Positions 1-64,000 of a stretch of 64,000 nt of DNA are shown here, piece by piece. This stretch comes from Bacteroidota bacterium. GTDB lineage: Bacteria > Bacteroidota > Rhodothermia > Rhodothermales > Bin80. The DNA lies in assembly GCA_026708685.1 (NCBI GenBank), contig JAPOUL010000167.1, positions 1 to 64,000 of the forward strand. Reading direction: 5' to 3'. The notes under the pieces are model-generated. The model had not been told where the DNA came from, did no database searches, and saw nothing but the letters and a program-made list of their open reading frames with translations. The position numbers and the translations under genes were made by a program. Position 1 is the stretch's first letter; every line of letters begins with the position of its first letter.

Positions 1-2522
1 CTCCCAGTGTCCTGAATTTTTCAGTGTCCGACTGGGATCAAAATCAGTCCGTTGACCTGATGGCAGAAGAAGACTCCGATGCCGATGCAGATCTCCCCAT
101 ACAGCTGATCTTGAATGCGTCTGGTGGTGGTTATGATGGTATCAGCGAAACTGTCACTGTTACCATCCAAGAAAAGGATCAGATTGACATGGTGGTGGAA
201 CCGACATCCCTACGGATTGCAGAGGGAGAGTCGGATGCATTGAGCGTCTATTTGACGGCACAGCCCTCAGCAAATGTCACCGTAGATATTTCTGGATATG
301 AGACTTCGGATCTAATGATTCCGAGACCATCGGTGACCTTCACGCCATCCGAGTGGCAGATCTCCAATGAGTTCGCTCTGGAAGCAGGCACAGATCTTGA
401 TACAGACAATGATGAGATAACGCTCACCATACGTGCAACGGGAGGCGGATACAGTGGTCAACAAGAGGAAGTTCAGGTGACTATTGTTGATCAAGGACTT
501 CCGAAAATCACCATTTACGATGCTCAGGCCAAAGAGGATGATGGGATCATTCGTTTGCCAGTAGAACTGAGTCATACGACCGATCAGGTCGTCACCGTGC
601 AATACTCCAGCACCGATGAGACGGCAACCGCCGCAGAGGACTACATTCAGTGTCGCGGGCTTATCAGATTTACGCCAGGTATTGCTCGCGAAATGATTGA
701 GTTTATGATTATAGACGACGCTGAATTAGAGAATACAGAAACCTTTAGGGTCACCCTTGCCAATGCCACCCATTCAGAGATTGTTCGCCCTTCGGCAACG
801 GCTACCATCATTGACAATGATGGAACTGCGACAAAGCGAAAGAGCAATCCTGATCATGTATCATACAATCAGAATACTTGTGCTGGGCTTGATGCGTTTC
901 CGTCAGATCTGACGGTTCCCGAGGGTTCATCTAATGAGGTTTATATCAGGTTATACGGTGCTCCTCCTTCCGAAGTAATTATATCAACATCAGATCATAA
1001 GGATTTATTAATTGAGCCCAAAACTCTCATCTTCACAGCACAGAATTGGGATCGTCTTCAGGCAATGACATTGACAGCAGCTGAAGATATCGATGCAATC
1101 AATGATACATTCATCGTGAACCTATATGCATCAGGTGAAATGTATAATGACGTTCAATCAGAGGTTTTCGTGATTATATCAGATGATGACTCAACAGGGA
1201 TTGTCTTAAAATCAAACACAATTACGGTAACAGAAGGAAGCTTCACTCACTTTGAACTGAGATTAACTTCCGAACCATCATCTGATGTGATGGTGAATAT
1301 GGATGCACGGGGAGATCTGACACTTGATCCTACGGATCTGACCTTTACAGCCACTAATTGGGCGAACTTGCAATCGGTAATGGTGAAGGCCAATGAAGAC
1401 AATGATATAGACAATGACATTGAAACGCTTCTTCTAACTGCTTCGGGTGGAGATTATGATCAAGTGACTCATGAGGTTATCGTCACGGTTGAAGATAATG
1501 ATGTTGCCGGGATTGCAATTTCTCCAAATACTCTGACGGTTCCAGAGGGCTCAGCACAAGAATTTATTGTGCAGCTCAATACTGCACCATCTGGAAATGT
1601 CCTTCTGACTATCCCCGATGGAGAAAATATGGTTCCCAGTCCTAAGGTGGTAGCCTTCACGGCACAAAACTGGAACGAAGCACAATCCATCAATATAGTA
1701 GCATCAGAAGATGAGAATCAGGAGAATGATCAGGAAATTCTAATTCTGACGGGAGCGGGAGCCGAATATGCTGGAATTACGCAGCAGTTATCAATCACGA
1801 TTGTTGATAATGATCTTTCCAGAATCAATCTGAATCCAGATCTTCCTCAAACCGCCGAGGAGCCGACGACTGGTACAATTTATGATGGAGAATCCACCGA
1901 ATTACAGATTGTTCTTGCACAAAAACCTATCGCAAATGTGACGGTTGAAATTTCCAGTTCAAACACCTTTGTGAAGATTTCGCCCTCAACTCTGACATTC
2001 ACACCCTCTAACTGGGAGATGGAACAGACGATCATAATCACTTCCCAAGAAAATAATCAGACGATCAGTGATGAAAGAGTGGTTGATGATCATCTAAAAC
2101 ATGGTGGGAGTTTTCAATTTAATCGTGAAGTAGTGCTCACATTGATTGCATCGGGTGGAGGGTATGATGGCGTTTCTCAGCAGAGACAATTTACCATCAT
2201 TGATCAGTCCAATGTGAATATTCAACTTTCTGAAACTTCTCCAGTATCGGTACAACTCTGGGGCAATTATCCGAATCCTTTTTCTACGATGACCAACATT
2301 GCTTTTGATTTGCCAGCACCTGCCCAGATCTCGTTGATTGTAACGGACTTACTTGGGCGAACTGTCATGTACATACCCGATCAGTGGTATGGACTTGGTC
2401 AACATCAAACTCTGCAGATTCAAGGTGGGGAATTGCCTTCGGGTGTCTATTATTACAGATTAGAGGTCAATATAGATGGGAAGATCACTGGGCATACAAA
2501 GCCGATGTTGATCATCAGATAA
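1..2522 (+). CDS. Giant Calx-beta-type repeat protein, 3' part, T9SS-sorted
   Basis: The reading frame is already open at the left edge (first full codon at base 3), so the start lies outside the window; the GTG at 24 is internal. The visible 840 residues are tandem beta-sandwich repeats of about 95 residues. Each carries a 'TFTxxNW' strand, an acidic 'DxDxDND' turn and an 'ASGGGYDG' strand, a Calx-beta-like layout likely to bind calcium in adhesins. The last 85 residues form a type A T9SS sorting domain beginning NYPNPF and ending in a short basic tail, so the protein is expected on the cell surface or secreted. Its first 270 residues are closely paralogous to a block of the giant protein at 54931-61068 (residues about 1505-1760), which ends in a beta-barrel instead. 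Function as an adhesin is inferred from the family. Confidence 0.85.
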   Translation, partial: PSVLNFSVSDWDQNQSVDLMAEEDSDADADLPIQLILNASGGGYDGISETVTVTIQEKDQIDMVVEPTSLRIAEGESDALSVYLTAQPSANVTVDISGYETSDLMIPRPSVTFTPSEWQISNEFALEAGTDLDTDNDEITLTIRATGGGYSGQQEEVQVTIVDQGLPKITIYDAQAKEDDGIIRLPVELSHTTDQVVTVQYSSTDETATAAEDYIQCRGLIRFTPGIAREMIEFMIIDDAELENTETFRVTLANATHSEIVRPSATATIIDNDGTATKRKSNPDHVSYNQNTCAGLDAFPSDLTVPEGSSNEVYIRLYGAPPSEVIISTSDHKDLLIEPKTLIFTAQNWDRLQAMTLTAAEDIDAINDTFIVNLYASGEMYNDVQSEVFVIISDDDSTGIVLKSNTITVTEGSFTHFELRLTSEPSSDVMVNMDARGDLTLDPTDLTFTATNWANLQSVMVKANEDNDIDNDIETLLLTASGGDYDQVTHEVIVTVEDNDVAGIAISPNTLTVPEGSAQEFIVQLNTAPSGNVLLTIPDGENMVPSPKVVAFTAQNWNEAQSINIVASEDENQENDQEILILTGAGAEYAGITQQLSITIVDNDLSRINLNPDLPQTAEEPTTGTIYDGESTELQIVLAQKPIANVTVEISSSNTFVKISPSTLTFTPSNWEMEQTIIITSQENNQTISDERVVDDHLKHGGSFQFNREVVLTLIASGGGYDGVSQQRQFTIIDQSNVNIQLSETSPVSVQLWGNYPNPFSTMTNIAFDLPAPAQISLIVTDLLGRTVMYIPDQWYGLGQHQTLQIQGGELPSGVYYYRLEVNIDGKITGHTKPMLIIR

Positions 2523-2879
2523 TGGGATTGACAGGAGTGAATTCCGAATCTTGATGAGATTAAGAAGGCAGGATGGTCATCATCTGAATTCTTCAATGGT
2601 TTATTCAAAGAGTAGTAAGATGTTGATGTTTTGTGGTCAATGTTGCTAACCTATTGCATTTGCGTTCAATATCCAAGTTGTAATGGTCAATGCTCAAAGA
2701 ATTTCATATGAATCCATGATGAATGCTCAGAGCGAGTAGGAATCTGCTACTGGGTTGTTATCTTAACAGGGATCAATGACTTTGGGACAATTAAAAGTTG
2801 ACAAATAGTCTGGTCACGCAGGTGATGTTCATGGTGATTTGTTTACAGTATTGAATCACGCTTTCCATTCTAAACCTTA
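2523..2879. other. Intergenic, nothing recognised
   Basis: This 357-base gap between two T9SS-tailed protein genes is A/T-rich with stops in all frames. I saw no strong hairpin with a T-run, no tRNA and no recognisable gene remnant. It presumably holds the promoter of the following glycosidase gene. Confidence 0.5.
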
Positions 2880-5768
2880 ATGTTTCGATTCATTCTTTTG
2901 TTGTTTCTTCTGACCTGTGTTCAGGGGATCAGTCATGGGCAATTGGTAGATGTAACCTTCAGATGGGTTCCTGACCAAACGATACACAGTGCTTTTTTGC
3001 CCGGCGAATTTAATGGTTGGGGGCCCAATAGTGGGGGGCGAATCAGTCCGAATGCACCGTCCCTCATGGTATATGACGAATACTGGAAGCAGTGGCATTA
3101 TACCCATCAACTCAATGTAGGAAGGTCCTACCAGTATAAAGTACATGTCCACTTCAATGACTCTGGAAGCAATAATGTCTGGATTACCGATCCATTGAAT
3201 GACCTTGTCAATCCAAACGATAATAATAATTCAATCGTTCAAGTGGAGGACCTCATGATTTTTCAAATGGCCCGTCACCGCGATGAAAATGGAGCCGTCA
3301 CGGCGGTTAGTGCAGGTGTGTTTTCGTCATCGGAAATTACAAGTATTACCGTAAAAGTCAATGATGACGAGTCCGATGGCTTCAAATACTTTGAACGAGG
3401 AATCATCTATTACCAACTGGATGAACCCATTGACTGCGACGTGTCCTTTAAAATTACGGCTGCGAACAGTGAAGGGCACATGGTATCGGATTCGGTTGGT
3501 CTGTCTCCCCCAGAAATCACTCATCGCACCCGTCCACTGGGAATTCAAGACGGTGTGAACTATGACCCATCTAATCCATCCTCGGCTACGTTGTCAGTCT
3601 ATGCTCCAGAGAAGTGCTACATGCATGTCATTGGAGACTTTAATGATTGGGAGATCCAAGACGCAGGACTCATGTTTTGGGATGCCCCTCGCCCAGACAG
3701 TGTCCATTGGTGGATCACGCTCAATGACTTGTCACCCGGTAAAGAGATTGGCTATCAGTATGTTGCCGAAGGAGATCTGCGATTCGCGGACATGTTTTCA
3801 ACGCTTATATTGGACGCAGAACACGATCAGTCCATTGCTCCAAGTACCTATCCAAATCTGAAAGCATATCCCACTGGAAAAACAACAGGGCCCGTGTCGG
3901 TACTCAAGACAGATCAAACTTCTTTTGCATGGTCAGAGATCGATTTTACCCCTCCCGCACCTGAGGAACTGGTCATTTATGAGCTTCTATTGCGTGATTT
4001 TCTCCAGGCTCATGACTGGTCAACACTCACCGACACTCTGGGATACTTAGAGCGTCTTGGCATCAACGCGATTGAATTAATGCCCATTGCTGAGTTTGGT
4101 GGGAATCTCAACTGGGGGTATCAACCGAACTTTTTCTTTGCACCAGATAAGTACTATGGCCCCGCTGATGATCTTAAAAAATTCATTGATGAAGCACATA
4201 AGCGAGGCATTGCTGTCCTACTGGATGTCGTTTATAACCATGTAGATCTTCCCTCTCCTCTGGTATCCCTCTATGGTGCTGTGAATGAAAATCCATGGAT
4301 CAATATTCCACCAACTCATCCCTATAATGTATTCTTTGATCTAAATCATGAACATCCCTATACTCAATATTGGCTAGATCAAGTGAATGAATACTGGCTG
4401 ACCGAGTTCAATGTAGATGGATTTCGATTTGATTTATCGAAAGGATTTACGCAGCGTAATACTCAGTCAAGTTTTGATGATTGGAACAGTTATGATCCTT
4501 CACGTATTCGTCTCATCAAGCGTATGGCGGATGCAATGTGGAGTGTCAATCCAGAAGCCTATATCATTTTAGAGCACTGGACACATGATCGGGAAGAAAG
4601 AGAGTTGGCCGCTTATGGAGTGGACCGTGGACATCCAGGCATGATGGTGTGGAGTAATGTAACCCATCCATTTCAGGAAGCTCTGATGGGGTATAATCGG
4701 GGGCAAAATAGTAACTTTAACCGAGCCTATTATGGGGAAGGGGGGAGAAACTGGGACTTGCCGCATATCGTCGTGTATATGGAAAGTCACGATGAGCAAT
4801 GGCAAATGTATAAGATGCGTCAATATGGGGCGTGTGAACGTTTCCCGAATGGAGGGAATGCCTGTCAAGTTTCTCACCCTTCAAATCATGGTACCTACAA
4901 TGTCCGCCACCTTCCGACCGCTCTTGATCGCTTGAAAATGGCGGGAGCTTTTCATTTTCTACTACCCGGACCGAAGATGATTTGGCAATTTGGTGAATTG
5001 GGTTATGGCTATGGCAATCGCGGAGAGCAATGCTTACGGGCCGATGGAAATAGCAGTGAATGTCCATCGTTTGCACCAAGTCGCACCGGCATCAAACCCA
5101 TACGCTGGGATTATTATGACGACCCATTGAGGCGGAATCTATACGATTCATGGTCAGCACTCCTTCATATACGAAGTGAAAACCCAATTTTCCGTAGCAA
5201 AGATACGAAGGTATCCATGCAGTTATCAGGGAATGCAAAGCGGATTCACCTTCGCCACGAAGCTTCCGAAATGCAAGCGATAATTGTAGGGAATTTTGGA
5301 GTCACTCCCACATCAAATGTAGCCCGCCTTTCTACGCCTCCAGTCTACTGGTATGATTATTTCTCAGGAGATTCGCTGAATGTGACTGGATTCGTTGCCC
5401 AAGATCTGCAACCGGGTGAGTTTCATATTTACACGAATAAGCGTCTACCTCCACCCAAGCCACATCTGATCACCGTTGGAACGGTTTCACCCGTAAACCC
5501 TTCCGTTGGCTTTACGCTTCATGAGAGTTATCCAAATCCATTCCAAAGTCAAGCGACGATTCAGTTTGGCCTTGACCGATTTCAGAACATTGAGATTGAA
5601 GTGTACGACATGCTTGGACGACGGGTCTCTACCTTGCTCAAAGATGAATTACCCGTTGGAGAGCATTCCATTATTTTCAATGCACAGGGGCTTCCAAGTG
5701 GGATATATTCAGTACGGATGACTGGAAATTCAGGGTCAAGTGTCATTTCCGTCGCCCTCATTCAATGA
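2880..5768 (+). CDS. Secreted GH13 alpha-amylase-family glycosidase with T9SS tail
   Basis: Likely hydrolyses or rearranges alpha-glucans outside the cell or on its surface. The order is: signal peptide (residues 1-20), two E-set/CBM48-like beta domains, each with an 'xGxFNxW' starch-domain signature (about 40-48 and 250-260), a GH13 (beta/alpha)8 barrel from about residue 365, a C-terminal beta domain, and a type A T9SS sorting domain (about 880-962, with SYPNPF). All four GH13 regions are visible: DVVYNH (from D449), GFRFD with nucleophile D518, ILEHW with acid/base E565, and SHD with stabiliser D638. The catalytic set is complete, so an active enzyme is expected; substrate specificity cannot be read from this. 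The 3' end overlaps the next gene by 4 bases (ATGA), indicating co-translation with the SGNH/TPR protein. Confidence 0.92.
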   Translation: MFRFILLLFLLTCVQGISHGQLVDVTFRWVPDQTIHSAFLPGEFNGWGPNSGGRISPNAPSLMVYDEYWKQWHYTHQLNVGRSYQYKVHVHFNDSGSNNVWITDPLNDLVNPNDNNNSIVQVEDLMIFQMARHRDENGAVTAVSAGVFSSSEITSITVKVNDDESDGFKYFERGIIYYQLDEPIDCDVSFKITAANSEGHMVSDSVGLSPPEITHRTRPLGIQDGVNYDPSNPSSATLSVYAPEKCYMHVIGDFNDWEIQDAGLMFWDAPRPDSVHWWITLNDLSPGKEIGYQYVAEGDLRFADMFSTLILDAEHDQSIAPSTYPNLKAYPTGKTTGPVSVLKTDQTSFAWSEIDFTPPAPEELVIYELLLRDFLQAHDWSTLTDTLGYLERLGINAIELMPIAEFGGNLNWGYQPNFFFAPDKYYGPADDLKKFIDEAHKRGIAVLLDVVYNHVDLPSPLVSLYGAVNENPWINIPPTHPYNVFFDLNHEHPYTQYWLDQVNEYWLTEFNVDGFRFDLSKGFTQRNTQSSFDDWNSYDPSRIRLIKRMADAMWSVNPEAYIILEHWTHDREERELAAYGVDRGHPGMMVWSNVTHPFQEALMGYNRGQNSNFNRAYYGEGGRNWDLPHIVVYMESHDEQWQMYKMRQYGACERFPNGGNACQVSHPSNHGTYNVRHLPTALDRLKMAGAFHFLLPGPKMIWQFGELGYGYGNRGEQCLRADGNSSECPSFAPSRTGIKPIRWDYYDDPLRRNLYDSWSALLHIRSENPIFRSKDTKVSMQLSGNAKRIHLRHEASEMQAIIVGNFGVTPTSNVARLSTPPVYWYDYFSGDSLNVTGFVAQDLQPGEFHIYTNKRLPPPKPHLITVGTVSPVNPSVGFTLHESYPNPFQSQATIQFGLDRFQNIEIEVYDMLGRRVSTLLKDELPVGEHSIIFNAQGLPSGIYSVRMTGNSGSSVISVALIQ

Positions 5769-7714
5769 CATCTGAGAACGCCGATTCCCGAAAAAAGTGG
5801 GCGTTTTATGGTTTGATGTGGACGATACCAGTTCTGTTTTTTGCACTGGTTGAGGGAGGACTTCGGATCGTAGGCTTCGGAGAGGACTATCCTCTTTTCG
5901 TACCAGTAGAGGTCTCGTCCGACTATCTGGTCATGAACCGAGAGGTATCAAGGCGCTATTTTAGTCAGGAAGTAAGAGTGCCAACGGGTTTACATGATGC
6001 CTTTCGTGCGAAGAAGGACAGCTCTACGATACGGATTTTTGTGCAAGGGGGATCCAGTGCTGCTGGGTATCCCTATTATTATGGAGGCAGTTTCTCTCGC
6101 ATGTTAGAACAGCGACTTCAGCAGAGCTGGCCAACATTACATATTGAAGTGGTTAATGTCGCTATGGCAGCTGTCAATTCGTATACGATTCTAGATCAAG
6201 TGGATGAAATTCTTGATCACTCACCTGACGCAGTATTAATTTACGCAGGTCACAATGAATTCTACGGTGCATTGGGTATCGGTTCGTCGCAATCACTTGG
6301 ACAGCATCGATCGGTTGTGAATATATATCTACAACTGCAATCTCTTCGAATCCTGCAGATCCTCCGTACGGGTTTGATGAAAGCTTCGGAAGTGGTCATT
6401 CAGAGGGAGGGCAGGTCGTCTACTTTGATGGAGCGAATGGTGGGGCGACAGTCCATCCCATGGGAGTCCAGAATCTATCAGGCAGGAATGAAGCAGTTTA
6501 GGGGAAATCTTCGCAGTATTCTAAAGAAGTATCATCATCATGATGTGCCTGTCTTTATTGGCACCATTGCAAGTAATGAACGCTCACATGCCCCCTTCCA
6601 GAGTGGACTCAGTTCTTCCACGAACCCAGATCTGTGGGAGAATGCTTATGAGACAGCATTACGTGCAGACTCCACACCTCAGTCCATTCAACAGATCAAG
6701 CGAGTTATAAGAATCGATTCAATGGCTGCAAAATCTTGGTTTACTTTAGCAGCTCTGCTGGATGTGCAGGGAGAGTACGACGAAGCACGGGATGCCTATA
6801 TTCAAGCCAAAGATTTGGATCAGTTACGATTTCGAGGAACCGAGGAAGTGAATCAGATCATCAGAGAAGAGTCTTTTCTGTGGGGTGCATTGCTTGTGGA
6901 TACTCAGGGAGCATTACGACAGAGTTCTAACGATAAGATCATCGGTTCAGACTTGATGCTGGAGCATCTGCACCCGAATCTTGAAGGGTATTTTATCCTT
7001 GCTGATGCATTTTACAAGGCCATTTATGACTCTCAAATCCACGGAGAACCGAAAAATTATGTGTCAAAAGAGACTGCACGATCAGAGGTGCTTTTTACGG
7101 AGGTGGATTCTATCTTTGGTGAGTTAAGACTGCAGAAACTCCTGGGTTCATGGCCATTTCAACCATTAGATGGCATCACTGCCCTTGAACCAGATACCAT
7201 TACTACAAAATCACGGGCCGAAGAACTTGCTCGCTTACTGGACCAGGGGGAAATTCAGTGGTTTGCAGCCACCGATCAACTACGCTCATACTATTTTTCA
7301 AAAGGGCAATATCATCAAGCACTTAGGGCAAGTTTAGCTCTTCTTCAGGAGTTCCCCTATCTGCCACTACCATATGCATATGCTGGAGATGTACTAGCTG
7401 CACAGGGACGATTGGATGAAGCAGTAGAATACTATGGAGCCGCCAATGATCTTGAAGAATCTGCTCTGATTCACTTCAATCTCGGATTGATCTACCAGCG
7501 TAAAGGGGAATTGGAACTTGCACAAGAGCATCTTGAGAGAGCTACTGCCTTGGATTCAACCGTTCCAGAGTTCCAACTACAATTGGCCCGTAATCATATT
7601 TTGATGGGCGATTTGGTCAACGCACAGATAGCAGTAGATGCATTGTTGGAGTTGGCCCCAGAACATGAATCTGGACAGGCAATCAAGCAATTATTGACCC
7701 GTGGCAATGAATGA
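5765..7714 (+). CDS. Membrane-anchored SGNH-hydrolase-like protein with TPR repeats
   Basis: One N-terminal membrane helix (about residues 12-36) is followed by an SGNH/GDSL-like fold. The nucleophile block is GGSSAAG (S97/S98), block III is AGHNEFYG (N164), and the C-terminal His block is HLHPN (H401/H403). The remaining C-terminal 200 residues are TPR-like helical pairs ('YAYAGDVLAAQGRLDEAVEYY', then 'HFNLGLIYQRKGELELAQEH'). Such proteins may be esterases or O-acyl-transfer partners for surface glycans; the substrate is unknown. The start overlaps the stop of the upstream glycosidase by 4 bases, so the two are probably translationally coupled and may act on the same polysaccharide. The hydrolase fold is well supported; the biological role is an inference. 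Confidence 0.82.
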   Translation: MTSENADSRKKWAFYGLMWTIPVLFFALVEGGLRIVGFGEDYPLFVPVEVSSDYLVMNREVSRRYFSQEVRVPTGLHDAFRAKKDSSTIRIFVQGGSSAAGYPYYYGGSFSRMLEQRLQQSWPTLHIEVVNVAMAAVNSYTILDQVDEILDHSPDAVLIYAGHNEFYGALGIGSSQSLGQHRSVVNIYLQLQSLRILQILRTGLMKASEVVIQREGRSSTLMERMVGRQSIPWESRIYQAGMKQFRGNLRSILKKYHHHDVPVFIGTIASNERSHAPFQSGLSSSTNPDLWENAYETALRADSTPQSIQQIKRVIRIDSMAAKSWFTLAALLDVQGEYDEARDAYIQAKDLDQLRFRGTEEVNQIIREESFLWGALLVDTQGALRQSSNDKIIGSDLMLEHLHPNLEGYFILADAFYKAIYDSQIHGEPKNYVSKETARSEVLFTEVDSIFGELRLQKLLGSWPFQPLDGITALEPDTITTKSRAEELARLLDQGEIQWFAATDQLRSYYFSKGQYHQALRASLALLQEFPYLPLPYAYAGDVLAAQGRLDEAVEYYGAANDLEESALIHFNLGLIYQRKGELELAQEHLERATALDSTVPEFQLQLARNHILMGDLVNAQIAVDALLELAPEHESGQAIKQLLTRGNE

Positions 7715-8599
7715 CAAAATGGGAAAGTTGAATCTTGGATCCGTATCGCTTGTGATAACTTCACTGTTGACTTGTGCATTCAAGTAGAATGACATCAAAT
7801 AGGAAGTGATCGATTATCTCCAATATAAATAGATGACGAATTCTTTATTTGGGTGTGCACGTAAGTAGCATCGTACTCAATATAATGGGAACAATTAATC
7901 CTTACTCGTTATTCTTGAGAAGAATTGGTCATATGACCTTGTTGTAAAAGAAATAGAACGATCAAGGTTATCTCTTCTTCTGAATCACACACAATATCAC
8001 TTGCAGGAGGTGATCAAGGGATCTTAGTAAATCGCTCATCAAGCTGAATGCCTTTTTAATCCATATTGTCAAAATGCTTGATGAAAAAAGTAACAGTAGG
8101 TTTAATTCGGTCGGTTAGTGGTCCACTGATTTTTTTGAATGGATGATCAGTATCAATCACTGAGGTTTGAAGTGATTTTGACCGCTAACAAATATGCAAC
8201 TGGTAGAGATGGCCTCAAGCCGAAAATGATTCATGAGAATAAGACTCATGGCTCAATGCAGTCAGCAAATGTGTTTGCAAGAAAACATCAATAAACGGTG
8301 TCGCGTTACAATAGATGATGTTCAGTTGCATGCTATAATGAAGTGTTCATGCAAGTCCTTTGAGATGTAGATGGCACTTCATCAAGGGGGTACAGGGTAT
8401 TAATGTTGTGAAAACAGGATTCACATGCTAAATTTCTTTTGAAAATCATTCATCATTTGTTATAGGCATATGGTTGAATATGATGATTCAAAAACGGAGT
8501 TCCTCAAAGCCTCTGGGGGCTCAGGGACAAAATTTGAACCTATAGATGATTTAGATATATAATGAAGAGGATTCTATTCTACTTTAGTGCAAAATATTA
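7715..8599. other. Long intergenic region upstream of the RM genes
   Basis: This 885-base A/T-rich stretch has stops in every frame. The only structures I noticed are small: a 6-bp inverted repeat CATGAG/CTCATG at 8232-8250 and a short AGCC/GGCT hairpin near 8511-8525. No controller-protein gene for the downstream restriction-modification pair is apparent. The length and composition fit decayed DNA next to an acquired RM cassette, but I could not recognise any remnant. Confidence 0.5.
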
Positions 8600-9817
8600 A
8601 TGTTAGAAACTTTTTCAGAGACAGATCTAAAATATTCTGATTTTCTGGAACTCTTGGGGAGACCCGATTGCCCAACAGAATTCTGTATTCATATTTTAGA
8701 AAACGGTAGCTCTACAATGGAGAAAAGAGAGGCATTGTCTTCCATAGGACGCAAGAAAGATGTTATCAATAAACCATTGCTGTTTCAATATGCTGAGCAT
8801 CAAAATCCAGAAGTAGCGATGCAAGCTATCAGAGGGTTGCTTGTTTTCAGAGGCGATCAGGATGTTTCAGATTTGTTGCAGAAATTGACGAGTCATCCCA
8901 ATGATATGATCAAAGATCTTGCAGATGTTGAAATCATGAGTGAACATCAGAAAAACGAAACATCTCATACTGAATCTCCAGATGAGCTCAAGAATTTGTT
9001 AATTGAGGGCGACGTTGCAAAAATTCTTCAGAGCATACCAGATGATTCTATCCACTTGACCTTCACTTCACCACCTTACTATAACGCACGAGATTACTCC
9101 ATCTATTCCAGTTATACAGAGTACCTGAATTTTTTAGAAACGGTTTTTATACAAGTTCACCGTGTGACCAAAGAAGGAAGATTCTTTGTTCTCAATACGT
9201 CACCCGTTATCGTTCCTCGTGTAGGACGTAAATACTCAAGTAGACGATATGCTGTACCTTTTGATCTTCATGCCAGATTAACTCAGATGGGTTGGGATTT
9301 TATTGATGATATTATATGGGCGAAACCTGAGAAGAGTGCTAAGAACAGAATTTCCAATTTTAACCAGAACAGAAAACCTCTCACCTATAAGGCTAATTCC
9401 TGTACTGAGTATGTTATGGTATATCGCAAAAAGTCACGCAGGCTGATTGACTGGAATTTACGCCAGTATGATTCTGATGTCTTGACATCTAGTTTAGTTG
9501 ATGATCACTTTGAGCGTTCAAATATTTGGCAAATTGCACCGAAATCAAGTAAGCTACACACTGCGATATTTCCAGAACAGCTATGCAAACAAGTCATCAA
9601 GCTCTACTCTTTTGTTGGGGATTTGATCTTTGATCCATTCGCTGGTAGTGGTACATTGGGCATCGTTGCGAAGCAACTTCAGCGATACTATCTTCTTACC
9701 GAACTATGCAAAGAATACGCAGATGTTATTGAGAATCGATTAGGATTGCCAGAAATAAACAGTATTGCTTTTCGTAGAATGACACTACAACAGTTTATTG
9801 ATGACAATAGGTCGTGA
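8600..9817 (+). CDS. Site-specific DNA methyltransferase (beta class, SPPY) with HEAT-like N-terminus
   Basis: Transfers a methyl group from S-adenosylmethionine to DNA, protecting it from the nuclease encoded next. Motif IV is SPPY (residues 157-160) and precedes the SAM-binding motif FDPFAGSGT (344-352), the permuted order of beta-class amino-methyltransferases. SPPY is typical of N4-cytosine enzymes, although N6-adenine is not excluded. About 130 N-terminal residues before the catalytic core look like HEAT/armadillo-type helical repeats ('KREALSSIG', 'NPEVAMQAIRGLLVF', 'HPNDMIKDLADVEI'), an unusual extension for a type II methylase. The ATG at 8600 was chosen because it begins the first helix. 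The gene overlaps the putative endonuclease gene by about 17 bases, a typical RM arrangement. Confidence 0.88.
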   Translation: MLETFSETDLKYSDFLELLGRPDCPTEFCIHILENGSSTMEKREALSSIGRKKDVINKPLLFQYAEHQNPEVAMQAIRGLLVFRGDQDVSDLLQKLTSHPNDMIKDLADVEIMSEHQKNETSHTESPDELKNLLIEGDVAKILQSIPDDSIHLTFTSPPYYNARDYSIYSSYTEYLNFLETVFIQVHRVTKEGRFFVLNTSPVIVPRVGRKYSSRRYAVPFDLHARLTQMGWDFIDDIIWAKPEKSAKNRISNFNQNRKPLTYKANSCTEYVMVYRKKSRRLIDWNLRQYDSDVLTSSLVDDHFERSNIWQIAPKSSKLHTAIFPEQLCKQVIKLYSFVGDLIFDPFAGSGTLGIVAKQLQRYYLLTELCKEYADVIENRLGLPEINSIAFRRMTLQQFIDDNRS

Positions 9818-10697
9818 GATTATTCAATCGGGTGTGGCCTCCTTGCTTAAAGGGCATGACCATCGAAAACTTGTATATAGGCTCGTAAGCACAAGCTTTA
9901 TTGAAGTAGCAATATCGTTTTTCAAGAAAGTAGTAGAAGTAAAATTAGGGAATGATTCTATAGATCTATCATGGTATAGGGAAGCATTCATTGAATATGA
10001 ATATGCCAAAGAATCTATTGCCGCGAATGCAGGACTATCTGTAAAATCGATTAGTAATTCTAGAGGTACCACACGTAAAGAAATTGTTCTGGATGAAGCA
10101 TTATCTAATTTTGATGAGCTTGTATCTATCATCAATTCATTATGTGATTCTCACAGTGAGGTTGAGCTCCAGCTATCCATTACGTTTAATTCTGTGACTG
10201 TGCAACTAAGTCTTAATGAAAGTTTGCTAGTCATCAATGCATTGGGTATGAAGCGAAAGCAGATTGCGGGTGGAATTTGGAGTAGTTTTGGTAAACAAGC
10301 AGAAAAACCTCTTCTGGAGGTAATGTGTAGGATATTTCAAGTACCTGAAGAACATTACAATTCTGCTAACAGAACGGGGCTAAGAGAAGTTGATTTTAGC
10401 CTCATTGATTCTAATGGTCATGCGAAAAAGTGTGAGGTCAAACTTCAAGGACGCGGGAATCCTGAGGGAGCCGATTCAACGTTTGCTCGCGATTCGGATG
10501 TGTTTATCGCTGGCACATTATCAGAAACGAATATTATACAACTCAATGAAGAGGGTATCCATTGGGTTGAATTGATGAATCCACATGGTTTCCTACGGTT
10601 TGGCAAAGTGCTCGCAGACTTAAACATTCCACATCAACCCGTAGACTCAGAATGTAACATTGACGAAATCATTGATCGTACCGTGCTTAGCATATAA
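9801..10697 (+). CDS. Putative type II restriction endonuclease (PD-(D/E)XK, possibly CfrBI-like)
   Basis: Likely cleaves the site modified by the overlapping methyltransferase. The C-terminal half has a nuclease-like core: 'REVDFSLID' with D198, then 'CEVKLQGRGNPE' with E212 and K214, i.e. D-x13-E-x-K. The preceding helix contains 'GGIWSSFGKQAEKPLLEVM', which suggested the CfrBI-type endonuclease family (CCWWGG) to me; I hold that family assignment loosely. The first ~150 residues show no motif I recognise. ATG 9801 was chosen over the TTG one codon earlier; both lie inside the methylase gene. Position, overlap and the nuclease motif together make the endonuclease role likely; the recognition sequence cannot be read from here. 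Confidence 0.72.
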   Translation: MTIGREIIQSGVASLLKGHDHRKLVYRLVSTSFIEVAISFFKKVVEVKLGNDSIDLSWYREAFIEYEYAKESIAANAGLSVKSISNSRGTTRKEIVLDEALSNFDELVSIINSLCDSHSEVELQLSITFNSVTVQLSLNESLLVINALGMKRKQIAGGIWSSFGKQAEKPLLEVMCRIFQVPEEHYNSANRTGLREVDFSLIDSNGHAKKCEVKLQGRGNPEGADSTFARDSDVFIAGTLSETNIIQLNEEGIHWVELMNPHGFLRFGKVLADLNIPHQPVDSECNIDEIIDRTVLSI

Positions 10698-10846
10698 AAT
10701 CAGATTATTTCAAATGGGTGTTTGAGCGGATAATCCCCACTCTTCGAAGTAAGTGTTCAACAACCATTAAAACCGTAATCAATGGCTATATATCTCATTG
10801 AGCTCCATTCAAATATAATCATATTGTATTGGACAAAACCTCTTCA

Positions 10847-12148
10847 TTATGGACGATCAACCCTTGAGAAAGTGATTTGCCCACCGCTAAAACGAGCCTC
10901 GCTTTGTGCGGCTATTTGGTGAGCTCTACTCAAAACAGAACTCAGTCGAAATTTCTCAAAATCAGAGAAGTTGGTTTCAAGCGTGAAGCTTAAATCCCTC
11001 AAAATTGTATCTGAACTATGATACAGAGTAAGAATGTAATATCCGTAATCAGAATCATAGCCTTGAATTGAATAGGCACCAGTGAGTGGTATCGTTTTGA
11101 CTTCATCAGATGAAGAGTTTCTGTCAAGAGGGGGCAGTATCATCTCTCCAGTGGTTGAGTAATCTGGGTGAAGCGTCAGCTCAATAGATGCACCTTGAGA
11201 CAGATAATCAGTATACTCATCATTATCAAAATAGTCATATTGAATAGCCTCATACTCACCGATGACTCGGTTAAGAACACTAGGATACGTTAATTCTCCG
11301 TGCACATTTTGATGGTAGCCGGCGAATATGCCTTGACCATTCTTAATGTTGGATGCAATATTTGCAGGTTCAGAAAATGCTAAATTATTTGCATTTGCCT
11401 GAATGATTTGAGATCGATGATAGTCATAAAAAGGTTGACTTATAGTACGAATATAAAGACTTCGTGATAAGACTTCATCCCGTGGAAATATTTGCTCCAA
11501 GGTAATGGCATATGTCTGCCCATTAAAGGGAGTATCTCGTATCAGGACACGATTAAAATCTGGTCGTGTAACATAAGGGATAATGGGATCTTGAATTGCA
11601 AAGCTTCGCAATTGATCTTCCAAGTCTGGGTTTTTCACTACAAAATTCTCACTAAATGAAGATAGGTTCTCAGGAATGATTGTGAATTCGTAGTAATTAT
11701 CGGTGATGGGATCATCCTGAATTTCTATTTGAAAGCGCCGGAATGACTCTGTGCTTTCTATTTTCACATCTCGAACCATCACTGGCATAGGAATCTGATC
11801 CATAGCCTCAACACCTTGAAATCCTTCTGCCTTCACCGTCAAGGTATACGTCACACCCAATTGAGGAAAGGTCGTTGGAGATGTATAAAATCCTCCACCC
11901 CAGTGAGATAATTCAATCATAGATCCATCATCGCCGCGAATCAGTACAGTCGCGTTTTCAATAGGAGATGGTTTGGGCGATGTATCTTGAAGTCCTACTG
12001 TTTTCTGAAGTGTAACCTGCCAAGGAATATCAGTCGTAAATGGAGCAATCACTACAATTTCAGGTGTAGCTGAGGGAGGTTCTATCTCCAAGATGTTCGT
12101 GCAACCCATCAACGTCATCAAGAGTGCTAATGGAATATATCTCTTCAT
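10847..12148 (-). CDS. DUF4249 family lipoprotein
   Basis: A 433-residue outer-membrane-associated lipoprotein of the DUF4249 type, a Bacteroidota family usually encoded beside a TonB-dependent receptor and thought to act with it in uptake. The ATG at 12148 gives a lipoprotein signal ('LLMTLMGC', Cys about residue 16); the longer open frame to 12223 adds an N-terminus without signal character and overlaps the upstream receptor gene. The N-terminal region is an Ig-like/beta domain ('ENATVLIRGDDG', 'YTLTVKAEGFQGVEA'), and the rest is beta-rich. The start lies one base after the receptor's TGA stop, so the two genes form an operon. The ligand is unknown. Confidence 0.85.
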   Translation of the reverse strand: MKRYIPLALLMTLMGCTNILEIEPPSATPEIVVIAPFTTDIPWQVTLQKTVGLQDTSPKPSPIENATVLIRGDDGSMIELSHWGGGFYTSPTTFPQLGVTYTLTVKAEGFQGVEAMDQIPMPVMVRDVKIESTESFRRFQIEIQDDPITDNYYEFTIIPENLSSFSENFVVKNPDLEDQLRSFAIQDPIIPYVTRPDFNRVLIRDTPFNGQTYAITLEQIFPRDEVLSRSLYIRTISQPFYDYHRSQIIQANANNLAFSEPANIASNIKNGQGIFAGYHQNVHGELTYPSVLNRVIGEYEAIQYDYFDNDEYTDYLSQGASIELTLHPDYSTTGEMILPPLDRNSSSDEVKTIPLTGAYSIQGYDSDYGYYILTLYHSSDTILRDLSFTLETNFSDFEKFRLSSVLSRAHQIAAQSEARFSGGQITFSRVDRP

Positions 12149-12149
12149 A

Positions 12150-14528
12150 TCAGAAATATAATCTGTAACGAACGGAAGGTAGAATTGGGAATAACGTCGT
12201 TTTTCTGAATGTGCGGGATTCATTATAAAAACCAGTATGAGGGTGTAATTCCCTAAATTCCTTAGCCGTCAGATATAATACATTCTGACGGTGATAAGCA
12301 TTGTAAAGACTGATGGTAAGCTCAGATTTTCTTTTCTTACTTGGTGGAAAATGATAAGCCAAATCTAGTCTATGATAGGCGGGAATACGATAGTTATTAC
12401 GATCAGAATATACATCAATCAGTACTCCACGATCTTTAAATTGAGCAGTATTAATTGTGACGGCCCTCCCGGTAGTATAGACCCAGTTAGCCGAGATCTT
12501 ACGGTTGCCCCAACGATACATGAGAGCAATAGATAAATCGTGGCGTCGATCATATTGATGTGGAAATGCCTCCCCTTCATTGAGATCGGGAATTCTTCGA
12601 TTGGACCAAGAAAGCGTGTATCCAATCCATCCAGTAATTGTCCCACGCTTACGCTGAACAAGGAACTCAGAGCCGTATGCCCATCCTCTTCCAGAGGTAA
12701 CTCGTTCCTCCCAATCAACGCTGGATCCCACATAATTACTACCCTCTTTATAGGCGACCAACCTATCAATATTTTTGTAGTAAGCCTCAATGGTCATATC
12801 GTACTCATTTCTTATTGTGCGGGCAATTCCTATAGCAACCTGCCAAGCTTTTTGAGGACGAATTTGTGGTGTACTTGGTAGCCAAAGATCCGTAGGCACG
12901 CCCAATCCGCCATTTGTGAGTTGTTGAATATACTGTTGCATATGTGCATACGAAGCCTTGAGAGCCCAGCCATTGGGTAGTGTATGCAAAACGGATAAGC
13001 GAGGTTGAACAGACGAGTAGAAAGTACCCTCAACATGATAACCTGAAAGATGAACGCCACCGTTGACTTTGAATAAATCTTGAATACTGAATTCGTCCTC
13101 CACATAGGAACTCCATTCGTGGGCTCTGGTGATTGATGTTTCGGTAGTTTTTGTGTCAAAGTTGAGTTGCTCATTCACCTCGCGATGGCTTTGCTCACTC
13201 GGTTTGAAACGATGCATCAGAAACATCCCTCCAAACCGGACATAATGGTTGGGATGTACTTGGTATTCAAAATCAGTTTTAATGCCAAAATCTCGAATGC
13301 CGCTTGAATACCGGCTACTGCGTATAGTTATCCCTGAATTTTCACCCGCAATGATATTTCCTGTATCAGAATCAATAACGATCTCTTCATCAGGGAGGTT
13401 GGTTTGATCTAGTGCATTGACTTGAAACTCACTAAACAAGAGCAAAGTATTCATAAACATTCGTGAATTAACAACCCTGCTCCATTGAAGTGTTGATGTG
13501 ATATTTTGCCATCCTATCTCATAACGATACCCATCCGTGGCACTATCATCTTCATAGCCCTTGTCCAGTCCCGTATAGGTGCTGACAAAAAGTCGATCTT
13601 TTGGTGACACATCAAAATTCACTTTTGCATTGATATCGTGGAAAAAGTACCCTTGCGTGAAATCAAGCCCCTGAATTCGTTGATATCCGAGGTTCAAAAG
13701 GTCAAGATAGGTTCTGCGAGCTGAAAGGATATACGAACTCTTCTCCTTTTGAATGGGGCCTTCAATCGTTGCCTGAGATGCCAACAATCCAATGGATGCT
13801 ACACCAGTGAACTCTTTTCGATTGCCCTCACGCATCGTTAAATCCAATACTGAGGCGAGGCGTCCTCCATAGCGTGCAGGAAACCCACCTTTCAAGAGTG
13901 ATGCACTATTGAGAGCATCTGTATTGAAAGTGGATAAAAACCCGAACAGGTGTCCAACATTGTACACATGGGCACCATCCATTAATATCAAAACCTGATC
14001 GGGTGTACCCCCTCTAACATACAATCCCGATGACCCTTCTGCCCCAGACTGGATCCCAGGCATCAGCTGTAAAGTTTTAAGTATGTCAGGTTCTCCGAGC
14101 AGTGATGGAAGTGTTTGAACATCAAGGATTGACAAATCTATCCTACTCATCTGAACTTGTTCTTCTATCCGATCATCATTTGCGAACACTTCAAGTGAAT
14201 CAAGTTCTAAAACAATAGGATCCAACTCAATCAGCAATAATTGATCATTTGACTCCTGAAAATCAATAGTTCGGGTGGCAAATCCCTGATAGCTGAAGCG
14301 AAGAATGGCACTTGATCCAGGCAGAGTGATACTGAAAAACCCATAGTTATTCGTGGTTGTGCCGTATTGAAGATTCACTTCATAGACATTGGTTCCAATT
14401 AATGCTTCTCCCGATCTAGCATCATTCACATACCCACTTATCGTGATTGTTTGAGCACTTGAGAGTGAAGTACCGCAGAATGAAAGAGTGAAACAGGTCA
14501 AGAAAATGAGCACCCTAAATGGAATCAT
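12150..14528 (-). CDS. TonB-dependent outer-membrane receptor with carboxypeptidase-regulatory-like domain
   Basis: A 792-residue outer-membrane uptake receptor. It has a signal peptide (about 1-26), a CarboxypepD_reg-like beta-sandwich (about 28-110: 'GYVNDARSGEALIGTNV', 'NNYGFFSITLPGS', 'SYQGF'), a plug domain (about 130-240: 'LMPGIQSGAEGSSGLYVRGG', 'VLILMDGAHVYN', 'KGGFPARYGGRLASVLD') and a long beta-barrel ending in an aromatic residue ('RYRLYF'). The C-terminal Phe is the usual barrel-insertion signal. Energised by TonB-ExbBD, it would import a ligand that cannot be identified from sequence. The DUF4249 lipoprotein gene follows after a single base and is its probable partner. Confidence 0.93.
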   Translation of the reverse strand: MIPFRVLIFLTCFTLSFCGTSLSSAQTITISGYVNDARSGEALIGTNVYEVNLQYGTTTNNYGFFSITLPGSSAILRFSYQGFATRTIDFQESNDQLLLIELDPIVLELDSLEVFANDDRIEEQVQMSRIDLSILDVQTLPSLLGEPDILKTLQLMPGIQSGAEGSSGLYVRGGTPDQVLILMDGAHVYNVGHLFGFLSTFNTDALNSASLLKGGFPARYGGRLASVLDLTMREGNRKEFTGVASIGLLASQATIEGPIQKEKSSYILSARRTYLDLLNLGYQRIQGLDFTQGYFFHDINAKVNFDVSPKDRLFVSTYTGLDKGYEDDSATDGYRYEIGWQNITSTLQWSRVVNSRMFMNTLLLFSEFQVNALDQTNLPDEEIVIDSDTGNIIAGENSGITIRSSRYSSGIRDFGIKTDFEYQVHPNHYVRFGGMFLMHRFKPSEQSHREVNEQLNFDTKTTETSITRAHEWSSYVEDEFSIQDLFKVNGGVHLSGYHVEGTFYSSVQPRLSVLHTLPNGWALKASYAHMQQYIQQLTNGGLGVPTDLWLPSTPQIRPQKAWQVAIGIARTIRNEYDMTIEAYYKNIDRLVAYKEGSNYVGSSVDWEERVTSGRGWAYGSEFLVQRKRGTITGWIGYTLSWSNRRIPDLNEGEAFPHQYDRRHDLSIALMYRWGNRKISANWVYTTGRAVTINTAQFKDRGVLIDVYSDRNNYRIPAYHRLDLAYHFPPSKKRKSELTISLYNAYHRQNVLYLTAKEFRELHPHTGFYNESRTFRKTTLFPILPSVRYRLYF

Positions 14529-14914
14529 ATTTACATCAATGGATGAGGAAGTTGATTATATTTCAAAAAAAAAATAGTTCCAGCTACGGGCTACTTAAAC
14601 CTCCAGTTGTGCATAGAATCATACAATGGAAGTATCTGAGATAGTTCCATTTCAATGGAGGACAGGTTTACCAGAGTCTCCTCGGATAAAGGGCGATAAT
14701 ATCTAATAACCCCTTGTCTTTCAGAACCTAATTCAAAGGTGGTCTATAAGATTGTGCGACCCGCCAAGAACTAGAATAGAGTATCCCTATTTTTCCTAAT
14801 GCCATGGCAACTCAGTGCACATACTTGATTTTGAAACTTGTTCCATTAACATAAGCAAGTGCTTGCCGGATAGAAACACTCCTGAGAGAGAATCTTCAAT
14901 AATGTGTTTTTAGA
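14529..14914. other. Intergenic upstream of the TonB receptor
   Basis: This 386-base region contains an A-run near 14565-14574, just upstream of the receptor start on the minus strand, and the tail of the dienelactone hydrolase gene's transcript. No clear hairpin terminator, RNA gene or remnant was recognised. It is the expected location of the receptor operon's promoter. Confidence 0.45.
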
Positions 14915-15811
14915 TCACTCTGGATCCTGCAAATGCTCATCAAAGAATGCAATGGTTCGCTCCCATGCCAGCTTCGCACCCTCTGGATCAAATCGGGGAG
15001 TGGTGTCATTATGAAATCCATGCTGCAGTCCTTCATAGATATACGCAGCATAGTCTTTCTGGTAAGCCTTTAAGGCTTCCTCGTACGCGGGCCAGCCAGC
15101 GTTCACACGTCTATCGTCCTCTGCGTAATGGAGTAGAAGAGGTGCCTGAATGTCTGGGACAAGGTCAAGATTTGGCTGTCCCCCATAAAAGGGTACAGCT
15201 GCTCCAAGATCAGCGATCCGTGTCGCCATCATATTTGAAATCCATCCACCAAAACAGAAGCCAACCACTCCCACTTTACCCGTACATCGCTCATGCGATT
15301 GTAGATAATCATGTCCTGCAATAAAATCTTCTAACATTTCAAATCGATCACGCTGGCGTTGAAGTTCACGCCCTTCGTCATCTGTTCCAGGGTAGCCACC
15401 CAATGGAGTCAGAGCATCAGGTGCAAGGCTTATATATCCAGCTAATGCAGCACGCCGGCATACATCTTCAATATGAGGATTCAAACCACGGTTTTCATGG
15501 ACAACCACTACTCCGGGCATTCGATCTGAACCCTCTTTTGGAATGCATAACAAGGCACGCATCATACCAGCCCCTTTTGGGCTTTCGTAGGTTACATACT
15601 CTTCATTTAAGCGAGAATCACCTCTACGAATCTGCTGAGCAGTGGTGTATTTGGGAGAAAGGAAGTCCAGCATCACAGAGGCCGTCATGGTGCCGACAGC
15701 ATATTTGGAAGCCCGATCTAAAAATTGGCGGCGAGAAATTTGACTATGAACATACCGGTCAAATAAGTCAAATACCTCACGGGGAAGGTCGTTCTTTGAG
15801 AGTGTTTTCAT
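14915..15811 (-). CDS. Dienelactone hydrolase family protein with Tat-like signal
   Basis: An alpha/beta-hydrolase of the dienelactone hydrolase type, probably exported. Numbered from ATG 15811, the triad is C186 in 'GFCFGG', D233 in 'YAEDDRRV' and H264 in 'LQHGFHND'. An N-terminal 'SRRQFLDRAS' followed by a hydrophobic stretch ('AVGTMTASVML') looks like a twin-arginine signal with a long n-region, so export of the folded protein to the periplasm is likely. The in-frame start at 15892 would put a second hydrophobic segment in front and overlap the divergent gene's promoter, so 15811 is preferred. The natural substrate is unknown; family members hydrolyse lactones and esters. It is divergent from the DsbA-like gene. 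Confidence 0.87.
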   Translation of the reverse strand: MKTLSKNDLPREVFDLFDRYVHSQISRRQFLDRASKYAVGTMTASVMLDFLSPKYTTAQQIRRGDSRLNEEYVTYESPKGAGMMRALLCIPKEGSDRMPGVVVVHENRGLNPHIEDVCRRAALAGYISLAPDALTPLGGYPGTDDEGRELQRQRDRFEMLEDFIAGHDYLQSHERCTGKVGVVGFCFGGWISNMMATRIADLGAAVPFYGGQPNLDLVPDIQAPLLLHYAEDDRRVNAGWPAYEEALKAYQKDYAAYIYEGLQHGFHNDTTPRFDPEGAKLAWERTIAFFDEHLQDPE

Positions 15812-15857
15812 GACTAATGAGCAACATTGAAAGATGATGGTTGTTACAAGGGGTAAA

Positions 15858-16769
15858 ATGATTCCCATGCGAACTACTATACTACTACTCAACTTTCTGG
15901 TTGCATTTTCAGTCTCTGCACAAGAGATTAGTCAGGAACAGCTTCTTGCAAATTTGCGAGTTCGTATTCCAGAGTTACAAGGTGTGGAGATGACCGTTAG
16001 TGAGCTGGAACCCAGCCCCTATGGTAATCTCAAGCAAGGTGTACTCACCATTAACGGTCAACAAACGATTCAATTTTTGCTTTCCGAAGAGCAAAGTGAA
16101 CTCATTCTTTTGGCACAAGCACCCATGGACGTTAGCCTTAGTGAATCGCAAATTGCCGGAGAACTTGAGCAACTACAAGAGCAGGAGGATCTTGTCGCAG
16201 CTGAATCACATCGTGCATTAAGTCGATTTGCCGACGGGAAACCTTTCCGAGGGGCCGCTGACGCTCCCATCACGATCTACGAGTTTAGTGATTTTCAATG
16301 TCCCTATTGTGCAAGGGCGAAGTCAGTCGTAGATGAACTCTTAAATAAGTATCCAGACGATATTCGCTTTGTATATCTTCATTTTCCTTTGGATATCCAT
16401 GACTGGGCAATGCCTGCTGCTATTGCTGCGGACTGTGCGGCTCGTCAGGATGATGATGCCTTTTGGACACTCCATGACAACTTTTTTGATTTGCAAAAGG
16501 ATATGGAGGTCACCAACCTCATTGAGAAAATGCGATCATGGTTAGAAACAGCCCCCATTGACATAGACCAGTGGGAGCAATGTGCCATTGATCCATCTTC
16601 TGCTTCTAATCAAGGTGTGGCATTAGAGATTGATATCTCCATTGCTACTGCGAAACGATTCGGCATAACGGGTACACCTGCTTTTTTTGTTAATGGACAT
16701 CTATTGACGGGGGCCCAACCAGTAGAAGCCTTTGATGCCTTGATTCAAAGAATAAAAGCCAATAGTTAA
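15858..16769 (+). CDS. DsbA-like thiol-disulfide protein (thioredoxin fold)
   Basis: A secreted thiol-disulfide oxidoreductase. It has a signal peptide ('TTILLLNFLVAFSVSAQ'), a ~100-residue N-terminal domain of unknown fold, then a DsbA/thioredoxin_4 domain with catalytic CPYC (148-151) in 'FSDFQCPYC', a helical insert, and the cis-proline region 'GITGTPAFFVNG'. Family members oxidise, reduce or isomerise disulfides in exported proteins. ATG 15858 follows an AGGGG about 5 bases upstream, which favours it over the further-upstream start at 15834; ATG 15867 is also possible. It is divergent from the dienelactone hydrolase gene and precedes the M16 protease on the same strand. Confidence 0.9.
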   Translation: MIPMRTTILLLNFLVAFSVSAQEISQEQLLANLRVRIPELQGVEMTVSELEPSPYGNLKQGVLTINGQQTIQFLLSEEQSELILLAQAPMDVSLSESQIAGELEQLQEQEDLVAAESHRALSRFADGKPFRGAADAPITIYEFSDFQCPYCARAKSVVDELLNKYPDDIRFVYLHFPLDIHDWAMPAAIAADCAARQDDDAFWTLHDNFFDLQKDMEVTNLIEKMRSWLETAPIDIDQWEQCAIDPSSASNQGVALEIDISIATAKRFGITGTPAFFVNGHLLTGAQPVEAFDALIQRIKANS

Positions 16770-16971
16770 CGGTTGACGAGTATCCGTTCAAGCATTCACA
16801 ACGAAACCAATTGACTGTTGATGTGTAACTATTGACGTATGAGGTCATCAAGTGTCATGTCCGATATACATGACAATGTCGGCGTACACCATTGTTGTAT
16901 TCCATTGCATCAATACATTATACTGCAGATCACATGGATCATGTGACTTTTCCTTATCCTCCTTTATTATC

Positions 16972-19806
16972 ATGAGTAGATCAACATTTTCATTTTCAGT
17001 TCGCCATTTTTGGTGTTTACTGGTTCTTCTTTCTTTGGTGTCCACGGCTCAGGCCCAGACAGATTTGGATCGCCCTATCCCCGTTGATAGTGCTGTGACC
17101 ATTGGGCAGCTCAACAACGGACTTACCTACTACCTTCGTGAAAATCATGAACCCGAATCTCGTCTTGAACTCCGCTTGGTGGTCAATGCTGGGAGTATTC
17201 TTGAGGACGAGGACCAGCGGGGCCTGGCTCATTTTGTAGAGCATATGCTCTTTAACGGGACGGAGCGTTATCCCAAGCAAACCCTGATTGCATTTTTACA
17301 ACGGATCGGGATGCAAATAGGACCCGACATTAACGCTTATACCAGTTTTGATGAAACGGTATATCAGTTACAGGTGCCAACCGACAGTATAGAGGTGGTT
17401 CGAAAAGCATTTGAAGTCTTGGAAGACTGGGCTGCCTATGCCACCATGAGTGATGAAGAGATTGACAATGAACGGGGGGTGATCATTGAAGAATGGCGGA
17501 CTAGACGTGGTGCCCAAGGACGGATGTTGGATCAGGTGATTCCAACTCTTTTGGGGGACTCTCGCTATGCACAACGTCTACCAATAGGAGACACTCTGGT
17601 GATCAACAACAGTTCCTACGAAACCCTAAGACGCTTCTACAGGGACTGGTATCGCCCCGACTTGATGGCCGTGGTCGTCGTTGGTTCCATGGATGTAGAA
17701 ACCATGAGATCGTTGGTAGAAGAGCATTTCTCCAATTTGCCCGAACCCGAAAATCCAACTCTCCGATCTACCTATGAAGTTCCATCTCTGGAGCCAAGAT
17801 ACAAAGTCGTTTCCGACCCAGAGTACAACTTCTTTCCAATCATCTCCATGCTGTATCGCCAGCCATTCAAGCCACAAAACACCATCGCTGATTATCGAGA
17901 AGCCGCTATTGGATTATTAGCGAGTGGAATGCTTTCTCAGCGGTTTAATGAAATTGCCCAAGATGGATCAAGAGCGCCATTTTTGATTGGTAATGCAGGT
18001 CTTCAAGATTTTGTACGGGGGGTTTCCATGTTTAATATTACAGCGTATGCCAATGAGGATAGTCTTGTCTCTGCACTACGTACACTCGTTTTGGAAAGCG
18101 AACGAGTGAAACAACACAGTTTTACCGAAGGCGAGTTCACACGATTTAAGGATTCCTTTATGCGCAGTTTGCAAGAAGCCTACAATGAAAGGGAGAATAC
18201 CCCCTCTGCCCTACATGTGTCATCCTATGTGAATCATTACCTTGAAAATGCTCCAATTCCGGGGGCGGTGAATATGTATCATCTTGCTCAGGAATTACTC
18301 CCAACAATTTCGCTTGAAGAAGTGAGCGCATTCTTGCCTAAGGCCTTAAGCAGTATGGATCGTGCCATCACCGTAGATATTCCTGAGAAGGAATCTCTAC
18401 AATGGGTGAATGAGGATCTACTGTCTTCAACCTTTGAGGAATTTGATGGAACAACGGTTGATCCCTACGTAGACACTGCTGTAGATCTTCCACTATTTGA
18501 CAAATCTCTTACTGCTTCATCCGTTACTCAAGTGGATTCCATTGCTGAGATTGGCGTCACAGAAATTCAATTGGACAACGGAATTCGAGTCGTCATGAAA
18601 CCAACTGATTTTCGGGCGGATGAGATTCAGTTCACAGCGTTCAGTACAGGCGGTACATCACTCTACGGTGATGAGGAATATCCTACCGCCTCCTTTACCT
18701 CCAGTTTGGTGAGTAGCAGTGGAGTGGGAGCGTTTGATGAAACAGCATTACAGAAAAAAATGGCGGGCAAGCGTGCGTCCGTTTCTTCCTCGATCACTGG
18801 ATTGTTTGAAGGATTTAGAGGAGAGGCCTCCCCTGATGATCTGGAGCTGTTATTCCAGTTGATTCATTTACGTGCCACCGATGCCAGACTTGATTCATCC
18901 ACCTTTCTATCGGGGATCAACATCAACCGAACGTTCATTGAGAATCGATCTAATTCTCCTGATGCGGCATTCTCGGATACCCTCCAGACCACGCTCTACA
19001 TGAACCATTCTCGATATTTGCCGACGACCATGGAAGATCTGGATTCCATAGATCCAGACCGGGTGCTTCAGATCTATAGAGATCGTTTTGCGGATATGGA
19101 TGACTTTGTGTTCGTTTTTGTAGGAGCCTTTGAGGTGGATGAGTTGACCGCACTTGCCCAGACCTATCTCGGAACTCTTCCCGTAACTGACAGGGAGGAA
19201 TCTTGGCAGGATATTGGTGTTCAAACTCCCGAGGGGAGCATCGAGAAAACGGTGTATATGGGACAGGAGCCTCAGAGTAGAGTGAGTATTGTCTTTCATG
19301 GTTCATCGGAGTACTCTCCTGTAGCAAACCATCATATGGAGTCGCTTGAAATGCTACTAGATATTCTATTGTTTGAAGAACTTCGTGAAGAAATGGGAGG
19401 GATTTATGGAGCGGGAGTCAGTGGTTCTCTCATTGCCCGCCCAGATCAGAGATACCGATTTACCATTAGTTTCCGATGCGATCCCGAGCGGGCTGAAGAG
19501 CTAACCCGTGCCGTGTTTGCAACGATTGCAGAGATCAAGGAAAATGGAATTGATGACGACTATATTCTCAGAGTTCAAGAGCAACAGCGTCAAGCTCGTA
19601 CCGTTGCTTTGGAAAGCAACGGTTTTTGGATTAGTGCACTTCGGTCTACCTACTACCCAGACAGTATGGTAGATGCCGCGGAGATTGTTCGTCGTTACGA
19701 GGAGATGGTTAATGCTCTCACGGCAACTGATTTACAGCAAGCGACGACCAACTGGTTGACAGATCGCTATGTACAGGTGACCCTATATCCTGAGCAGTCA
19801 GAATAA
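16972..19806 (+). CDS. M16 family zinc metalloprotease (insulinase-like), secreted
   Basis: A 944-residue periplasmic or surface peptidase. The inverted zinc motif HFVEH lies at residues 87-91 (H87 and H91 ligands, E90 catalytic), with the third ligand E167 in 'NERGVIIEEWR' at the expected ~76-residue spacing. Two M16 modules are present: an active N-terminal half and an inactive C-terminal half starting near residue 520 ('EIQLDNGIRVVMKPTDF'), as in pitrilysin-type proteins. ATG 16972 gives a clear signal peptide ('LLVLLSLVSTAQAQ'); the open frame extends upstream to 16852 but lacks signal-peptide logic. The gene converges with the minus-strand chaperone operon, leaving 73 bases between the stops. 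Confidence 0.92.
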   Translation: MSRSTFSFSVRHFWCLLVLLSLVSTAQAQTDLDRPIPVDSAVTIGQLNNGLTYYLRENHEPESRLELRLVVNAGSILEDEDQRGLAHFVEHMLFNGTERYPKQTLIAFLQRIGMQIGPDINAYTSFDETVYQLQVPTDSIEVVRKAFEVLEDWAAYATMSDEEIDNERGVIIEEWRTRRGAQGRMLDQVIPTLLGDSRYAQRLPIGDTLVINNSSYETLRRFYRDWYRPDLMAVVVVGSMDVETMRSLVEEHFSNLPEPENPTLRSTYEVPSLEPRYKVVSDPEYNFFPIISMLYRQPFKPQNTIADYREAAIGLLASGMLSQRFNEIAQDGSRAPFLIGNAGLQDFVRGVSMFNITAYANEDSLVSALRTLVLESERVKQHSFTEGEFTRFKDSFMRSLQEAYNERENTPSALHVSSYVNHYLENAPIPGAVNMYHLAQELLPTISLEEVSAFLPKALSSMDRAITVDIPEKESLQWVNEDLLSSTFEEFDGTTVDPYVDTAVDLPLFDKSLTASSVTQVDSIAEIGVTEIQLDNGIRVVMKPTDFRADEIQFTAFSTGGTSLYGDEEYPTASFTSSLVSSSGVGAFDETALQKKMAGKRASVSSSITGLFEGFRGEASPDDLELLFQLIHLRATDARLDSSTFLSGININRTFIENRSNSPDAAFSDTLQTTLYMNHSRYLPTTMEDLDSIDPDRVLQIYRDRFADMDDFVFVFVGAFEVDELTALAQTYLGTLPVTDREESWQDIGVQTPEGSIEKTVYMGQEPQSRVSIVFHGSSEYSPVANHHMESLEMLLDILLFEELREEMGGIYGAGVSGSLIARPDQRYRFTISFRCDPERAEELTRAVFATIAEIKENGIDDDYILRVQEQQRQARTVALESNGFWISALRSTYYPDSMVDAAEIVRRYEEMVNALTATDLQQATTNWLTDRYVQVTLYPEQSE

Positions 19807-19879
19807 ATGTGGTCCCCATTGTGATACAACCATCAATCTCACAGACCTAAAAATCTCTTGTATGTCCCGCCCCTGAATC

Positions 19880-21100
19880 CTAGAAGAGTTCTAATTGATT
19901 AGGATCTTCATGGGGCAGGGGTGCTGGTGGCTTTTTGGTGGCCACTTGCTTGGAATCCTTTTTGATCTGGGGAGGCTTTGGGAGAGAATACTGCTTGTAG
20001 GCCTTGCCGATCATATTGAGGATTTTTTGAGCATTCTGGCGTGGCATTCCCTCTGGAATGGTATTCAATCGGCCGTTCCATTTTTTGTATTCGTGTCGCA
20101 GAAAGTTTCTGATTCGATCTTTAGGCCACTGGGGATCAATGCAGAGAAGTTCCAGAACATGATCTGGAACCATGTCTGGGAGGTTAAGATCAAGGAGGGT
20201 TTGATCTTTCACCTTATCAATTATCTTGTCTTCAAGGATAGATTTCATCACGATGAGTCGAAGGAGGCGAAGCTGATTGAGGTCTGGTATTCCATTGGCA
20301 GACATGACCTTGTAGCAGAAATGCAAGGCCTCAATCCATTGGGGTGGACCAGCTTTTCGTCTCAGACTTCTGGCGAGTTCATGAGGATCAAGATCATTCT
20401 CGCGTACCTTTTTAAGTGCACGATTCAGCATGCTCTTGTAGGTAGGAAGACGTTTTTTTTGAGTCAGGCCATCGTAGTTTGACATGGAGTTCTCAATCCA
20501 TGCAGTCAACTGGTGATTCACCGTTTCCTCATCAACGGAATCATAGATTCCATCGGCGATCGCAACGGCCAGCCCAAGCTTGAGGATGATTGATTCAATA
20601 CGCCGTCGGGCTTTTCCAAACTTTACGTAGCCGAAAGGGATCTTATTGCAGACAAAGGTAACCTGACCCTCCCAAAACAATGCGGGATCATCACAAATTA
20701 AATCTCCCCCCTGAGCGAAGACATCCGCATCTGCATCCACAAGTCGCACAGCTGCCACAATGGTTCTTTTTCCGGTAAAGGGACCAGCAAGAACCTCTTC
20801 GGGGATGACAGCTATCGGTGTCCACTGATGAAGCCGTTTCGAAGAATCATCATAATAACCAATCTGGATACGAGATTCAAATGCAGCTGACAACATTTCC
20901 TGAAATGTTTTTTCAACCGAAAGGAGTGGATGAACGCCGCGGTCAGCAGAATCAAAGAGAGATACCTGACATTCTATGTTATGATCTAGCGAAGTAGGAG
21001 GCAAGACTCCCTTCATGTCAATTTTGATGATCTTGCTTCCCTGAAACATCACGGTTTTCACTCGTAGTTGAAGGGGAGGCGTTTTGCGTGTTTTTGGCAT
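19880..21100 (-). CDS. TerB-domain protein with degenerate J-like domain (Hsp70 partner candidate)
   Basis: A 406-residue cytoplasmic protein. Residues 1-160 form a beta-rich domain I do not recognise. Residues ~166-290 look like TerB: 'LKLGLAVAIADGIYDSVDEE' and, after a linker, 'ALHFCYKVMSANGIPD' resemble the paired acidic-turn helices of that fold. Residues 313-371 resemble a J-domain: 'LELLCIDPQWPKDRIRNFL' and 'EYKKWNG' match helices I-II, and 'QKILNMIGKAYKQY' matches helix III. The HPD loop that stimulates Hsp70 ATPase is replaced by about 'NTI'. TerB followed by J is the order found in DjlA-type co-chaperones. The protein ends in QLELF, a match to the sliding-clamp-binding pentapeptide. 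It lies 321 bases downstream of the Hsp70 gene on the same strand. Domain calls are by eye. Confidence 0.6.
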   Translation of the reverse strand: MPKTRKTPPLQLRVKTVMFQGSKIIKIDMKGVLPPTSLDHNIECQVSLFDSADRGVHPLLSVEKTFQEMLSAAFESRIQIGYYDDSSKRLHQWTPIAVIPEEVLAGPFTGKRTIVAAVRLVDADADVFAQGGDLICDDPALFWEGQVTFVCNKIPFGYVKFGKARRRIESIILKLGLAVAIADGIYDSVDEETVNHQLTAWIENSMSNYDGLTQKKRLPTYKSMLNRALKKVRENDLDPHELARSLRRKAGPPQWIEALHFCYKVMSANGIPDLNQLRLLRLIVMKSILEDKIIDKVKDQTLLDLNLPDMVPDHVLELLCIDPQWPKDRIRNFLRHEYKKWNGRLNTIPEGMPRQNAQKILNMIGKAYKQYSLPKPPQIKKDSKQVATKKPPAPLPHEDPNQLELF

Positions 21101-21421
21101 GGGTGTTCAAATTGGATCAACGGGTGACAGGAATTAAAGAAAACATGGAGAAGGTAAAGAGGGAATCCTATGGCATGACATTATGATTGCACAAAGAGAT
21201 CCATCAACAGAGAATTCTACAGTACGCAGCAGCATGGAGTAGGTATTGGGATCAAAATTAAACGTGTACATGATCGTCACGAGATGGATGCTTTCAAGAG
21301 CAAACTTGTTTACGAGATGCGGGATGAGGAGGATATAGGCTGATCATGGATGGAGCGTTTCGAACGCTGTACACTGATCGTTAGATATAATCAGTTCAGA
21401 TCTTGGGGCTTTCCAATGATC
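21101..21421. other. Gap inside the chaperone cluster, with a short open stretch
   Basis: This 321-base gap separates the Hsp70 gene from the TerB/J-like gene. On the plus strand, 21180-21343 is open for about 54 codons without an ATG near its start ('KIKRVHDRHEMDAFKSK...'). It reads like coding sequence and may be a remnant; I cannot name it. No terminator was recognised, so read-through from Hsp70 into the TerB/J gene remains possible. Confidence 0.35.
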
Positions 21422-22927
21422 CTAGTCATGGCTCTTCATCAGGTCAATCGTAAATTCTTTTTCCTTGCCCGAGTCAACATCCTTGAAATAACAGTGCATA
21501 ATCTGATTGATATCATACTTGTAGGTCACCGAAATTTCCTGTCCAGCGGGTCTGCCGGGTGGTAAATCAAGACTTCCCTCACCGATGACTTTAACGAAAT
21601 TTGAATTGAACTCCTCTTCTTCGGTGTCACATTCGGTAATGGTGCAGTCAATGCGTGTCTGATCATCAGCGACCGTGCGATACGATTCCGTCTTGGAGCA
21701 TGGAATGGGTGTCCCTTTTTTGATGATGATGGAATTCACTTCGGGCGCTTCTCCCGAAGGATTCATAAGCCAGTAGAGATCGCCTAAGGCTTTTGTTCCA
21801 AAATGTTTGTTGGTTACATCCTGGACACTCATTTCTGTTGCTGACATCATTTGGAGTTTTGTCAGTACGTCATGATCGGTGCGATGGCCTGCGTATAATG
21901 CCGCTCCGAGTGCTACGACTTCATCCACATTTGCAATACTTAACGGCTCGGTTCCAAACACATTCTTGACCATCTGGTGAATGGCAGGAATTCTTGTACT
22001 TCCTCCCGCCAGAATCACTCCGTTGATGTGGTCGTGGTCTATAGAACCATCTTCAAGAGCATTTTCACAGCATAGCTCAATCTGAGTCACATAGTTGGAT
22101 ATTTGTGATTCAAACTCATCCCGGGTAACTTCAATCACTTTACCCTTGACAAAAATACTGACTTTTTCTCGGCGGGAAAGGGAGTGTTTCATATCCTGAA
22201 TTCGATGCAGGTCAAGTCCTTCATGACTCAGGTTCTGTTCCGATAGGATGTCTCCCGTCATCTTCTCATACTTGTCCTTGACAAGCATTTGCAGAGCCTC
22301 ATCAAAATCGACCCCGCCCAGTCTTGCAATACCATCACTCCAGATGACATCAACAGATTTACCATCAAACTCGGCGATAGTAATATCAAATGTTCCGCCG
22401 CCCAAGTCAAAAACGGCATATACTCCAGCCTGTGTGAGTTTACCCGAATAGGCATAATAGAGGGCAGCAGCTGTAGGTTCATTGATAATATTGGCGAGAT
22501 CCAATCCTGCCGCCTCTGACGCATCAATGGTGGCCTGTCTGGCTTCATTACTAAAATTTGCAGGGACGGTAATGACGACGGGAGCTAAGGGTCCAAGTGC
22601 CTTTTTCGTATAATCACCCAGGCATTTGAGGACATGACTGCTCAGTTCTACTGGGGTGAGTGTATGAGGCCCAATGGGATAGGTTTTTGACGTTCCCATT
22701 TCCCGCTTGAATCGTGCTGCGGAGGATTTATGCTCCTGGCCATGATCTGCTGACCATTGTCCCCACGCATCAACCCCGACGCGCCATTCGTCATGAATGA
22801 GGGCAACACAGGATGGCAGGAGATATTTTCCATCTGCATCGGGCACCATCACGGGTCTCCCAAATTCGTCAAATTGTGCAACAGCTGAGTACGTTGTACC
22901 CAGATCAATTCCGATCACTGAACTCAT
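21422..22927 (-). CDS. Lidless DnaK-like Hsp70
   Basis: A 501-residue Hsp70-family ATPase. The nucleotide-binding domain (1-~350) is intact: phosphate-1 'GIDLGTTYSAVA' (6-17), phosphate-2 'FDLGGGTFDIT' (173-183) and adenosine motif 'ILAGGSTRIPA' (305-315). The substrate-binding beta-sandwich follows (~395-495: 'IIIKKGTPIPCSKTESY', 'DLPPGRPAGQEISVTY', 'DSGKEKEFTID'). The protein then stops, lacking the ~110-residue helical lid of DnaK (usual length ~640). The DnaK-type linker (VLLLD) is not conserved here ('KLQMMSA'). It is therefore a specialised Hsp70, not the housekeeping DnaK. Its ATG lies 23 bases inside the 3' end of the LRR/GrpE-like gene, so the two are translationally coupled. Confidence 0.9.
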   Translation of the reverse strand: MSSVIGIDLGTTYSAVAQFDEFGRPVMVPDADGKYLLPSCVALIHDEWRVGVDAWGQWSADHGQEHKSSAARFKREMGTSKTYPIGPHTLTPVELSSHVLKCLGDYTKKALGPLAPVVITVPANFSNEARQATIDASEAAGLDLANIINEPTAAALYYAYSGKLTQAGVYAVFDLGGGTFDITIAEFDGKSVDVIWSDGIARLGGVDFDEALQMLVKDKYEKMTGDILSEQNLSHEGLDLHRIQDMKHSLSRREKVSIFVKGKVIEVTRDEFESQISNYVTQIELCCENALEDGSIDHDHINGVILAGGSTRIPAIHQMVKNVFGTEPLSIANVDEVVALGAALYAGHRTDHDVLTKLQMMSATEMSVQDVTNKHFGTKALGDLYWLMNPSGEAPEVNSIIIKKGTPIPCSKTESYRTVADDQTRIDCTITECDTEEEEFNSNFVKVIGEGSLDLPPGRPAGQEISVTYKYDINQIMHCYFKDVDSGKEKEFTIDLMKSHD

Positions 22928-24863
22928 GTAAGCTATGTTTTAATTGAAATCTATATATGGCAACGCGTGCGGGGATCACCACTTCTTTTTCTCGTCCTCC
23001 TTCTATATAGTAGCCAGGTTCCAGCACTTCGGCAATTTGGCAGTCATGCTCTTCAATCATGGTATCAATAATCTTCGGATAGTCCGAAACACCGAAGGCC
23101 GTACGATAGTCACTGCCCACTTCTGGGGTATAGGACTGAACATTGCACTCTAAAAGTGCATCTTCTAAAAGAGACTGGATGGATTCAAGTGGTGAGGAAG
23201 GGTCATTGGATTCCTGCAAGAAGTATTCAACAGCCTGATTCACTCGGATAAACCGTGCCACAAATTTACGGTAGATGGTGTTGTCATAACCATCATGAAG
23301 ACGTTTGATCTGCTGATCACGATCATCTAAGGCATCACGCAGACTTTTGATTGAGGAAGAAAAATCTCGAGTCACTTCACTTTGCTGTAGACTTTTTTCA
23401 GCTAACTCGTTGATGGAATGAGCCGATTGAATCAGATAGTCAATACGCTGTTCAATCACTCCTAATCGATCAGAGTCCTGCGATGCATCGGGTTCCTTCG
23501 GTTCAGGCTGACCAGAGCGCCTCATGCCCATGATGACTACCACAAGGATAGCTCCGGCTCCAATAATGCCAAGTAACAGGAGGGCTGCAACGATCCACAG
23601 GGGGAGTGCGATGGATGGATCAGAGGACGAAAGAGCAGACGGGCTTTCGGATAGAGTGTTACAGGAAACGATGCCAGATGTGGTAGGGATCTGGCCCAGC
23701 CACTGTCCTACGGAATCAAGATCTGGAGCACACAACTGTGTTTTACTGATCGAAAATACTTTCAGGTTGTTGAGCTGGGTCAACTCTGCTGGAAGAGTGT
23801 CCTTTAGTGGATTTCCATCCAAATGCAGTGCCTCAAGTTGATGCAGGGAACCGAGTTGAGGGGGCAGGTGCCCGCTCAGGTGGTTTCGTTCAAGATTCAA
23901 GCTGCGAACGGATCCATCCCTGATGTCAATTCCAAACCACTCCCCGACATCCACTGCCCTTGGATGCAGATCAAAAGTCCAACCACGACTGTTGATCCAT
24001 TCAGCTCCATTGGTCGATTGATAGAGACTTTGAAGTGCAGACAGTTCACCCGATGGAAGACAGGCGTATTCTGAATGGACTGTCTGGAATCCAAGGAGAT
24101 GGTGTTCATCAGCAGTTGCATCAATACACAGATTCGTGCCTTCTACATTAATATCCATTGATGGACGCAGTGGAGTTGACGAAAGGGTTAATACTCCCGA
24201 CAACCCCGGATTATTCCCAAGCCACAAGATTCCCAGATGTGGGAGGGTTGTGATTCCTTCATCAATGGAACCGGATAGATTGTTATAGTGCAACCAGATC
24301 CCCTTTAATGGAGTCAATCGCCCCAGGCTTTCAGGGATACTGCCTTCCAACTGGTTACTGCGGAGGTTCAAATATTCAAGGTTCACTAGGTTTCCAATCT
24401 CGTCAGGAAGTGCTCCAGAGAGGCGGTTTTGCTGAAGACGCAGTTTGACCAATGACGTAAGAGATTGAATCCAAGGACCGATAGATCCTGACAGGTTATT
24501 TTCCTGAAGATCAAGGACTCGGAGCTTGGTGAATTGCCCAAGTTCTCGTGGAAGTGTTCCAGTCAGTCCATTGTTGGATAGATCGATTTCAGTTACATGT
24601 CCGTCAGCAGTACGAAGTCCATACCATGTAGATATGCTGTCGAGTGGAGGGGCAGACACAAGGGTCACATCCCAGTTGGACTGTTGAGTCCAATTGGGGC
24701 CACCAGTAGAGTCATAAAGGATTTTCAGGGCCTCCCACTCCGACCGAGGAGTCATCACTTCCGTGGACTGAGCAATGCTCACAGAGGGAATGATCGATAA
24801 GATCAGAAGCCCAACAAGAGCGATACAGTCAGTCAAACGAGATCCGATAGATCTACAGATCAT
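22905..24863 (-). CDS. LRR receptor-like membrane protein with cytoplasmic GrpE-like domain
   Basis: Numbered from ATG 24863 (652 residues). There is a signal peptide (~1-32), then an extracytoplasmic domain of plant-type leucine-rich repeats in two blocks ('LSNNGLTGTLPRELGQFTKL', 'NNLSGSI', later 'LERNHLSGHLPPQLGSL'). One membrane helix follows (~422-444, 'ALLLLGIIGAGAILVVVIMG'), then a basic stop-transfer, a long coiled coil (~465-540), and a C-terminal domain resembling GrpE. The GrpE-like points are a helical region 'KFVARFIRVNQAVEYFL' and the final beta piece 'IAEVLEPGYYIEGG'...'VVIPARVAIYR', matching the 'GY.LNGR.IRPA.V.V' signature of nucleotide-exchange factors. The next gene is an Hsp70, overlapping by 23 bases. 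I infer an external sensor whose cytoplasmic part controls nucleotide exchange on that Hsp70. Confidence 0.75.
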   Translation of the reverse strand: MICRSIGSRLTDCIALVGLLILSIIPSVSIAQSTEVMTPRSEWEALKILYDSTGGPNWTQQSNWDVTLVSAPPLDSISTWYGLRTADGHVTEIDLSNNGLTGTLPRELGQFTKLRVLDLQENNLSGSIGPWIQSLTSLVKLRLQQNRLSGALPDEIGNLVNLEYLNLRSNQLEGSIPESLGRLTPLKGIWLHYNNLSGSIDEGITTLPHLGILWLGNNPGLSGVLTLSSTPLRPSMDINVEGTNLCIDATADEHHLLGFQTVHSEYACLPSGELSALQSLYQSTNGAEWINSRGWTFDLHPRAVDVGEWFGIDIRDGSVRSLNLERNHLSGHLPPQLGSLHQLEALHLDGNPLKDTLPAELTQLNNLKVFSISKTQLCAPDLDSVGQWLGQIPTTSGIVSCNTLSESPSALSSSDPSIALPLWIVAALLLLGIIGAGAILVVVIMGMRRSGQPEPKEPDASQDSDRLGVIEQRIDYLIQSAHSINELAEKSLQQSEVTRDFSSSIKSLRDALDDRDQQIKRLHDGYDNTIYRKFVARFIRVNQAVEYFLQESNDPSSPLESIQSLLEDALLECNVQSYTPEVGSDYRTAFGVSDYPKIIDTMIEEHDCQIAEVLEPGYYIEGGREKEVVIPARVAIYRFQLKHSLHEFSDRN

Positions 24864-25207
24864 TAGGTGATCCAAGATGAAAGCATCCAGAGATGTTTTG
24901 AAAATGAGTCCGAATATTTGGGGTCAATGCAACGTCATCAATGACTGCTGAAAACCACATCAATAGTGTGCTTAATTCCATGATCTGATCCTCCTCAACA
25001 ATACAGCAAAATCTGGGGCACACCATGGTATTTTAAAAGCGGGTTAAACCATCCTACCGCTGAATTGTGCACAGCAATGACTCCCAAACTGGATGATTTC
25101 CAAGAATCAATCATGTTTTTTGGCTTGACGATTCAAGATGTAACAACTTAGAAACAAATTTCGTAAGGAAAGAGGTCCATCGTGCTATCCTGATTCCTCC
25201 CAATCCT
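24864..25207. other. Divergent intergenic region with promoters for both sides
   Basis: This 344-base region separates the minus-strand LRR/GrpE-Hsp70-TerB cluster from the plus-strand DUF5916 gene, so it must hold promoters for both. No convincing TTTG/TAnnTTTG pair or operator palindrome was picked out by eye, and no gene or RNA was recognised. Confidence 0.5.
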
Positions 25208-27526
25208 ATGAAATTTGTTGCGTTGCTCCCCATCGGTGTCGTATGTTGCTGTCTCATCCAACCAGCTGAATCTCAGTCCTTAAATGGTTCTATGGACGAG
25301 GGAGGCATTGAATCCGATTTTCCGCCTTCTGGGGAATTTCGCCCAAACATTCAACCATCGCATACGGTTGCCCAGGCTACGGGGACCATTGATGTTGATG
25401 GTAATCTGGATGACGATGGATGGGATGGAATCCGACCATTAGGAAATTTTTCAGAGGTTGTTCCGAACGATATGACTCGTCCTCCGGTCCGAATGAAAGC
25501 GATGATGACCTATGATCAGGATTATTTGTATGCTGCTGTGGTGGTCTATGATGATCCAAAACTGATTCGGGCCAACCTCAGCGATCGTGATGAAATTTGG
25601 CAGGATGATTATGCTGGAATTGCTCTTGATCCAAATCGTGATGGTCAGGGAATCTATTTTATTGCATCCAACCCATTGGGCATTCAGGGAGATTCATTTC
25701 TTACACTCAATAATGAGGATGAGGGGTTTGATCTATTCTATCGATCCAGTGGCCAGATTACCGAAGATGGGTATCAGATTGAGTTTGCGATTCCTTTCAA
25801 GAGTCTGAGGTTTCCGAATGTGGATGTCCAGACTTGGGGAGCAACGCTGTGGGTGACCCGACCAAGGGAAAGCAGAAGTCAGTATTCTTGGGCGGCCATC
25901 AGTCAGGACAACCCCTGCATGAGTTGTCAACTCGGCGAAATCAACGGCATAGATGGTGTAAAATCTGGACGCAATCTTGAAATTCTTCCGTCACTGACGG
26001 GTGGTGGGGTTGGCTCTCTCCGGGATCCAAAGGTCCCATCGTCAGGTTTTGAACAGGAGAGGATGACCGTTGACCCCTCGCTGAATGTCAAGTATGGGAT
26101 CACCTCTGATTTAACCGCCGATGTAACGGTGAATCCAGATTTTAGCCAGATTGAAGCGGATGAAGCCCAGATTGATGTTAATTCTACGTTTGCGTTGTCT
26201 TTTGATGAACGAAGGCCATTTTTTCAGGAAGGTTCGGGATTATTTAATACTGAAATTCAAACGGTCTATACACGATCCATCAATGATCCAATTGCAGCGG
26301 CCAAGCTGACAGGACGTTTTGGCTCCGTAGATGTAGCCTATATTGGGGCACGGGATAATCACACCCCGTTGCTCCTTCCGTTTGAAGAACAAAGCCGACT
26401 GCTTCAGGGTGGACGCAGTTTCTCAAATATACTCAGGGTGATAAGAAATTTTGACAATCATTCATTTATAGGTGCATTGATAACGGACCGAAGACTGGAT
26501 GAGGGAGGATCGGGTTCCACAATCAGCATAGATGCCAGTGCGAGGTTTCTGCAGCAGTACAGGATCAGTGGGCAGATGGTCTACAGCCATCATCAGGAAC
26601 CGATCCATGAAGAAATGGATGATCAGATAGGAGAACTCTATTTTGATAATCAGAAGTATACCGGGTTTCTGGATGGAGAGTCATTCAGTGGGTATGCTAC
26701 CAGTGTAGAGTTGGATCGGGATGCCAGATACTGGTCCTTTTCAGCCGGCTATGAGTCCATCAGCCCTACCTTCCGAGCAGATAACGGATTTGTTCGCCAG
26801 AATAACAACCAGCGAGTTTTTCTCTGGCAGGGAGTAACGATGTATCCCGAAAAGGTCATTCCCTTTGTGGAACGGATCCGGCCCAACCTGGTTGTGGGGA
26901 GCAATTGGAATTTTGATGGACTGCAAAAGAGTTTTTTCTTTCGTCCATCCATCTATTTTCAGCTGAAGCAGCAGACGAATCTGCAAATCAACTGGTGGTA
27001 CAGAAATGAGGATTTTTCAGGGGTACAGTTTAACGGGATGACTGGGGTGAGTGGGTTTGTTTCCAGCAACTTCAGTCGTACGCTCAATCTTGGTTTGAAT
27101 ATCAGTGTTGGAGAATCCATTGCACGATTTTTGGATGAACCAGAAATTGGAAACAGTTTTGAATTGAATGCGTGGGGAACCCTTCGACCAACGAATCGCA
27201 TGTCGATTCGCCCTCAATTCTCGTATTCAAAACTTTCGGATCAACAGACCAGCGAAGAATTCTTCAGTGGGTATATTGTTCGTACGAGAGTCAAATATCA
27301 GTTTACCCGCCACCTGTTTTTACGTACGGTCGTGCAGTATAGCGATTTTTCCAAGAAGTTGGAAATAGATCCACTGTTGACCTACAAGCTCAACGCCTTT
27401 ACTGCAATGCATGTTGGGTCCACACACGATCTAGACCAGTTCACGCGGACGCAGGGTCCAACAAAGTACTTCAGACAGAGTCACAGGCAAATTTTCTTCA
27501 AGTTTCAGTATTTTTTCCGTAGGTAG
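25208..27526 (+). CDS. DUF5916 outer-membrane protein with CBM9-like N-terminus
   Basis: A 772-residue protein with a signal peptide (~1-22, 'VVCCCLIQPAESQ'). A carbohydrate-binding CBM9-like domain (~50-230) follows: 'GTIDVDGNLDDDGWDGI', 'YDQDYLYAAVVVYDD' and 'YQIEFAIPFKSLRF' are its typical strands. The C-terminal ~500 residues are a predicted outer-membrane beta-barrel (DUF5916) with alternating aromatic strands, ending 'FFKFQYFFRR'. 'NPDFSQIEADEAQIDVN' and 'FDERRPFFQEGSGLF' are characteristic DUF5916 signatures. The family function is not established; a role in glycan binding or transport is inferred from the CBM9-like domain. It precedes two Gfo/Idh oxidoreductases, consistent with sugar metabolism. 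Confidence 0.88.
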   Translation: MKFVALLPIGVVCCCLIQPAESQSLNGSMDEGGIESDFPPSGEFRPNIQPSHTVAQATGTIDVDGNLDDDGWDGIRPLGNFSEVVPNDMTRPPVRMKAMMTYDQDYLYAAVVVYDDPKLIRANLSDRDEIWQDDYAGIALDPNRDGQGIYFIASNPLGIQGDSFLTLNNEDEGFDLFYRSSGQITEDGYQIEFAIPFKSLRFPNVDVQTWGATLWVTRPRESRSQYSWAAISQDNPCMSCQLGEINGIDGVKSGRNLEILPSLTGGGVGSLRDPKVPSSGFEQERMTVDPSLNVKYGITSDLTADVTVNPDFSQIEADEAQIDVNSTFALSFDERRPFFQEGSGLFNTEIQTVYTRSINDPIAAAKLTGRFGSVDVAYIGARDNHTPLLLPFEEQSRLLQGGRSFSNILRVIRNFDNHSFIGALITDRRLDEGGSGSTISIDASARFLQQYRISGQMVYSHHQEPIHEEMDDQIGELYFDNQKYTGFLDGESFSGYATSVELDRDARYWSFSAGYESISPTFRADNGFVRQNNNQRVFLWQGVTMYPEKVIPFVERIRPNLVVGSNWNFDGLQKSFFFRPSIYFQLKQQTNLQINWWYRNEDFSGVQFNGMTGVSGFVSSNFSRTLNLGLNISVGESIARFLDEPEIGNSFELNAWGTLRPTNRMSIRPQFSYSKLSDQQTSEEFFSGYIVRTRVKYQFTRHLFLRTVVQYSDFSKKLEIDPLLTYKLNAFTAMHVGSTHDLDQFTRTQGPTKYFRQSHRQIFFKFQYFFRR

Positions 27527-27584
27527 TTGTTTTAAATGGAAATGAGTCGTAAATTAGTCGGAGCAAATCATTCATTTACGACTT

Positions 27585-28907
27585 ATGAAACAACTTACCA
27601 ATCGAAGATCCTTTCTCAAAACCGCTTCCGCTGGTGTAGCGGGAGCTGCCTTCCTACGATCTGCACACGGATTAGCCTCTCCGACGAATCACTTGAATGT
27701 GGCCGTTATGGGGGTGCACAATCGTGGTGGTGGACTTGCCTCTGCTTTCGCACGTGCCGAAGGTTGTGAAGTCACCCATATCTGTGATGTAGACGACCGA
27801 GCAGTTGCCAAGACGGTCAAAGATGTTGCAGAGATTACTGGTAGTAATCCGCCGATGGGAGTGGTTGACTTTCGCGAAGCACTAGACAACCCTGATGTTG
27901 ACATTCTTGTGATTGCTGGCCCCGATCATTGGCATGCACCGGCTGCGATCATGGCCTTACAGGCTGGAAAACATGTCTATGTAGAAAAGCCAGGTAGCCA
28001 CAATCCTCGTGAAGGTGAGATGTTGATTGAGGCACAGCAATACTACAACTTAAAGGTTCAGATGGGCAATCAACAACGCTCTTCTGAAGAATCTTCCCAA
28101 GTCATTGAAGCGATCAGAGAAGGGATTATTGGACGGCCTTATTATGCAAGAGCATGGTACGCTAATAGTCGAGGATCCATTGGTACAGGACAGTCTGCTC
28201 CAGTTCCTGACTGGCTCAATTATGATCTATGGCAGGGACCAGCTCCCCGGATGCCCTACATGGATAACCGGATTCACTATAACTGGCACTGGTTCTGGCA
28301 TTGGGGCACTGGTGAAATCTGCAACAATGGAACGCATGAAATCGATGTGTGCCGTTGGGCTCTTGGAGTAGATTATCCGATGAGAGTTCGCTCCTCTGGT
28401 GGACGCTATCATTTCAAGGATGACTGGGAGTTCTACGATACTCAGATCGCGTGCTATGACTTTGAAGGGGACAAAACCATCACTTGGGATGGTCGCAGTT
28501 GCAATGCCCGTCTGGTTGAAGGGCGTGGACGTGGAGCCTCCATTCATGGTGAGTATGGAACGGCCATCATTGACCGTAATGGATACGTTGTCTATGATCA
28601 GGATAACAATGAAATCTGGAAGCGCTCTCGAACTTCTGGGGAAGCGACGATGGATATTCGTGGGGGAGGAGGACTGACGGATCGCCATATTGTCAATATG
28701 ATGCAGGCGATTCGTGACGGGGAACCCCTCAACTCTCCCATCAGCGATGGGCAAAAGACGACACTGCTCTGCCATTTAGGAAACATCGCTCAAAAAACCG
28801 GGCGTACGCTCATGTGTAACCCAGAAAATGGACATATTCTCAATGATGAAGAGGCCATGAAGATGTGGGAACGTGAATACGAGCCTGGATGGGAAATCAA
28901 AATCTAA
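27585..28907 (+). CDS. Gfo/Idh/MocA family oxidoreductase, Tat-exported (first of two)
   Basis: An NAD(P)-dependent dehydrogenase of the glucose-fructose oxidoreductase/inositol dehydrogenase family. The twin-arginine signal is 'NRRSFLKTASAGVAGAAFL', so export in folded form to the periplasm is expected. The Rossmann domain begins 'LNVAVMGVHNRGGGLASAF' (~37-55), with 'HICDVDD' closing beta-2 and the catalytic EKP at 134-136 ('VYVEKPGSHN'). The C-terminal alpha/beta domain contains 'GTGEICNNGTHEIDVCRWAL', with the His-Asp pair usual near the active site. The sugar substrate is unknown. The next gene encodes a paralog 12 bases downstream, so the two are probably co-transcribed. Confidence 0.9.
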   Translation: MKQLTNRRSFLKTASAGVAGAAFLRSAHGLASPTNHLNVAVMGVHNRGGGLASAFARAEGCEVTHICDVDDRAVAKTVKDVAEITGSNPPMGVVDFREALDNPDVDILVIAGPDHWHAPAAIMALQAGKHVYVEKPGSHNPREGEMLIEAQQYYNLKVQMGNQQRSSEESSQVIEAIREGIIGRPYYARAWYANSRGSIGTGQSAPVPDWLNYDLWQGPAPRMPYMDNRIHYNWHWFWHWGTGEICNNGTHEIDVCRWALGVDYPMRVRSSGGRYHFKDDWEFYDTQIACYDFEGDKTITWDGRSCNARLVEGRGRGASIHGEYGTAIIDRNGYVVYDQDNNEIWKRSRTSGEATMDIRGGGGLTDRHIVNMMQAIRDGEPLNSPISDGQKTTLLCHLGNIAQKTGRTLMCNPENGHILNDEEAMKMWEREYEPGWEIKI

Positions 28908-28919
28908 TACCATAAAAAA

Positions 28920-30248
28920 ATGAATCGACGTGATTTTATTCGTACCAGTGGAACCGCTGCAGCAGGGGGATTTCTTGCAAGAACTCCGATGGCCAATCGG
29001 CAGCCCATTAAAATTGCACTAGTGGGTACTGGTGTGCGTGGTCAGGGGATGTGGGGACATGATTTGGTTGAGCAGTATCCAGATGAAGTTGAATTTGTAG
29101 GGCTCTGTGATATCAACCCCGGAAGGTTGGAGCATGTGAAAACCAATATCATTGGCGTGGACTGTCCTACCTATACCGATTTTGACAAGATGATGATGGA
29201 GACTCAACCTGATATGGTCATTGTGACCACCGTGGACTCTACCCACCATCAGTACATCATCCGAGCCATGGAGCTTGGCAGTGATGTGGTGACAGAGAAA
29301 CCCATGACGACCGATGCTGAAAAGTGTCAGGCAATTTTGGATGCACAGGCAATTACGCGTAAGAATGTGACGGTGACATTTAACTACCGCTATTCTCCGC
29401 ATCGACTTGCCATGAAGGAGATGCTGATGAACAACCGTATTGGTACGGTGACATCCGTTGATTTCAGTTGGTATCTTGACATCTATCACGGGGCTGATTA
29501 TTTTCGGCGCTGGCATGGGAAGGAGCGTTTTGGTGGCTCCCTGTTCGTTCACAAATCAACCCATCATTTTGATCTGCTCAATTGGTGGCTGGATTCAGAA
29601 CCTGAGGAGGTGTACGCCAATGGTGCACTTGAGTATTATGGTCATAACAACGAATTCCGTCATACGAATTGCCGCGGTTGTCCACACAAGGACAAATGCC
29701 AGCATTATTGGGATATCACCGAGAATGAGTTCTACATGAATCTTTATGTGGCTCACGAACATCATGATGGGTATCTGCGGGATGGTTGTGTCTGGAGTGA
29801 TGAAATCGATATCTACGATAAGATGAGTGCCCAGATCAAGTATGCCAATGGCGTGCATGTAAGTTATTCGTGTACGACCTACTCTCCTTACGAGGGGTAT
29901 CGGATTGCGTTCAATGGAACCAAGGGAAGGCTTGAAGCTTGGATCAAGGAACGCCAGCCTTGGGAGTACCAGCCGTATGATGAAATTCGGGTCACCGATA
30001 ATTTTGGAGAAACGGAGTTGATCCAGATCCCGCACGGTGGTGGAGGACATGCTGGTGGCGATATAAGGTTAAAAAACCATGTCTTTAGGGGCGAAGATAC
30101 CCCCGATCCCTATCGTCAGGCTGCTGGTGCTCGAGATGGTGCAATGTCTATTCTGATCGGAGTAGCCGCCAGAGAAAGCGTCAAGACGGGGGAACCCATC
30201 CGAATTGAGTCCCTGACATCCCTCAAACCTAGAGCGGTGCGCCCTTAA
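28920..30248 (+). CDS. Gfo/Idh/MocA family oxidoreductase, Tat-exported, with Cys cluster
   Basis: A second NAD(P)-dependent dehydrogenase of the same superfamily, with the twin-arginine signal 'NRRDFIRTSGTAAAGGFLA'. The Rossmann motif is 'IALVGTGVRGQGMWG' (~32-46), EKP lies at 126-128, and 'GGSLFVHKSTHHFDLLNWW' is the active-site helix region. Between the main beta-strands lies a cysteine cluster, C251-x2-C254-x5-C260, with C290 further on ('NCRGCPHKDKC'...'RDGCVW'), which could bind zinc or an Fe-S cluster. This insert is absent from the preceding paralog. The downstream genes are two small proteins on the same strand. Substrate unknown. Confidence 0.9.
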   Translation: MNRRDFIRTSGTAAAGGFLARTPMANRQPIKIALVGTGVRGQGMWGHDLVEQYPDEVEFVGLCDINPGRLEHVKTNIIGVDCPTYTDFDKMMMETQPDMVIVTTVDSTHHQYIIRAMELGSDVVTEKPMTTDAEKCQAILDAQAITRKNVTVTFNYRYSPHRLAMKEMLMNNRIGTVTSVDFSWYLDIYHGADYFRRWHGKERFGGSLFVHKSTHHFDLLNWWLDSEPEEVYANGALEYYGHNNEFRHTNCRGCPHKDKCQHYWDITENEFYMNLYVAHEHHDGYLRDGCVWSDEIDIYDKMSAQIKYANGVHVSYSCTTYSPYEGYRIAFNGTKGRLEAWIKERQPWEYQPYDEIRVTDNFGETELIQIPHGGGGHAGGDIRLKNHVFRGEDTPDPYRQAAGARDGAMSILIGVAARESVKTGEPIRIESLTSLKPRAVRP

Positions 30249-30273
30249 GTCATCATCAGCTGAATACGTTCAT

Positions 30274-30690
30274 ATGCGTACCTTACATTTTTCAATCATT
30301 GTTCTTCTCGTAGTCGTGACCGCAAGATGTGCGTCTACTGGCGAAATGGCCTCAGATGAGCCCACCAGCCCAGTTGCTGGAATGTGGGATTATTCTATTG
30401 AAGCTCCACAGGGGTTATTTACCGGCCATCTTGAGATGATTCCACAAGAGGACGGGCTTGCTGTTCATATCCTCCAAGAAGGTCAGCAGGCGGATGATGC
30501 ACTAATGGCAGATTCTGTAGCATTTGATGAAGAGACTCAGATGCTTACGTTTTCCTTTGAAAACCCAGAATATGGGATGATGAATGTAACGCTGACACTG
30601 GATGATCAGGGAGTATTGAATGGAGTACTGCATGCTGTTCAGTATACGGTTGATGCCCCTATGGTTGTCACTCGATCAGAGCAGCAGTAG
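30274..30690 (+). CDS. Small exported protein, possible lipoprotein
   Basis: 138 residues with a hydrophobic N-terminus ('IIVLLVVVTARCAS') ending in a cysteine; the -1 Arg makes it an imperfect lipobox, so lipidation is uncertain. The mature part is a small beta-rich domain ('GMWDYSIEAPQGLFTGHLEM', 'MLTFSFENPEYGMMNVTLTL'), reminiscent of small beta-barrel proteins found near Gfo/Idh genes, but I cannot assign a family. It starts 25 bases after the second oxidoreductase and is likely in the same operon. Confidence 0.75.
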   Translation: MRTLHFSIIVLLVVVTARCASTGEMASDEPTSPVAGMWDYSIEAPQGLFTGHLEMIPQEDGLAVHILQEGQQADDALMADSVAFDEETQMLTFSFENPEYGMMNVTLTLDDQGVLNGVLHAVQYTVDAPMVVTRSEQQ

Positions 30691-30696
30691 TCATTG

Positions 30697-30975
30697 ATGT
30701 ATCATCTTGTTGGCAAGCAAGTTCGTGTGCATCTGTACACGAAGGATGCCATGGCCATTGGTACGATTGAAGGGCGGGTAGCCGATGTAGCCGCCAAGGT
30801 GGAGGTTGCACCCGGTATCAAAAAAGATCTTGCTCTTGTGGTAGACATTCACGTTCCCAGTGAAGATTCTGAACCTTATGTGAACAGTGGTGGGATTGAA
30901 AATGAGGGCTGGTTTGCCGTGCAGGATATTCAGGTATTGGATGAGGATCTTCCAGCGGGTTGGTTCAGTAATTAG
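30697..30975 (+). CDS. Small hypothetical protein, possibly Sm-like beta-barrel
   Basis: 92 residues, no signal peptide, start at ATG 30697 (a TTG one codon earlier is less likely). The beginning 'VGKQVRVHLYTKDAMAIGTI' followed by 'EGRVADVAAKVEV' and ending 'GWFAVQDIQVLD' suggests a small beta-barrel of the Sm/PRC type; this is a resemblance only. It lies 6 bases after the small exported protein gene, probably the last gene of the oxidoreductase operon. Function unknown. Confidence 0.65.
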   Translation: MYHLVGKQVRVHLYTKDAMAIGTIEGRVADVAAKVEVAPGIKKDLALVVDIHVPSEDSEPYVNSGGIENEGWFAVQDIQVLDEDLPAGWFSN

Positions 30976-31244
30976 GGGGAGTGTCGGTGGGATCGTTTCG
31001 GGTGATTCGTGGTGTCAAAGTATCATTTCGTTCAAGATGCACATTGGGTTTTCCATGAATGATTGAATCTATTTTGTGGGTGGATTGGGAGGAGTTAAAG
31101 CGGAAGATGTTCTTGAATACAATTGCTTTTTAGGTCAAGGGCAGAGGGTTTACTGTCTATTGGTTCAGCCATCATGATCAGAAAGGATGTCTTCTATAAT
31201 CAGGCCTTTCATGAATCATTGGAGTGCGTACATTACGTGTCATT

Positions 31245-31637
31245 TCAATCACTGGATTTCTTGAATAGTGACGTGAAAGAACCTAAACGCTTACCTAAAC
31301 CAAGAAATATCAAATGAATGAGTGGAATCCATAGTGAAAAGCTCATCATAACCCTTCCCCAAGCTCTATATATCGCTATTTCATGACTGGAAAGGATATA
31401 GGCAAGTAAGAAGAGGAAAATTACCAATAGTCCAATGGGCAATGTGAGGATTTTATTGGAGACTCGTTTCGTGACTGGAACATACATATAGATCATAATA
31501 GACAAAGCTGCCGTCACAATGATACCCCATCACAGGGAGATCCCACCGTAGTCTCCATCATAGCTTCTCAAATAGCTTGATAAACCAACCAAGGGGCAGA
31601 TGAATGAAAAAACAATCCTGATGAGGTGTTTCGACAT
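31245..31637 (-). pseudogene. Small four-helix membrane protein interrupted by an in-frame TGA
   Basis: Read from ATG 31637 on the minus strand, codons 1-35 ('MSKHLIRIVFSFICPLVGLS'...) run into TGA at 31532-31530. The same frame then stays open for another 94 codons to 31245 with strongly hydrophobic segments ('LPIGLLVIFLFLLAYIL', 'LWIPLIHLIFLGLG'). The two halves together make a coherent ~130-residue membrane protein, so the TGA looks like a recent nonsense change or a sequencing error. TGA is used as a normal stop throughout the window, so recoding is unlikely. Family not recognised. Confidence 0.5.
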
Positions 31638-31883
31638 GATAGATCAGGCTTTTGTGCGGTACAGTCTGATATAGATCACAGTCTGATGGTTAGATCTACC
31701 CAAACTCAATGATGTCAGTAGATCCTTGTTCAGACCAAAAAAATATCTATCGCACTGGACCAATAGAATGTACATCACCAACCTGTTAGAATGGTAAAGT
31801 GATTCCATACAAGGATGCCACATTGAATTGTTCATCACTGGAAGGAACTTTTACTGTGAATTGCAGCCATATTCTGAAGTTCA

Positions 31884-33020
31884 CTATACTTGATGGAGTG
31901 CCTGCTTAAAGTCTTTGATCAAATCATTCGCATCCTCAATTCCAACGGAAATCCGAATCAGATGGTCACTTATTTCGGCAGCCTTCAAGTCTTCAGGAGA
32001 GAGTCCAGAGTGCGAGCTGATGACGGGTCTGGTTATCAGTGATTCAACTCCTCCAAGACTAGGTGCAAAGACCGGGAGGTGCAGATGATGGATCAGTTTG
32101 TTAGCAGCCGGAAGACCTCCATGAAGCTCAAAACTCAACATCCCACTGAAGCCCTCAAACCATTGAGCGGCCCGCTCATGTTGAGGATGGGATCGGAGGC
32201 CAGGATAGTGAATCTTGTTTACTTTGTTATGGGATTCAAGAAATTCAGATAGCATTTGGGCTGTAGCATTATGCTGTCTCATACGAAGGGCCAGCGTTTG
32301 GAGACCACGGTGCAGTAAAAAACAGGCGTATGGATCAAGTGATCCACCTAATTGGGCTAGATTTTTTCCAGCTTTCTGAACCCACTCCTTTTTTCCAATG
32401 ATCGCCCCAGCTACAACATCAGAGTGTCCATTCAGGTATTTTGTGGCACTATGAAGAGAAAAATCAAAGCCAGCGGCGGCAGCTTTATAGTTATACGGGG
32501 AAGCAAATGTGTTATCAATGAAGGATGTGAGGTTGTTGGCTTGTGCAAACTCGACAATGTTCTCTAGGTCACATACCCTGACCAGTGGATTGGTGATGGA
32601 TTCAACATACACAGACGACGTATTGGTTCTGAGCAAAGAGTTCCATGTATCTGGGGCATCTGCATCAAAGAATGAAACACTCACATTGAGATCAGCCAAA
32701 AGGGATCGGATGAACTTATGTGTTCCACCGTAGAGACTGTTCTGAGCCAACAGATGGTCACCTGGTTTGACCGCAGAAAGGATGGAAGCCGTAATGGCAG
32801 CCATTCCACTGCCAGTCACGAGGGCATCTTCGGCCTCTTCCAGCACGGTAAGCTTATGATTGAGAATGGTCTGGTTAGGAGTGTTGTTATAGCGGACATA
32901 CCGAAGTGGATCGTCATCATGTTCAAACATGGCGGTTTGGAAAATCGGCATTCGGATGGCACCCTCAATCCGTTGGTCTTCTCCAGCGTGTATGAGTTGT
33001 GTGTCAATAGCAAGTTTCAT
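31884..33020 (-). CDS. Cys/Met metabolism PLP-dependent enzyme (cystathionine gamma-synthase/lyase type)
   Basis: A 378-residue PLP enzyme of the trans-sulfuration family, acting on cystathionine, O-acylhomoserine or methionine. The PLP-binding lysine is K194 in 'HSATKYLNGHSD', preceded by 'SFIDNTFASPYN' (Asp to the pyridine nitrogen). 'SGMAAI' (71-76) binds the phosphate and 'PSLGGVESLITRP' near residue 330 binds the substrate carboxylate. The length is normal for the family. Sequence alone does not separate gamma-synthase, gamma-lyase and sulfhydrylase functions, so no gene symbol is given. It is monocistronic and divergent from the Sel1-repeat gene. Confidence 0.92.
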   Translation of the reverse strand: MKLAIDTQLIHAGEDQRIEGAIRMPIFQTAMFEHDDDPLRYVRYNNTPNQTILNHKLTVLEEAEDALVTGSGMAAITASILSAVKPGDHLLAQNSLYGGTHKFIRSLLADLNVSVSFFDADAPDTWNSLLRTNTSSVYVESITNPLVRVCDLENIVEFAQANNLTSFIDNTFASPYNYKAAAAGFDFSLHSATKYLNGHSDVVAGAIIGKKEWVQKAGKNLAQLGGSLDPYACFLLHRGLQTLALRMRQHNATAQMLSEFLESHNKVNKIHYPGLRSHPQHERAAQWFEGFSGMLSFELHGGLPAANKLIHHLHLPVFAPSLGGVESLITRPVISSHSGLSPEDLKAAEISDHLIRISVGIEDANDLIKDFKQALHQV

Positions 33021-33202
33021 GTCGTTTTTAGAATGAGTGATGATAATGATAGACCGCTTGACTTGAACAAGTGGATAAATTTTGGGTTCTACACATTGAA
33101 CATGGTTGTGCTACATTGTAACTTGTAGATCAATGACCTCAGGTACAACTCAAGATCCGAAAGTCAACCTGTTCAGATCATCTCATCATCCATTGTCATT
33201 TT

Positions 33203-35143
33203 ATGTTTGGTACATTTTTACCCATTGTATTTGCAAAGTTGCCAGATGTAGCTCAGTTGCGTATCGCAGCTGAGCGCGGAGATGTCCAAGCACAATTTAT
33301 GCTTGGAGCCATGTACAGTTCTGGCCAGGGTGTGCAGGAAAACCAGAAAACTGCAATCCATTGGTTTCGAGAAGCTGCATCACAAGGATGCGTGAAATCT
33401 CAAGCAAATCTTGGCGTGATGTACACGGACGGTACAGGCACCCCCGTGGAGTATCAAGAAGCCCTTAAATGGTTCAGAATGGCCGCTCAGCAAGGTAACG
33501 AAATCGCTCAGTTTAATCTTGGAATGTTTTATATACAGGGTTTGGCTGTCCAAAGTGATCCTGAAGAAGCGATACATTTTTTCCGTAGTGCTGCTGAGCA
33601 AGGTCATTGCTCTGCACAAGAAATGTTAGGTGCATGCTATTTTCATGGTAATGGTATTGAGCTAAATTTTAGGAAGGGATTTTACTGGTTCAAGAAAGCT
33701 GCCGAACAGGGATCCCCACATGCTCAGTATCAACTCGCTGTATGTTATGGTAGTGGAAGAGGTGTAGAGCTCAATGAGCGACATGCGTTCAAATGGGTGA
33801 AGAAGTCTGCTGAGCAAGGATGGCCCGAAGCGCAATATCAACTTTCCTATTGTTATGCAACAGGAACTGGTGTGACCATGAATGAACGCAAGGCTTATAA
33901 ATACTGTGTTTTGGCAGCAGAACAGGGACATGTGGAAGCAAAGTATGAGGTAGCGATGATGTACCTTACTGGTACCGCCGCGAAACTCAATGTAAAAGAA
34001 GGCATGAGATTAATCAGGGAGGCGGCGGATGAGGGATCTGCACCTGCCCAGTATAATCTTGGATTGTTGTATCAAGATGGTGTCAATACACCCCAGAGTG
34101 ACGAGCAAGCATTCAAGTGGTTCACACGATCATCTGAACAAGGATATGCACCGGCACAATATAATCTCGGGTATTCTTACGCATATGGTGAAATAGGAGC
34201 TCCGAAAGATGAAGCCAAAGGTGCCAAATGGTATAGAATGGCTGCTGAACAGGGGCATGAAGATGCTCAGATGAATCTTGCCGAATGTTACTCCAATGGA
34301 AGAGGTGTAGAAATCGACCATGAAGAGGCCGCTCAATGGTATCGTGCAGCCGCGGAACAGGGGCATGCCCATGCCCAATTTCACTTAGGATATTCTTATC
34401 TCGTGGGTTTGGGAGTTGAACATGATTATGATGAAGCCGAGCAATGGATTCGAGAAGCTGCCGATCAAGGTGATCCCCAAGCGGAGCAATTACTTGAACA
34501 ATTTGATTTGAATGATGAAGCAAAGGAACGTCATAACGCTCAAAAAATAAGTCAATTAAAGCATAAAGCTGAGGCGGGTAATTTAGAAATTCAAGCTGCT
34601 TTAGGAGGAATGTATGAACTCGGCATTTACGCAGAAAAGGATATCAACGAAGCCTTACGGTGGTATCACATGGCTGCAGAACAAGGACACTCTGAGGCTC
34701 AATGTCGACTTGGATTACTCTACAGAGTGGGGGATGATGTAGAGCAGAATAATACCGAAGCGTTTAAGTGGTTGTATAAGGCAGCCAATGAGGGTGATGA
34801 TTACGCCGCTCAATGTGAAATAGGAGAAATGTATTATTTTGGTGAAGGCGTTGAAGTGAACCTTGATGAAGCCTTCCAATGGTTTGAACGCTCCGCACAT
34901 CATGGAGATGAAGATGCTCAATTCAACCTTGGATTAATGTATGATGATGGAAAAGGTGTCCAACGAGATCGCATTGCAGGTTATGCATGGATTTACCTTG
35001 CAGCACAACAAGGCAATGAGTCAGCCCAAGCATGCTTGGAAAAGGAAATGAATGTACAATTGACCGCTAAACAAATTAAAAAGGCAATGAAGTTTTATGA
35101 AGGAATCAAACATCACATTCTGCCAGATAAAGAAGATAAGTGA
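33203..35143 (+). CDS. Sel1-repeat protein (about 16 repeats)
   Basis: 646 residues almost entirely of 36-residue Sel1-like (TPR-related) repeats. The unit is recognisable from the recurring 'AAEQGHxxAQxxLGxxYxxGxGVxxDxxEAxxWxxxA'. I count about 16, with a break near residues 430-455 ('LNDEAKERHNAQKISQLKHK') dividing the array into two blocks. The first ~12 residues are hydrophobic ('MFGTFLPIVFA') and could be a weak export signal, but this is uncertain. Sel1 arrays are protein-interaction scaffolds, often in signalling or envelope assembly; the partner is unknown. No catalytic domain is attached. Confidence 0.9.
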   Translation: MFGTFLPIVFAKLPDVAQLRIAAERGDVQAQFMLGAMYSSGQGVQENQKTAIHWFREAASQGCVKSQANLGVMYTDGTGTPVEYQEALKWFRMAAQQGNEIAQFNLGMFYIQGLAVQSDPEEAIHFFRSAAEQGHCSAQEMLGACYFHGNGIELNFRKGFYWFKKAAEQGSPHAQYQLAVCYGSGRGVELNERHAFKWVKKSAEQGWPEAQYQLSYCYATGTGVTMNERKAYKYCVLAAEQGHVEAKYEVAMMYLTGTAAKLNVKEGMRLIREAADEGSAPAQYNLGLLYQDGVNTPQSDEQAFKWFTRSSEQGYAPAQYNLGYSYAYGEIGAPKDEAKGAKWYRMAAEQGHEDAQMNLAECYSNGRGVEIDHEEAAQWYRAAAEQGHAHAQFHLGYSYLVGLGVEHDYDEAEQWIREAADQGDPQAEQLLEQFDLNDEAKERHNAQKISQLKHKAEAGNLEIQAALGGMYELGIYAEKDINEALRWYHMAAEQGHSEAQCRLGLLYRVGDDVEQNNTEAFKWLYKAANEGDDYAAQCEIGEMYYFGEGVEVNLDEAFQWFERSAHHGDEDAQFNLGLMYDDGKGVQRDRIAGYAWIYLAAQQGNESAQACLEKEMNVQLTAKQIKKAMKFYEGIKHHILPDKEDK

Positions 35144-35303
35144 CTTTCAGATGATCACCCACATAAGTCAACCATCAATCGTTGACACTGGGTCAAAGAG
35201 ATCTTCAAACCAACATTGCAAATTGTTGTATATTAACCATTCAGTCTGGGCATGAATCCTCATTGAAGACAATATCGCTTTTTTCATTCAATCCCCTCAT
35301 CAC

Positions 35304-35399
35304 ATGAATCGCAAGCAACGCAAGAACATACTGGTGGCGGTCGCAATCCTAATTGGAGTGGTTGCGATACTTACAATATTGGCTCAGCTCAGCGGTTAG
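35304..35399 (+). CDS. 31-residue single-helix membrane peptide candidate
   Basis: A short open frame encodes MNRKQRKNILVAVAILIG and continues hydrophobic to LAQLSG: four basic residues, then one transmembrane helix, then a stop. The composition is that of a real small membrane protein (positive-inside N-terminus, ~20-residue helix). It lies 160 bases after the Sel1-repeat gene and converges on the sigma-factor gene. Its size makes a chance frame possible. Confidence 0.45.
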   Translation: MNRKQRKNILVAVAILIGVVAILTILAQLSG

Positions 35400-35427
35400 C
35401 TCCCACCATCAAGATCAGAGGCCGAAC

Positions 35428-36123
35428 TTAGGCATATTCGGCGATGGCTTCCTGATGATCTTCCTCCAATTCATCAATTCCGAAAGGATAGATTCCATGA
35501 AGGAGATCCTGAAGTTTGTTACGACCCCGATTGATTCGGCTCTTTACCGTCCCCATTGGGAGACCAGTAATGATCGCAATTTCTTCATAGCTCAACTGCT
35601 GTATGTCACGTAAGATGACCACTTCACGAAAGTGATCTGGCATCGCAAGAAGTCCCATCTGGATGAAATGATCCTGCATGGAGCTTTCGGTATGGCGGTC
35701 AGGAGAAAAAGTTTCGTCTGGCAGAGGCATTTCAAACTCCTCTCCATCACGGTTAAAGGACTGGATGGAATCCATACGGCGACGACTGCGTTTTCGGTAC
35801 TCGGTTTTGGCCAAGTTACCGGCAATCGTATACAGCCAAGTGGAGAACTTGGCAATCCTTTTGTAGGAATGACGGTTCCGATAGACGCGAAGAAAGGTTT
35901 CCTGAATCAGGTCTTCACAGGCTTTCTTGTCACCTGTGAATCGAAAAAGAAAATTGACGAGCGGACCCGTCCACCGCTCCCAGAGAATGTTATACGCCTC
36001 AACAACACCTGCCTGAAAATGCTCCATCAGGTCTTCATCACACATCTCCTGAAGTGCGTCAAATCGACTCAAGGCAGTTCGTCGCCGAGAGTCTTTACGA
36101 ATTATGCGCGTAATCTGCATCAC
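35428..36123 (-). CDS. ECF-type RNA polymerase sigma factor (first of a tandem pair)
   Basis: A sigma-70-family extracytoplasmic-function-like factor of 231 residues. Region 2 is visible as 'CEDLIQETFLRVYRNRHSYK' and 'FSTWLYTIAGNLAKTEYRKR' (-10 recognition). Region 4 is 'LPDHFREVV'-type helices, then 'LSYEEIAIITGLPMGTVKSRINRGRNKL' (helix-turn-helix for the -35). About 35 extra N-terminal residues precede region 2. Start: GTG 36123 is kept because it aligns with the TTG start of the paralog at 37447; ATG 36120 one codon later is equally plausible. No anti-sigma gene is adjacent, so the control mechanism is not evident. Confidence 0.92.
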   Translation of the reverse strand: MMQITRIIRKDSRRRTALSRFDALQEMCDEDLMEHFQAGVVEAYNILWERWTGPLVNFLFRFTGDKKACEDLIQETFLRVYRNRHSYKRIAKFSTWLYTIAGNLAKTEYRKRSRRRMDSIQSFNRDGEEFEMPLPDETFSPDRHTESSMQDHFIQMGLLAMPDHFREVVILRDIQQLSYEEIAIITGLPMGTVKSRINRGRNKLQDLLHGIYPFGIDELEEDHQEAIAEYA

Positions 36124-36410
36124 GTAATTATGGTTTCAAATAATCAAGCCAACCAAGTGGGCTTACGAAATCAGTTATTCTTGGTTACACGAAATTACTG
36201 ATAAGCAATGAACTAAACTGTAAGATCACTGAATCTTAACAGATTTTTAACAATTACCCCCCTAAAACGGGGAAGAAATGGAGGAAATGGAGGGTTTTTT
36301 TAAGGATGATGGATGAAATCATCAAGGTATTGGTAAGGTGGTCTCACCAATGGATCGCCCGATAAATCACAGGATAATGCGATCAGGAGGATTATTTTAT
36401 TGCTAAGAGA

Positions 36411-36740
36411 TCAGTCACTGGGACACATAGCACGCAACCGTTTCCAGGTATAAATTCCACTGTTATGTCCATCATCCCAATGAAGACGAAGTCCTACGCT
36501 CCCCGCGATCTCTGCCTTGACCTTTTCCCATCTCATGAGTGCTGGAACTCGAAAGATTTCGGGATCTGGGAGCTCATGCATTTTTTCATGTCCCTGACAT
36601 CCAGCACATGGGCATGCACGTCGCAGACCATCAAGGGGGAAGATGCACAGATGCCCATCATTCCAGAGAAGAGAAAGCGTTTGGGAATCGCTGTCAATTG
36701 TGATGCGTGTGCACACCAACCCATCAACCGGCTGATGCAT
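36411..36740 (-). CDS. DUF971 domain protein
   Basis: A 109-residue protein of the DUF971 family (related to the N-terminal domain of gamma-butyrobetaine hydroxylases). Evidence: 'LSLLWNDGHLCIFPLDGLR', followed by 'RACPCAGC', and the closing 'WDDGHNSGIYTWKRLRAMC'. The cysteines (CPCAGC and the near-C-terminal Cys) may bind a metal; in the family this domain is linked to Fe-S or zinc binding, with the role in standalone form unclear. It lies between two paralogous sigma-factor genes on the same strand, 33 bases after the second one's stop. Confidence 0.85.
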   Translation of the reverse strand: MHQPVDGLVCTRITIDSDSQTLSLLWNDGHLCIFPLDGLRRACPCAGCQGHEKMHELPDPEIFRVPALMRWEKVKAEIAGSVGLRLHWDDGHNSGIYTWKRLRAMCPSD

Positions 36741-36772
36741 CCAGTGGAAGTTTTCTTTTTTAGAAAAACAGA

Positions 36773-37447
36773 CTATCGGCGAGCGGAAGTCTTTGATTTG
36801 TCAAAGGGGTAGACATCTTTCAACAAACCTTGAAGTTTGCTACGCCCCCGATTGATACGGCTTTTAACGGTTCCCATGGGAAGTCCAGTAATCTGGGCCA
36901 CTTCAAAATAGGAAAGCTGCTGGATATCCCGAAGGATCACAACTTCACGGAAGTGAGCAGGGAGAGCGTTAATCGCCTCATGAATCGTTTGATCCTGCAA
37001 AGCACTCTCAGCGTGCTTGTCAGGAGAGTAAGTCTCGTCAGGTAATGGCATTTCGTATTCTTCGTTATCTCGACTAACGGAATGGATTGAATGCATATGT
37101 CTACGCTTTTGTTTCCGATATTCGCTACGGGCTAAATTTCCGGCAATGGTATAGAGCCATGTAGAGAATTTTGCAATCCGCTGGTAGGAGTGACGATTAC
37201 GGTGGACTCGCAGAAAGGTCTCTTGCAAAAGATCCTCACAACGCTTTTTGTCTCCTAAAAATCCATACAGATAGTGCATGAGGCGTTCGCTGTAACGATC
37301 CACCAAAATATTGTAGGCCTCCACGGTGCCATCCTGAAACAGCTCCATGAGATCCTCATCTACCATGGAAAGTAGAGAGTCATAACGGCTAATTTGCGGT
37401 GCACGCCGTTCGTTTTCACGACGAACAATCTGGGTAATTCTTGCCAA
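36773..37447 (-). CDS. ECF-type RNA polymerase sigma factor (second of the pair), TTG start
   Basis: 224 residues, clearly paralogous over its whole length to the factor at 35428-36123 (shared 'FSTWLYTIAGNLA', 'LPDETxSPDxHxES', 'REVVILRDIQQLSY', 'ITGLPMGTVKSRINRGR'). The likely start is TTG at 37447: no ATG is available in frame nearby, an AGGAG sits 8 bases upstream, and the alignment with the paralog begins here. A start on TTG suggests deliberately low expression. DUF971 lies directly downstream, so the order is sigma, DUF971, sigma, which suggests duplication of a sigma gene around DUF971. Confidence 0.92.
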   Translation of the reverse strand: MARITQIVRRENERRAPQISRYDSLLSMVDEDLMELFQDGTVEAYNILVDRYSERLMHYLYGFLGDKKRCEDLLQETFLRVHRNRHSYQRIAKFSTWLYTIAGNLARSEYRKQKRRHMHSIHSVSRDNEEYEMPLPDETYSPDKHAESALQDQTIHEAINALPAHFREVVILRDIQQLSYFEVAQITGLPMGTVKSRINRGRSKLQGLLKDVYPFDKSKTSARR

Positions 37448-37909
37448 AATACTATCTCCTAATAGATTATAAAGATCAATGAACAGAAATGATCGGTTTG
37501 ACTTGTGATTGTATAATCTGACGGATTACAATCAAGAAATCATAAAAATCACATTTCTGAAAGCATTTATTCCTTAAAGATACCGAATTTGAAACAAATA
37601 GGAGTAGTCTGTGATTAGAATTGAGAGTAATTGTGGGTTGATGCGATGGATCACCCCATTTTCATGTCCATTCAGGGATTTGTTTTGATTTCTGCAGAGA
37701 TCTCAGTATTAATGAAGAATTGCTCATTATGCATCTAATGAAAAGCCTCCAAAAGCAACAAGATACATCTTCTGTGTGATCGTTTTTGATCAGAGAGATC
37801 GCCATAACATCTGACTCATCTTGATCTTTCGTTGAATACCTGATTTGTCATCTTATTGGAGAAGTTACAAACTTATTCGGCTTGGCATGTAGATTATTTC
37901 GACTTCGGT
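37448..37909. other. Intergenic between the sigma gene and a decayed ATPase
   Basis: This 462-base A/T-rich region contains the dyad at 37506-37534 and otherwise only stop-rich sequence. No gene, RNA or insertion sequence was recognised. Confidence 0.45.
37506..37534. promoter_or_regulatory. Near-perfect inverted repeat upstream of a sigma-factor gene
   Basis: Left arm TGATTGTATAATC (37506-37518) and right arm GATTACAATCA (37524-37534) pair as an 11-bp dyad with a two-base bulge and a 5-base centre. It lies 59-87 bases upstream of the TTG start of the second sigma gene, where an operator would be expected. The left arm includes TATAAT. No downstream T-run, so a terminator is less likely. Confidence 0.4.
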
Positions 37910-38635
37910 CTATCTCCAAATCTTCATATGTGACTTTATGATATGCTTCAATAAACCAGATATACATGGACGGCGGCGGAATATTGTTTCATCTGTTCCT
38001 TTGACCGCAACCACTCCTTTTTCCACGAATCGGTCAAAAAGTTTGATCGCTTCTGCTTCTCCGTAGATTTTTGATAGGGGTGATAATAGATTAAACGATC
38101 AAATGTTACACCTGCGGGGTCTCCAGAAATGGCTTCTGATAGATGTTTTACCTCGTCAACATAAAAACTTGTAACGTACTGTCTATAATACTGTATTCTT
38201 CCTTTCTTCCCTTTTACCATCACCGATGTCAACCCTTCGGGTGTCATCCCCTCCATTTTCTATCAGGTAGTCATTGTATACGAATCACATGCCGCGGGCA
38301 CCGGAATGTGTCCTTAACGATTTCTTCAATCCACTCAGTGGTATATTCTTTAACACCAGCATCTTTCATGATTCAGTCGAGAATCACAGCGTGCTCAGAC
38401 TCCTCGCTCAATCGCCCCAATTCCACGATGTTTTTTCGCCATACCGAGAAATGTTTAGTACTTGCAAGGCTTAAAGTGTTGTTCTGAGTACCGCTACTAG
38501 AAGAACAACAGACTTACGAAGATGAGCGTGATGGATGAACTATAGGTGCCAAGCGGCTATTGATGTGAAGTGATCCTCCATATAACATATGAAGATTTTG
38601 GGCAACTTTCAAGCTAAGTAATGGTAGTGTAACTA
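37910..38635 (-). pseudogene. Decayed paralog of the AAA-type ATPase at 62328-63587
   Basis: Minus-strand translation in shifting frames follows the downstream half of the intact ATPase in order. 'LPLLSLKVAQNLHMLY' matches its Walker B 'LILLLDEAQHLNNLL'. 'IHHAHLRKSVVLL' matches 'IHNGKLGKPVMLL'. 'VELGRLSEESEHAVILD' matches 'VQLGRLDKESECAVIRD'. 'MTPEGLTSVMVKGKKGR' matches 'MTDEGLEFVHEKGNEYR'. 'EAEAIKLFDRFVEKGVV' matches 'EEVADKLFKKALEQGIL'. There are several in-frame stops and at least three frame changes, and the Walker A half is missing, so it cannot make an ATPase. The open 102-codon stretch at 37948-38256 is one surviving piece, not a separate gene. The remnant ends against the Smr gene. 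Confidence 0.72.
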
Positions 38636-38653
38636 TTCAGCCAAAAGGAAGCA

Positions 38654-38950
38654 ATGGAGATGGATCCAGAAATTACTGAGTATCCACTGGATGGAGTCCT
38701 TGATTTACACACATTCCATCCGAGAGATGCTGCTGATGTTACCAAAGAGTATATCAATGCTTGTCATGATGCAGGAATCCGCCATGTACGGATCATTCAT
38801 GGAAAGGGCACTGGAGCTCTTCGTGCCATCGTGCACAAGGTGTTAAAACAGTCTACTGTGGTAGACTCATGGAAAACGCCAGCAGATTCAAGCAGCTGGG
38901 GTGCTACAGTTGCTGTCCTCAAGCGTCCGATTGATTCAAGACACGCCTAA
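38654..38950 (+). CDS. Standalone Smr-domain protein
   Basis: A 98-residue Smr (small MutS-related) domain, a nuclease-like fold found alone or at the C-terminus of MutS2. Signature elements are 'LDLHTFHPRDA' (the LDLH motif, residues 16-19) and 'IIHGKGTGALR' (H49-R57, the HGxGxG loop). ATG 38654 follows an AAGGA 6 bases upstream. Functions proposed for Smr domains are DNA nicking/branch cutting and ribosome-associated RNA cleavage; which applies here is unknown. The gene converges with malate dehydrogenase, overlapping its 3' end by 32 bases. Confidence 0.88.
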   Translation: MEMDPEITEYPLDGVLDLHTFHPRDAADVTKEYINACHDAGIRHVRIIHGKGTGALRAIVHKVLKQSTVVDSWKTPADSSSWGATVAVLKRPIDSRHA

Positions 38951-39866
38951 GTGCTTCAAAGTTACTCTGTATGTGCGATGCAGAAACATCCAAAAGAGCT
39001 TGCTCGGATTCAGTGAGATCTACGGTGATGATTTCTTCAATTCCCTGACGACCAAGACGGACGGGAAGTCCAATGAACAGATCTGAGAGGCCATATTCGC
39101 CAGACGGGCATACAGCACATGGGAGGACCCTGCCAGAATCTTTGACAATGGCTTCAACCATTTCAGATGCTGCGGCTCCTGGAGCATACCAGGCTGAAGT
39201 CCCCATGAGCTGTACAATCTCACCGCCTCCACTCTTGGTACGCTCAACAATCGCATGGATCCGATCGGCTGAAAGAAGTTCGGTCAAGGGAATGCCACCA
39301 ACGCTCGTATAGCGTGGAAGTGGAACCATCGTATCACCATGACCTCCCATCAAAAGAGCATTGATATCCTTGACCGAAGCCTTGAGTTCCATGGCGATGA
39401 ACGCTCGAAATCGAGCAGTATCCAAAACCCCAGCCATCCCAAAGACTCGGTTGGATGCAAAGCCACTCGCCTCATGAGCTACATAGGTCATGACATCAAG
39501 AGGATTGGAAATCACAATGATGATCGCATTAGGACTGCGTTCTACAAACGCTTCGGTGACGGATCTGACAATGTTAGCATTAATGCCCAGTAAATCATCA
39601 CGACTCATTCCAGGCCTTCGGGGGACACCACTGGTAATCACACAAATATCCGAATTGGACGTTTGATCATAATCGTTGGTCACTCCCCGAACAATGGTGT
39701 CAAACAGGTGAATGGGAGCAGATTCGGTAATGTCAAGTGCTTTTCCCTCAGACAAGCCCTCTTTAATGTCAATTAAAACGACTTCTTTAACCATATCTTT
39801 GCGAGCGACGCATTCTGCGACGGTTGCTCCAACATTACCAGCTCCAATGACCGTAACTTTCAACAT
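38919..39866 (-). CDS. mdh: Malate dehydrogenase (NAD-dependent, LDH-like type)
   Basis: Interconverts malate and oxaloacetate in the TCA cycle. 315 residues from ATG 39866; the open frame upstream to 39923 gives no recognisable extension. The Rossmann motif is 'VIGAGNVGATVAE' with 'VVLIDIKEG' (acidic residue favouring NAD). The substrate loop is 'SGVPRRPGMSRDDLL' and the catalytic His lies in 'GGHGDTMVPL'. 'VISNPLDVMTYVA' is conserved in the family; the PRRPGMSR loop with two arginines supports malate over lactate. The gene is divergent from the DnaQ/GIY-YIG gene and convergent with Smr. Confidence 0.95.
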   Translation of the reverse strand: MLKVTVIGAGNVGATVAECVARKDMVKEVVLIDIKEGLSEGKALDITESAPIHLFDTIVRGVTNDYDQTSNSDICVITSGVPRRPGMSRDDLLGINANIVRSVTEAFVERSPNAIIIVISNPLDVMTYVAHEASGFASNRVFGMAGVLDTARFRAFIAMELKASVKDINALLMGGHGDTMVPLPRYTSVGGIPLTELLSADRIHAIVERTKSGGGEIVQLMGTSAWYAPGAAASEMVEAIVKDSGRVLPCAVCPSGEYGLSDLFIGLPVRLGRQGIEEIITVDLTESEQALLDVSASHIQSNFEALRRVLNQSDA

Positions 39867-39902
39867 GAGAAAAATTGGTTTAGTGAACAATAACCTAAAA
39901 GA

Positions 39903-41579
39903 ATGATACGCACAAAAGATCAAGTTGACTCATTCACATGCGATGAGATGCTCATTCGTGAAACGACATTTGTGATTGTAGATCTGGAAACCACTGGCAC
40001 GAGTGCGACCGCGAACCGAATCATAGAGATCGGAGCCGTCAAGGTGCGTGCCAACACGATTGAGGATACGTTCCAAACTCTGATTGACCCAAACTGTGCT
40101 ATCCCAAGAGCGATCACACGCATCACCGGGATCACAACAGCAGATGTTTATGGGGAGCCTCAAGCCAGTGAAGTGTTGCAAGCGTTTATTGATTTCGTGG
40201 GAGACGATATTTTTGTTGCTCACAACTGCTCTTTTGACTGGAACTTCATTCAGGAAGAGATACAGCGGGCCCAGCTTCCCACACTTAACAATAAAAAACT
40301 TTGTACTTTACGTCTTGCCCGTAGACTGCTTTCAGGATTGCGATCAAGGAGTTTGGGTAGCCTCATCACATTTTTTGATATTGACACCGAGAGCCGACAT
40401 CGTGCACTCAGTGATGCATTGGCTACCCATGAGGTATTCCTGCATCTCCTTGATCGATTGGAAAAACAGCATGATATAGTAGAACTGAACGCACTTCTTC
40501 AGTTTCAACATCAACGCTATGCAAAGCAAAAAGAAAATCCAAGAATTACTCATATTCGCCAGCAGATCCTTCCTACGTTGCCTGATTCACCAGGAGTCTA
40601 TCAAATGCTTGGAAAGAAGGATCATCTGCTGTATGTAGGCAAAGCACGAGTTTTGAGCGACAGAGTGCACAGCTATTTTTCGGGTATAGAAGGGCATCAG
40701 GAACACATACGAAGAATGGTGAGGCAGGTGGTTGATGTACGGTGCATTCCGACATCGACTGAACTGGAAGCATTGCTCCTAGAATCCCAGCTCATCAAGG
40801 AGCATGCACCTCCATTTAACAAGGCCGGACGGTCCTATCGCAAGAGGCCATTCTTGCGTTTGGGGGATATCTCAAATTCAACATGGTTGACGCTCGTGGA
40901 GCATATTCGGCCAGACGGTGCCTACCATTATGGGCCCATGGGTGGACGGAAGGAAGCCATTCATGTAGCACGAGCTCTGATATCAATCTATGGAGATCCA
41001 ACAGATGCTTTTCAGTCGTTCACGCGAGATGGGGTGGGGGTCAGCTCATCTCAGATTGGAGGGAAACTGAAAAAGGATGCGTTTGAGCAGGTGAAAAGTT
41101 TTTTGGAGGGAAGGGATCCAACTGCCTGTAGCATCTTAAAATCCGAAATCCAGAAAGCATCCCATGCCCAAGAGTATGAAATGGCCGCTCAAATGCGTGA
41201 TTGGCTCACCGCTCTGGAAACGGTGGAGTCCCGTCCGCACTTTCTTCGGACTCCATTGTTAAACCGAACCGGTGCGATTTTGTATCAAGAACAAGAAACA
41301 TTTGAGATTCATTTAATGGTTTGTGGTGCTCCGGTAGCTCATGTGCTGTACCCCTGTAAGGAACCAGATCTGCAAGATGCAACGACAAAATTCCATCAAT
41401 ATGTACTTCATCCACCGACTCGTATTACGATGCAACATGTTGACAGGACGAGTATTTTAGGGGCATGGATGTTTAAGCAACAAGATCACATTAGCGTACT
41501 TCCTCTGAGCGAAGATATCCAAAGTTCAGCATTTGATGCAGCTTTACATTCTCATTTGGAGAGATGGTCTCCCCAATAA
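39903..41579 (+). CDS. DnaQ-like 3'-5' exonuclease fused to UvrC-type GIY-YIG nuclease
   Basis: A 558-residue two-nuclease protein likely involved in DNA repair. Residues ~20-185 form a DEDDh exonuclease: D27 and E29 in 'VIVDLETTG', D112 in 'FVAHNCSFDWNF', and H167 and D172 in 'HRALSDAL'. Residues ~225-310 form a GIY-YIG domain ('SPGVYQMLGKKDHLLYVGKA', R/E motif in 'ELEALLLESQLIKEHAPPFN') as in UvrC/Cho. A UVR-like helical hairpin ('LKSEIQKASHAQEYEMAAQM', ~410-440) follows. No UvrC RNase-H-like C-terminal nuclease is seen. This fused architecture is known from several bacterial phyla. ATG 39903 is 36 bases from the divergent mdh start; ATG 39948 is an alternative. Confidence 0.9.
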   Translation: MIRTKDQVDSFTCDEMLIRETTFVIVDLETTGTSATANRIIEIGAVKVRANTIEDTFQTLIDPNCAIPRAITRITGITTADVYGEPQASEVLQAFIDFVGDDIFVAHNCSFDWNFIQEEIQRAQLPTLNNKKLCTLRLARRLLSGLRSRSLGSLITFFDIDTESRHRALSDALATHEVFLHLLDRLEKQHDIVELNALLQFQHQRYAKQKENPRITHIRQQILPTLPDSPGVYQMLGKKDHLLYVGKARVLSDRVHSYFSGIEGHQEHIRRMVRQVVDVRCIPTSTELEALLLESQLIKEHAPPFNKAGRSYRKRPFLRLGDISNSTWLTLVEHIRPDGAYHYGPMGGRKEAIHVARALISIYGDPTDAFQSFTRDGVGVSSSQIGGKLKKDAFEQVKSFLEGRDPTACSILKSEIQKASHAQEYEMAAQMRDWLTALETVESRPHFLRTPLLNRTGAILYQEQETFEIHLMVCGAPVAHVLYPCKEPDLQDATTKFHQYVLHPPTRITMQHVDRTSILGAWMFKQQDHISVLPLSEDIQSSAFDAALHSHLERWSPQ

Positions 41580-41628
41580 AAAAGTCAACTTTCTCAGCAA
41601 TCATGATGTTCAGCTACCGAATTTTGAG

Positions 41629-41636
41629 TAAATTTG
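41629..41636 (+). promoter_or_regulatory. Possible Bacteroidota-type -7 box before the complex I cluster
   Basis: TAAATTTG matches the TAnnTTTG -7 consensus of Bacteroidota primary promoters and lies 29 bases before the nuoJ ATG. No good TTTG -33 element is found at the usual spacing, so the assignment is weak. Confidence 0.25.
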
Positions 41637-41664
41637 TACAAAATGGATCAAGGACGAACGATTG

Positions 41665-42168
41665 ATGTTTGCTGAAATCTTTTTTATTGCCTCCAGTTTG
41701 ATCGCGATCTTTGCATCTTTGGCGATGCTGATTTCGCGTAGCCCTGTCCAAAGTGCCCTGTGGCTGATTTTAGTCATGCTGTGTGTGGCGGGATTGTATG
41801 TGACTCTCAGTGCTGATTTTATTGCTGTCGTTCAGGTGCTGGTCTATGCGGGTGCGATCATGGTTTTATTTCTTTTTGTGATCATGTTACTCAATCTTGG
41901 ATCAGTTCCCAGTTTGGATCAGATAGATGCCAAGAAAGCCATTGGATTTGTTCTTCTGACGGTTATTTTAGGACAACTGGTGTACGCGACATCCACAACA
42001 TCTGAATACTTGTCTACGGCGATCATTGAGAATCCAGAAACGGGAACAGCCTTAAACATTGCTGAGCAATTATTCACCCGATATGTACTTCCTTTTGAGA
42101 TGATTGGAATTCTTTTACTGGTTGCTACTGTAGGAGCAGTTATTTTGGCAAAACGGACATTTGAATAG
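41665..42168 (+). CDS. nuoJ: NADH-quinone oxidoreductase subunit J
   Basis: A membrane subunit of respiratory complex I. 167 residues with five hydrophobic helices; '[20 protein letters not shown]' and '[20 protein letters not shown]' are the conserved NuoJ/ND6 segments, the latter forming the pi-bulge helix TM3. ATG 41665 is preferred over the TTG one codon earlier. First visible gene of a cluster running J-K-L-M, antiporter, dehydratase, N; subunits A-I must be elsewhere. The stop is 4 bases before nuoK. Confidence 0.95.
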
Positions 42169-42172
42169 AGAC

Positions 42173-42478
42173 ATGGGAATTCCATTACCTTGGTATTTAA
42201 CCCTCAGTGCTGTACTGTTCTCCATCGGAGTGATGGGGGTTCTGTTTCGTAGCAATCTGATTATCATTTTAATGTCTGTCGAGTTGATGCTCAATGCAGT
42301 AAATATTACACTGGTCGCTTTTGCTCAATTTATGGGGGATGTATCGGGTCAGATTCTAGTCTTTTTTGTTATTTCGGTTGCTGCCGCTGAGGCGGCGATT
42401 GGTCTGGCCATTGTTATTGCTATCTTCCGCAATAAGCTTACCGTGGATGTCAATAATATTAAGTTGTTCAGGCACTAA
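42173..42478 (+). CDS. nuoK: NADH-quinone oxidoreductase subunit K
   Basis: A 101-residue membrane subunit with three helices. The conserved glutamate segment '[22 protein letters not shown]' and '[24 protein letters not shown]' carry the two buried Glu residues of the proton path. ATG 42173 is chosen because an earlier start (TTG 42161) would overlap nuoJ and add residues absent from the family. Part of the complex I operon. Confidence 0.95.
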
Positions 42479-42486
42479 GTGCAATC

Positions 42487-44481
42487 ATGTCCACTGACTT
42501 GACCATTCAGCTCATTATTCTATTGCCCCTAGTGGGGGCGGCTGTGCTGGGGTTGATTCCCCTTTATGCACATGGCCTGCGTCAGTATAAAACACTAATC
42601 GGCACCCTTGGAACGCTGATGGTCGCTGTTCCTTTTGGACTTGCCTTTTCTCTATTCATTCAGGGCGTGGATACCCCAATTGTGACATCGGTGTACACCT
42701 GGATGGGGGTTGGTGACTTTTCTGTAGACTTCTCATATAGAGTGGATCAACTTTCGTTGATCATGATACTGGTGGTTACAGGCGTTGGCTCTCTGATCCA
42801 TCTCTATGCTATCGGTTATATGGCCAGTGACCGATCATTCTGGAAATTTTTTGCCTACCTGAACCTGTTCATCTTTATGATGCTAAATCTGGTTCTGGCA
42901 GATAATTTATTAGTGATGTTTCTGGGATGGGAAGGGGTAGGGCTCTGCTCCTATCTTCTGATTGGATTCTGGTATGAAAACCAGAAAAACAGTGCTGCCG
43001 CGAGTAAGGCCTTTATTGTCAACAGAGTGGGCGATTTTGCCTTTCTCATTGCCATGTTCATTCTGGTCAAGGAGATCGGATCTCTGGATTTTGGCACGAT
43101 TTTGTCATCCATAGAGATGATGCCAGAGTCCACCATTACCGCAGTTGTCTTTTTACTGTTTCTGGGAGCTACAGGTAAAAGTGCACAAATTCCACTGTTT
43201 GTCTGGCTTCCTGATGCCATGGCTGGACCGACTCCTGTCTCTGCTTTGATCCATGCTGCAACTATGGTGACTAGTGGGCTTTATCTGTTGGCAAGGCTTT
43301 CCCCTCTTGTTCTCATGGCATCCGATGTGATGATCATCATTGCTGTGGTTGGTGCAGTGACCGCCATTGTCGCTGCCACCATAGCCCTAACGCAGAACGA
43401 TATCAAGCGTGTGCTTGCCTATTCAACGGTGTCTCAATTGGGGTTCATGTTTATGGCGGCTGGCGTTGGCGCATTTTTCGTTGCCATTTTTCATGTGGTG
43501 ACGCATGCCTTTTTCAAGGCTTGTCTCTTTCTCGGTTCGGGTAGTGTGATTCATGGAATGCATCATGTGGAGCATGATCTGAAAAACAACGACTATGAAG
43601 GATCCTTTGATGCACAGGATATGAATACGATGGGCGGGCTTAAGAAATACATGCCCATCACCCGATGGACCTATCTGCTTTCCACCCTTGCGATTGCTGG
43701 AATTCCCCTGACGGCTGGATTCTTTTCCAAAGATGAAATTCTATTCAAGGCCTTTGAATATGGGATTAACGGTAATCTGTATGCGTGGCTTGTTTGGGGG
43801 ATCGGGATCATCATCGCCCTGCTGACCGCTTTTTATATGATGCGTTCCTATATGCTCACCTTTGAGGGGAGTCCGAGATGGCCAATGCATGAGAATATTC
43901 ATCCTCATGAATCGCCGCGATCAATGACACTTCCTCTCATTGTTTTGGCAGGATTATCCATGATTGGTGGCGTGATTGGATTCCCAAAGGTTGCTGAAAA
44001 AATTGGATTATCCAACTGGATTCATGACTATCTGGTCGGACATGGAGATCATCTCGGCCCTGTCGCAGAGCCCGAGATGCATGGTCATGTCAGTGTTCCC
44101 ATTGAGATCGGATTAATTCTTTTAGGGTCTCTGATTGCCGTGGTTGGTGTAGTATGGGCATGGAGGTTTTTCAGAACGTATGAACTCAGTGGAGATCAGC
44201 TGATTCAGAGTCGATTTAAAGGTCTCTATCGGTGGTGGCAATCCAGTTATTATTGGGACAAGTTTTATGATCGTACGATCGTACGCCCGGTGGTTGGTGG
44301 TGCCCAAAAAGCATTTGCTCCCTTTGATCAGTACATTGTTGATGGAATCGTCAATGCATTTGGGCGAATTTCCATGGTATTGAGCTGGCTGTTCGGACGT
44401 TTCCATACGGGTGTCGTTCAGAATTATGCACTTGCCATTGTACTGGGATCCGTGTTGATCATCGCCCTGTTTCTACTGTAA
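42487..44481 (+). CDS. nuoL: NADH-quinone oxidoreductase subunit L
   Basis: The largest antiporter-like membrane subunit of complex I, 664 residues with ~16 helices and the long lateral helix at the C-terminus. Conserved pieces include 'NLLVMFLGWEGVGLCSYLLIGFWY', 'QIPLFVWLPDAMAGPTPVSALIHAATMVTSG' and 'DIKRVLAYSTVSQLGFMFMA', with the Lys/Glu proton-pumping residues in place. The C-terminal histidine-containing loop 'HGDHLGPVAEPEMHGH' is a local extension before the last helices. Follows nuoK by 8 bases. Confidence 0.96.
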   Translation: MSTDLTIQLIILLPLVGAAVLGLIPLYAHGLRQYKTLIGTLGTLMVAVPFGLAFSLFIQGVDTPIVTSVYTWMGVGDFSVDFSYRVDQLSLIMILVVTGVGSLIHLYAIGYMASDRSFWKFFAYLNLFIFMMLNLVLADNLLVMFLGWEGVGLCSYLLIGFWYENQKNSAAASKAFIVNRVGDFAFLIAMFILVKEIGSLDFGTILSSIEMMPESTITAVVFLLFLGATGKSAQIPLFVWLPDAMAGPTPVSALIHAATMVTSGLYLLARLSPLVLMASDVMIIIAVVGAVTAIVAATIALTQNDIKRVLAYSTVSQLGFMFMAAGVGAFFVAIFHVVTHAFFKACLFLGSGSVIHGMHHVEHDLKNNDYEGSFDAQDMNTMGGLKKYMPITRWTYLLSTLAIAGIPLTAGFFSKDEILFKAFEYGINGNLYAWLVWGIGIIIALLTAFYMMRSYMLTFEGSPRWPMHENIHPHESPRSMTLPLIVLAGLSMIGGVIGFPKVAEKIGLSNWIHDYLVGHGDHLGPVAEPEMHGHVSVPIEIGLILLGSLIAVVGVVWAWRFFRTYELSGDQLIQSRFKGLYRWWQSSYYWDKFYDRTIVRPVVGGAQKAFAPFDQYIVDGIVNAFGRISMVLSWLFGRFHTGVVQNYALAIVLGSVLIIALFLL

Positions 44482-44495
44482 CCTCAACCTCTTTG

Positions 44496-46112
44496 ATGGA
44501 GATTGGAAATCTCTTAACGGTCATCATTTTCCTGCCCTTGGTGGGATCTCTGTTGATGCTTTTCGCACCAAGTGATCGTTCCATTCGATGGTTTGCACTG
44601 CTTGTTACCTTTGCTACATTTTTACTGTCTCTTCCTCTGTGGTTTGGCTTTGATGTGGTGAATGCTGCCGAGCTGCAGTTCCGAGGAGTTGAATTTTCAC
44701 TCATTTCTGAGAGTTTGGATGTCCGCTATCTGGTGGGGATTGACGGATTCAGCCTGCTTCTGGTTCTTCTGACCACGTTTCTGGGGCCGATCATCGTGCT
44801 CTGCTCCTGGAATTATATCACAGAGAACACAAAGGCCTACTATATCCTGCTTCTGATTTTGCAAACCGGCATGACGGGAGTGTTTTGTGCGTTTGATATT
44901 CTTCTTTTCTACATTTTCTTTGAGTTAACCCTTATTCCAATGTATTTCCTCATTGGCATCTGGGGTGGTGAACGAAGAATTTATGCCGCACTCAAGTTTG
45001 TGATCTATACGATGGCTGGGTCTCTACTCATGCTGGTTGCCATTCTATATTTAGGATATGCCGCAGGCAATGCGATCAATGATGGAGTTTTTACAACCAA
45101 TTACTTCAAACTATTGACGTTTAATGTTCCGTTTGGCATGCAATCTTGGTTGTTTGTTTTATTTGCTTTTGCATTTGCGATCAAGGTTCCTCTCTTTCCA
45201 TTTCATACCTGGTTGCCTGATGCACATGTACAGGCACCTACGGGGGGCTCTGTAGTTCTTGCAGGAATCCTGCTTAAGATGGGGACGTATGGACTCGTGC
45301 GGTTTTGCCTTCCTCTGTTTCCAAGTGCATCGGCCTCGCATACCTTACTGATTGGCATCTTTGCTGTCATTGGAATAGTCTATGGTGCTCTGGTTTCCCG
45401 TGCTCAAACTGATGCAAAAAAACTCGTTGCCTATTCCAGCGTCAGCCATTTGGGCTTTGTAGTTCTCGGAATTTTTGCTTTCACTCTGGAGAGTTTACAG
45501 GGAGCCATGATTCAGATGATCAATCATGGTATCTCAACGGGGGCATTGTTTTTGATCCTTGGAATGTTATATGAGCGAAGGCATACGCGTATGATGGATG
45601 ATTATGGTGGAATTGCCAGATCTGTTCCAGTACTAACCTTTTTCATGGTATTGACGGTATTGGCGAGTGCAGGACTTCCTGGACTGAATGGATTTGTTGG
45701 GGAGTTTTTAATTCTTGTAGGTGCATTTAGCAGTGATGCCCCCGGAATGCAGACCCTTACGGTCATTGCGACAACGGGTGTTATTTTAGCAGCTGTCTAT
45801 TTACTGTGGATGTTAAGCCGAATGTTTTTTGGTCCCTTGACTCACGAAGCGAATCGATCCATGAGTGATTTGAATATGAGAGAATTGGTGATTCTTGTTC
45901 CCATGGCCCTTCTTATGATTCTTCTTGGTTTGATGCCGCAACCGTTCCTTAAAGTGAGTGAACCCGCAGCAGAGAATCTTTTGCAAATCATTGAGCATAA
46001 GCGTGCTGTTGTCGAAAGGGATGATCCGAGTCTTGAGCGTATCTTTGAATTTAATCAGAGACCTTTACCTTCCTCTACATCTGAAGCCCCCCCTGCTATC
46101 TTGGAGCCTTAA
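44496..46112 (+). CDS. nuoM: NADH-quinone oxidoreductase subunit M
   Basis: An antiporter-like membrane subunit of complex I, 538 residues, 14 helices. Typical segments are 'ILLFYIFFELTLIPMYFLIGIWGG' (Glu in the conserved helix), 'IKVPLFPFHTWLPDAHVQAPTGGSVVLAGILLKMGTYG' and 'DAKKLVAYSSVSHLGFVVLG'. ATG 44496 is preferred over TTG 44493. Followed 11 bases later by the Na+/H+ antiporter gene rather than by nuoN. Confidence 0.96.
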   Translation: MEIGNLLTVIIFLPLVGSLLMLFAPSDRSIRWFALLVTFATFLLSLPLWFGFDVVNAAELQFRGVEFSLISESLDVRYLVGIDGFSLLLVLLTTFLGPIIVLCSWNYITENTKAYYILLLILQTGMTGVFCAFDILLFYIFFELTLIPMYFLIGIWGGERRIYAALKFVIYTMAGSLLMLVAILYLGYAAGNAINDGVFTTNYFKLLTFNVPFGMQSWLFVLFAFAFAIKVPLFPFHTWLPDAHVQAPTGGSVVLAGILLKMGTYGLVRFCLPLFPSASASHTLLIGIFAVIGIVYGALVSRAQTDAKKLVAYSSVSHLGFVVLGIFAFTLESLQGAMIQMINHGISTGALFLILGMLYERRHTRMMDDYGGIARSVPVLTFFMVLTVLASAGLPGLNGFVGEFLILVGAFSSDAPGMQTLTVIATTGVILAAVYLLWMLSRMFFGPLTHEANRSMSDLNMRELVILVPMALLMILLGLMPQPFLKVSEPAAENLLQIIEHKRAVVERDDPSLERIFEFNQRPLPSSTSEAPPAILEP

Positions 46113-46123
46113 ATTTTTGTATC

Positions 46124-47662
46124 ATGACGTTTTCCCGCCTCGTTTCTTTGTTTTTAATCCTTTTCTTCATAGGCTTTCATAGCTATGCGTTTGCTCAGCA
46201 GACTGTGCCCGATTCATCAGAAGAGATGCATTCTTCCACTGAAGTGGGCATGGATGATTCCTATGAATCAAATCAGGAAAGTGAGCAGGGTAGTAGCTAT
46301 GATGAAGGACATGGGGGCTATGAAAAAAAAGATCCACCACCATTGTGGCTGGTCATACCGTTTGTTCTTCTTTTGCTCATGATTGCAACGGGGCCGCTGT
46401 TCTATCATCACCACTGGCATAATCACTATCCAAAATATGCAGTGATTTTGGGGTCATTTGTGACCATCTATTATCTCTTTGTTCTTCAGGATGGCATCTC
46501 AATGCTCCATGCTCTGCAAGAGTATCTATCGTTCATTGCACTGGTGGCCTCATTGTTTATTGCAGCGAGCGGTATTTTTTTGAAAGTGAATGCAAGAGGG
46601 ACCCCCCTTGTCAATGTGTCCCTGCTCTCCATCGGAGCGGTGATTGCAAACCTGATTGCAACCACGGGTGCGGCCATGCTCTTTATTCGCCCGTATATGC
46701 GATTGAATAAGGGACGGTTAAAAGCCTATCACATTGTATTCTTCATCTTTATTGTTGCCAATGTTGGAGGAGCGATGACACCTATCGGTGATCCTCCGCT
46801 ATTTCTTGGATTTCTAAGGGGAGTTCCTTTTTTCTGGACGGCGGCGAATCTATGGTATGTATGGGCTCCCACATTGGTTGTATTACTGGGAATTTTCTAT
46901 GTGATTGACTCACGCAATAAAGCCGTCTCCACAACTGACATATCATCGTCAGGTAAAACCATTGAGATTCAAGGCAATCGCAGTTTTATTTTTGTAGTGA
47001 TCATCGTCATCAGTGTATTCATTGATCCGAATGTGATAACATCCCTGAAGAATACCCCTCTGGATTTGGTTGGAACCTACCATCTCCCCTTTGGCATTCG
47101 GGAGATCATCATGTTCTCCATGTGTGTGTTGGCCTTTAAGTTTTGTGACCAAGAGGCCTTACAAAAGAATGAGTTCACCTTTGAACCTATTCGGGAAGTC
47201 GGCTGGCTGTTTTTGGGTATTTTTGCCTGTATGGTTCCTGCATTGGCGTTGATTTCGGATTATGCATCCAACAATGCTTCCAGCCTGAATGCGACCACCT
47301 TTTACTGGGGCACTGGAATTTTATCAGGATTTCTGGACAATGCTCCAACCTATCTGAATTTTCTTGCAGCTGCAATGGGCAAATTTGGACAGGACATCAA
47401 TGTGGCCTCTGAAGTGACTGCATTTGCCCTGAACAAGGAAGAGACATACTTATATCTGTCTGCTATCTCCATTGCTGCCGTCTTCTTTGGGGCAATGACC
47501 TACATTGGGAATGCTCCTAATTTCATGGTCAAAGCCATTGCCGAATCCAATGGAGCGGATGTGCCCTCCTTTATCGGCTATTTTATCAAGTATGGTCTTA
47601 CCATTTTGTTACCCGTCTATGCGGTGGTATGGTTTCTCCGTTATAGTGGCTGGGTCTTCTAA
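46124..47662 (+). CDS. NhaD-type Na+/H+ antiporter embedded in the complex I cluster
   Basis: A 512-residue transporter of the NhaD/ion-transporter superfamily. It has an N-terminal signal-like helix, then a Ser/Glu-rich acidic segment (~28-70), then ~11 helices. 'FIFIVANVGGAMTPIGDPPLFLGFLRGVPFFW' is the characteristic NhaD helix-loop, and 'GILSGFLDNAPTYLNFLAA' the second pseudo-symmetric one. It should exchange Na+ for H+ across the inner membrane. Its position between nuoM and the dehydratase gene/nuoN, with no promoter-sized gap, suggests co-expression with complex I, whose subunits L, M and N are related in mechanism though not to this family. The Rhodothermus marinus complex I cluster is, as I recall, similar. 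Confidence 0.88.
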   Translation: MTFSRLVSLFLILFFIGFHSYAFAQQTVPDSSEEMHSSTEVGMDDSYESNQESEQGSSYDEGHGGYEKKDPPPLWLVIPFVLLLLMIATGPLFYHHHWHNHYPKYAVILGSFVTIYYLFVLQDGISMLHALQEYLSFIALVASLFIAASGIFLKVNARGTPLVNVSLLSIGAVIANLIATTGAAMLFIRPYMRLNKGRLKAYHIVFFIFIVANVGGAMTPIGDPPLFLGFLRGVPFFWTAANLWYVWAPTLVVLLGIFYVIDSRNKAVSTTDISSSGKTIEIQGNRSFIFVVIIVISVFIDPNVITSLKNTPLDLVGTYHLPFGIREIIMFSMCVLAFKFCDQEALQKNEFTFEPIREVGWLFLGIFACMVPALALISDYASNNASSLNATTFYWGTGILSGFLDNAPTYLNFLAAAMGKFGQDINVASEVTAFALNKEETYLYLSAISIAAVFFGAMTYIGNAPNFMVKAIAESNGADVPSFIGYFIKYGLTILLPVYAVVWFLRYSGWVF

Positions 47663-47695
47663 CAACCAACCTATCATTTCAATCTTTTTGAATCC

Positions 47696-47995
47696 ATGAG
47701 TCAACAAGCACCTTTAGAGAAGGGCGAACTTAACAAAGCCCTGACGCTTCTTCAAGATTGGGAGCATAAAAATGATCGTCTGATCAAGACCTTCAAGTTT
47801 GGTGATTTCCGTGAAGCGATCGCATTCATCGTGCATATTTCGTTTTTTGCAGATAACATTGATCATCATCCCATCCTGATTAATGTCTATAACTCTGTGA
47901 CTGTGGAGCTGACCACCCACAGTTCGGGAAATAAAGTGACATCTCTGGATGTGGTTCTTGCCAAAGCCATTGAAAAAGTTGCTGCGATTCAGTAA
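47696..47995 (+). CDS. Pterin-4a-carbinolamine dehydratase
   Basis: 99 residues of the PCD/DCoH family, which dehydrates 4a-hydroxytetrahydrobiopterin. Active-site motif: 'ADNIDHHPILINVYNSVTVELTTHSSG', with H57, H58 and H75 as the expected catalytic histidines, and 'KTFKFGDFREAIAFI' before it. It ends 8 bases before nuoN and follows the antiporter gene by 33 bases, so it is transcribed with the complex I genes. No aromatic amino-acid hydroxylase is nearby, so its metabolic partner is unclear. Confidence 0.9.
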   Translation: MSQQAPLEKGELNKALTLLQDWEHKNDRLIKTFKFGDFREAIAFIVHISFFADNIDHHPILINVYNSVTVELTTHSSGNKVTSLDVVLAKAIEKVAAIQ

Positions 47996-48003
47996 ATCTT
48001 GCA

Positions 48004-49503
48004 ATGGAGCTTTCGAGTGCGTTTGATACAATTCTGGTAGACTTGGCTGGGGGAGCATCGATTTTATGGCTCTCCCTCATCGGCATCATTGTCCTTGTAT
48101 GGGACATTTTTGACAATGATGCACCCTCTATTCCATGGGTATCAGCGGCGGCAGTTGTGATTGCTTTGGGATATGAATCCTTCGCGGTCATGGAACCGTC
48201 ATCAACCGCCTTCTTTTCCCTTATTCAGACGGGTGGTGTTGCTTCATTTATCAGTGTGATCATTCTACTGAGCACGCTGGCTTCCATTGTTTTATGTGCA
48301 CCCTATCTCAAGGGTATTCGGCGCAGTTACGGTGAAATTTATGCCTTGATGCTGTTTGCCACCAGTGGGATGATTCTACTGGCAACGGCCAATAACATGG
48401 TGACGATTTTTGTTGGATTGGAAACCATGTCTATTGCACTATACATCTTGACGGGTGTGGTTCGAAGCGATGAAGGGGCATTAGAGAGTGCTCTGAAATA
48501 TTTTTTACTGGGTGCCTTTGCAACGGGATTTTTTCTCTATGGCATTGCATTGATGTACGGGGCTACGGGAACAATGTATTTCTCTGAGTTTGCCATTGGA
48601 TATTCGGGCAGTGATTTAAGGACTCTGTTCTGGGTTGGAGTTGCGTTGTTTCTTGTCGGATTTATGTTTAAGGTTGGAGCGGTTCCCTTCCATATGTGGA
48701 CACCCGATGTTTACCAGGGTGCACCTACGCCATTAACTGGATTCATGGCCACTGCCTCCAAGGCGGCAGCATTTGCTGCTCTGATTTTGGTCTTGTATCA
48801 TGGGATCGGAACTTTAGAACTTGGTGGAGCCAACTGGCAGCTTGCTCTGGCACTCCTTGCAGTCGCCACCGTGGTCGTAGGAAATATCCTTGCCCTGACG
48901 CAGGATAACGTTAAGCGTATGCTTGCCTATTCCTCCATTGCACATGCTGGATATGTGCTGATCGCTCTTGCAGCTGGGACCAGTGAGGCCTATGCTGGAG
49001 CCGTCTATTACCTGTTGATCTATGCATTGATGAATATTGGTGCATTCGGTGCTATGTCGCTTTTGGAATGGGATGGAAAAGAGGGTAGGCTACAGACGCT
49101 TAATTCGCTATCGGGGATTGGTTTTAAGCGACCACTGATTGGGGTTACGATGATCATCTTTATGTTTAGTTTGACGGGGTTTCCTCCGTTGGGAGGTTTC
49201 TTTGGCAAGCTTGCAGTTTTTGCACCTGCGGTCAATGCAGGGCTGACATGGCTCGCGATTGTTGGGGTATTGGCCAGTGTATTTTCGGGGTATTATTATC
49301 TGAGGGTTCTCTATGTATTTTGGATGAAATCTCCATCGGATGCTGACCCTGCCGTTCAATCCAGTACGTTTCCCATTCCGATTTCATCCGCTAGCGTTCT
49401 TGTGGTTTGTGCAGGCTTGTTGTTAGCGATTGGTTTGATTCCTGAGGTGCGAGATATCACCTTAACATTTTTTGCACAAGGATCCCTTCTTGGGCTTCCA
49501 TAG
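48004..49503 (+). CDS. nuoN: NADH-quinone oxidoreductase subunit N
   Basis: The third antiporter-like membrane subunit of complex I, 499 residues, 14 helices. Conserved segments are 'TIFVGLETMSIALYILTG', 'MFKVGAVPFHMWTPDVYQGAPTPLTGFMATASKAAAFAAL' and 'QDNVKRMLAYSSIAHAGYVLIAL'. It closes the complex I gene series. The next gene begins 9 bases after its stop. Confidence 0.96.
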   Translation: MELSSAFDTILVDLAGGASILWLSLIGIIVLVWDIFDNDAPSIPWVSAAAVVIALGYESFAVMEPSSTAFFSLIQTGGVASFISVIILLSTLASIVLCAPYLKGIRRSYGEIYALMLFATSGMILLATANNMVTIFVGLETMSIALYILTGVVRSDEGALESALKYFLLGAFATGFFLYGIALMYGATGTMYFSEFAIGYSGSDLRTLFWVGVALFLVGFMFKVGAVPFHMWTPDVYQGAPTPLTGFMATASKAAAFAALILVLYHGIGTLELGGANWQLALALLAVATVVVGNILALTQDNVKRMLAYSSIAHAGYVLIALAAGTSEAYAGAVYYLLIYALMNIGAFGAMSLLEWDGKEGRLQTLNSLSGIGFKRPLIGVTMIIFMFSLTGFPPLGGFFGKLAVFAPAVNAGLTWLAIVGVLASVFSGYYYLRVLYVFWMKSPSDADPAVQSSTFPIPISSASVLVVCAGLLLAIGLIPEVRDITLTFFAQGSLLGLP

Positions 49504-49512
49504 TCATTGACA

Positions 49513-50085
49513 ATGCGATCGCTGATTCAGGATCTTCTGCCGCATGCTCCTAAAATAGGGCTTTTTGTCACCCCTGATATCCCCCAAAAGAGGCTCAAGG
49601 GTGCGACGAGGGACTATGCTAAAGATGCTCATCCCGAAGATATCATTGCACTGTATGATGGTACGTTTCTGGGCAATGGCAGAGACGGGGCGGTATTTCT
49701 TGACGATCGGCTGATTTTTCAAAATTCAGATCTTGAACCTTCCCAGACGATTCTGTATCGAGATATTGTCTTTATTGAATCTAGTCAATCTCGCATTCGT
49801 GGAACCCATATTGAGATGGAAATCAATCGGGGTCGTGCAACCTTTTCGGTCAAATTAAATTTGTCTAAGCATCCTCAGAGTCTGGAGTACATCGAAAAGT
49901 TACTCCAAAAGCTCATGTTAACCCCAGATTCCAGTGACGGTGAATCTACCGATTGGAGTGCGGTGACTCAGGCACTTGATCGTCTTCGCATCAGCGGTCA
50001 GTTGACAGAGTCGGATTTTAAGAGACTCATGTCAGTTCGCCCTAATTCACCGAATGATCTGTGGATGGATGATGAACCATCCTGA
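49513..50085 (+). CDS. Hypothetical protein with PH-like domain
   Basis: 190 residues, cytoplasmic. The central part ('DIIALYDGTFLGNGRDGAVFLDDRLIFQN'...'ILYRDIVFIESSQSRIRGTHI'...'NRGRATFSVKLNLSKHPQSLEYIEKLLQKL') has the strand pattern and terminal helix of bacterial PH-like domains. The C-terminal 50 residues contain a SHOCT-like helix ('VTQALDRLRISGQLTESDFKRLMSV'). Function unknown. Start ATG 49513 rather than TTG 49507. It follows nuoN closely and may be co-transcribed. Confidence 0.7.
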   Translation: MRSLIQDLLPHAPKIGLFVTPDIPQKRLKGATRDYAKDAHPEDIIALYDGTFLGNGRDGAVFLDDRLIFQNSDLEPSQTILYRDIVFIESSQSRIRGTHIEMEINRGRATFSVKLNLSKHPQSLEYIEKLLQKLMLTPDSSDGESTDWSAVTQALDRLRISGQLTESDFKRLMSVRPNSPNDLWMDDEPS

Positions 50086-50128
50086 TCTTTCATCGTAATA
50101 CATCTTTCATTTAATTCATTCTACTTTG

Positions 50129-50743
50129 ATGGCTTTTGAACTTCCCCAACTTCCGTACGCACACAATGCACTGGAGCCTTATATTGATGACCAGACGATG
50201 CAGATCCATCATGGCAAGCATCATCAGGCTTACACCACGAATTTAAACAAGGCTCTGGAGAGTCATCCAGATCTGCAGGATCAATCCATAGAGGAACTGT
50301 TACGTGGTTTTGACAGTCTTCCCAGTTCTATTCAGGGTGCGGTCCGCAATAATGGTGGTGGATTTGCCAATCACAATCTTTTCTGGACTGTTCTCAGCCC
50401 TACGGGGGGAGCAGACCCTACGGGTGAACTGGGACAGGCCATCGGTCAGTCATTTGGCTCTTTTGAGGATTTTAAGTCAAAATTTTCAACCGCTGCTGCC
50501 ACACAATTTGGAAGCGGCTGGGCATGGTTGGTTGTCGATGCCAATGGCAGTCTGCAAGTATATTCCACTGCCAATCAAGACAGTCCATACATGAAGGGAG
50601 ATACCCCTATCCTTGGGTTGGATGTATGGGAGCATGCGTACTATCTCAACTACCAGAATCGCCGTCCAGATTACGTGGCTGCATTTTGGCATGTTGTGAA
50701 CTGGGATCAGGTTGCTCAGAACTTTGCTGACGCAACCAGTTGA
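50129..50743 (+). CDS. Fe/Mn superoxide dismutase
   Basis: Disproportionates superoxide in the cytoplasm. 204 residues with metal ligands H27 ('[11 protein letters not shown]'), the second His in '[10 protein letters not shown]', and Asp and His in '[29 protein letters not shown]'. '[10 protein letters not shown]' precedes the third ligand. NHNLFW and GSGWAWL are the pattern of the Mn or cambialistic group, but metal preference cannot be fixed, so no symbol is given. ATG 50129 preferred over TTG 50126. Located downstream of the complex I genes, a source of superoxide. Confidence 0.95.
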
Positions 50744-50756
50744 CGGGTTGCCCCGT
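50743..50756 (+). terminator. Weak hairpin at the superoxide dismutase stop codon
   Basis: ACGGG (50743-50747) and CCCGT (50752-50756) pair around a TTGC loop right at the stop codon, with CTTTT about 10 bases downstream. The stem is short and the T-run displaced, so this is only a possible terminator. Confidence 0.28.
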
Positions 50757-51263
50757 TCTGTGGCTTTTAGATCCGATCTCTTCTCAACACAAGATCATCA
50801 CGGAGGAGGCGTGGTACTAAGTTGTCACGCGATGGTGTAGTATAGGGTTTCCGGTCGTCCTTCAATGTAAAGTGCGACATTTTCAGGTAGCACCTACTCA
50901 ATGATCTTCATTGTACCAATGAAGATCGTTGAGTATCCCTATTGGTGATTGACCATGTTCGGTTGGACCTTCCCACCAGCTTCGCATTCAGGAAATAGAG
51001 CAGACATTCTAAAATGGCATGGCGTTCACCTTGAGTTTGGATCTTTGTTGAACAGAAATGTTCGGAATATCAGTAACCATAACTTGGAATGGGGTAGCGT
51101 ATGATTCATGGATTAATTCAGTGAGTACTTGTACTATGAGAACCTACGCAGAGGTTGAGGGTTATAGGAGTTCTATTACCCGCAAAGCAAACCTTTTTGG
51201 GTTAAGCAAAGATAATCCTCTTTTTGTTGTATCTTACATTTCATTCGCCATCCATTTATATTC
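50757..51263. other. Intergenic at the left border of the accessory region
   Basis: About 500 bases holding an 18-bp hairpin (50896-50934) and, on the minus strand, a 29-codon frame with an internal TAG (50911-50825). The longer plus-strand open stretch from 51058 runs into the coiled-coil gene in another frame and looks spurious. This marks the transition from the housekeeping complex I block to accessory genes. Confidence 0.45.
50896..50934. repeat. 18-bp near-perfect hairpin
   Basis: ACTCAATGATCTTCATTG (50896-50913), a TAC loop, and CAATGAAGATCGTTGAGT (50917-50934) pair over 18 bp with one T-G wobble. There is no T-run after it on either side, so it is not a standard terminator. A mobile-element end, RNA-processing site or protein-binding site are possible. 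Confidence 0.8.
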
Positions 51264-51728
51264 ATGGCTTTTCCACGTATCGCGGAGTTGCTTGATACAA
51301 AAGATCGCACTCCCAAAGAAACAAACGAACTTACTGAACTGATTTTTCAACAAGCGTCTTCAGATGCTATTACACGCATTGATGCTCTCAAAGAGATTCT
51401 TCTTATAGAAATCCGTGCTGTGAATGATCGTTTTGACGGAACGAATGACCGTTTTGACGGAACGAATGACCGTTTTGACGGAGTCAATGAACGTTTTGAG
51501 ATGACGAATGAGCGTATTGAGATGACGAATGAGCGTATTGACGCCCTCAAAGAAATTCTTCTCACAGAAATTCGTGCTACGAATGAGCGCATTGACGGAA
51601 CCAATCGACGCGTTGACGCAATCCAAAAAACACATCGTTGGATTATTGGTCTTCTTGTGGCTATTGGTACGGGTGGATTGGGTGCCTTGGGAATCCTTGT
51701 TCGTATCTGGTTGAGCATACCAGTCTAA
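51264..51728 (+). CDS. Tandem-repeat coiled-coil protein with C-terminal membrane helix
   Basis: 154 residues. A helical head ('MAFPRIAELLDTKDRTPKET') is followed by heptad-rich coiled coil built from seven-residue units 'NDRFDGT'/'NERIEMT'/'NERIDAL', with two longer internal copies of 'RIDALKEILLxEIRA'. A C-terminal membrane helix ('WIIGLLVAIGTGGLGALGILV') follows. This layout resembles repeat-containing coiled-coil membrane proteins such as Borrelia Bdr or phage XhlA-type proteins; it is a similarity of form only. The 21-base repeat behind it predicts length variation. A decayed duplicate follows at 51820-52159. Function unknown; it may be an accessory protein of the neighbouring methyltransferase/DUF262 pair. 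Confidence 0.78.
   Translation: MAFPRIAELLDTKDRTPKETNELTELIFQQASSDAITRIDALKEILLIEIRAVNDRFDGTNDRFDGTNDRFDGVNERFEMTNERIEMTNERIDALKEILLTEIRATNERIDGTNRRVDAIQKTHRWIIGLLVAIGTGGLGALGILVRIWLSIPV
51423..51527 (+). repeat. 21-bp tandem repeat, five units
   Basis: Five in-frame 21-base units of the form AATGACCGTTTTGACGGAACG run from 51423 to 51527 (units 2 and 3 nearly identical, 4 and 5 diverged), and further degenerate units occur at 51528-51545 and from 51581. Each encodes one coiled-coil heptad. Such arrays change copy number by slippage without breaking the frame. Confidence 0.88.
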
Positions 51729-51819
51729 GGATTCGGTATTGAAGGGAATTCGACTCTTATTGAGGCTTTGTTGAAAAATCAGATGTTCAGTAGATTATCT
51801 TTTCATCTACATCCATAGC

Positions 51820-52159
51820 ATGTCATTTGCTCTTATTGTGGAGTTGCCTGATACGCACAGTCCTAAGTATGGGAAATGAGCGAACTCACTGAGTTGAATT
51901 TGAACAAGCGTATTCATACGCCATCGCACGCATCGTTGCAATGAACGAACGTATTGACGCACTTGAAGAAGAGGTTCTCGCAGAAATCCGTGGAACACAG
52001 GAACTTCTTGACGGAATAAACCAACATATAGAAGGAATAATTCAACTTCTTGACGGAATGATTCAACGTCTTGAGCGAATAAATAATATGCTACGTTGGC
52101 TGATTGGTTTGGCAGCATCTGCTGCCATCTGTACTGTTGCAATCCATGTTCTTATGTAG
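51820..52159 (+). pseudogene. Decayed tandem duplicate of the coiled-coil protein gene
   Basis: ATG 51820 begins 'MSFALIVELPDT', parallel to 'MAFPRIAELLDT' of the upstream gene, then meets a stop (TGA at 51877). After a frame change the homology continues ('EFEQAYSYAIARIVAMNERIDALEEEVLAEIR' versus 'LIFQQASSDAITRIDALKEILLIEIR'). A 72-codon frame from ATG 51941 remains open through the coiled coil and the membrane helix ('MLRWLIGLAASAAICTVAIHVLM') and might still be translated. The 5' half is clearly broken, so I call the whole a pseudogene with a possibly expressed tail. Confidence 0.7.
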
Positions 52160-52297
52160 TTGCAATCTGGGTAAAAAGCAGTATTTTACATGCTTACACT
52201 TCAATTGAACTCATTCTGTGAAATCAAACCGAATCATATAGTGCATCTTAAGTGGTGCATTATTTCGTTTTAAGTTTTAGAGAATCTATTTCCGACA

Positions 52298-53245
52298 ATG
52301 GCCCCAAATGTTAATCTTCACGCTGCAAAGAACGCTAAAAAAGACGAGTTCTATACGCAGTTAGTTGATATTGAAAACGAACTGCGTCACTACAAAGATC
52401 ATTTCATAGACCAAGTTGTCTACTGTAATTGTGATGATCCGCGGGTGAGTAACTTCTTCAGATTCTTCTCCAAGCAGTTTGAGTTTTATGAGCTCAAGAA
52501 ATTAATTACAACTTGCTACAAGAATCAACAACCGGATCTGTTTTCCTCGCATGATTCGGAGAGGGCAGTCTATTTGGAGTATGAAGGTGATCAGGACGGT
52601 AACAATCGCCCAGATACCGATGAAATTGATGTTAAACCTTTGCAGGAAAATGGGAGCTTCCGCAGTGCGGAGTGCATTGAATTGTTAAAACAAGCCGATA
52701 TTGTGGTGACCAATCCGCCTTTTTCAAAGTTTAGAGAATATATTACTCAGTTGATGGAGTACGATAAGAAGTTTCTTATCATTGGGCCAATGAATGCCAT
52801 CACCTATAAGGAAGTGTTTCCGTTGATAAAGGAGAATAGGATTTGGATGGGCATGGGAAGCGTTAAGCGATTTGAAGTGCGTGAGGGCAATGAAAAGTCT
52901 GAGTTTGATGAGTCCACTGGAAAATGGTATCAGAAATTCGGCAATATATGCTGGTTCACGAATCTCTCCCATAAAAAGCGTAACGAGAAATTAATCCTCT
53001 ACAAGAGATACTCCCCTGAAGAATACCCCCACTACGACAATTATGATGCTATTGAGGTAGGTAAAGTCAAGGAAATCCCAAAAAATTGGGGGGGGGCAAT
53101 GGGTGTTCCTATCACGTTTTTGGACAAATATAATCCCAAACAGTTTGAGATCATTCGGTTTAGGAAAGGAGATGACGGTAAGGATTTAAGCATCAATGGG
53201 AAATGTCCTTATTTTCGCATCATCATTCGCAACAAACAGATTTGA
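52298..53245 (+). CDS. EcoRI-type adenine-specific DNA methyltransferase
   Basis: A 315-residue N6-adenine methyltransferase of the EcoRI-methylase family. Support: 'AKNAKKDEFYTQLVDIENEL' at the N-terminus, the catalytic motif NPPF (139-142) in 'ADIVVTNPPFSKFREYI', 'FLIIGPMNAITYKEVFPLI', and the conserved 'YDNYDAIEVGKVKEIPKNWGG' followed by 'MGVPITFLDKYNP'. Length fits the family. In the classic EcoRI system the partner is the EcoRI nuclease; here the next gene, 3 bases downstream, is instead a DUF262-HNH protein, so the pair may be an unusual restriction-type system. The recognition site cannot be inferred safely. Confidence 0.9.
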   Translation: MAPNVNLHAAKNAKKDEFYTQLVDIENELRHYKDHFIDQVVYCNCDDPRVSNFFRFFSKQFEFYELKKLITTCYKNQQPDLFSSHDSERAVYLEYEGDQDGNNRPDTDEIDVKPLQENGSFRSAECIELLKQADIVVTNPPFSKFREYITQLMEYDKKFLIIGPMNAITYKEVFPLIKENRIWMGMGSVKRFEVREGNEKSEFDESTGKWYQKFGNICWFTNLSHKKRNEKLILYKRYSPEEYPHYDNYDAIEVGKVKEIPKNWGGAMGVPITFLDKYNPKQFEIIRFRKGDDGKDLSINGKCPYFRIIIRNKQI

Positions 53246-53248
53246 TCA

Positions 53249-54424
53249 ATGGATATTCACGAACACAAAATCTCAATCGGAGATATCATTGAAGGCTATT
53301 GGGATAATGAGGATGGACAGGTCATCGGGTATGGTGGGATGCTCAATATCCGACCACCTTATCAGAGGGAATATATCTACGACGGCAAGAAAGACTTTCA
53401 GGAAGCACTGATCCAGTCGATCTATCATGACCGCCCCGTGAACCTCATCTACTTTGCAAAGGCCGAAAAGAGTGAATATGACTATGAGCTGTTGGATGGA
53501 CAACAACGAATCATTACGATCTGTAAGTTCATCGTAAATCGTGAGTTTTCCGTTCATATCGGTGATGGAGATACCCAGTACTGGCATGGATTACACGAAA
53601 CAGATCGGCAACGCATTTTAGATTACAAACTGCATGTGCATGTCTGTGAAGGGAATGCAAATGAACTGATGCGTTGGTTCCAGACCATCAACACTGGTGC
53701 TAAGGAACTGTCGAATCAGGAATTAAGGAACTCCATCTATAACGGCCCTTGGGTAACAGATGCAAAGCGTTACTTCACCAAGAAAGGTGGCCAAGCAGTG
53801 ATGTGCGGAAGATATATGAGTGGTAAGCGAGAGCGACAAGATCACCTTGAACGCATCCTGATCTGGAGGATTGGATCCAGTAATGATGATGACATCCGTG
53901 AGTACATGGCAAAACACAGAAAAGAACAGTCCGCTGAGCACTTGTGGAATTACTTCAACAATATGTACGAATGGATTGAAACCACATTCAATATATCTAT
54001 GAACTCAAAGAATTACCGATCCAAAATGAAATCCGTAGATTGGGGAAGTCTCTATCGTGAGTTTAAGGATGAAGAGTTTGACCCAGTGGAGGTTGCGGAA
54101 AAAGTAACGAATCTGTTCAAATGTGATCCTAAAGAGGTGAACCAGATTGGCATATACTCCTTTGTGTTATCCGGTGATGAGAAGTTTCTCCATCGTCGTG
54201 CATTCACGTCAGAACAGCGTCAGGCAGCTTATGATAGACAGGAAGGGATTTGTGCAATCACCGACAAAGAGTTGCCTATTGAAGAAATGGAAGCAGATCA
54301 CATCAAGCCTTGGTCAGAAGGGGGGAAGACCGATGATGAGAACTGTCAAATGATCTGTAAATCTGCCCATCATAAGAAGACTGCTGAGCAGATCCGAGAT
54401 CTCTGGGCATCAACAAAGCATTAA
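53249..54424 (+). CDS. DUF262 (ParB-like) protein with C-terminal HNH nuclease domain
   Basis: 391 residues. The N-terminal DUF262 domain is of the GmrSD/ParB-like NTPase type: 'NIRPPYQREYIYD' (35-40) and 'LLDGQQRIITI' (DGQQR 83-87) are its signature. A helical middle (~120-310) follows, then a classic HNH nuclease: D350-H351 in 'EADHIKPWSEGGKTDDENCQ', and 'AHHKK' as the final His. DUF262 combined with a nuclease is the architecture of modification-sensing (type IV) restriction and other defence effectors. The three-base spacing from the EcoRI-type methyltransferase implies one operon. I infer a two-gene methylation-plus-nuclease module; whether it spares or attacks methylated DNA is open. 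Confidence 0.88.
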   Translation: MDIHEHKISIGDIIEGYWDNEDGQVIGYGGMLNIRPPYQREYIYDGKKDFQEALIQSIYHDRPVNLIYFAKAEKSEYDYELLDGQQRIITICKFIVNREFSVHIGDGDTQYWHGLHETDRQRILDYKLHVHVCEGNANELMRWFQTINTGAKELSNQELRNSIYNGPWVTDAKRYFTKKGGQAVMCGRYMSGKRERQDHLERILIWRIGSSNDDDIREYMAKHRKEQSAEHLWNYFNNMYEWIETTFNISMNSKNYRSKMKSVDWGSLYREFKDEEFDPVEVAEKVTNLFKCDPKEVNQIGIYSFVLSGDEKFLHRRAFTSEQRQAAYDRQEGICAITDKELPIEEMEADHIKPWSEGGKTDDENCQMICKSAHHKKTAEQIRDLWASTKH

Positions 54425-54930
54425 ATCTGGATCCACCAGGTTGAAATCATATCTGCTTCCAAGATAAGGATTCGGTATTTCCTACGAAACAGGTGAGTAG
54501 GCACTAAGAAGTAAGTGCCCCAATATGGTCGATTCCAATAGATTTGAAATGGCCGAATATTCCAAACAGAAAAATCTCGAATGTAGTTCGAGTGTCAGGG
54601 TAGTTTCATTAGTAAATAATCAAAAAAATGAATGTTTGAGGGTAGTCGTAAGCAGAAAGGTTTGTCATGTAGATTCTTCTCATGGAACATATTTCTGCTC
54701 ATTGAATGTTGTGGCAGTGATGTAGAACCGTTATTGAAACCATCTATATTCTGAATCGTAATCCACCCTGTACGACCAGTAACATTTCAATCATTGAAAC
54801 ACTCCAAGATCTCTGGAAGTATACGAATTAGAGTAGCGTAGTATTTGTAGAATTGATTTGAATTGCAGTGAATGATTGAATAGGAAATTGAACCTGTATT
54901 TATATGTTGTTGGTGAGTTTCCATATTGAG
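54425..54930. other. Intergenic upstream of the giant autotransporter-like gene
   Basis: About 500 A/T-rich bases. A GGCACT/AGTGCC inverted repeat lies near 54499-54518, without a T-run, and a 15-base match to a site after the coiled-coil gene lies at 54465-54479. Short open frames here (e.g. from 54525) show no family features. No RNA gene was seen. Confidence 0.45.
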
Positions 54931-57900
54931 ATGGGCATTCTTCCTGCATGTATACGACAGGCAATAGTACTTTTTGTGTTTGGACTTTTATTGTTTCCAA
55001 TCACTTCTTCTGGCCAAGATCAATCACCACAGATACAATTTAATTCTCCGTCAATCGGTCAAACTTGGATTAGCCCACCTTTGCGAACCCATGCATATTT
55101 CCCCGATAGTCCAATCTATACGATTCAACTGATTGATGAAAATGTTCAACAATCTCCACTGAACGAAGACAGCCGGTCTGCTCCCCAATTAGCTCAACGG
55201 TTCTCCTCCGTCTACGAATCGTCCCATCCATGGCTCTTCTTGCCCTCAGAGGATATCAATCCCTATGGATCCCAATTCAATGGAGACAGACTCTGGAAGT
55301 TACACCAGATGTCCAGAGGCATACAACAGTCCATTACGGTGTTGGAGGGCAACTCAAAAACCTATGAGGTGAACCTTTCAGCACAACCTAGTAGTGCTGT
55401 AGTTTTTACCATAACGGGGCAGGGGAGTGATCTCACCTTGAATGTAACATCTCTGACGTTCACACCAGCCAACTGGGATAGTAAGCAGGAACTCATCCTT
55501 TCCGCTGTGGATGACTCTGATGATTCCGATGAATCTGTCACACTTACTCTCACGGGCGATGATGGAACTACACAATCCATCAGTGTGACGATTATTGATG
55601 ATGAACGAACATGGGAATTGGTTCCCAAAGAGATAGAAGAGGGAAGCCGCTCAAGAGGCGGGCCAATTCAGCTGGTTAAAGAGTTAGGCCCACCTTCATC
55701 GGATGTTACGATGACAATTACTGGGCATGAAGGAACAGATATAGAATTATTGGAGACAAGCATTACATTTTTACAAAATGAATGGGATCAACCGCAGTCA
55801 ATCGTTTTGATAGCAAATTCCGATCATGATGATCAGTATGATCATGTATCCTTGACATTTGTTGCTGACGGTGGAGGCTATACCGGCTTAACCTATGCAA
55901 TGGATGTAACAATCGTGGAGAGAGCTCGGATGGTGAGCTATGTGGATGAAGGAAGGTCAATCATGGAAGGATTTAAACTCGTGGGAGGAAGCCGCCCAGA
56001 ACGAGATCCAATCATGACGTTTGATTGGGACAGGACTTCTGATCTGATTGTCAGTCCTGAAACAGTCACCTATGATCCAAGTTCTTGGCACACTTGTATA
56101 GATGAAGGAAGATGGAGATCCTGTTCAGCCAGAGAATTCGTAACGGCATCGGCAGATTCGGATACCGATGATCAGGATGATCAAGTTACCGTGAAACTAT
56201 TAGTGACAGGCCCTCCTGGGGGCCGCTTCATTGGAGTTAATGCAATCTGGTATGTCAATATTGACGACAAAGATGATCCAGGAATCATAGTGAATCCATC
56301 ATCTCTAACGATTACCGAAGGTGATCAAGGAACATTTGAAGTAATGCTTTCGGGTGCCCCGAAGGGTGACTTTGGGGGTAATGATGTCACCGTGAACATC
56401 ACTTCAGAGAGACGTACTTCAACCAATCCTTCCACACTCATATTTACAAATGCAAACTGGTCACAACCTCAAACGGTCACCGTTCAAACATATCATGACA
56501 GCGATTTTGAAGATGATTTGGAGACGATCAGATTGCAGGCGAGTGGTGGTGGCTTTGATCGCGAGAGAGCAAGTGTAGAGGTGACCATTCAAGATGATGA
56601 TACTCCTGGAATAGAGATTTCAGACTCGTCTATTTCCATTACTGAGGGTGGCACTAATACGTTTGATGTGGAGCTTGAAGGTGCACCCAACAGTGATGTC
56701 AACGTCACCATTACTGGATACATTGGGACGGATCTGGATACGCTGGCATCTACTCCGAGAGAATTAACCTTTACGTCGTCAAATTGGGATGAACCTCAGA
56801 CTGTAACGGTGGGTGCGAAGGAAGATCCTGATTTTGATGGTGAGAATGAACAACTGACTTTAACAGCCACTGGCGTTCCGTCCAAAACGGTGTTCGTTTC
56901 GGTCACCGATAATGATCGTGCGGAAATCATCGGTAATACCGATGTAGTCATTCGAGAAGGCGAGTCAGTGACCATAGCGTTTTCACTCTTTTCACCACCG
57001 ACTGGAGAAGTGATTGTGACGATCAGTGGCTACAATGGTACAGATTTGGCAGAAACTCCGCCGAGCCCCATCCAGAGGACATTTGATGCGACGAACTGGA
57101 ATGTTTCGCAATCCATTACACTCACCGCCGCTGAAGATGAAGATTCGCTCCATGACGATGAAACCCTGACGCTTACTGCCACGGGTGGAGGCTATGATGG
57201 TAGAACCTTACCCGTGAATGTGACAATCAGAGATGATGATTTAATCAGCGGAATAGATGTAGAAGAATATATAGAAGTGATCGAAGGAGGATCCTATGAC
57301 TTGGATGTCAAGCTGCTTACGGCTCCACCGAGCACAGTGACCATCATGGTGGATGGATATGATGGTACCGATCTTGGTCAAATCCCTCCCAATCCATTGA
57401 GTTTGCAGTTTGATAAGACTAACTGGGACACTGATCAAAAGATCATTCTTAGTGCTTCCGAGGACGATGATTATGATGACGAAGATGTCATTGATCTCCA
57501 ACTGACCGCATCCGCAGTTGGACAGGATGATTATATCCAGATCGTGAGTGTGACCATCAGAGACAATGATGATCCAGCGATTACCGTAAATCCTACGTCT
57601 TTAAATATGCATGAAGGCGATTCCAAAGATGTGAAGGTGAGTATTACATCTAAGCCTCTGGCTGAAATGACGATTCAAATCCCTCCCGTAGGAGATCTTA
57701 CAGCACGACCTTCAGAACTCACCTTTACCAATGATGCTAACTGGTCCAATCAGCACACGGTTACACTCTCTGCCGCCACTGATGGGGATGTAGACAATGA
57801 TAAAGAAACGGTTCTATTTGTCGCATCTGGGGGAGGTTACAATGGTGTAACCGCTCAGGTCTCGGTTGAAATTATAGAGGACCTTTCTCCACCTACCGTG

Positions 57901-60900
57901 CTATTATCGGTCACTCCAAACCCCATTGTAGAAGGAAATACCGCTCAAATAACAGCTACGCTGTCTAAGGCGATGCCTACAGCTCTCCGCGTCAATCTCA
58001 ATTATGCTGATATTGATACAGAACCATCTGATTATACTCCTCTGGCGAGTATCTACATAGCCGCTAATGCACTCAGCGGATCAGGCAGTCTTCGCATTTT
58101 GGATGATATCATCGCTGAGCCCGATGAGAAATTCCGTGTGAGTATCCAAAAACCCAGTGGAGTTGATCTTGGCGATCCAAGCTCCCTTGTGATTACTATT
58201 GAGGATGATGGTGATAAGCCTCCACCTGTTGAAGTAATACTGTCTGTTGATCCAGCGAGCGTCGTTGAGGGTAGCCAAGTGACCGTAACTACCACGATTC
58301 AAGAGGCACTGTCCCAGGATGTGACGATTCCCCTGATCTATCCCCCTGATGGTGCTACAGCTGTGATCACAGAAGATTATTCTCCATTGCAACAGCTAAC
58401 CATCGCCGCTGGACAGGTTACGCAATCAGGAATCATTCAAACACTCAGAGATGCAGTGATTGAAGATCCTGAGACATTTACAGTCGCCTTAGGTGCACTT
58501 CCGTCCCAAGTGGTAGGTGGGCGTTTTCTCTCTCAGACGATCACCATTCTTGATCAGCAAAAACCGACCGTTTCACTATCTGTAGATAGTAACTCAATAG
58601 AAGAGGGAGAAGAAACCCAAGTAAAGATCACCTTGTCTAGTCCGCTGGCAGATGATGTAAGGATTCCACTTGATGTGATCAATGGAACTGCCAATTCGTC
58701 GGACTATCAAATACTCAGTTCATCATCTAATATAGAGATAAATAGGGGAGATACAGAAGGAGAGACAACCGTTCGTGCGATAGACGATTATTTCATTGAA
58801 GAACATGAAACCTTCACCGTGGAGCTCGGCACATTACCGTCTTCGGTACAAATGGGGAGTAATTCTACTGAAGTGATTACCATTATCGACAATGATTTTC
58901 CCATAGTGAACATACCAACATCTATAACCATCCTTGAAGGAGATGATGATAAGATCCATATTTCGCTTACCAGTATTCCTTCCAGGGAGGTAGAAATTCG
59001 GATCACAGGTCAGGAAGAAGTTGGTTTAGAAGTTGATCCCTCTATATTCATGATTACACCCGATCAGTGGAGTCAACCGAACGAAGTGGTTTTGACTGCA
59101 CCTCAGGATGATAATGTTGAGGGTGAAAAAATTACTCTGAAGATTACCGCTAATGGTGGAGAGTACTCGGATGTCCGCCATATGCTTCTGGTGAATATTA
59201 TTGATGATGACCAAGCTACACTAGTGGTTCCAAATTCACTCACCATTGATGAAGGAGCATCTCAATCTTTTGATGTGCGTCTGGCACAGAAGCCCTCTAC
59301 GGATGTGACAGTAACGGTATCAGGATATCATGGCACCGATTTGGTTCTTCAATCGTCTGCCTTACTTACCTTTACTGTATCGGATTGGGACGCACCTGAA
59401 ACCGTACAACTCATGGCATTGGAGGATTCAGATGCGGAGCCAGATGATCCTATACAGTTGATTTTGGATGCATCAGGTGGTGGTTATGATGCAGTCCAAG
59501 AATTCGTTATGGTGACGATCAGAGAAAAGGATTCAGCAAGGCTCATTGTTACGCCAACATCCCTTGAAATTTTTGAGGGAGGTTCAGATCAATTGAATGT
59601 CTATCTAAGTTCACGACCGCAGGGGAGTGTAACGGTTTCAGTGTCAGGACACCAAAATACAGATGTACAAGTATCCCCTCAGAGTTTGATTTTTTCTCCC
59701 ACAGACTGGCAATCCAGCAAATCCATCTACTTAGAAGCGAAGAATGATTCTGACGGTGACAATGATCCTATCACCCTTACTCTCAGTGCTACAGGAGGCG
59801 GCTATGATGGCCAACAGGAAGATGTGAATGTTATCATTCTGGATAGGGGACCACCAAAAATTTCCATCTATGAGGGACAGGCATCGGAAGATGCAGGAAT
59901 GGTTCGGTTGCCATTACAGCTTAGCCACAGTATTGATGAAGTCATCACAGTTCAGTATGAGACTGCTGATCCTCTGGAAGGTATATCCGCCATCGCTGGT
60001 GTAGATTACACCGCATCTCGTGGAATCGTCATTTTTGATCCAGGAGGGACTCGTGGAGTGGTTCAGTTTGAAATCGCAGACGATAGTATTCCAGAAGAAC
60101 ATGAAAATTTTACTGTGATTCTTAGATCTGCATCCAGTAATGCCATCATTGATCGCAACTCTGCAACGGCAACCATTATTGATGATGACGGCGGTACCCC
60201 GACCATTGCAATTGAAGATGCAGTGACTCATTCAGATGTCGGTGTGATCACCTTCCAAATCTATCTGTCTCAACCAAGTCCTCATAGCATTTCGGTTCGT
60301 TACCGCACCGAAGATGGAACAGCAACGTCTGGGAAAGATTATGCGGAGCGATCAGGGACAGTAACCTTTGAGCCTGGAACGATACAGACGAGCATTGACG
60401 TTCCTCTTTTGCAAAAGCAAGCCGATAAGGAGCAACAGATGTTTTATGTGCATCTCGAATCATCTAGCCTCGCTCATGTGGAAAAATCTGTGGCCACCGC
60501 AGTGATTCAGATAGATGCAGAGATTACCCAGAATGCAATGATGGCCTTCGGTGTTCGCTTTGCACGCACCCTATCGGTTCAATTAACCGAGGCATTACAG
60601 GAACGGTTGCACCCTGCAGGATCTATCTGCTCGGCGGTTCAACGTGCGGAAACTGCTCAGCTTTGGCATACCATGTCCGACTGGACTCCATCGCTTGCAG
60701 AGTTGCTTTCTGGATGTAGAGTATCCAAGATCATGGCAAGATCTGAGGGGCAATTTGGAGTATGGGGTAGGGGTGCATTTCGACGGTTTCAGGGTCAAGA
60801 TGACGGTGCGATGATGCTCCGTGGTGATGTCTCTACGGCCATGATAGGAGCAGACTATCGATGGACTACGGGTTGGATGGCCGGCTTGATGGTGGCTCAT

Positions 60901-61068
60901 AGCCAAGGAACTGGAACCTATCAGGCATCGGAAGGTGACGGTGCAATTGAAACAGGACTCACGGGAATCTACCCGTATGTGTCTTATGAAGCTTCTGAAT
61001 GGGAAATTTGGATGAGGGAGGTTATGGTTGGGGTAACGCCGGAATACAAAATCTCAATGGAGATTTAA
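54931..61068 (+). CDS. Giant Calx-beta repeat protein, passenger part of an autotransporter-like protein (frameshifted)
   Basis: A ~2045-residue surface protein. The signal peptide starts at ATG 54931 ('IVLFVFGLLLFPITSSGQD'); an in-frame start at 54904 only adds an acidic, hydrophobic lead. About 15 tandem Calx-beta/cadherin-like beta-sandwich units follow ('ITEGDQGTFEVMLSGAP', 'LTFTxxNWDxPQTVTV', 'LTLTATGGGYDG', 'VTIxDDD'), rich in Asp and likely calcium-binding. From ~residue 1870 the protein changes to an autotransporter-type beta-domain ('GVWGRGAFRRFQGQDDG', 'IGADYRWTTGWMAGLMVAHS'). The frame breaks at 61009-61022 and ends at an artificial stop at 61068; the barrel continues in another frame. 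Probably one ~2270-residue adhesin, inactive if the shift is real. Paralog of the protein at 1-2522. Confidence 0.85.
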   Translation: MGILPACIRQAIVLFVFGLLLFPITSSGQDQSPQIQFNSPSIGQTWISPPLRTHAYFPDSPIYTIQLIDENVQQSPLNEDSRSAPQLAQRFSSVYESSHPWLFLPSEDINPYGSQFNGDRLWKLHQMSRGIQQSITVLEGNSKTYEVNLSAQPSSAVVFTITGQGSDLTLNVTSLTFTPANWDSKQELILSAVDDSDDSDESVTLTLTGDDGTTQSISVTIIDDERTWELVPKEIEEGSRSRGGPIQLVKELGPPSSDVTMTITGHEGTDIELLETSITFLQNEWDQPQSIVLIANSDHDDQYDHVSLTFVADGGGYTGLTYAMDVTIVERARMVSYVDEGRSIMEGFKLVGGSRPERDPIMTFDWDRTSDLIVSPETVTYDPSSWHTCIDEGRWRSCSAREFVTASADSDTDDQDDQVTVKLLVTGPPGGRFIGVNAIWYVNIDDKDDPGIIVNPSSLTITEGDQGTFEVMLSGAPKGDFGGNDVTVNITSERRTSTNPSTLIFTNANWSQPQTVTVQTYHDSDFEDDLETIRLQASGGGFDRERASVEVTIQDDDTPGIEISDSSISITEGGTNTFDVELEGAPNSDVNVTITGYIGTDLDTLASTPRELTFTSSNWDEPQTVTVGAKEDPDFDGENEQLTLTATGVPSKTVFVSVTDNDRAEIIGNTDVVIREGESVTIAFSLFSPPTGEVIVTISGYNGTDLAETPPSPIQRTFDATNWNVSQSITLTAAEDEDSLHDDETLTLTATGGGYDGRTLPVNVTIRDDDLISGIDVEEYIEVIEGGSYDLDVKLLTAPPSTVTIMVDGYDGTDLGQIPPNPLSLQFDKTNWDTDQKIILSASEDDDYDDEDVIDLQLTASAVGQDDYIQIVSVTIRDNDDPAITVNPTSLNMHEGDSKDVKVSITSKPLAEMTIQIPPVGDLTARPSELTFTNDANWSNQHTVTLSAATDGDVDNDKETVLFVASGGGYNGVTAQVSVEIIEDLSPPTVLLSVTPNPIVEGNTAQITATLSKAMPTALRVNLNYADIDTEPSDYTPLASIYIAANALSGSGSLRILDDIIAEPDEKFRVSIQKPSGVDLGDPSSLVITIEDDGDKPPPVEVILSVDPASVVEGSQVTVTTTIQEALSQDVTIPLIYPPDGATAVITEDYSPLQQLTIAAGQVTQSGIIQTLRDAVIEDPETFTVALGALPSQVVGGRFLSQTITILDQQKPTVSLSVDSNSIEEGEETQVKITLSSPLADDVRIPLDVINGTANSSDYQILSSSSNIEINRGDTEGETTVRAIDDYFIEEHETFTVELGTLPSSVQMGSNSTEVITIIDNDFPIVNIPTSITILEGDDDKIHISLTSIPSREVEIRITGQEEVGLEVDPSIFMITPDQWSQPNEVVLTAPQDDNVEGEKITLKITANGGEYSDVRHMLLVNIIDDDQATLVVPNSLTIDEGASQSFDVRLAQKPSTDVTVTVSGYHGTDLVLQSSALLTFTVSDWDAPETVQLMALEDSDAEPDDPIQLILDASGGGYDAVQEFVMVTIREKDSARLIVTPTSLEIFEGGSDQLNVYLSSRPQGSVTVSVSGHQNTDVQVSPQSLIFSPTDWQSSKSIYLEAKNDSDGDNDPITLTLSATGGGYDGQQEDVNVIILDRGPPKISIYEGQASEDAGMVRLPLQLSHSIDEVITVQYETADPLEGISAIAGVDYTASRGIVIFDPGGTRGVVQFEIADDSIPEEHENFTVILRSASSNAIIDRNSATATIIDDDGGTPTIAIEDAVTHSDVGVITFQIYLSQPSPHSISVRYRTEDGTATSGKDYAERSGTVTFEPGTIQTSIDVPLLQKQADKEQQMFYVHLESSSLAHVEKSVATAVIQIDAEITQNAMMAFGVRFARTLSVQLTEALQERLHPAGSICSAVQRAETAQLWHTMSDWTPSLAELLSGCRVSKIMARSEGQFGVWGRGAFRRFQGQDDGAMMLRGDVSTAMIGADYRWTTGWMAGLMVAHSQGTGTYQASEGDGAIETGLTGIYPYVSYEASEWEIWMREVMVGVTPEYKISMEI

Positions 61069-61778
61069 CATCCAGATTTGGCGCCATTGGATTTAAGGGG
61101 AACTTGGCATCAAAACGCACCTCTCAACTACGTTATTATGGTGATGTCCTCGTGACCGATGCTGAAGTAAACGTTACGGGACATCGTGCTGAAGTAACTC
61201 GTGTTCGATTGGGGATGGAAAGTGCATTCCAAATCAGTCAAGGGATTCGTCCCTTCCTTGATGCGAATGTACGCCAAGATGGGGGAGATGCAGACACGGG
61301 AATAGGATTAGAGCTGGGAGGCGGTTTACGCATTGCTTATCCCAAATGGAACCTCCGTGGTGAAGTGCGCTCTCAGGGATTGGTGCTTCACTCTGCTGAT
61401 GGATTTACGGAATGGGGTATTTCAGGATCCATTGAGCTGGGGAATCCATCGGAGGGATTCATAATGCGTGTACGCCCGTCTTGGGGGCCCACCCATCACG
61501 GGTCATTCTATCGACAGCAGACGATCTTCAATTCAACCTCATTGCGTTCGGGGATGCATCGCACCGAGTTGGAGTTGGGATATGGATTTCCTGTCAGCAG
61601 TGGTACAGCTCGGTCGATTGTGGGCGTGACCCAGTTGCCTCAAGGTAGACTGTTACGTTTAGGCGGAGAACTTCGTCCGTGGAATCAAGTGTCATTCTCG
61701 GTCTCTGGATTAACACATCACCACCAAGGATCTCGTTTTGATATGAGCGTGAATATTCAGGGGACACTTCGGTATTAA
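61011..61778 (+). pseudogene. Barrel end of the giant autotransporter-like protein (other frame)
   Basis: The last ~255 residues of the protein above, in a frame shifted by -1. Reading W from 61009-61011 and then GAT GAG GGA GGT TAT GGT TGG gives 'IWDEGGYGWGNAGIQN', the expected barrel strand; a single lost base near 61009-61022 explains the break. The segment has alternating barrel strands ('FGAIGFKGNL', 'TEWGISGSIELG', 'GMHRTELELGYGFPV') and ends in 'VNIQGTLRY', with a terminal aromatic as in autotransporter beta-domains. The ATG at 60999 is unlikely to be a real start. It is marked as a broken piece, not a separate gene. Confidence 0.75.
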
Positions 61779-61788
61779 TGATTAAAGG

Positions 61789-61811
61789 GAGATTAATTCC
61801 TGGAGAATCTC
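61789..61811 (+). terminator. Possible terminator after the giant gene
   Basis: GAGATT (61789-61794) and AATCTC (61806-61811) pair around an 11-base loop, followed by AGTTTT. It is in the right place, 11 bases after the stop, but the stem is short. Confidence 0.35.
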
Positions 61812-61830
61812 AGTTTTCCACACATGAATA

Positions 61831-61866
61831 GATCAAGTTCAACAACTCCGATTTTCATTGACGTTG
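61831..61866 (+). repeat. 36-bp element, copy 1, upstream of the HNH gene
   Basis: Begins GATCAAGTTCAACAACTCCG and matches the element at 63889-63924 over about 36 bases with few differences, including the core ACTCCGATTTT. It overlaps a GTTCAAC...GTTGAAC inverted pair. It lies 32 bases before the HNH gene's ATG. Confidence 0.7.
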
Positions 61867-61897
61867 AACAAAAGGTTACAAAAGACGATTAAGTGAG

Positions 61898-62233
61898 ATG
61901 TCGGGTATAGAACAGATGATTGATGGTCAGTTCATGAAACCACCAACGAAGTATCCTCCAAAGCGGACGGATATCAAACACTTGTCGGACAAGGAAATGA
62001 GGCTCATTCTCTGGAAAAATCAAGGACGCAAGTGCGGGAATCCTTACTGCTCAACGGACGAACTTCGGAAAGAAGATGTGCACTTGGATAACAGGATTCC
62101 GAAAAAGCGAGGAGGTCCAGACGACATTACCCATCGGATTGGGCTTTGTGGAAACTGCAACGCACGCAGGGGCGTGAAGGCTTGGGGTAGGTTTTTGGAT
62201 GAGGAACGTTCAAAAATGCCCCATCTTGATTAG
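61898..62233 (+). CDS. Small HNH-type nuclease domain protein
   Basis: 111 residues. A zinc-ribbon-like HNH fold has C46 and C51 ('KCGNPYC') and C84/C87 ('CGNCNARRG') as structural zinc ligands, with the catalytic strand 'VHLDNRIPKKRGG' between them. The usual DH is DN (D64-N65), so the general-base His is replaced; related domains with D-R occur in methyltransferase-linked HNH proteins, so activity is uncertain. It stands alone, without an attached methylase, and converges with the ATPase gene 94 bases away. Role unknown; its defence-gene neighbourhood is suggestive only. Confidence 0.8.
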   Translation: MSGIEQMIDGQFMKPPTKYPPKRTDIKHLSDKEMRLILWKNQGRKCGNPYCSTDELRKEDVHLDNRIPKKRGGPDDITHRIGLCGNCNARRGVKAWGRFLDEERSKMPHLD

Positions 62234-62327
62234 CCTATGGGCAGCAAAGAATCAAAGAGCAACGGAGACATGTAAGCCTTCAATGACATGCACAACCGTG
62301 GATCTCATTCAACACTCTTATGATAGT

Positions 62328-63587
62328 TTATCGTTCCATTAAGAACCCACGACTACCTTTTCTCTTGTCATCGCCTTTCTCTTTTTTCACCCCAGATAGA
62401 TCATCTTTTTTGGGCGGTAGCCGTAACTGTTCAGGTTTGGCGGGTAACTGCTTCGGTGCTGGTGGGATATCTTGGCTTTTGTTTCGAACGTATTGATCCA
62501 ACAGCCATGTATGGAAGGAGGGAATGGGAATACCATAGTCCCCATCTTTGTGCTCATCAAGGATTCCCTGCTCAAGGGCTTTCTTGAAAAGTTTATCTGC
62601 CACTTCTTCGGTGTATTCCTCTTTGAGTGCATCCATGATATCTTCAAGCTCCATGGTATCGCCTAATGGAACACCATCAAATATTTTTGCGAGAACGTGA
62701 CGTTTCTTCTTGTCAATGCCTTTCACGCGTTTTTGGTAATACTCCTCCCGATATTCATTGCCCTTCTCATGTACAAACTCCAATCCCTCATCCGTCATGA
62801 GATGATGATTGGAACAGAGATATTCGACGGCTGGCTTAACATAGGATATGATATGCTGAGGCCATCCATGTGCTTGTTTCGCTATGGCATCAATCCATCT
62901 GCTCGGATCACCTACCGCTCCGCCTGCCTGCGTGAGCCAATCTCGAATCACGGCACACTCTGACTCTTTGTCCAATCGACCAAGTTGTACTGTACATTCA
63001 CCATCAATCCTTGAAACCCCAAGGGAGCTAAGAGCTGTCTCGGAGGTGCTAAGTCCTGCCGTCAGTAGCATGACGGGTTTCCCCAATTTACCATTGTGTA
63101 TAGCATTTAGAGTAGTCGTTGCAGAAGTTTTGACATCTTGCGGATCAAGAAGATTGTTTAGATGCTGTGCCTCATCAAGCAGTAAGATCAATCCAGTTTC
63201 GGGTGCCAGATGTTTAAGTACTTCTCTTGGATTTGCATGACCTGCAACGCTTTCTACAAACCCACCTTCAATGAACTTAATCCCCCCTTTTAATGCATAC
63301 TCTGAATCAATCGTATACGATTCTCCCAAAGACTGTGCCATGGATGCAGGGGTATATAGATCTTCTACGGAGATATCCGCGACCTCCCAGCCTTTAGGTT
63401 TAGCCAGATGAGACAGCATATCAAGCAATGCGGTCTTACCAGCTCCCGGTGCTCCTTGGATCAGAAAGGTGGTTCCCCGTTTATTGGCACAGTAGAATTT
63501 GAGTGCACCATTGAATATATGAATGATCTGTTTCCGCCCATGAAAATATTTTGCGGGTCCACGATCTTCATTAAAATCAAAGTCCAT
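62328..63587 (-). CDS. AAA/STAND-type P-loop ATPase
   Basis: About 420 residues. After 'NEDRGPAKYFHGRKQIIHIF' comes Walker A 'IQGAPGAGKTALLDML', then Walker B 'LILLLDEAQHLNN' (about residues 157-169), a sensor region 'KPVMLLTAGLSTSETAL', 'SRID' and a C-terminal winged-helix-like region ('RHVLAKIFDGVPLGDTMELE', 'FKKALEQGILDE', 'YGIPIPSFHTWLLDQY'). This is the pattern of ORC/Cdc6-like or STAND-type ATPases common in Rhodothermales-type genomes. The basic tail 'PPKKDDLSGVKKEKGDDKRKG' could contact nucleic acid. ATG 63587 starts the conserved part; upstream starts 63614/63617 give a non-conserved lead. A decayed copy lies at 37910-38635. Function unknown. Confidence 0.82.
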   Translation of the reverse strand: MDFDFNEDRGPAKYFHGRKQIIHIFNGALKFYCANKRGTTFLIQGAPGAGKTALLDMLSHLAKPKGWEVADISVEDLYTPASMAQSLGESYTIDSEYALKGGIKFIEGGFVESVAGHANPREVLKHLAPETGLILLLDEAQHLNNLLDPQDVKTSATTTLNAIHNGKLGKPVMLLTAGLSTSETALSSLGVSRIDGECTVQLGRLDKESECAVIRDWLTQAGGAVGDPSRWIDAIAKQAHGWPQHIISYVKPAVEYLCSNHHLMTDEGLEFVHEKGNEYREEYYQKRVKGIDKKKRHVLAKIFDGVPLGDTMELEDIMDALKEEYTEEVADKLFKKALEQGILDEHKDGDYGIPIPSFHTWLLDQYVRNKSQDIPPAPKQLPAKPEQLRLPPKKDDLSGVKKEKGDDKRKGSRGFLMER

Positions 63588-64000
63588 TAACAGTACGTTG
63601 CAAGAGTGAATCATCACTTAGTAACGCTCTATCTCTTCATGGGTTCCTCAACTGAAGGGTAGTACCCATTAATTTTAGAAATCGCTGAAGCTAAATCTAT
63701 TATGCTCTCATAAATAGCCATCATCGTTTGCCTAAGTTACATTTGAGAATACGTTTAGAGTTCAATAATTTGATTTATGACAAATGTTTAGAGGGCAGAT
63801 TACTTGACGTTAGACATTTCTAAGTACAACGATAGAACGATTCATAGTGACCGACCAAAGTCTAAATTCCATCTAAAAAATATTGTAAGATCAACTTCAA
63901 CTACTCCGATTTTAGTTGATATTGGATATTTCTCTTCCAAACATGAAAAGATTCTCCACTGAGCTAGCTTCAATCAGATGTATGAAAATCACCCATCAAT
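63588..64000. other. Right-edge region with a 36-bp element and a possible gene start
   Basis: Contains the ATPase promoter region and, from 63943, an ATG with 19 codons open to the window edge ('MKRFSTELASIRCMKITHQ'), which could be the start of a gene lying outside. It has no recognisable domain yet. The 36-bp repeat copy 2 sits 18 bases before it. Confidence 0.35.
63889..63924 (+). repeat. 36-bp element, copy 2
   Basis: Begins GATCAACTTCAACTACTCCG. Same core as the copy at 61831-61866, with an internal TCAACT...AGTTGA dyad. It lies about 2 kb from the first copy and also just upstream of an ATG. Confidence 0.7.

Follow-up and report, generated by a model that had tools for sequence, protein, structure and literature searches.

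Three adjacent genes in a Rhodothermales genome encode an LRR membrane protein with a GrpE-like tail, a lidless Hsp70 and a TerB/J-like protein

In the genome of a Bacteroidota bacterium (Rhodothermales; Bin80), three minus-strand genes encode an LRR protein with a single transmembrane helix and a GrpE-like tail, an Hsp70 without its helical lid, and a TerB/J-like protein (TJ), confirming the set that the initial annotation had described (Table 1). The window, that is, the whole stretch of DNA analysed, comprises 64,000 nt (assembly GCA_026708685.1, contig JAPOUL010000167.1, positions 1-64,000). The set suggests an undescribed route by which bacteria could couple a signal from outside to Hsp70 chaperone action; literature searches returned no description of it, although the Ter-system paper (PMC4104200) or the bacterial J-protein survey of Barriot et al. 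may mention it. As an explanation of the whole, we give about even credence to a membrane-receptor-controlled Hsp70 cassette, in which an inner-membrane receptor with a periplasmic LRR ectodomain and a cytosolic GrpE-fold domain would bind a dedicated lidless Hsp70 through the latter and keep it at the membrane. Changes in the ectodomain would be relayed by the transmembrane helix to the long GrpE-type helices, and would there alter the position or nucleotide state of the Hsp70, which would act, held at the membrane, on a cytosolic client. If this is true, the receptor would signal into the cell through an exchange-factor fold, a new mode of signalling in which the covalent architecture couples an Hsp70 to a periplasmic sensor.

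Table 1. Positions in the window of the three genes, their predicted domains and the gap between two of them
Feature	Position	Strand	Basis or remark
LRR-TM-GrpE-like receptor gene	22905..24875	-	TTG ORF, preferred ATG 24863; tail fold by AF2 and Foldseek
Signal peptide MICRSIGSRLTDCIALVGLLILSIIPSVSIA, then Q	24771..24863	-	Sequence; hydrophobic stretch
Predicted periplasmic ectodomain: two N-cap-like segments, LRR repeats after each	23610..24770	-	Pfam LRR_1/LRR_4/LRR_8
Single transmembrane helix PLWIVAALLLLGIIGAGAILVVVIM, then GMRR (positive inside)	23529..23603	-	Sequence
Predicted cytosolic GrpE-like domain with one long and two shorter helices and a beta wing of six strands	22905..23531	-	AF2, Foldseek, reciprocal retrieval
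Cassette-clade Hsp70, 501 aa	21422..22927	-	PF00012; clade support 1.0
Hsp70 nucleotide-binding domain with intact catalytic residues but no GrpE-signature loop or R167/Q378 equivalents	21806..22927	-	Residue comparison with DnaK
Hsp70 beta substrate-binding domain, lacking the helical lid	21422..21760	-	136 C-terminal DnaK residues missing
Intergenic gap, Hsp70-TJ	21101..21421	.	321 bp; further TJ gene here in some relatives
Beta-sandwich/TerB/J-like protein (TJ), 406 aa, soluble form, clamp-motif-like tail	19880..21100	-	AF2, fold search
N-terminal beta-sandwich, residues 10-154	20639..21073	-	AF2; generic beta-sandwich matches only, Z up to 8.0
TerB-fold helical domain, residues 158-302	20195..20629	-	Z 9.3 to 2h5n; hhalign; PF05099 in homologues
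J-like domain, residues 312-374, KWNGRLNTIPEG where HPD expected	19979..20167	-	AF2 model, collinear profile match
Disordered C-terminal tail ending QLELF (19883-19897)	19883..19972	-	pLDDT about 40; sliding-clamp-binding-motif-like

The 23-base overlap reported for the receptor and Hsp70 genes is real, with the Hsp70 start fixed at 22927 because MSSVIGIDLGTT is the Hsp70 N-terminus. For the receptor gene, the ATG at 24863, the coordinate of the initial annotation, is a better start than the TTG of the longer open reading frame, since a good signal peptide results. The TJ gene lies far enough from the Hsp70 gene (321 bases) that it is not tightly linked in the window, and no trace of another TJ gene was found in the gap. 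Rfam gave no matches across positions 15000-28000, and promoter and terminator scans gave matches no better than chance.

The GrpE fold of the receptor tail is solidly supported. Its AF2 model (mean pLDDT 77) shows the GrpE architecture, with a long helix, short helices and a C-terminal beta wing; the top eight PDB matches in Foldseek were all GrpE (1dkg_A, E 1.1e-5, probability 1.00), and comparison with GrpEL1 gave Z 11.0 across 149 residues (rmsd 8.8). Reciprocally, a profile HMM built on the GrpE-like tails pulled out ordinary GrpEs. The domain in the window did not match PF01025 in Pfam (cut-off 25.8 bits); homologues passed this cut-off, a same-genome paralogue among them, with G000:C18 at 26.9 bits (23.3 with the whole protein scanned), L055 at 31.1 bits, and L088 and L090 at 26.0-26.1 bits. 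In hhalign against six near-identical GrpEs, a template that is too shallow, the beta wing alone was aligned (probability 14%). Both the signal peptide and the membrane helix are seen in the sequence, and the LRR repeats matched PF00560 at 3.6e-21. The LRR domain, previously called external, should indeed lie outside the inner membrane, but its predicted location is periplasmic rather than the cell exterior. NCBIfam matches of the LRR part to Xop effectors and internalins were far under cut-off and were rejected as repeat similarity.

The order TM-GrpE-like, Hsp70, TerB/J is found again at another locus of the genome (L013), in several Rhodothermales relatives and, without the LRR, in Pseudomonadota (alpha- and gammaproteobacterial), Campylobacterota and Planctomycetota; the set is therefore more than a chance neighbourhood, conserved as it is across four phyla. 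With the structural match of the receptor tail to GrpE, this conserved neighbourhood passes two of the tests that the initial annotation had set. Within 13 tabulated loci, the GrpE-like gene either overlaps the Hsp70 gene or is separated from it by 56 bases or fewer, and pairwise identities rise and fall together among the three proteins (Spearman 0.48-0.83, uncorrected for the species tree). Since canonical dnaK and hrcA-grpE-dnaJ sit elsewhere in the genome, the cassette is an extra machine. A single-sequence search of genome contigs with P0003 found nothing, whereas an alignment-based search gave matches; searches of plasmids for the set found none. The LRR part is the Rhodothermales ectodomain, one of several on a wider membrane-tethered Hsp70 system. 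The GrpE-like proteins of planctomycetes and alphaproteobacteria have two transmembrane helices ahead of the GrpE domain and a non-LRR segment between these helices, a layout that is receptor-like, with an exchangeable ectodomain. One relative (G005) has mostly lost the LRR part, leaving a 418-aa protein, and retains just fragments of the GrpE part in a second cassette, so neither part is indispensable in every lineage.

A less probable explanation is a constitutive membrane-tethered chaperone station, in which the GrpE-like protein would be a mere anchor concentrating Hsp70 at the inner membrane for folding or client hand-over (e.g., to the M48 peptidase of other phyla) and the LRR and other ectodomains would have a structural or adhesive role and no part in signalling. 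Such a station is consistent with ectodomains that are small in some relatives and unrecognisable in L052, with the N-terminal transmembrane helices of many TerB/J homologues (the window protein is soluble), and with the M48 peptidase found after the set in L050-L052 and beside it in L087. However, a signal peptide and an LRR ectodomain of ~390 residues would be costly for an anchor, and this ectodomain, although evolving faster than the GrpE tail (63-65% identity to G009 and G004), still retains 53-54% identity to the same relatives; the planctomycete ectodomain is conserved as well.

The Hsp70 was correctly described as lidless: besides the missing DnaK residues, its match to PF00012 (9.8e-77) stops at profile position 500 of 599, and all cassette members are 496-519 aa long and lack SBD-alpha. 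The cassette Hsp70s form a clade separate from DnaK, HscA and HscC (local support 1.0), and would, if the proposed reading is true, add to this usual prokaryotic trio (PMC8215388). An identification of the window protein as HscA was rejected, both on this placement and on an NCBIfam score of 266 bits against a cut-off of 709. The DnaK ATPase residues D8, K70, E171, D194, T199 and D201 are all present. The GrpE-signature loop (DnaK 290-295), present in five DnaKs of the window genome and its relatives, is lost or truncated in 16/16 of the cassette Hsp70s, and the same 16 have N/Y/G/A at the R167 equivalent and Y/F/K/H at the Q378 equivalent. HscA and HscC, which also lack the GrpE signature and are thought not to use GrpE (PMC8215388), retain R167 and Q378. 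The window Hsp70 does not conserve the K55-E267 and R56-E264 pairs, the linker LLL (L390-L392) or D477, and is missing one or more of the cleft salt bridges of DnaK. By these residues, both partner interfaces of the cassette Hsp70 are altered. Since absence of the signature loop accompanies GrpE independence in HscA and HscC, nucleotide exchange by the GrpE-like domain, or even its binding, may not occur.

The window TJ protein matched nothing in Pfam (including TerB and DnaJ), NCBIfam or PADLOC. Its annotation as a TerB/J-like partner is nonetheless upheld, for the TerB fold by the structural match in Table 1, by hhalign against DjlA-type TerB (probability 98%) and by PF05099 scores of 33-41 bits in homologues (cut-off 24.4 bits), and, more tentatively, for the J-like part by AF2 helices at residues 315-318, 327-345 and 352-372. 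The TJ profile is collinear with campylobacterotal TerB-J proteins from TerB into J helix II; hhalign against J domains gave a probability of 31%, with no Pfam J-domain match, and the whole-model fold search, which returned generic beta-sandwich and TerB matches only, barely probed the J-like part. The HPD motif is absent from the window domain, which has NTIPEG instead, and among the J-like partners occurs only in planctomycete L086 and L090. Together with the clade-wide loss of R167/Q378, the loss of HPD in most partners amounts to a natural experiment in driving an Hsp70 without the textbook J-domain trigger.

These losses weigh on the model as originally put, in which a canonical GrpE exchange factor acts on a DnaK-like Hsp70 under the control of an external ligand and a J-protein triggers hydrolysis. 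Although the GrpE fold with its beta wing is present and the Hsp70 catalytic residues are complete, the altered Hsp70 contacts and the missing HPD make this model unlikely; with the GrpE signature, a cleft salt bridge, R167/Q378 and HPD lost, the claim that an external ligand could set nucleotide exchange by the textbook route is not supported, and ligand-gated canonical exchange is not established. Under the receptor-controlled cassette, the TerB/J-like protein would instead serve to position the Hsp70, as an adaptor that is membrane-anchored in most relatives and here soluble with a possible clamp-binding tail, and would not trigger ATP hydrolysis in the standard HPD-dependent way.

Compared with the canonical DnaK-DnaJ-GrpE machine of its own genome, the cassette has the same three folds (Hsp70 nucleotide-binding and SBD-beta domains, GrpE, and a J-like domain), but its GrpE-like part forms the cytosolic end of a transmembrane protein and the lid, GrpE signature, R167/Q378 and HPD are lacking. 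Snl1, a membrane-anchored BAG-domain exchange factor of yeast, likewise has its exchange-factor domain on one transmembrane helix; however, the BAG fold is unrelated, there is no comparable ectodomain and the organism is a eukaryote. DjlA, a membrane-bound TerB-J co-chaperone acting together with DnaK and GrpE to activate Rcs (PMC11709261), resembles most TJ homologues in its order of transmembrane helix, TerB and J domain, whereas TJ has an additional beta-sandwich before TerB and a dedicated Hsp70, and has lost HPD in the window lineage; the TJ profile did not match E. coli DjlA. HscC, a specialised Hsp70 that is believed to work with tail-anchored DjlB/DjlC at the plasma membrane (PMC8215388), shares with the cassette Hsp70 a lobe I deletion, the missing GrpE signature and a putative membrane link, but belongs to another clade, keeps its lid and R167/Q378, and has no GrpE partner. 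More tentatively, and without holding it to be probable, we propose that the cassette represents an additional prokaryotic Hsp70 type besides DnaK, HscA and HscC, found sporadically across four or more phyla. This type would have lost its canonical contacts to both co-chaperones and would be governed instead by a transmembrane receptor whose output has the GrpE fold and whose ectodomain can be exchanged; among Rhodothermales, an LRR receptor and a J-like adaptor able to reach the DNA sliding clamp would link a periplasmic signal to cytosolic chaperone action.

A defence or conflict module, akin to TerB-linked systems or to those containing Hsp70, GrpE and DnaJ, would fit the patchy distribution in the genus (own genome and 4/9 congeners) and across phyla, and Hsp70, GrpE and FnIII-DnaJ sets, the last a beta-sandwich/J protein, do adjoin GAP1-N2 GTPases in one neighbourhood (PMC7159879). 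In the GAP1-N2 systems, GrpE is not described as a transmembrane receptor and TerB is unmentioned. We consider the defence reading very unlikely, as no GTPase, nuclease or STAND partner adjoins the window cassette, whose neighbours are DsbA-type thioredoxin, M16 peptidase and oxidoreductase-like genes, and the PADLOC matches were all weak and partial (19 and 10 bits). Related neighbours recur in G004, G005 and G002, so that the locus looks like a stable chromosomal site.

Least probable of all is replication-linked quality control, in which the soluble TerB/J protein would bring Hsp70 to the sliding clamp by its tail and the receptor would couple envelope state to replisome remodelling: QLxLF ends 5/5 TJ2 proteins over disordered, hardly alignable linkers and no other of 371 ORFs, and Pol Y1 has QLDLF as its canonical clamp-binding motif (PMC11381352), but the tail is missing from TJ1, the own-genome paralogue and all other phyla, clamp (DnaN) binding is putative, and a short hydrophobic peptide might equally be a tethered Hsp70 substrate. 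The QLELF tail of the window protein, predicted to be disordered and accessible, resembles sliding-clamp motifs of the QL[SD]LF type, and its orthologues end in QLDLF or QLKLF.

The cassette comprises three minus-strand open reading frames, present as the initial annotation had them and encoding an LRR-TM-GrpE-like protein, an Hsp70 and a TerB/J-like protein (table). Their coordinates bear out a 23-base overlap of the first two genes, and 321 bases separate the Hsp70 gene from the start of the third. Elsewhere the genome encodes a dnaK and an hrcA-grpE-dnaJ of its own, so the cassette is an additional, dedicated Hsp70 machine. The first product has a signal peptide, an LRR ectodomain in two blocks and, as proposed, a single transmembrane (TM) helix (followed by GMRR) joining it to about 205 cytosolic residues; because Rhodothermales are expected to be diderm, the ectodomain would be periplasmic.

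Locations of cassette genes and other features
Feature	Location	Strand
Gene 1, LRR-TM-GrpE-like	22905-24875 (preferred ATG start 24863)	-
Gene 2, Hsp70, 501 residues	21422-22927	-
Gene 3, TerB/J-like	19880-21100	-
QLELF end of gene 3 product, sliding-clamp-motif-like	19883-19897	-
Second cassette, own genome	L013:6397-11052	
GrpE-like gene fragments, G005	L020:411-500, 2698-2757	
HPD-bearing planctomycete TerB/J genes	L086:7911-9137, L090:6151-7299	
M48 peptidase genes (outside Rhodothermales)	L050:9067-10158, L051:3598-4680, L052:3416-4540, L087:5785-6924	
Exonuclease	39903-41579	
21-bp tandem repeats	51422-51543, 52002-52082	
EcoRI-type methyltransferase	52298-53245	
2054-residue protein	54904-61068	

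The cytosolic tail is GrpE-like, as had been suggested. In its AlphaFold2 model (alignment of 12 sequences, pLDDT 77), a single long helix is accompanied by two shorter ones and by a beta wing of six strands; Foldseek against the PDB placed GrpE at all of ranks 1-8 (1dkg_A, E 1.1e-5, prob 1.00), and VIA-align gave Z 11.0 to GrpE across 149 residues (unrelated rows ≤7.4). The superposition has a large rmsd (8-13 Å), as expected from a long bent helix. A Pfam scan of the window's domain gave no match; a paralogue from this genome, 50% identical to it, and three planctomycete homologues lie above the Pfam GrpE cut-off. Elsewhere in the phylum, the tail profile also finds proteins of GrpE size (196-211 aa), matching across the C-terminal half of GrpE.

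The 16 cassette Hsp70s, one clade with local support of 1.0, were compared with E. coli DnaK (sequence verified at 23 known residues), HscA and HscC. They are indeed lidless in alignment with DnaK, and the linker LLL is changed. T199 and E171 (DnaK numbering) are kept in all 16, and the complete ATPase set in 13/13 checked for it. R167 and Q378, which contact the HPD aspartate (PMC8215388; PMC13012618), are lost throughout; the DnaK form of the GrpE-signature loop is absent from all 16, and each is also missing at least one of the two salt bridges in the DnaK cleft. HscA and HscC, thought to work without GrpE (PMC8215388), likewise lack the signature, but retain both R167 and Q378. Judged by these alignments, the cassette Hsp70 is evidently rewired.

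The third protein had no family match in Pfam, NCBIfam or PADLOC. Its AlphaFold2 model (pLDDT 84) runs from a beta-sandwich (10-154) through a TerB helical part (158-302) and J-like helices to a disordered tail. The TerB assignment holds, with a Pfam TerB match in homologues, hhalign at 98% and Z 9.3 to 2h5n. The proposed J-like partner stands in part: the J-like region is modelled as such and profile alignments show it collinear with TerB-J proteins, but the window protein has NTIPEG where HPD would stand. HPD persists at the end of helix II in two planctomycete members (e.g. KWNTRVTHPD, one residue longer than in DnaJ), and most others show remnants or nothing; the simplest reading would be a J-derived domain that has lost its trigger. 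E. coli DjlA did not match the third-protein profile. The Hsp70s partnering the HPD-bearing proteins have lost R167.

The cassette is most economically read as a membrane receptor that would hold and modulate a dedicated Hsp70 through its GrpE-fold part, with the TerB/J-like protein as the positioning adaptor. The data show the architecture, the folds, the gene order and the losses of residues; binding, signalling and its direction, and a client, are what we infer. The main rival makes the GrpE-like protein a pure anchor. The case for textbook nucleotide exchange is weaker, since neither canonical interface is unaltered; of the suggestion that an external ligand could set exchange, the receptor-like TM layout with its GrpE-fold tail stands and the exchange step is the weakened part.

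The window's third protein is of the TJ2 type, one of the two kinds of TerB/J protein seen in relatives G009 and G004. In TJ2 proteins a variable, disordered linker leads to a terminal QLELF, QLDLF or QLKLF; among 371 distinct complete ORFs in the DNA analysed, QLxLF occurs within the last 14 residues of TJ2 only. It is kept in the window and at relatives' loci L014, L015, L016 and L017, confined to soluble TerB/J proteins. This ending resembles a sliding-clamp-binding motif, of which QLDLF is described as a canonical form (PMC11381352); alternatively, it may be a tethered Hsp70 substrate.

The neighbourhood is conserved, as anticipated, in this material of draft metagenome assemblies with few homologues. 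Pairwise identities of the three cassette proteins are correlated (Spearman 0.48-0.83, uncorrected for kinship). The same genome holds a second, diverged cassette (G000:C18) whose tail exceeds the Pfam GrpE cut-off. The third gene occurs in 4/9 congeners examined and also in one further genus within the family, adjoined by LRR-GrpE-like and Hsp70 genes wherever the contig extends, except in the second copy of relative G005 (G005:C27), where Hsp70 and TerB/J are retained and the GrpE-like gene survives only as fragments. In relatives G009 and G004, the Hsp70 gene precedes TJ1 and TJ2; TJ1 of G004 has an N-terminal TM helix, and TJ2 is soluble with the QLxLF tail. Alpha-/gammaproteobacterial, Sulfurospirillaceae, Phycisphaerae/Phycisphaerales, Sedimentisphaerales and Kuenenia assemblies share the order GrpE-like, Hsp70 (~500 aa), TerB/J, most of these TerB/J proteins having an N-terminal TM helix (locus L053 is broken by unread bases). 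Three distant loci have an M48 peptidase gene in fourth place, and in one more it adjoins the cassette; outside Rhodothermales this peptidase is a candidate client or output. Several planctomycete GrpE-like proteins carry two TM helices flanking a conserved ~120-residue segment, followed by the GrpE domain; a receptor-like layout is thus general, with LRR the ectodomain of the Rhodothermales version. The system is rare (1/398 Pseudomonadota and 7/294 Planctomycetota, each count including the genome on which the sample was centred). In Campylobacterota, the only full-length match is the genome at the sample's centre; the other 21, weak matches (four inspected as alignments) look like ordinary TerB-J proteins.

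Elsewhere in the window lie an EcoRI-type adenine methyltransferase (PF13651, 9.6e-129), with tandem repeats near its gene and a 391-aa ORF, possibly its restriction partner, starting 3 bases downstream; a large protein with Calx-beta and fibronectin-like domains; and an exonuclease with a fused GIY-YIG nuclease domain.
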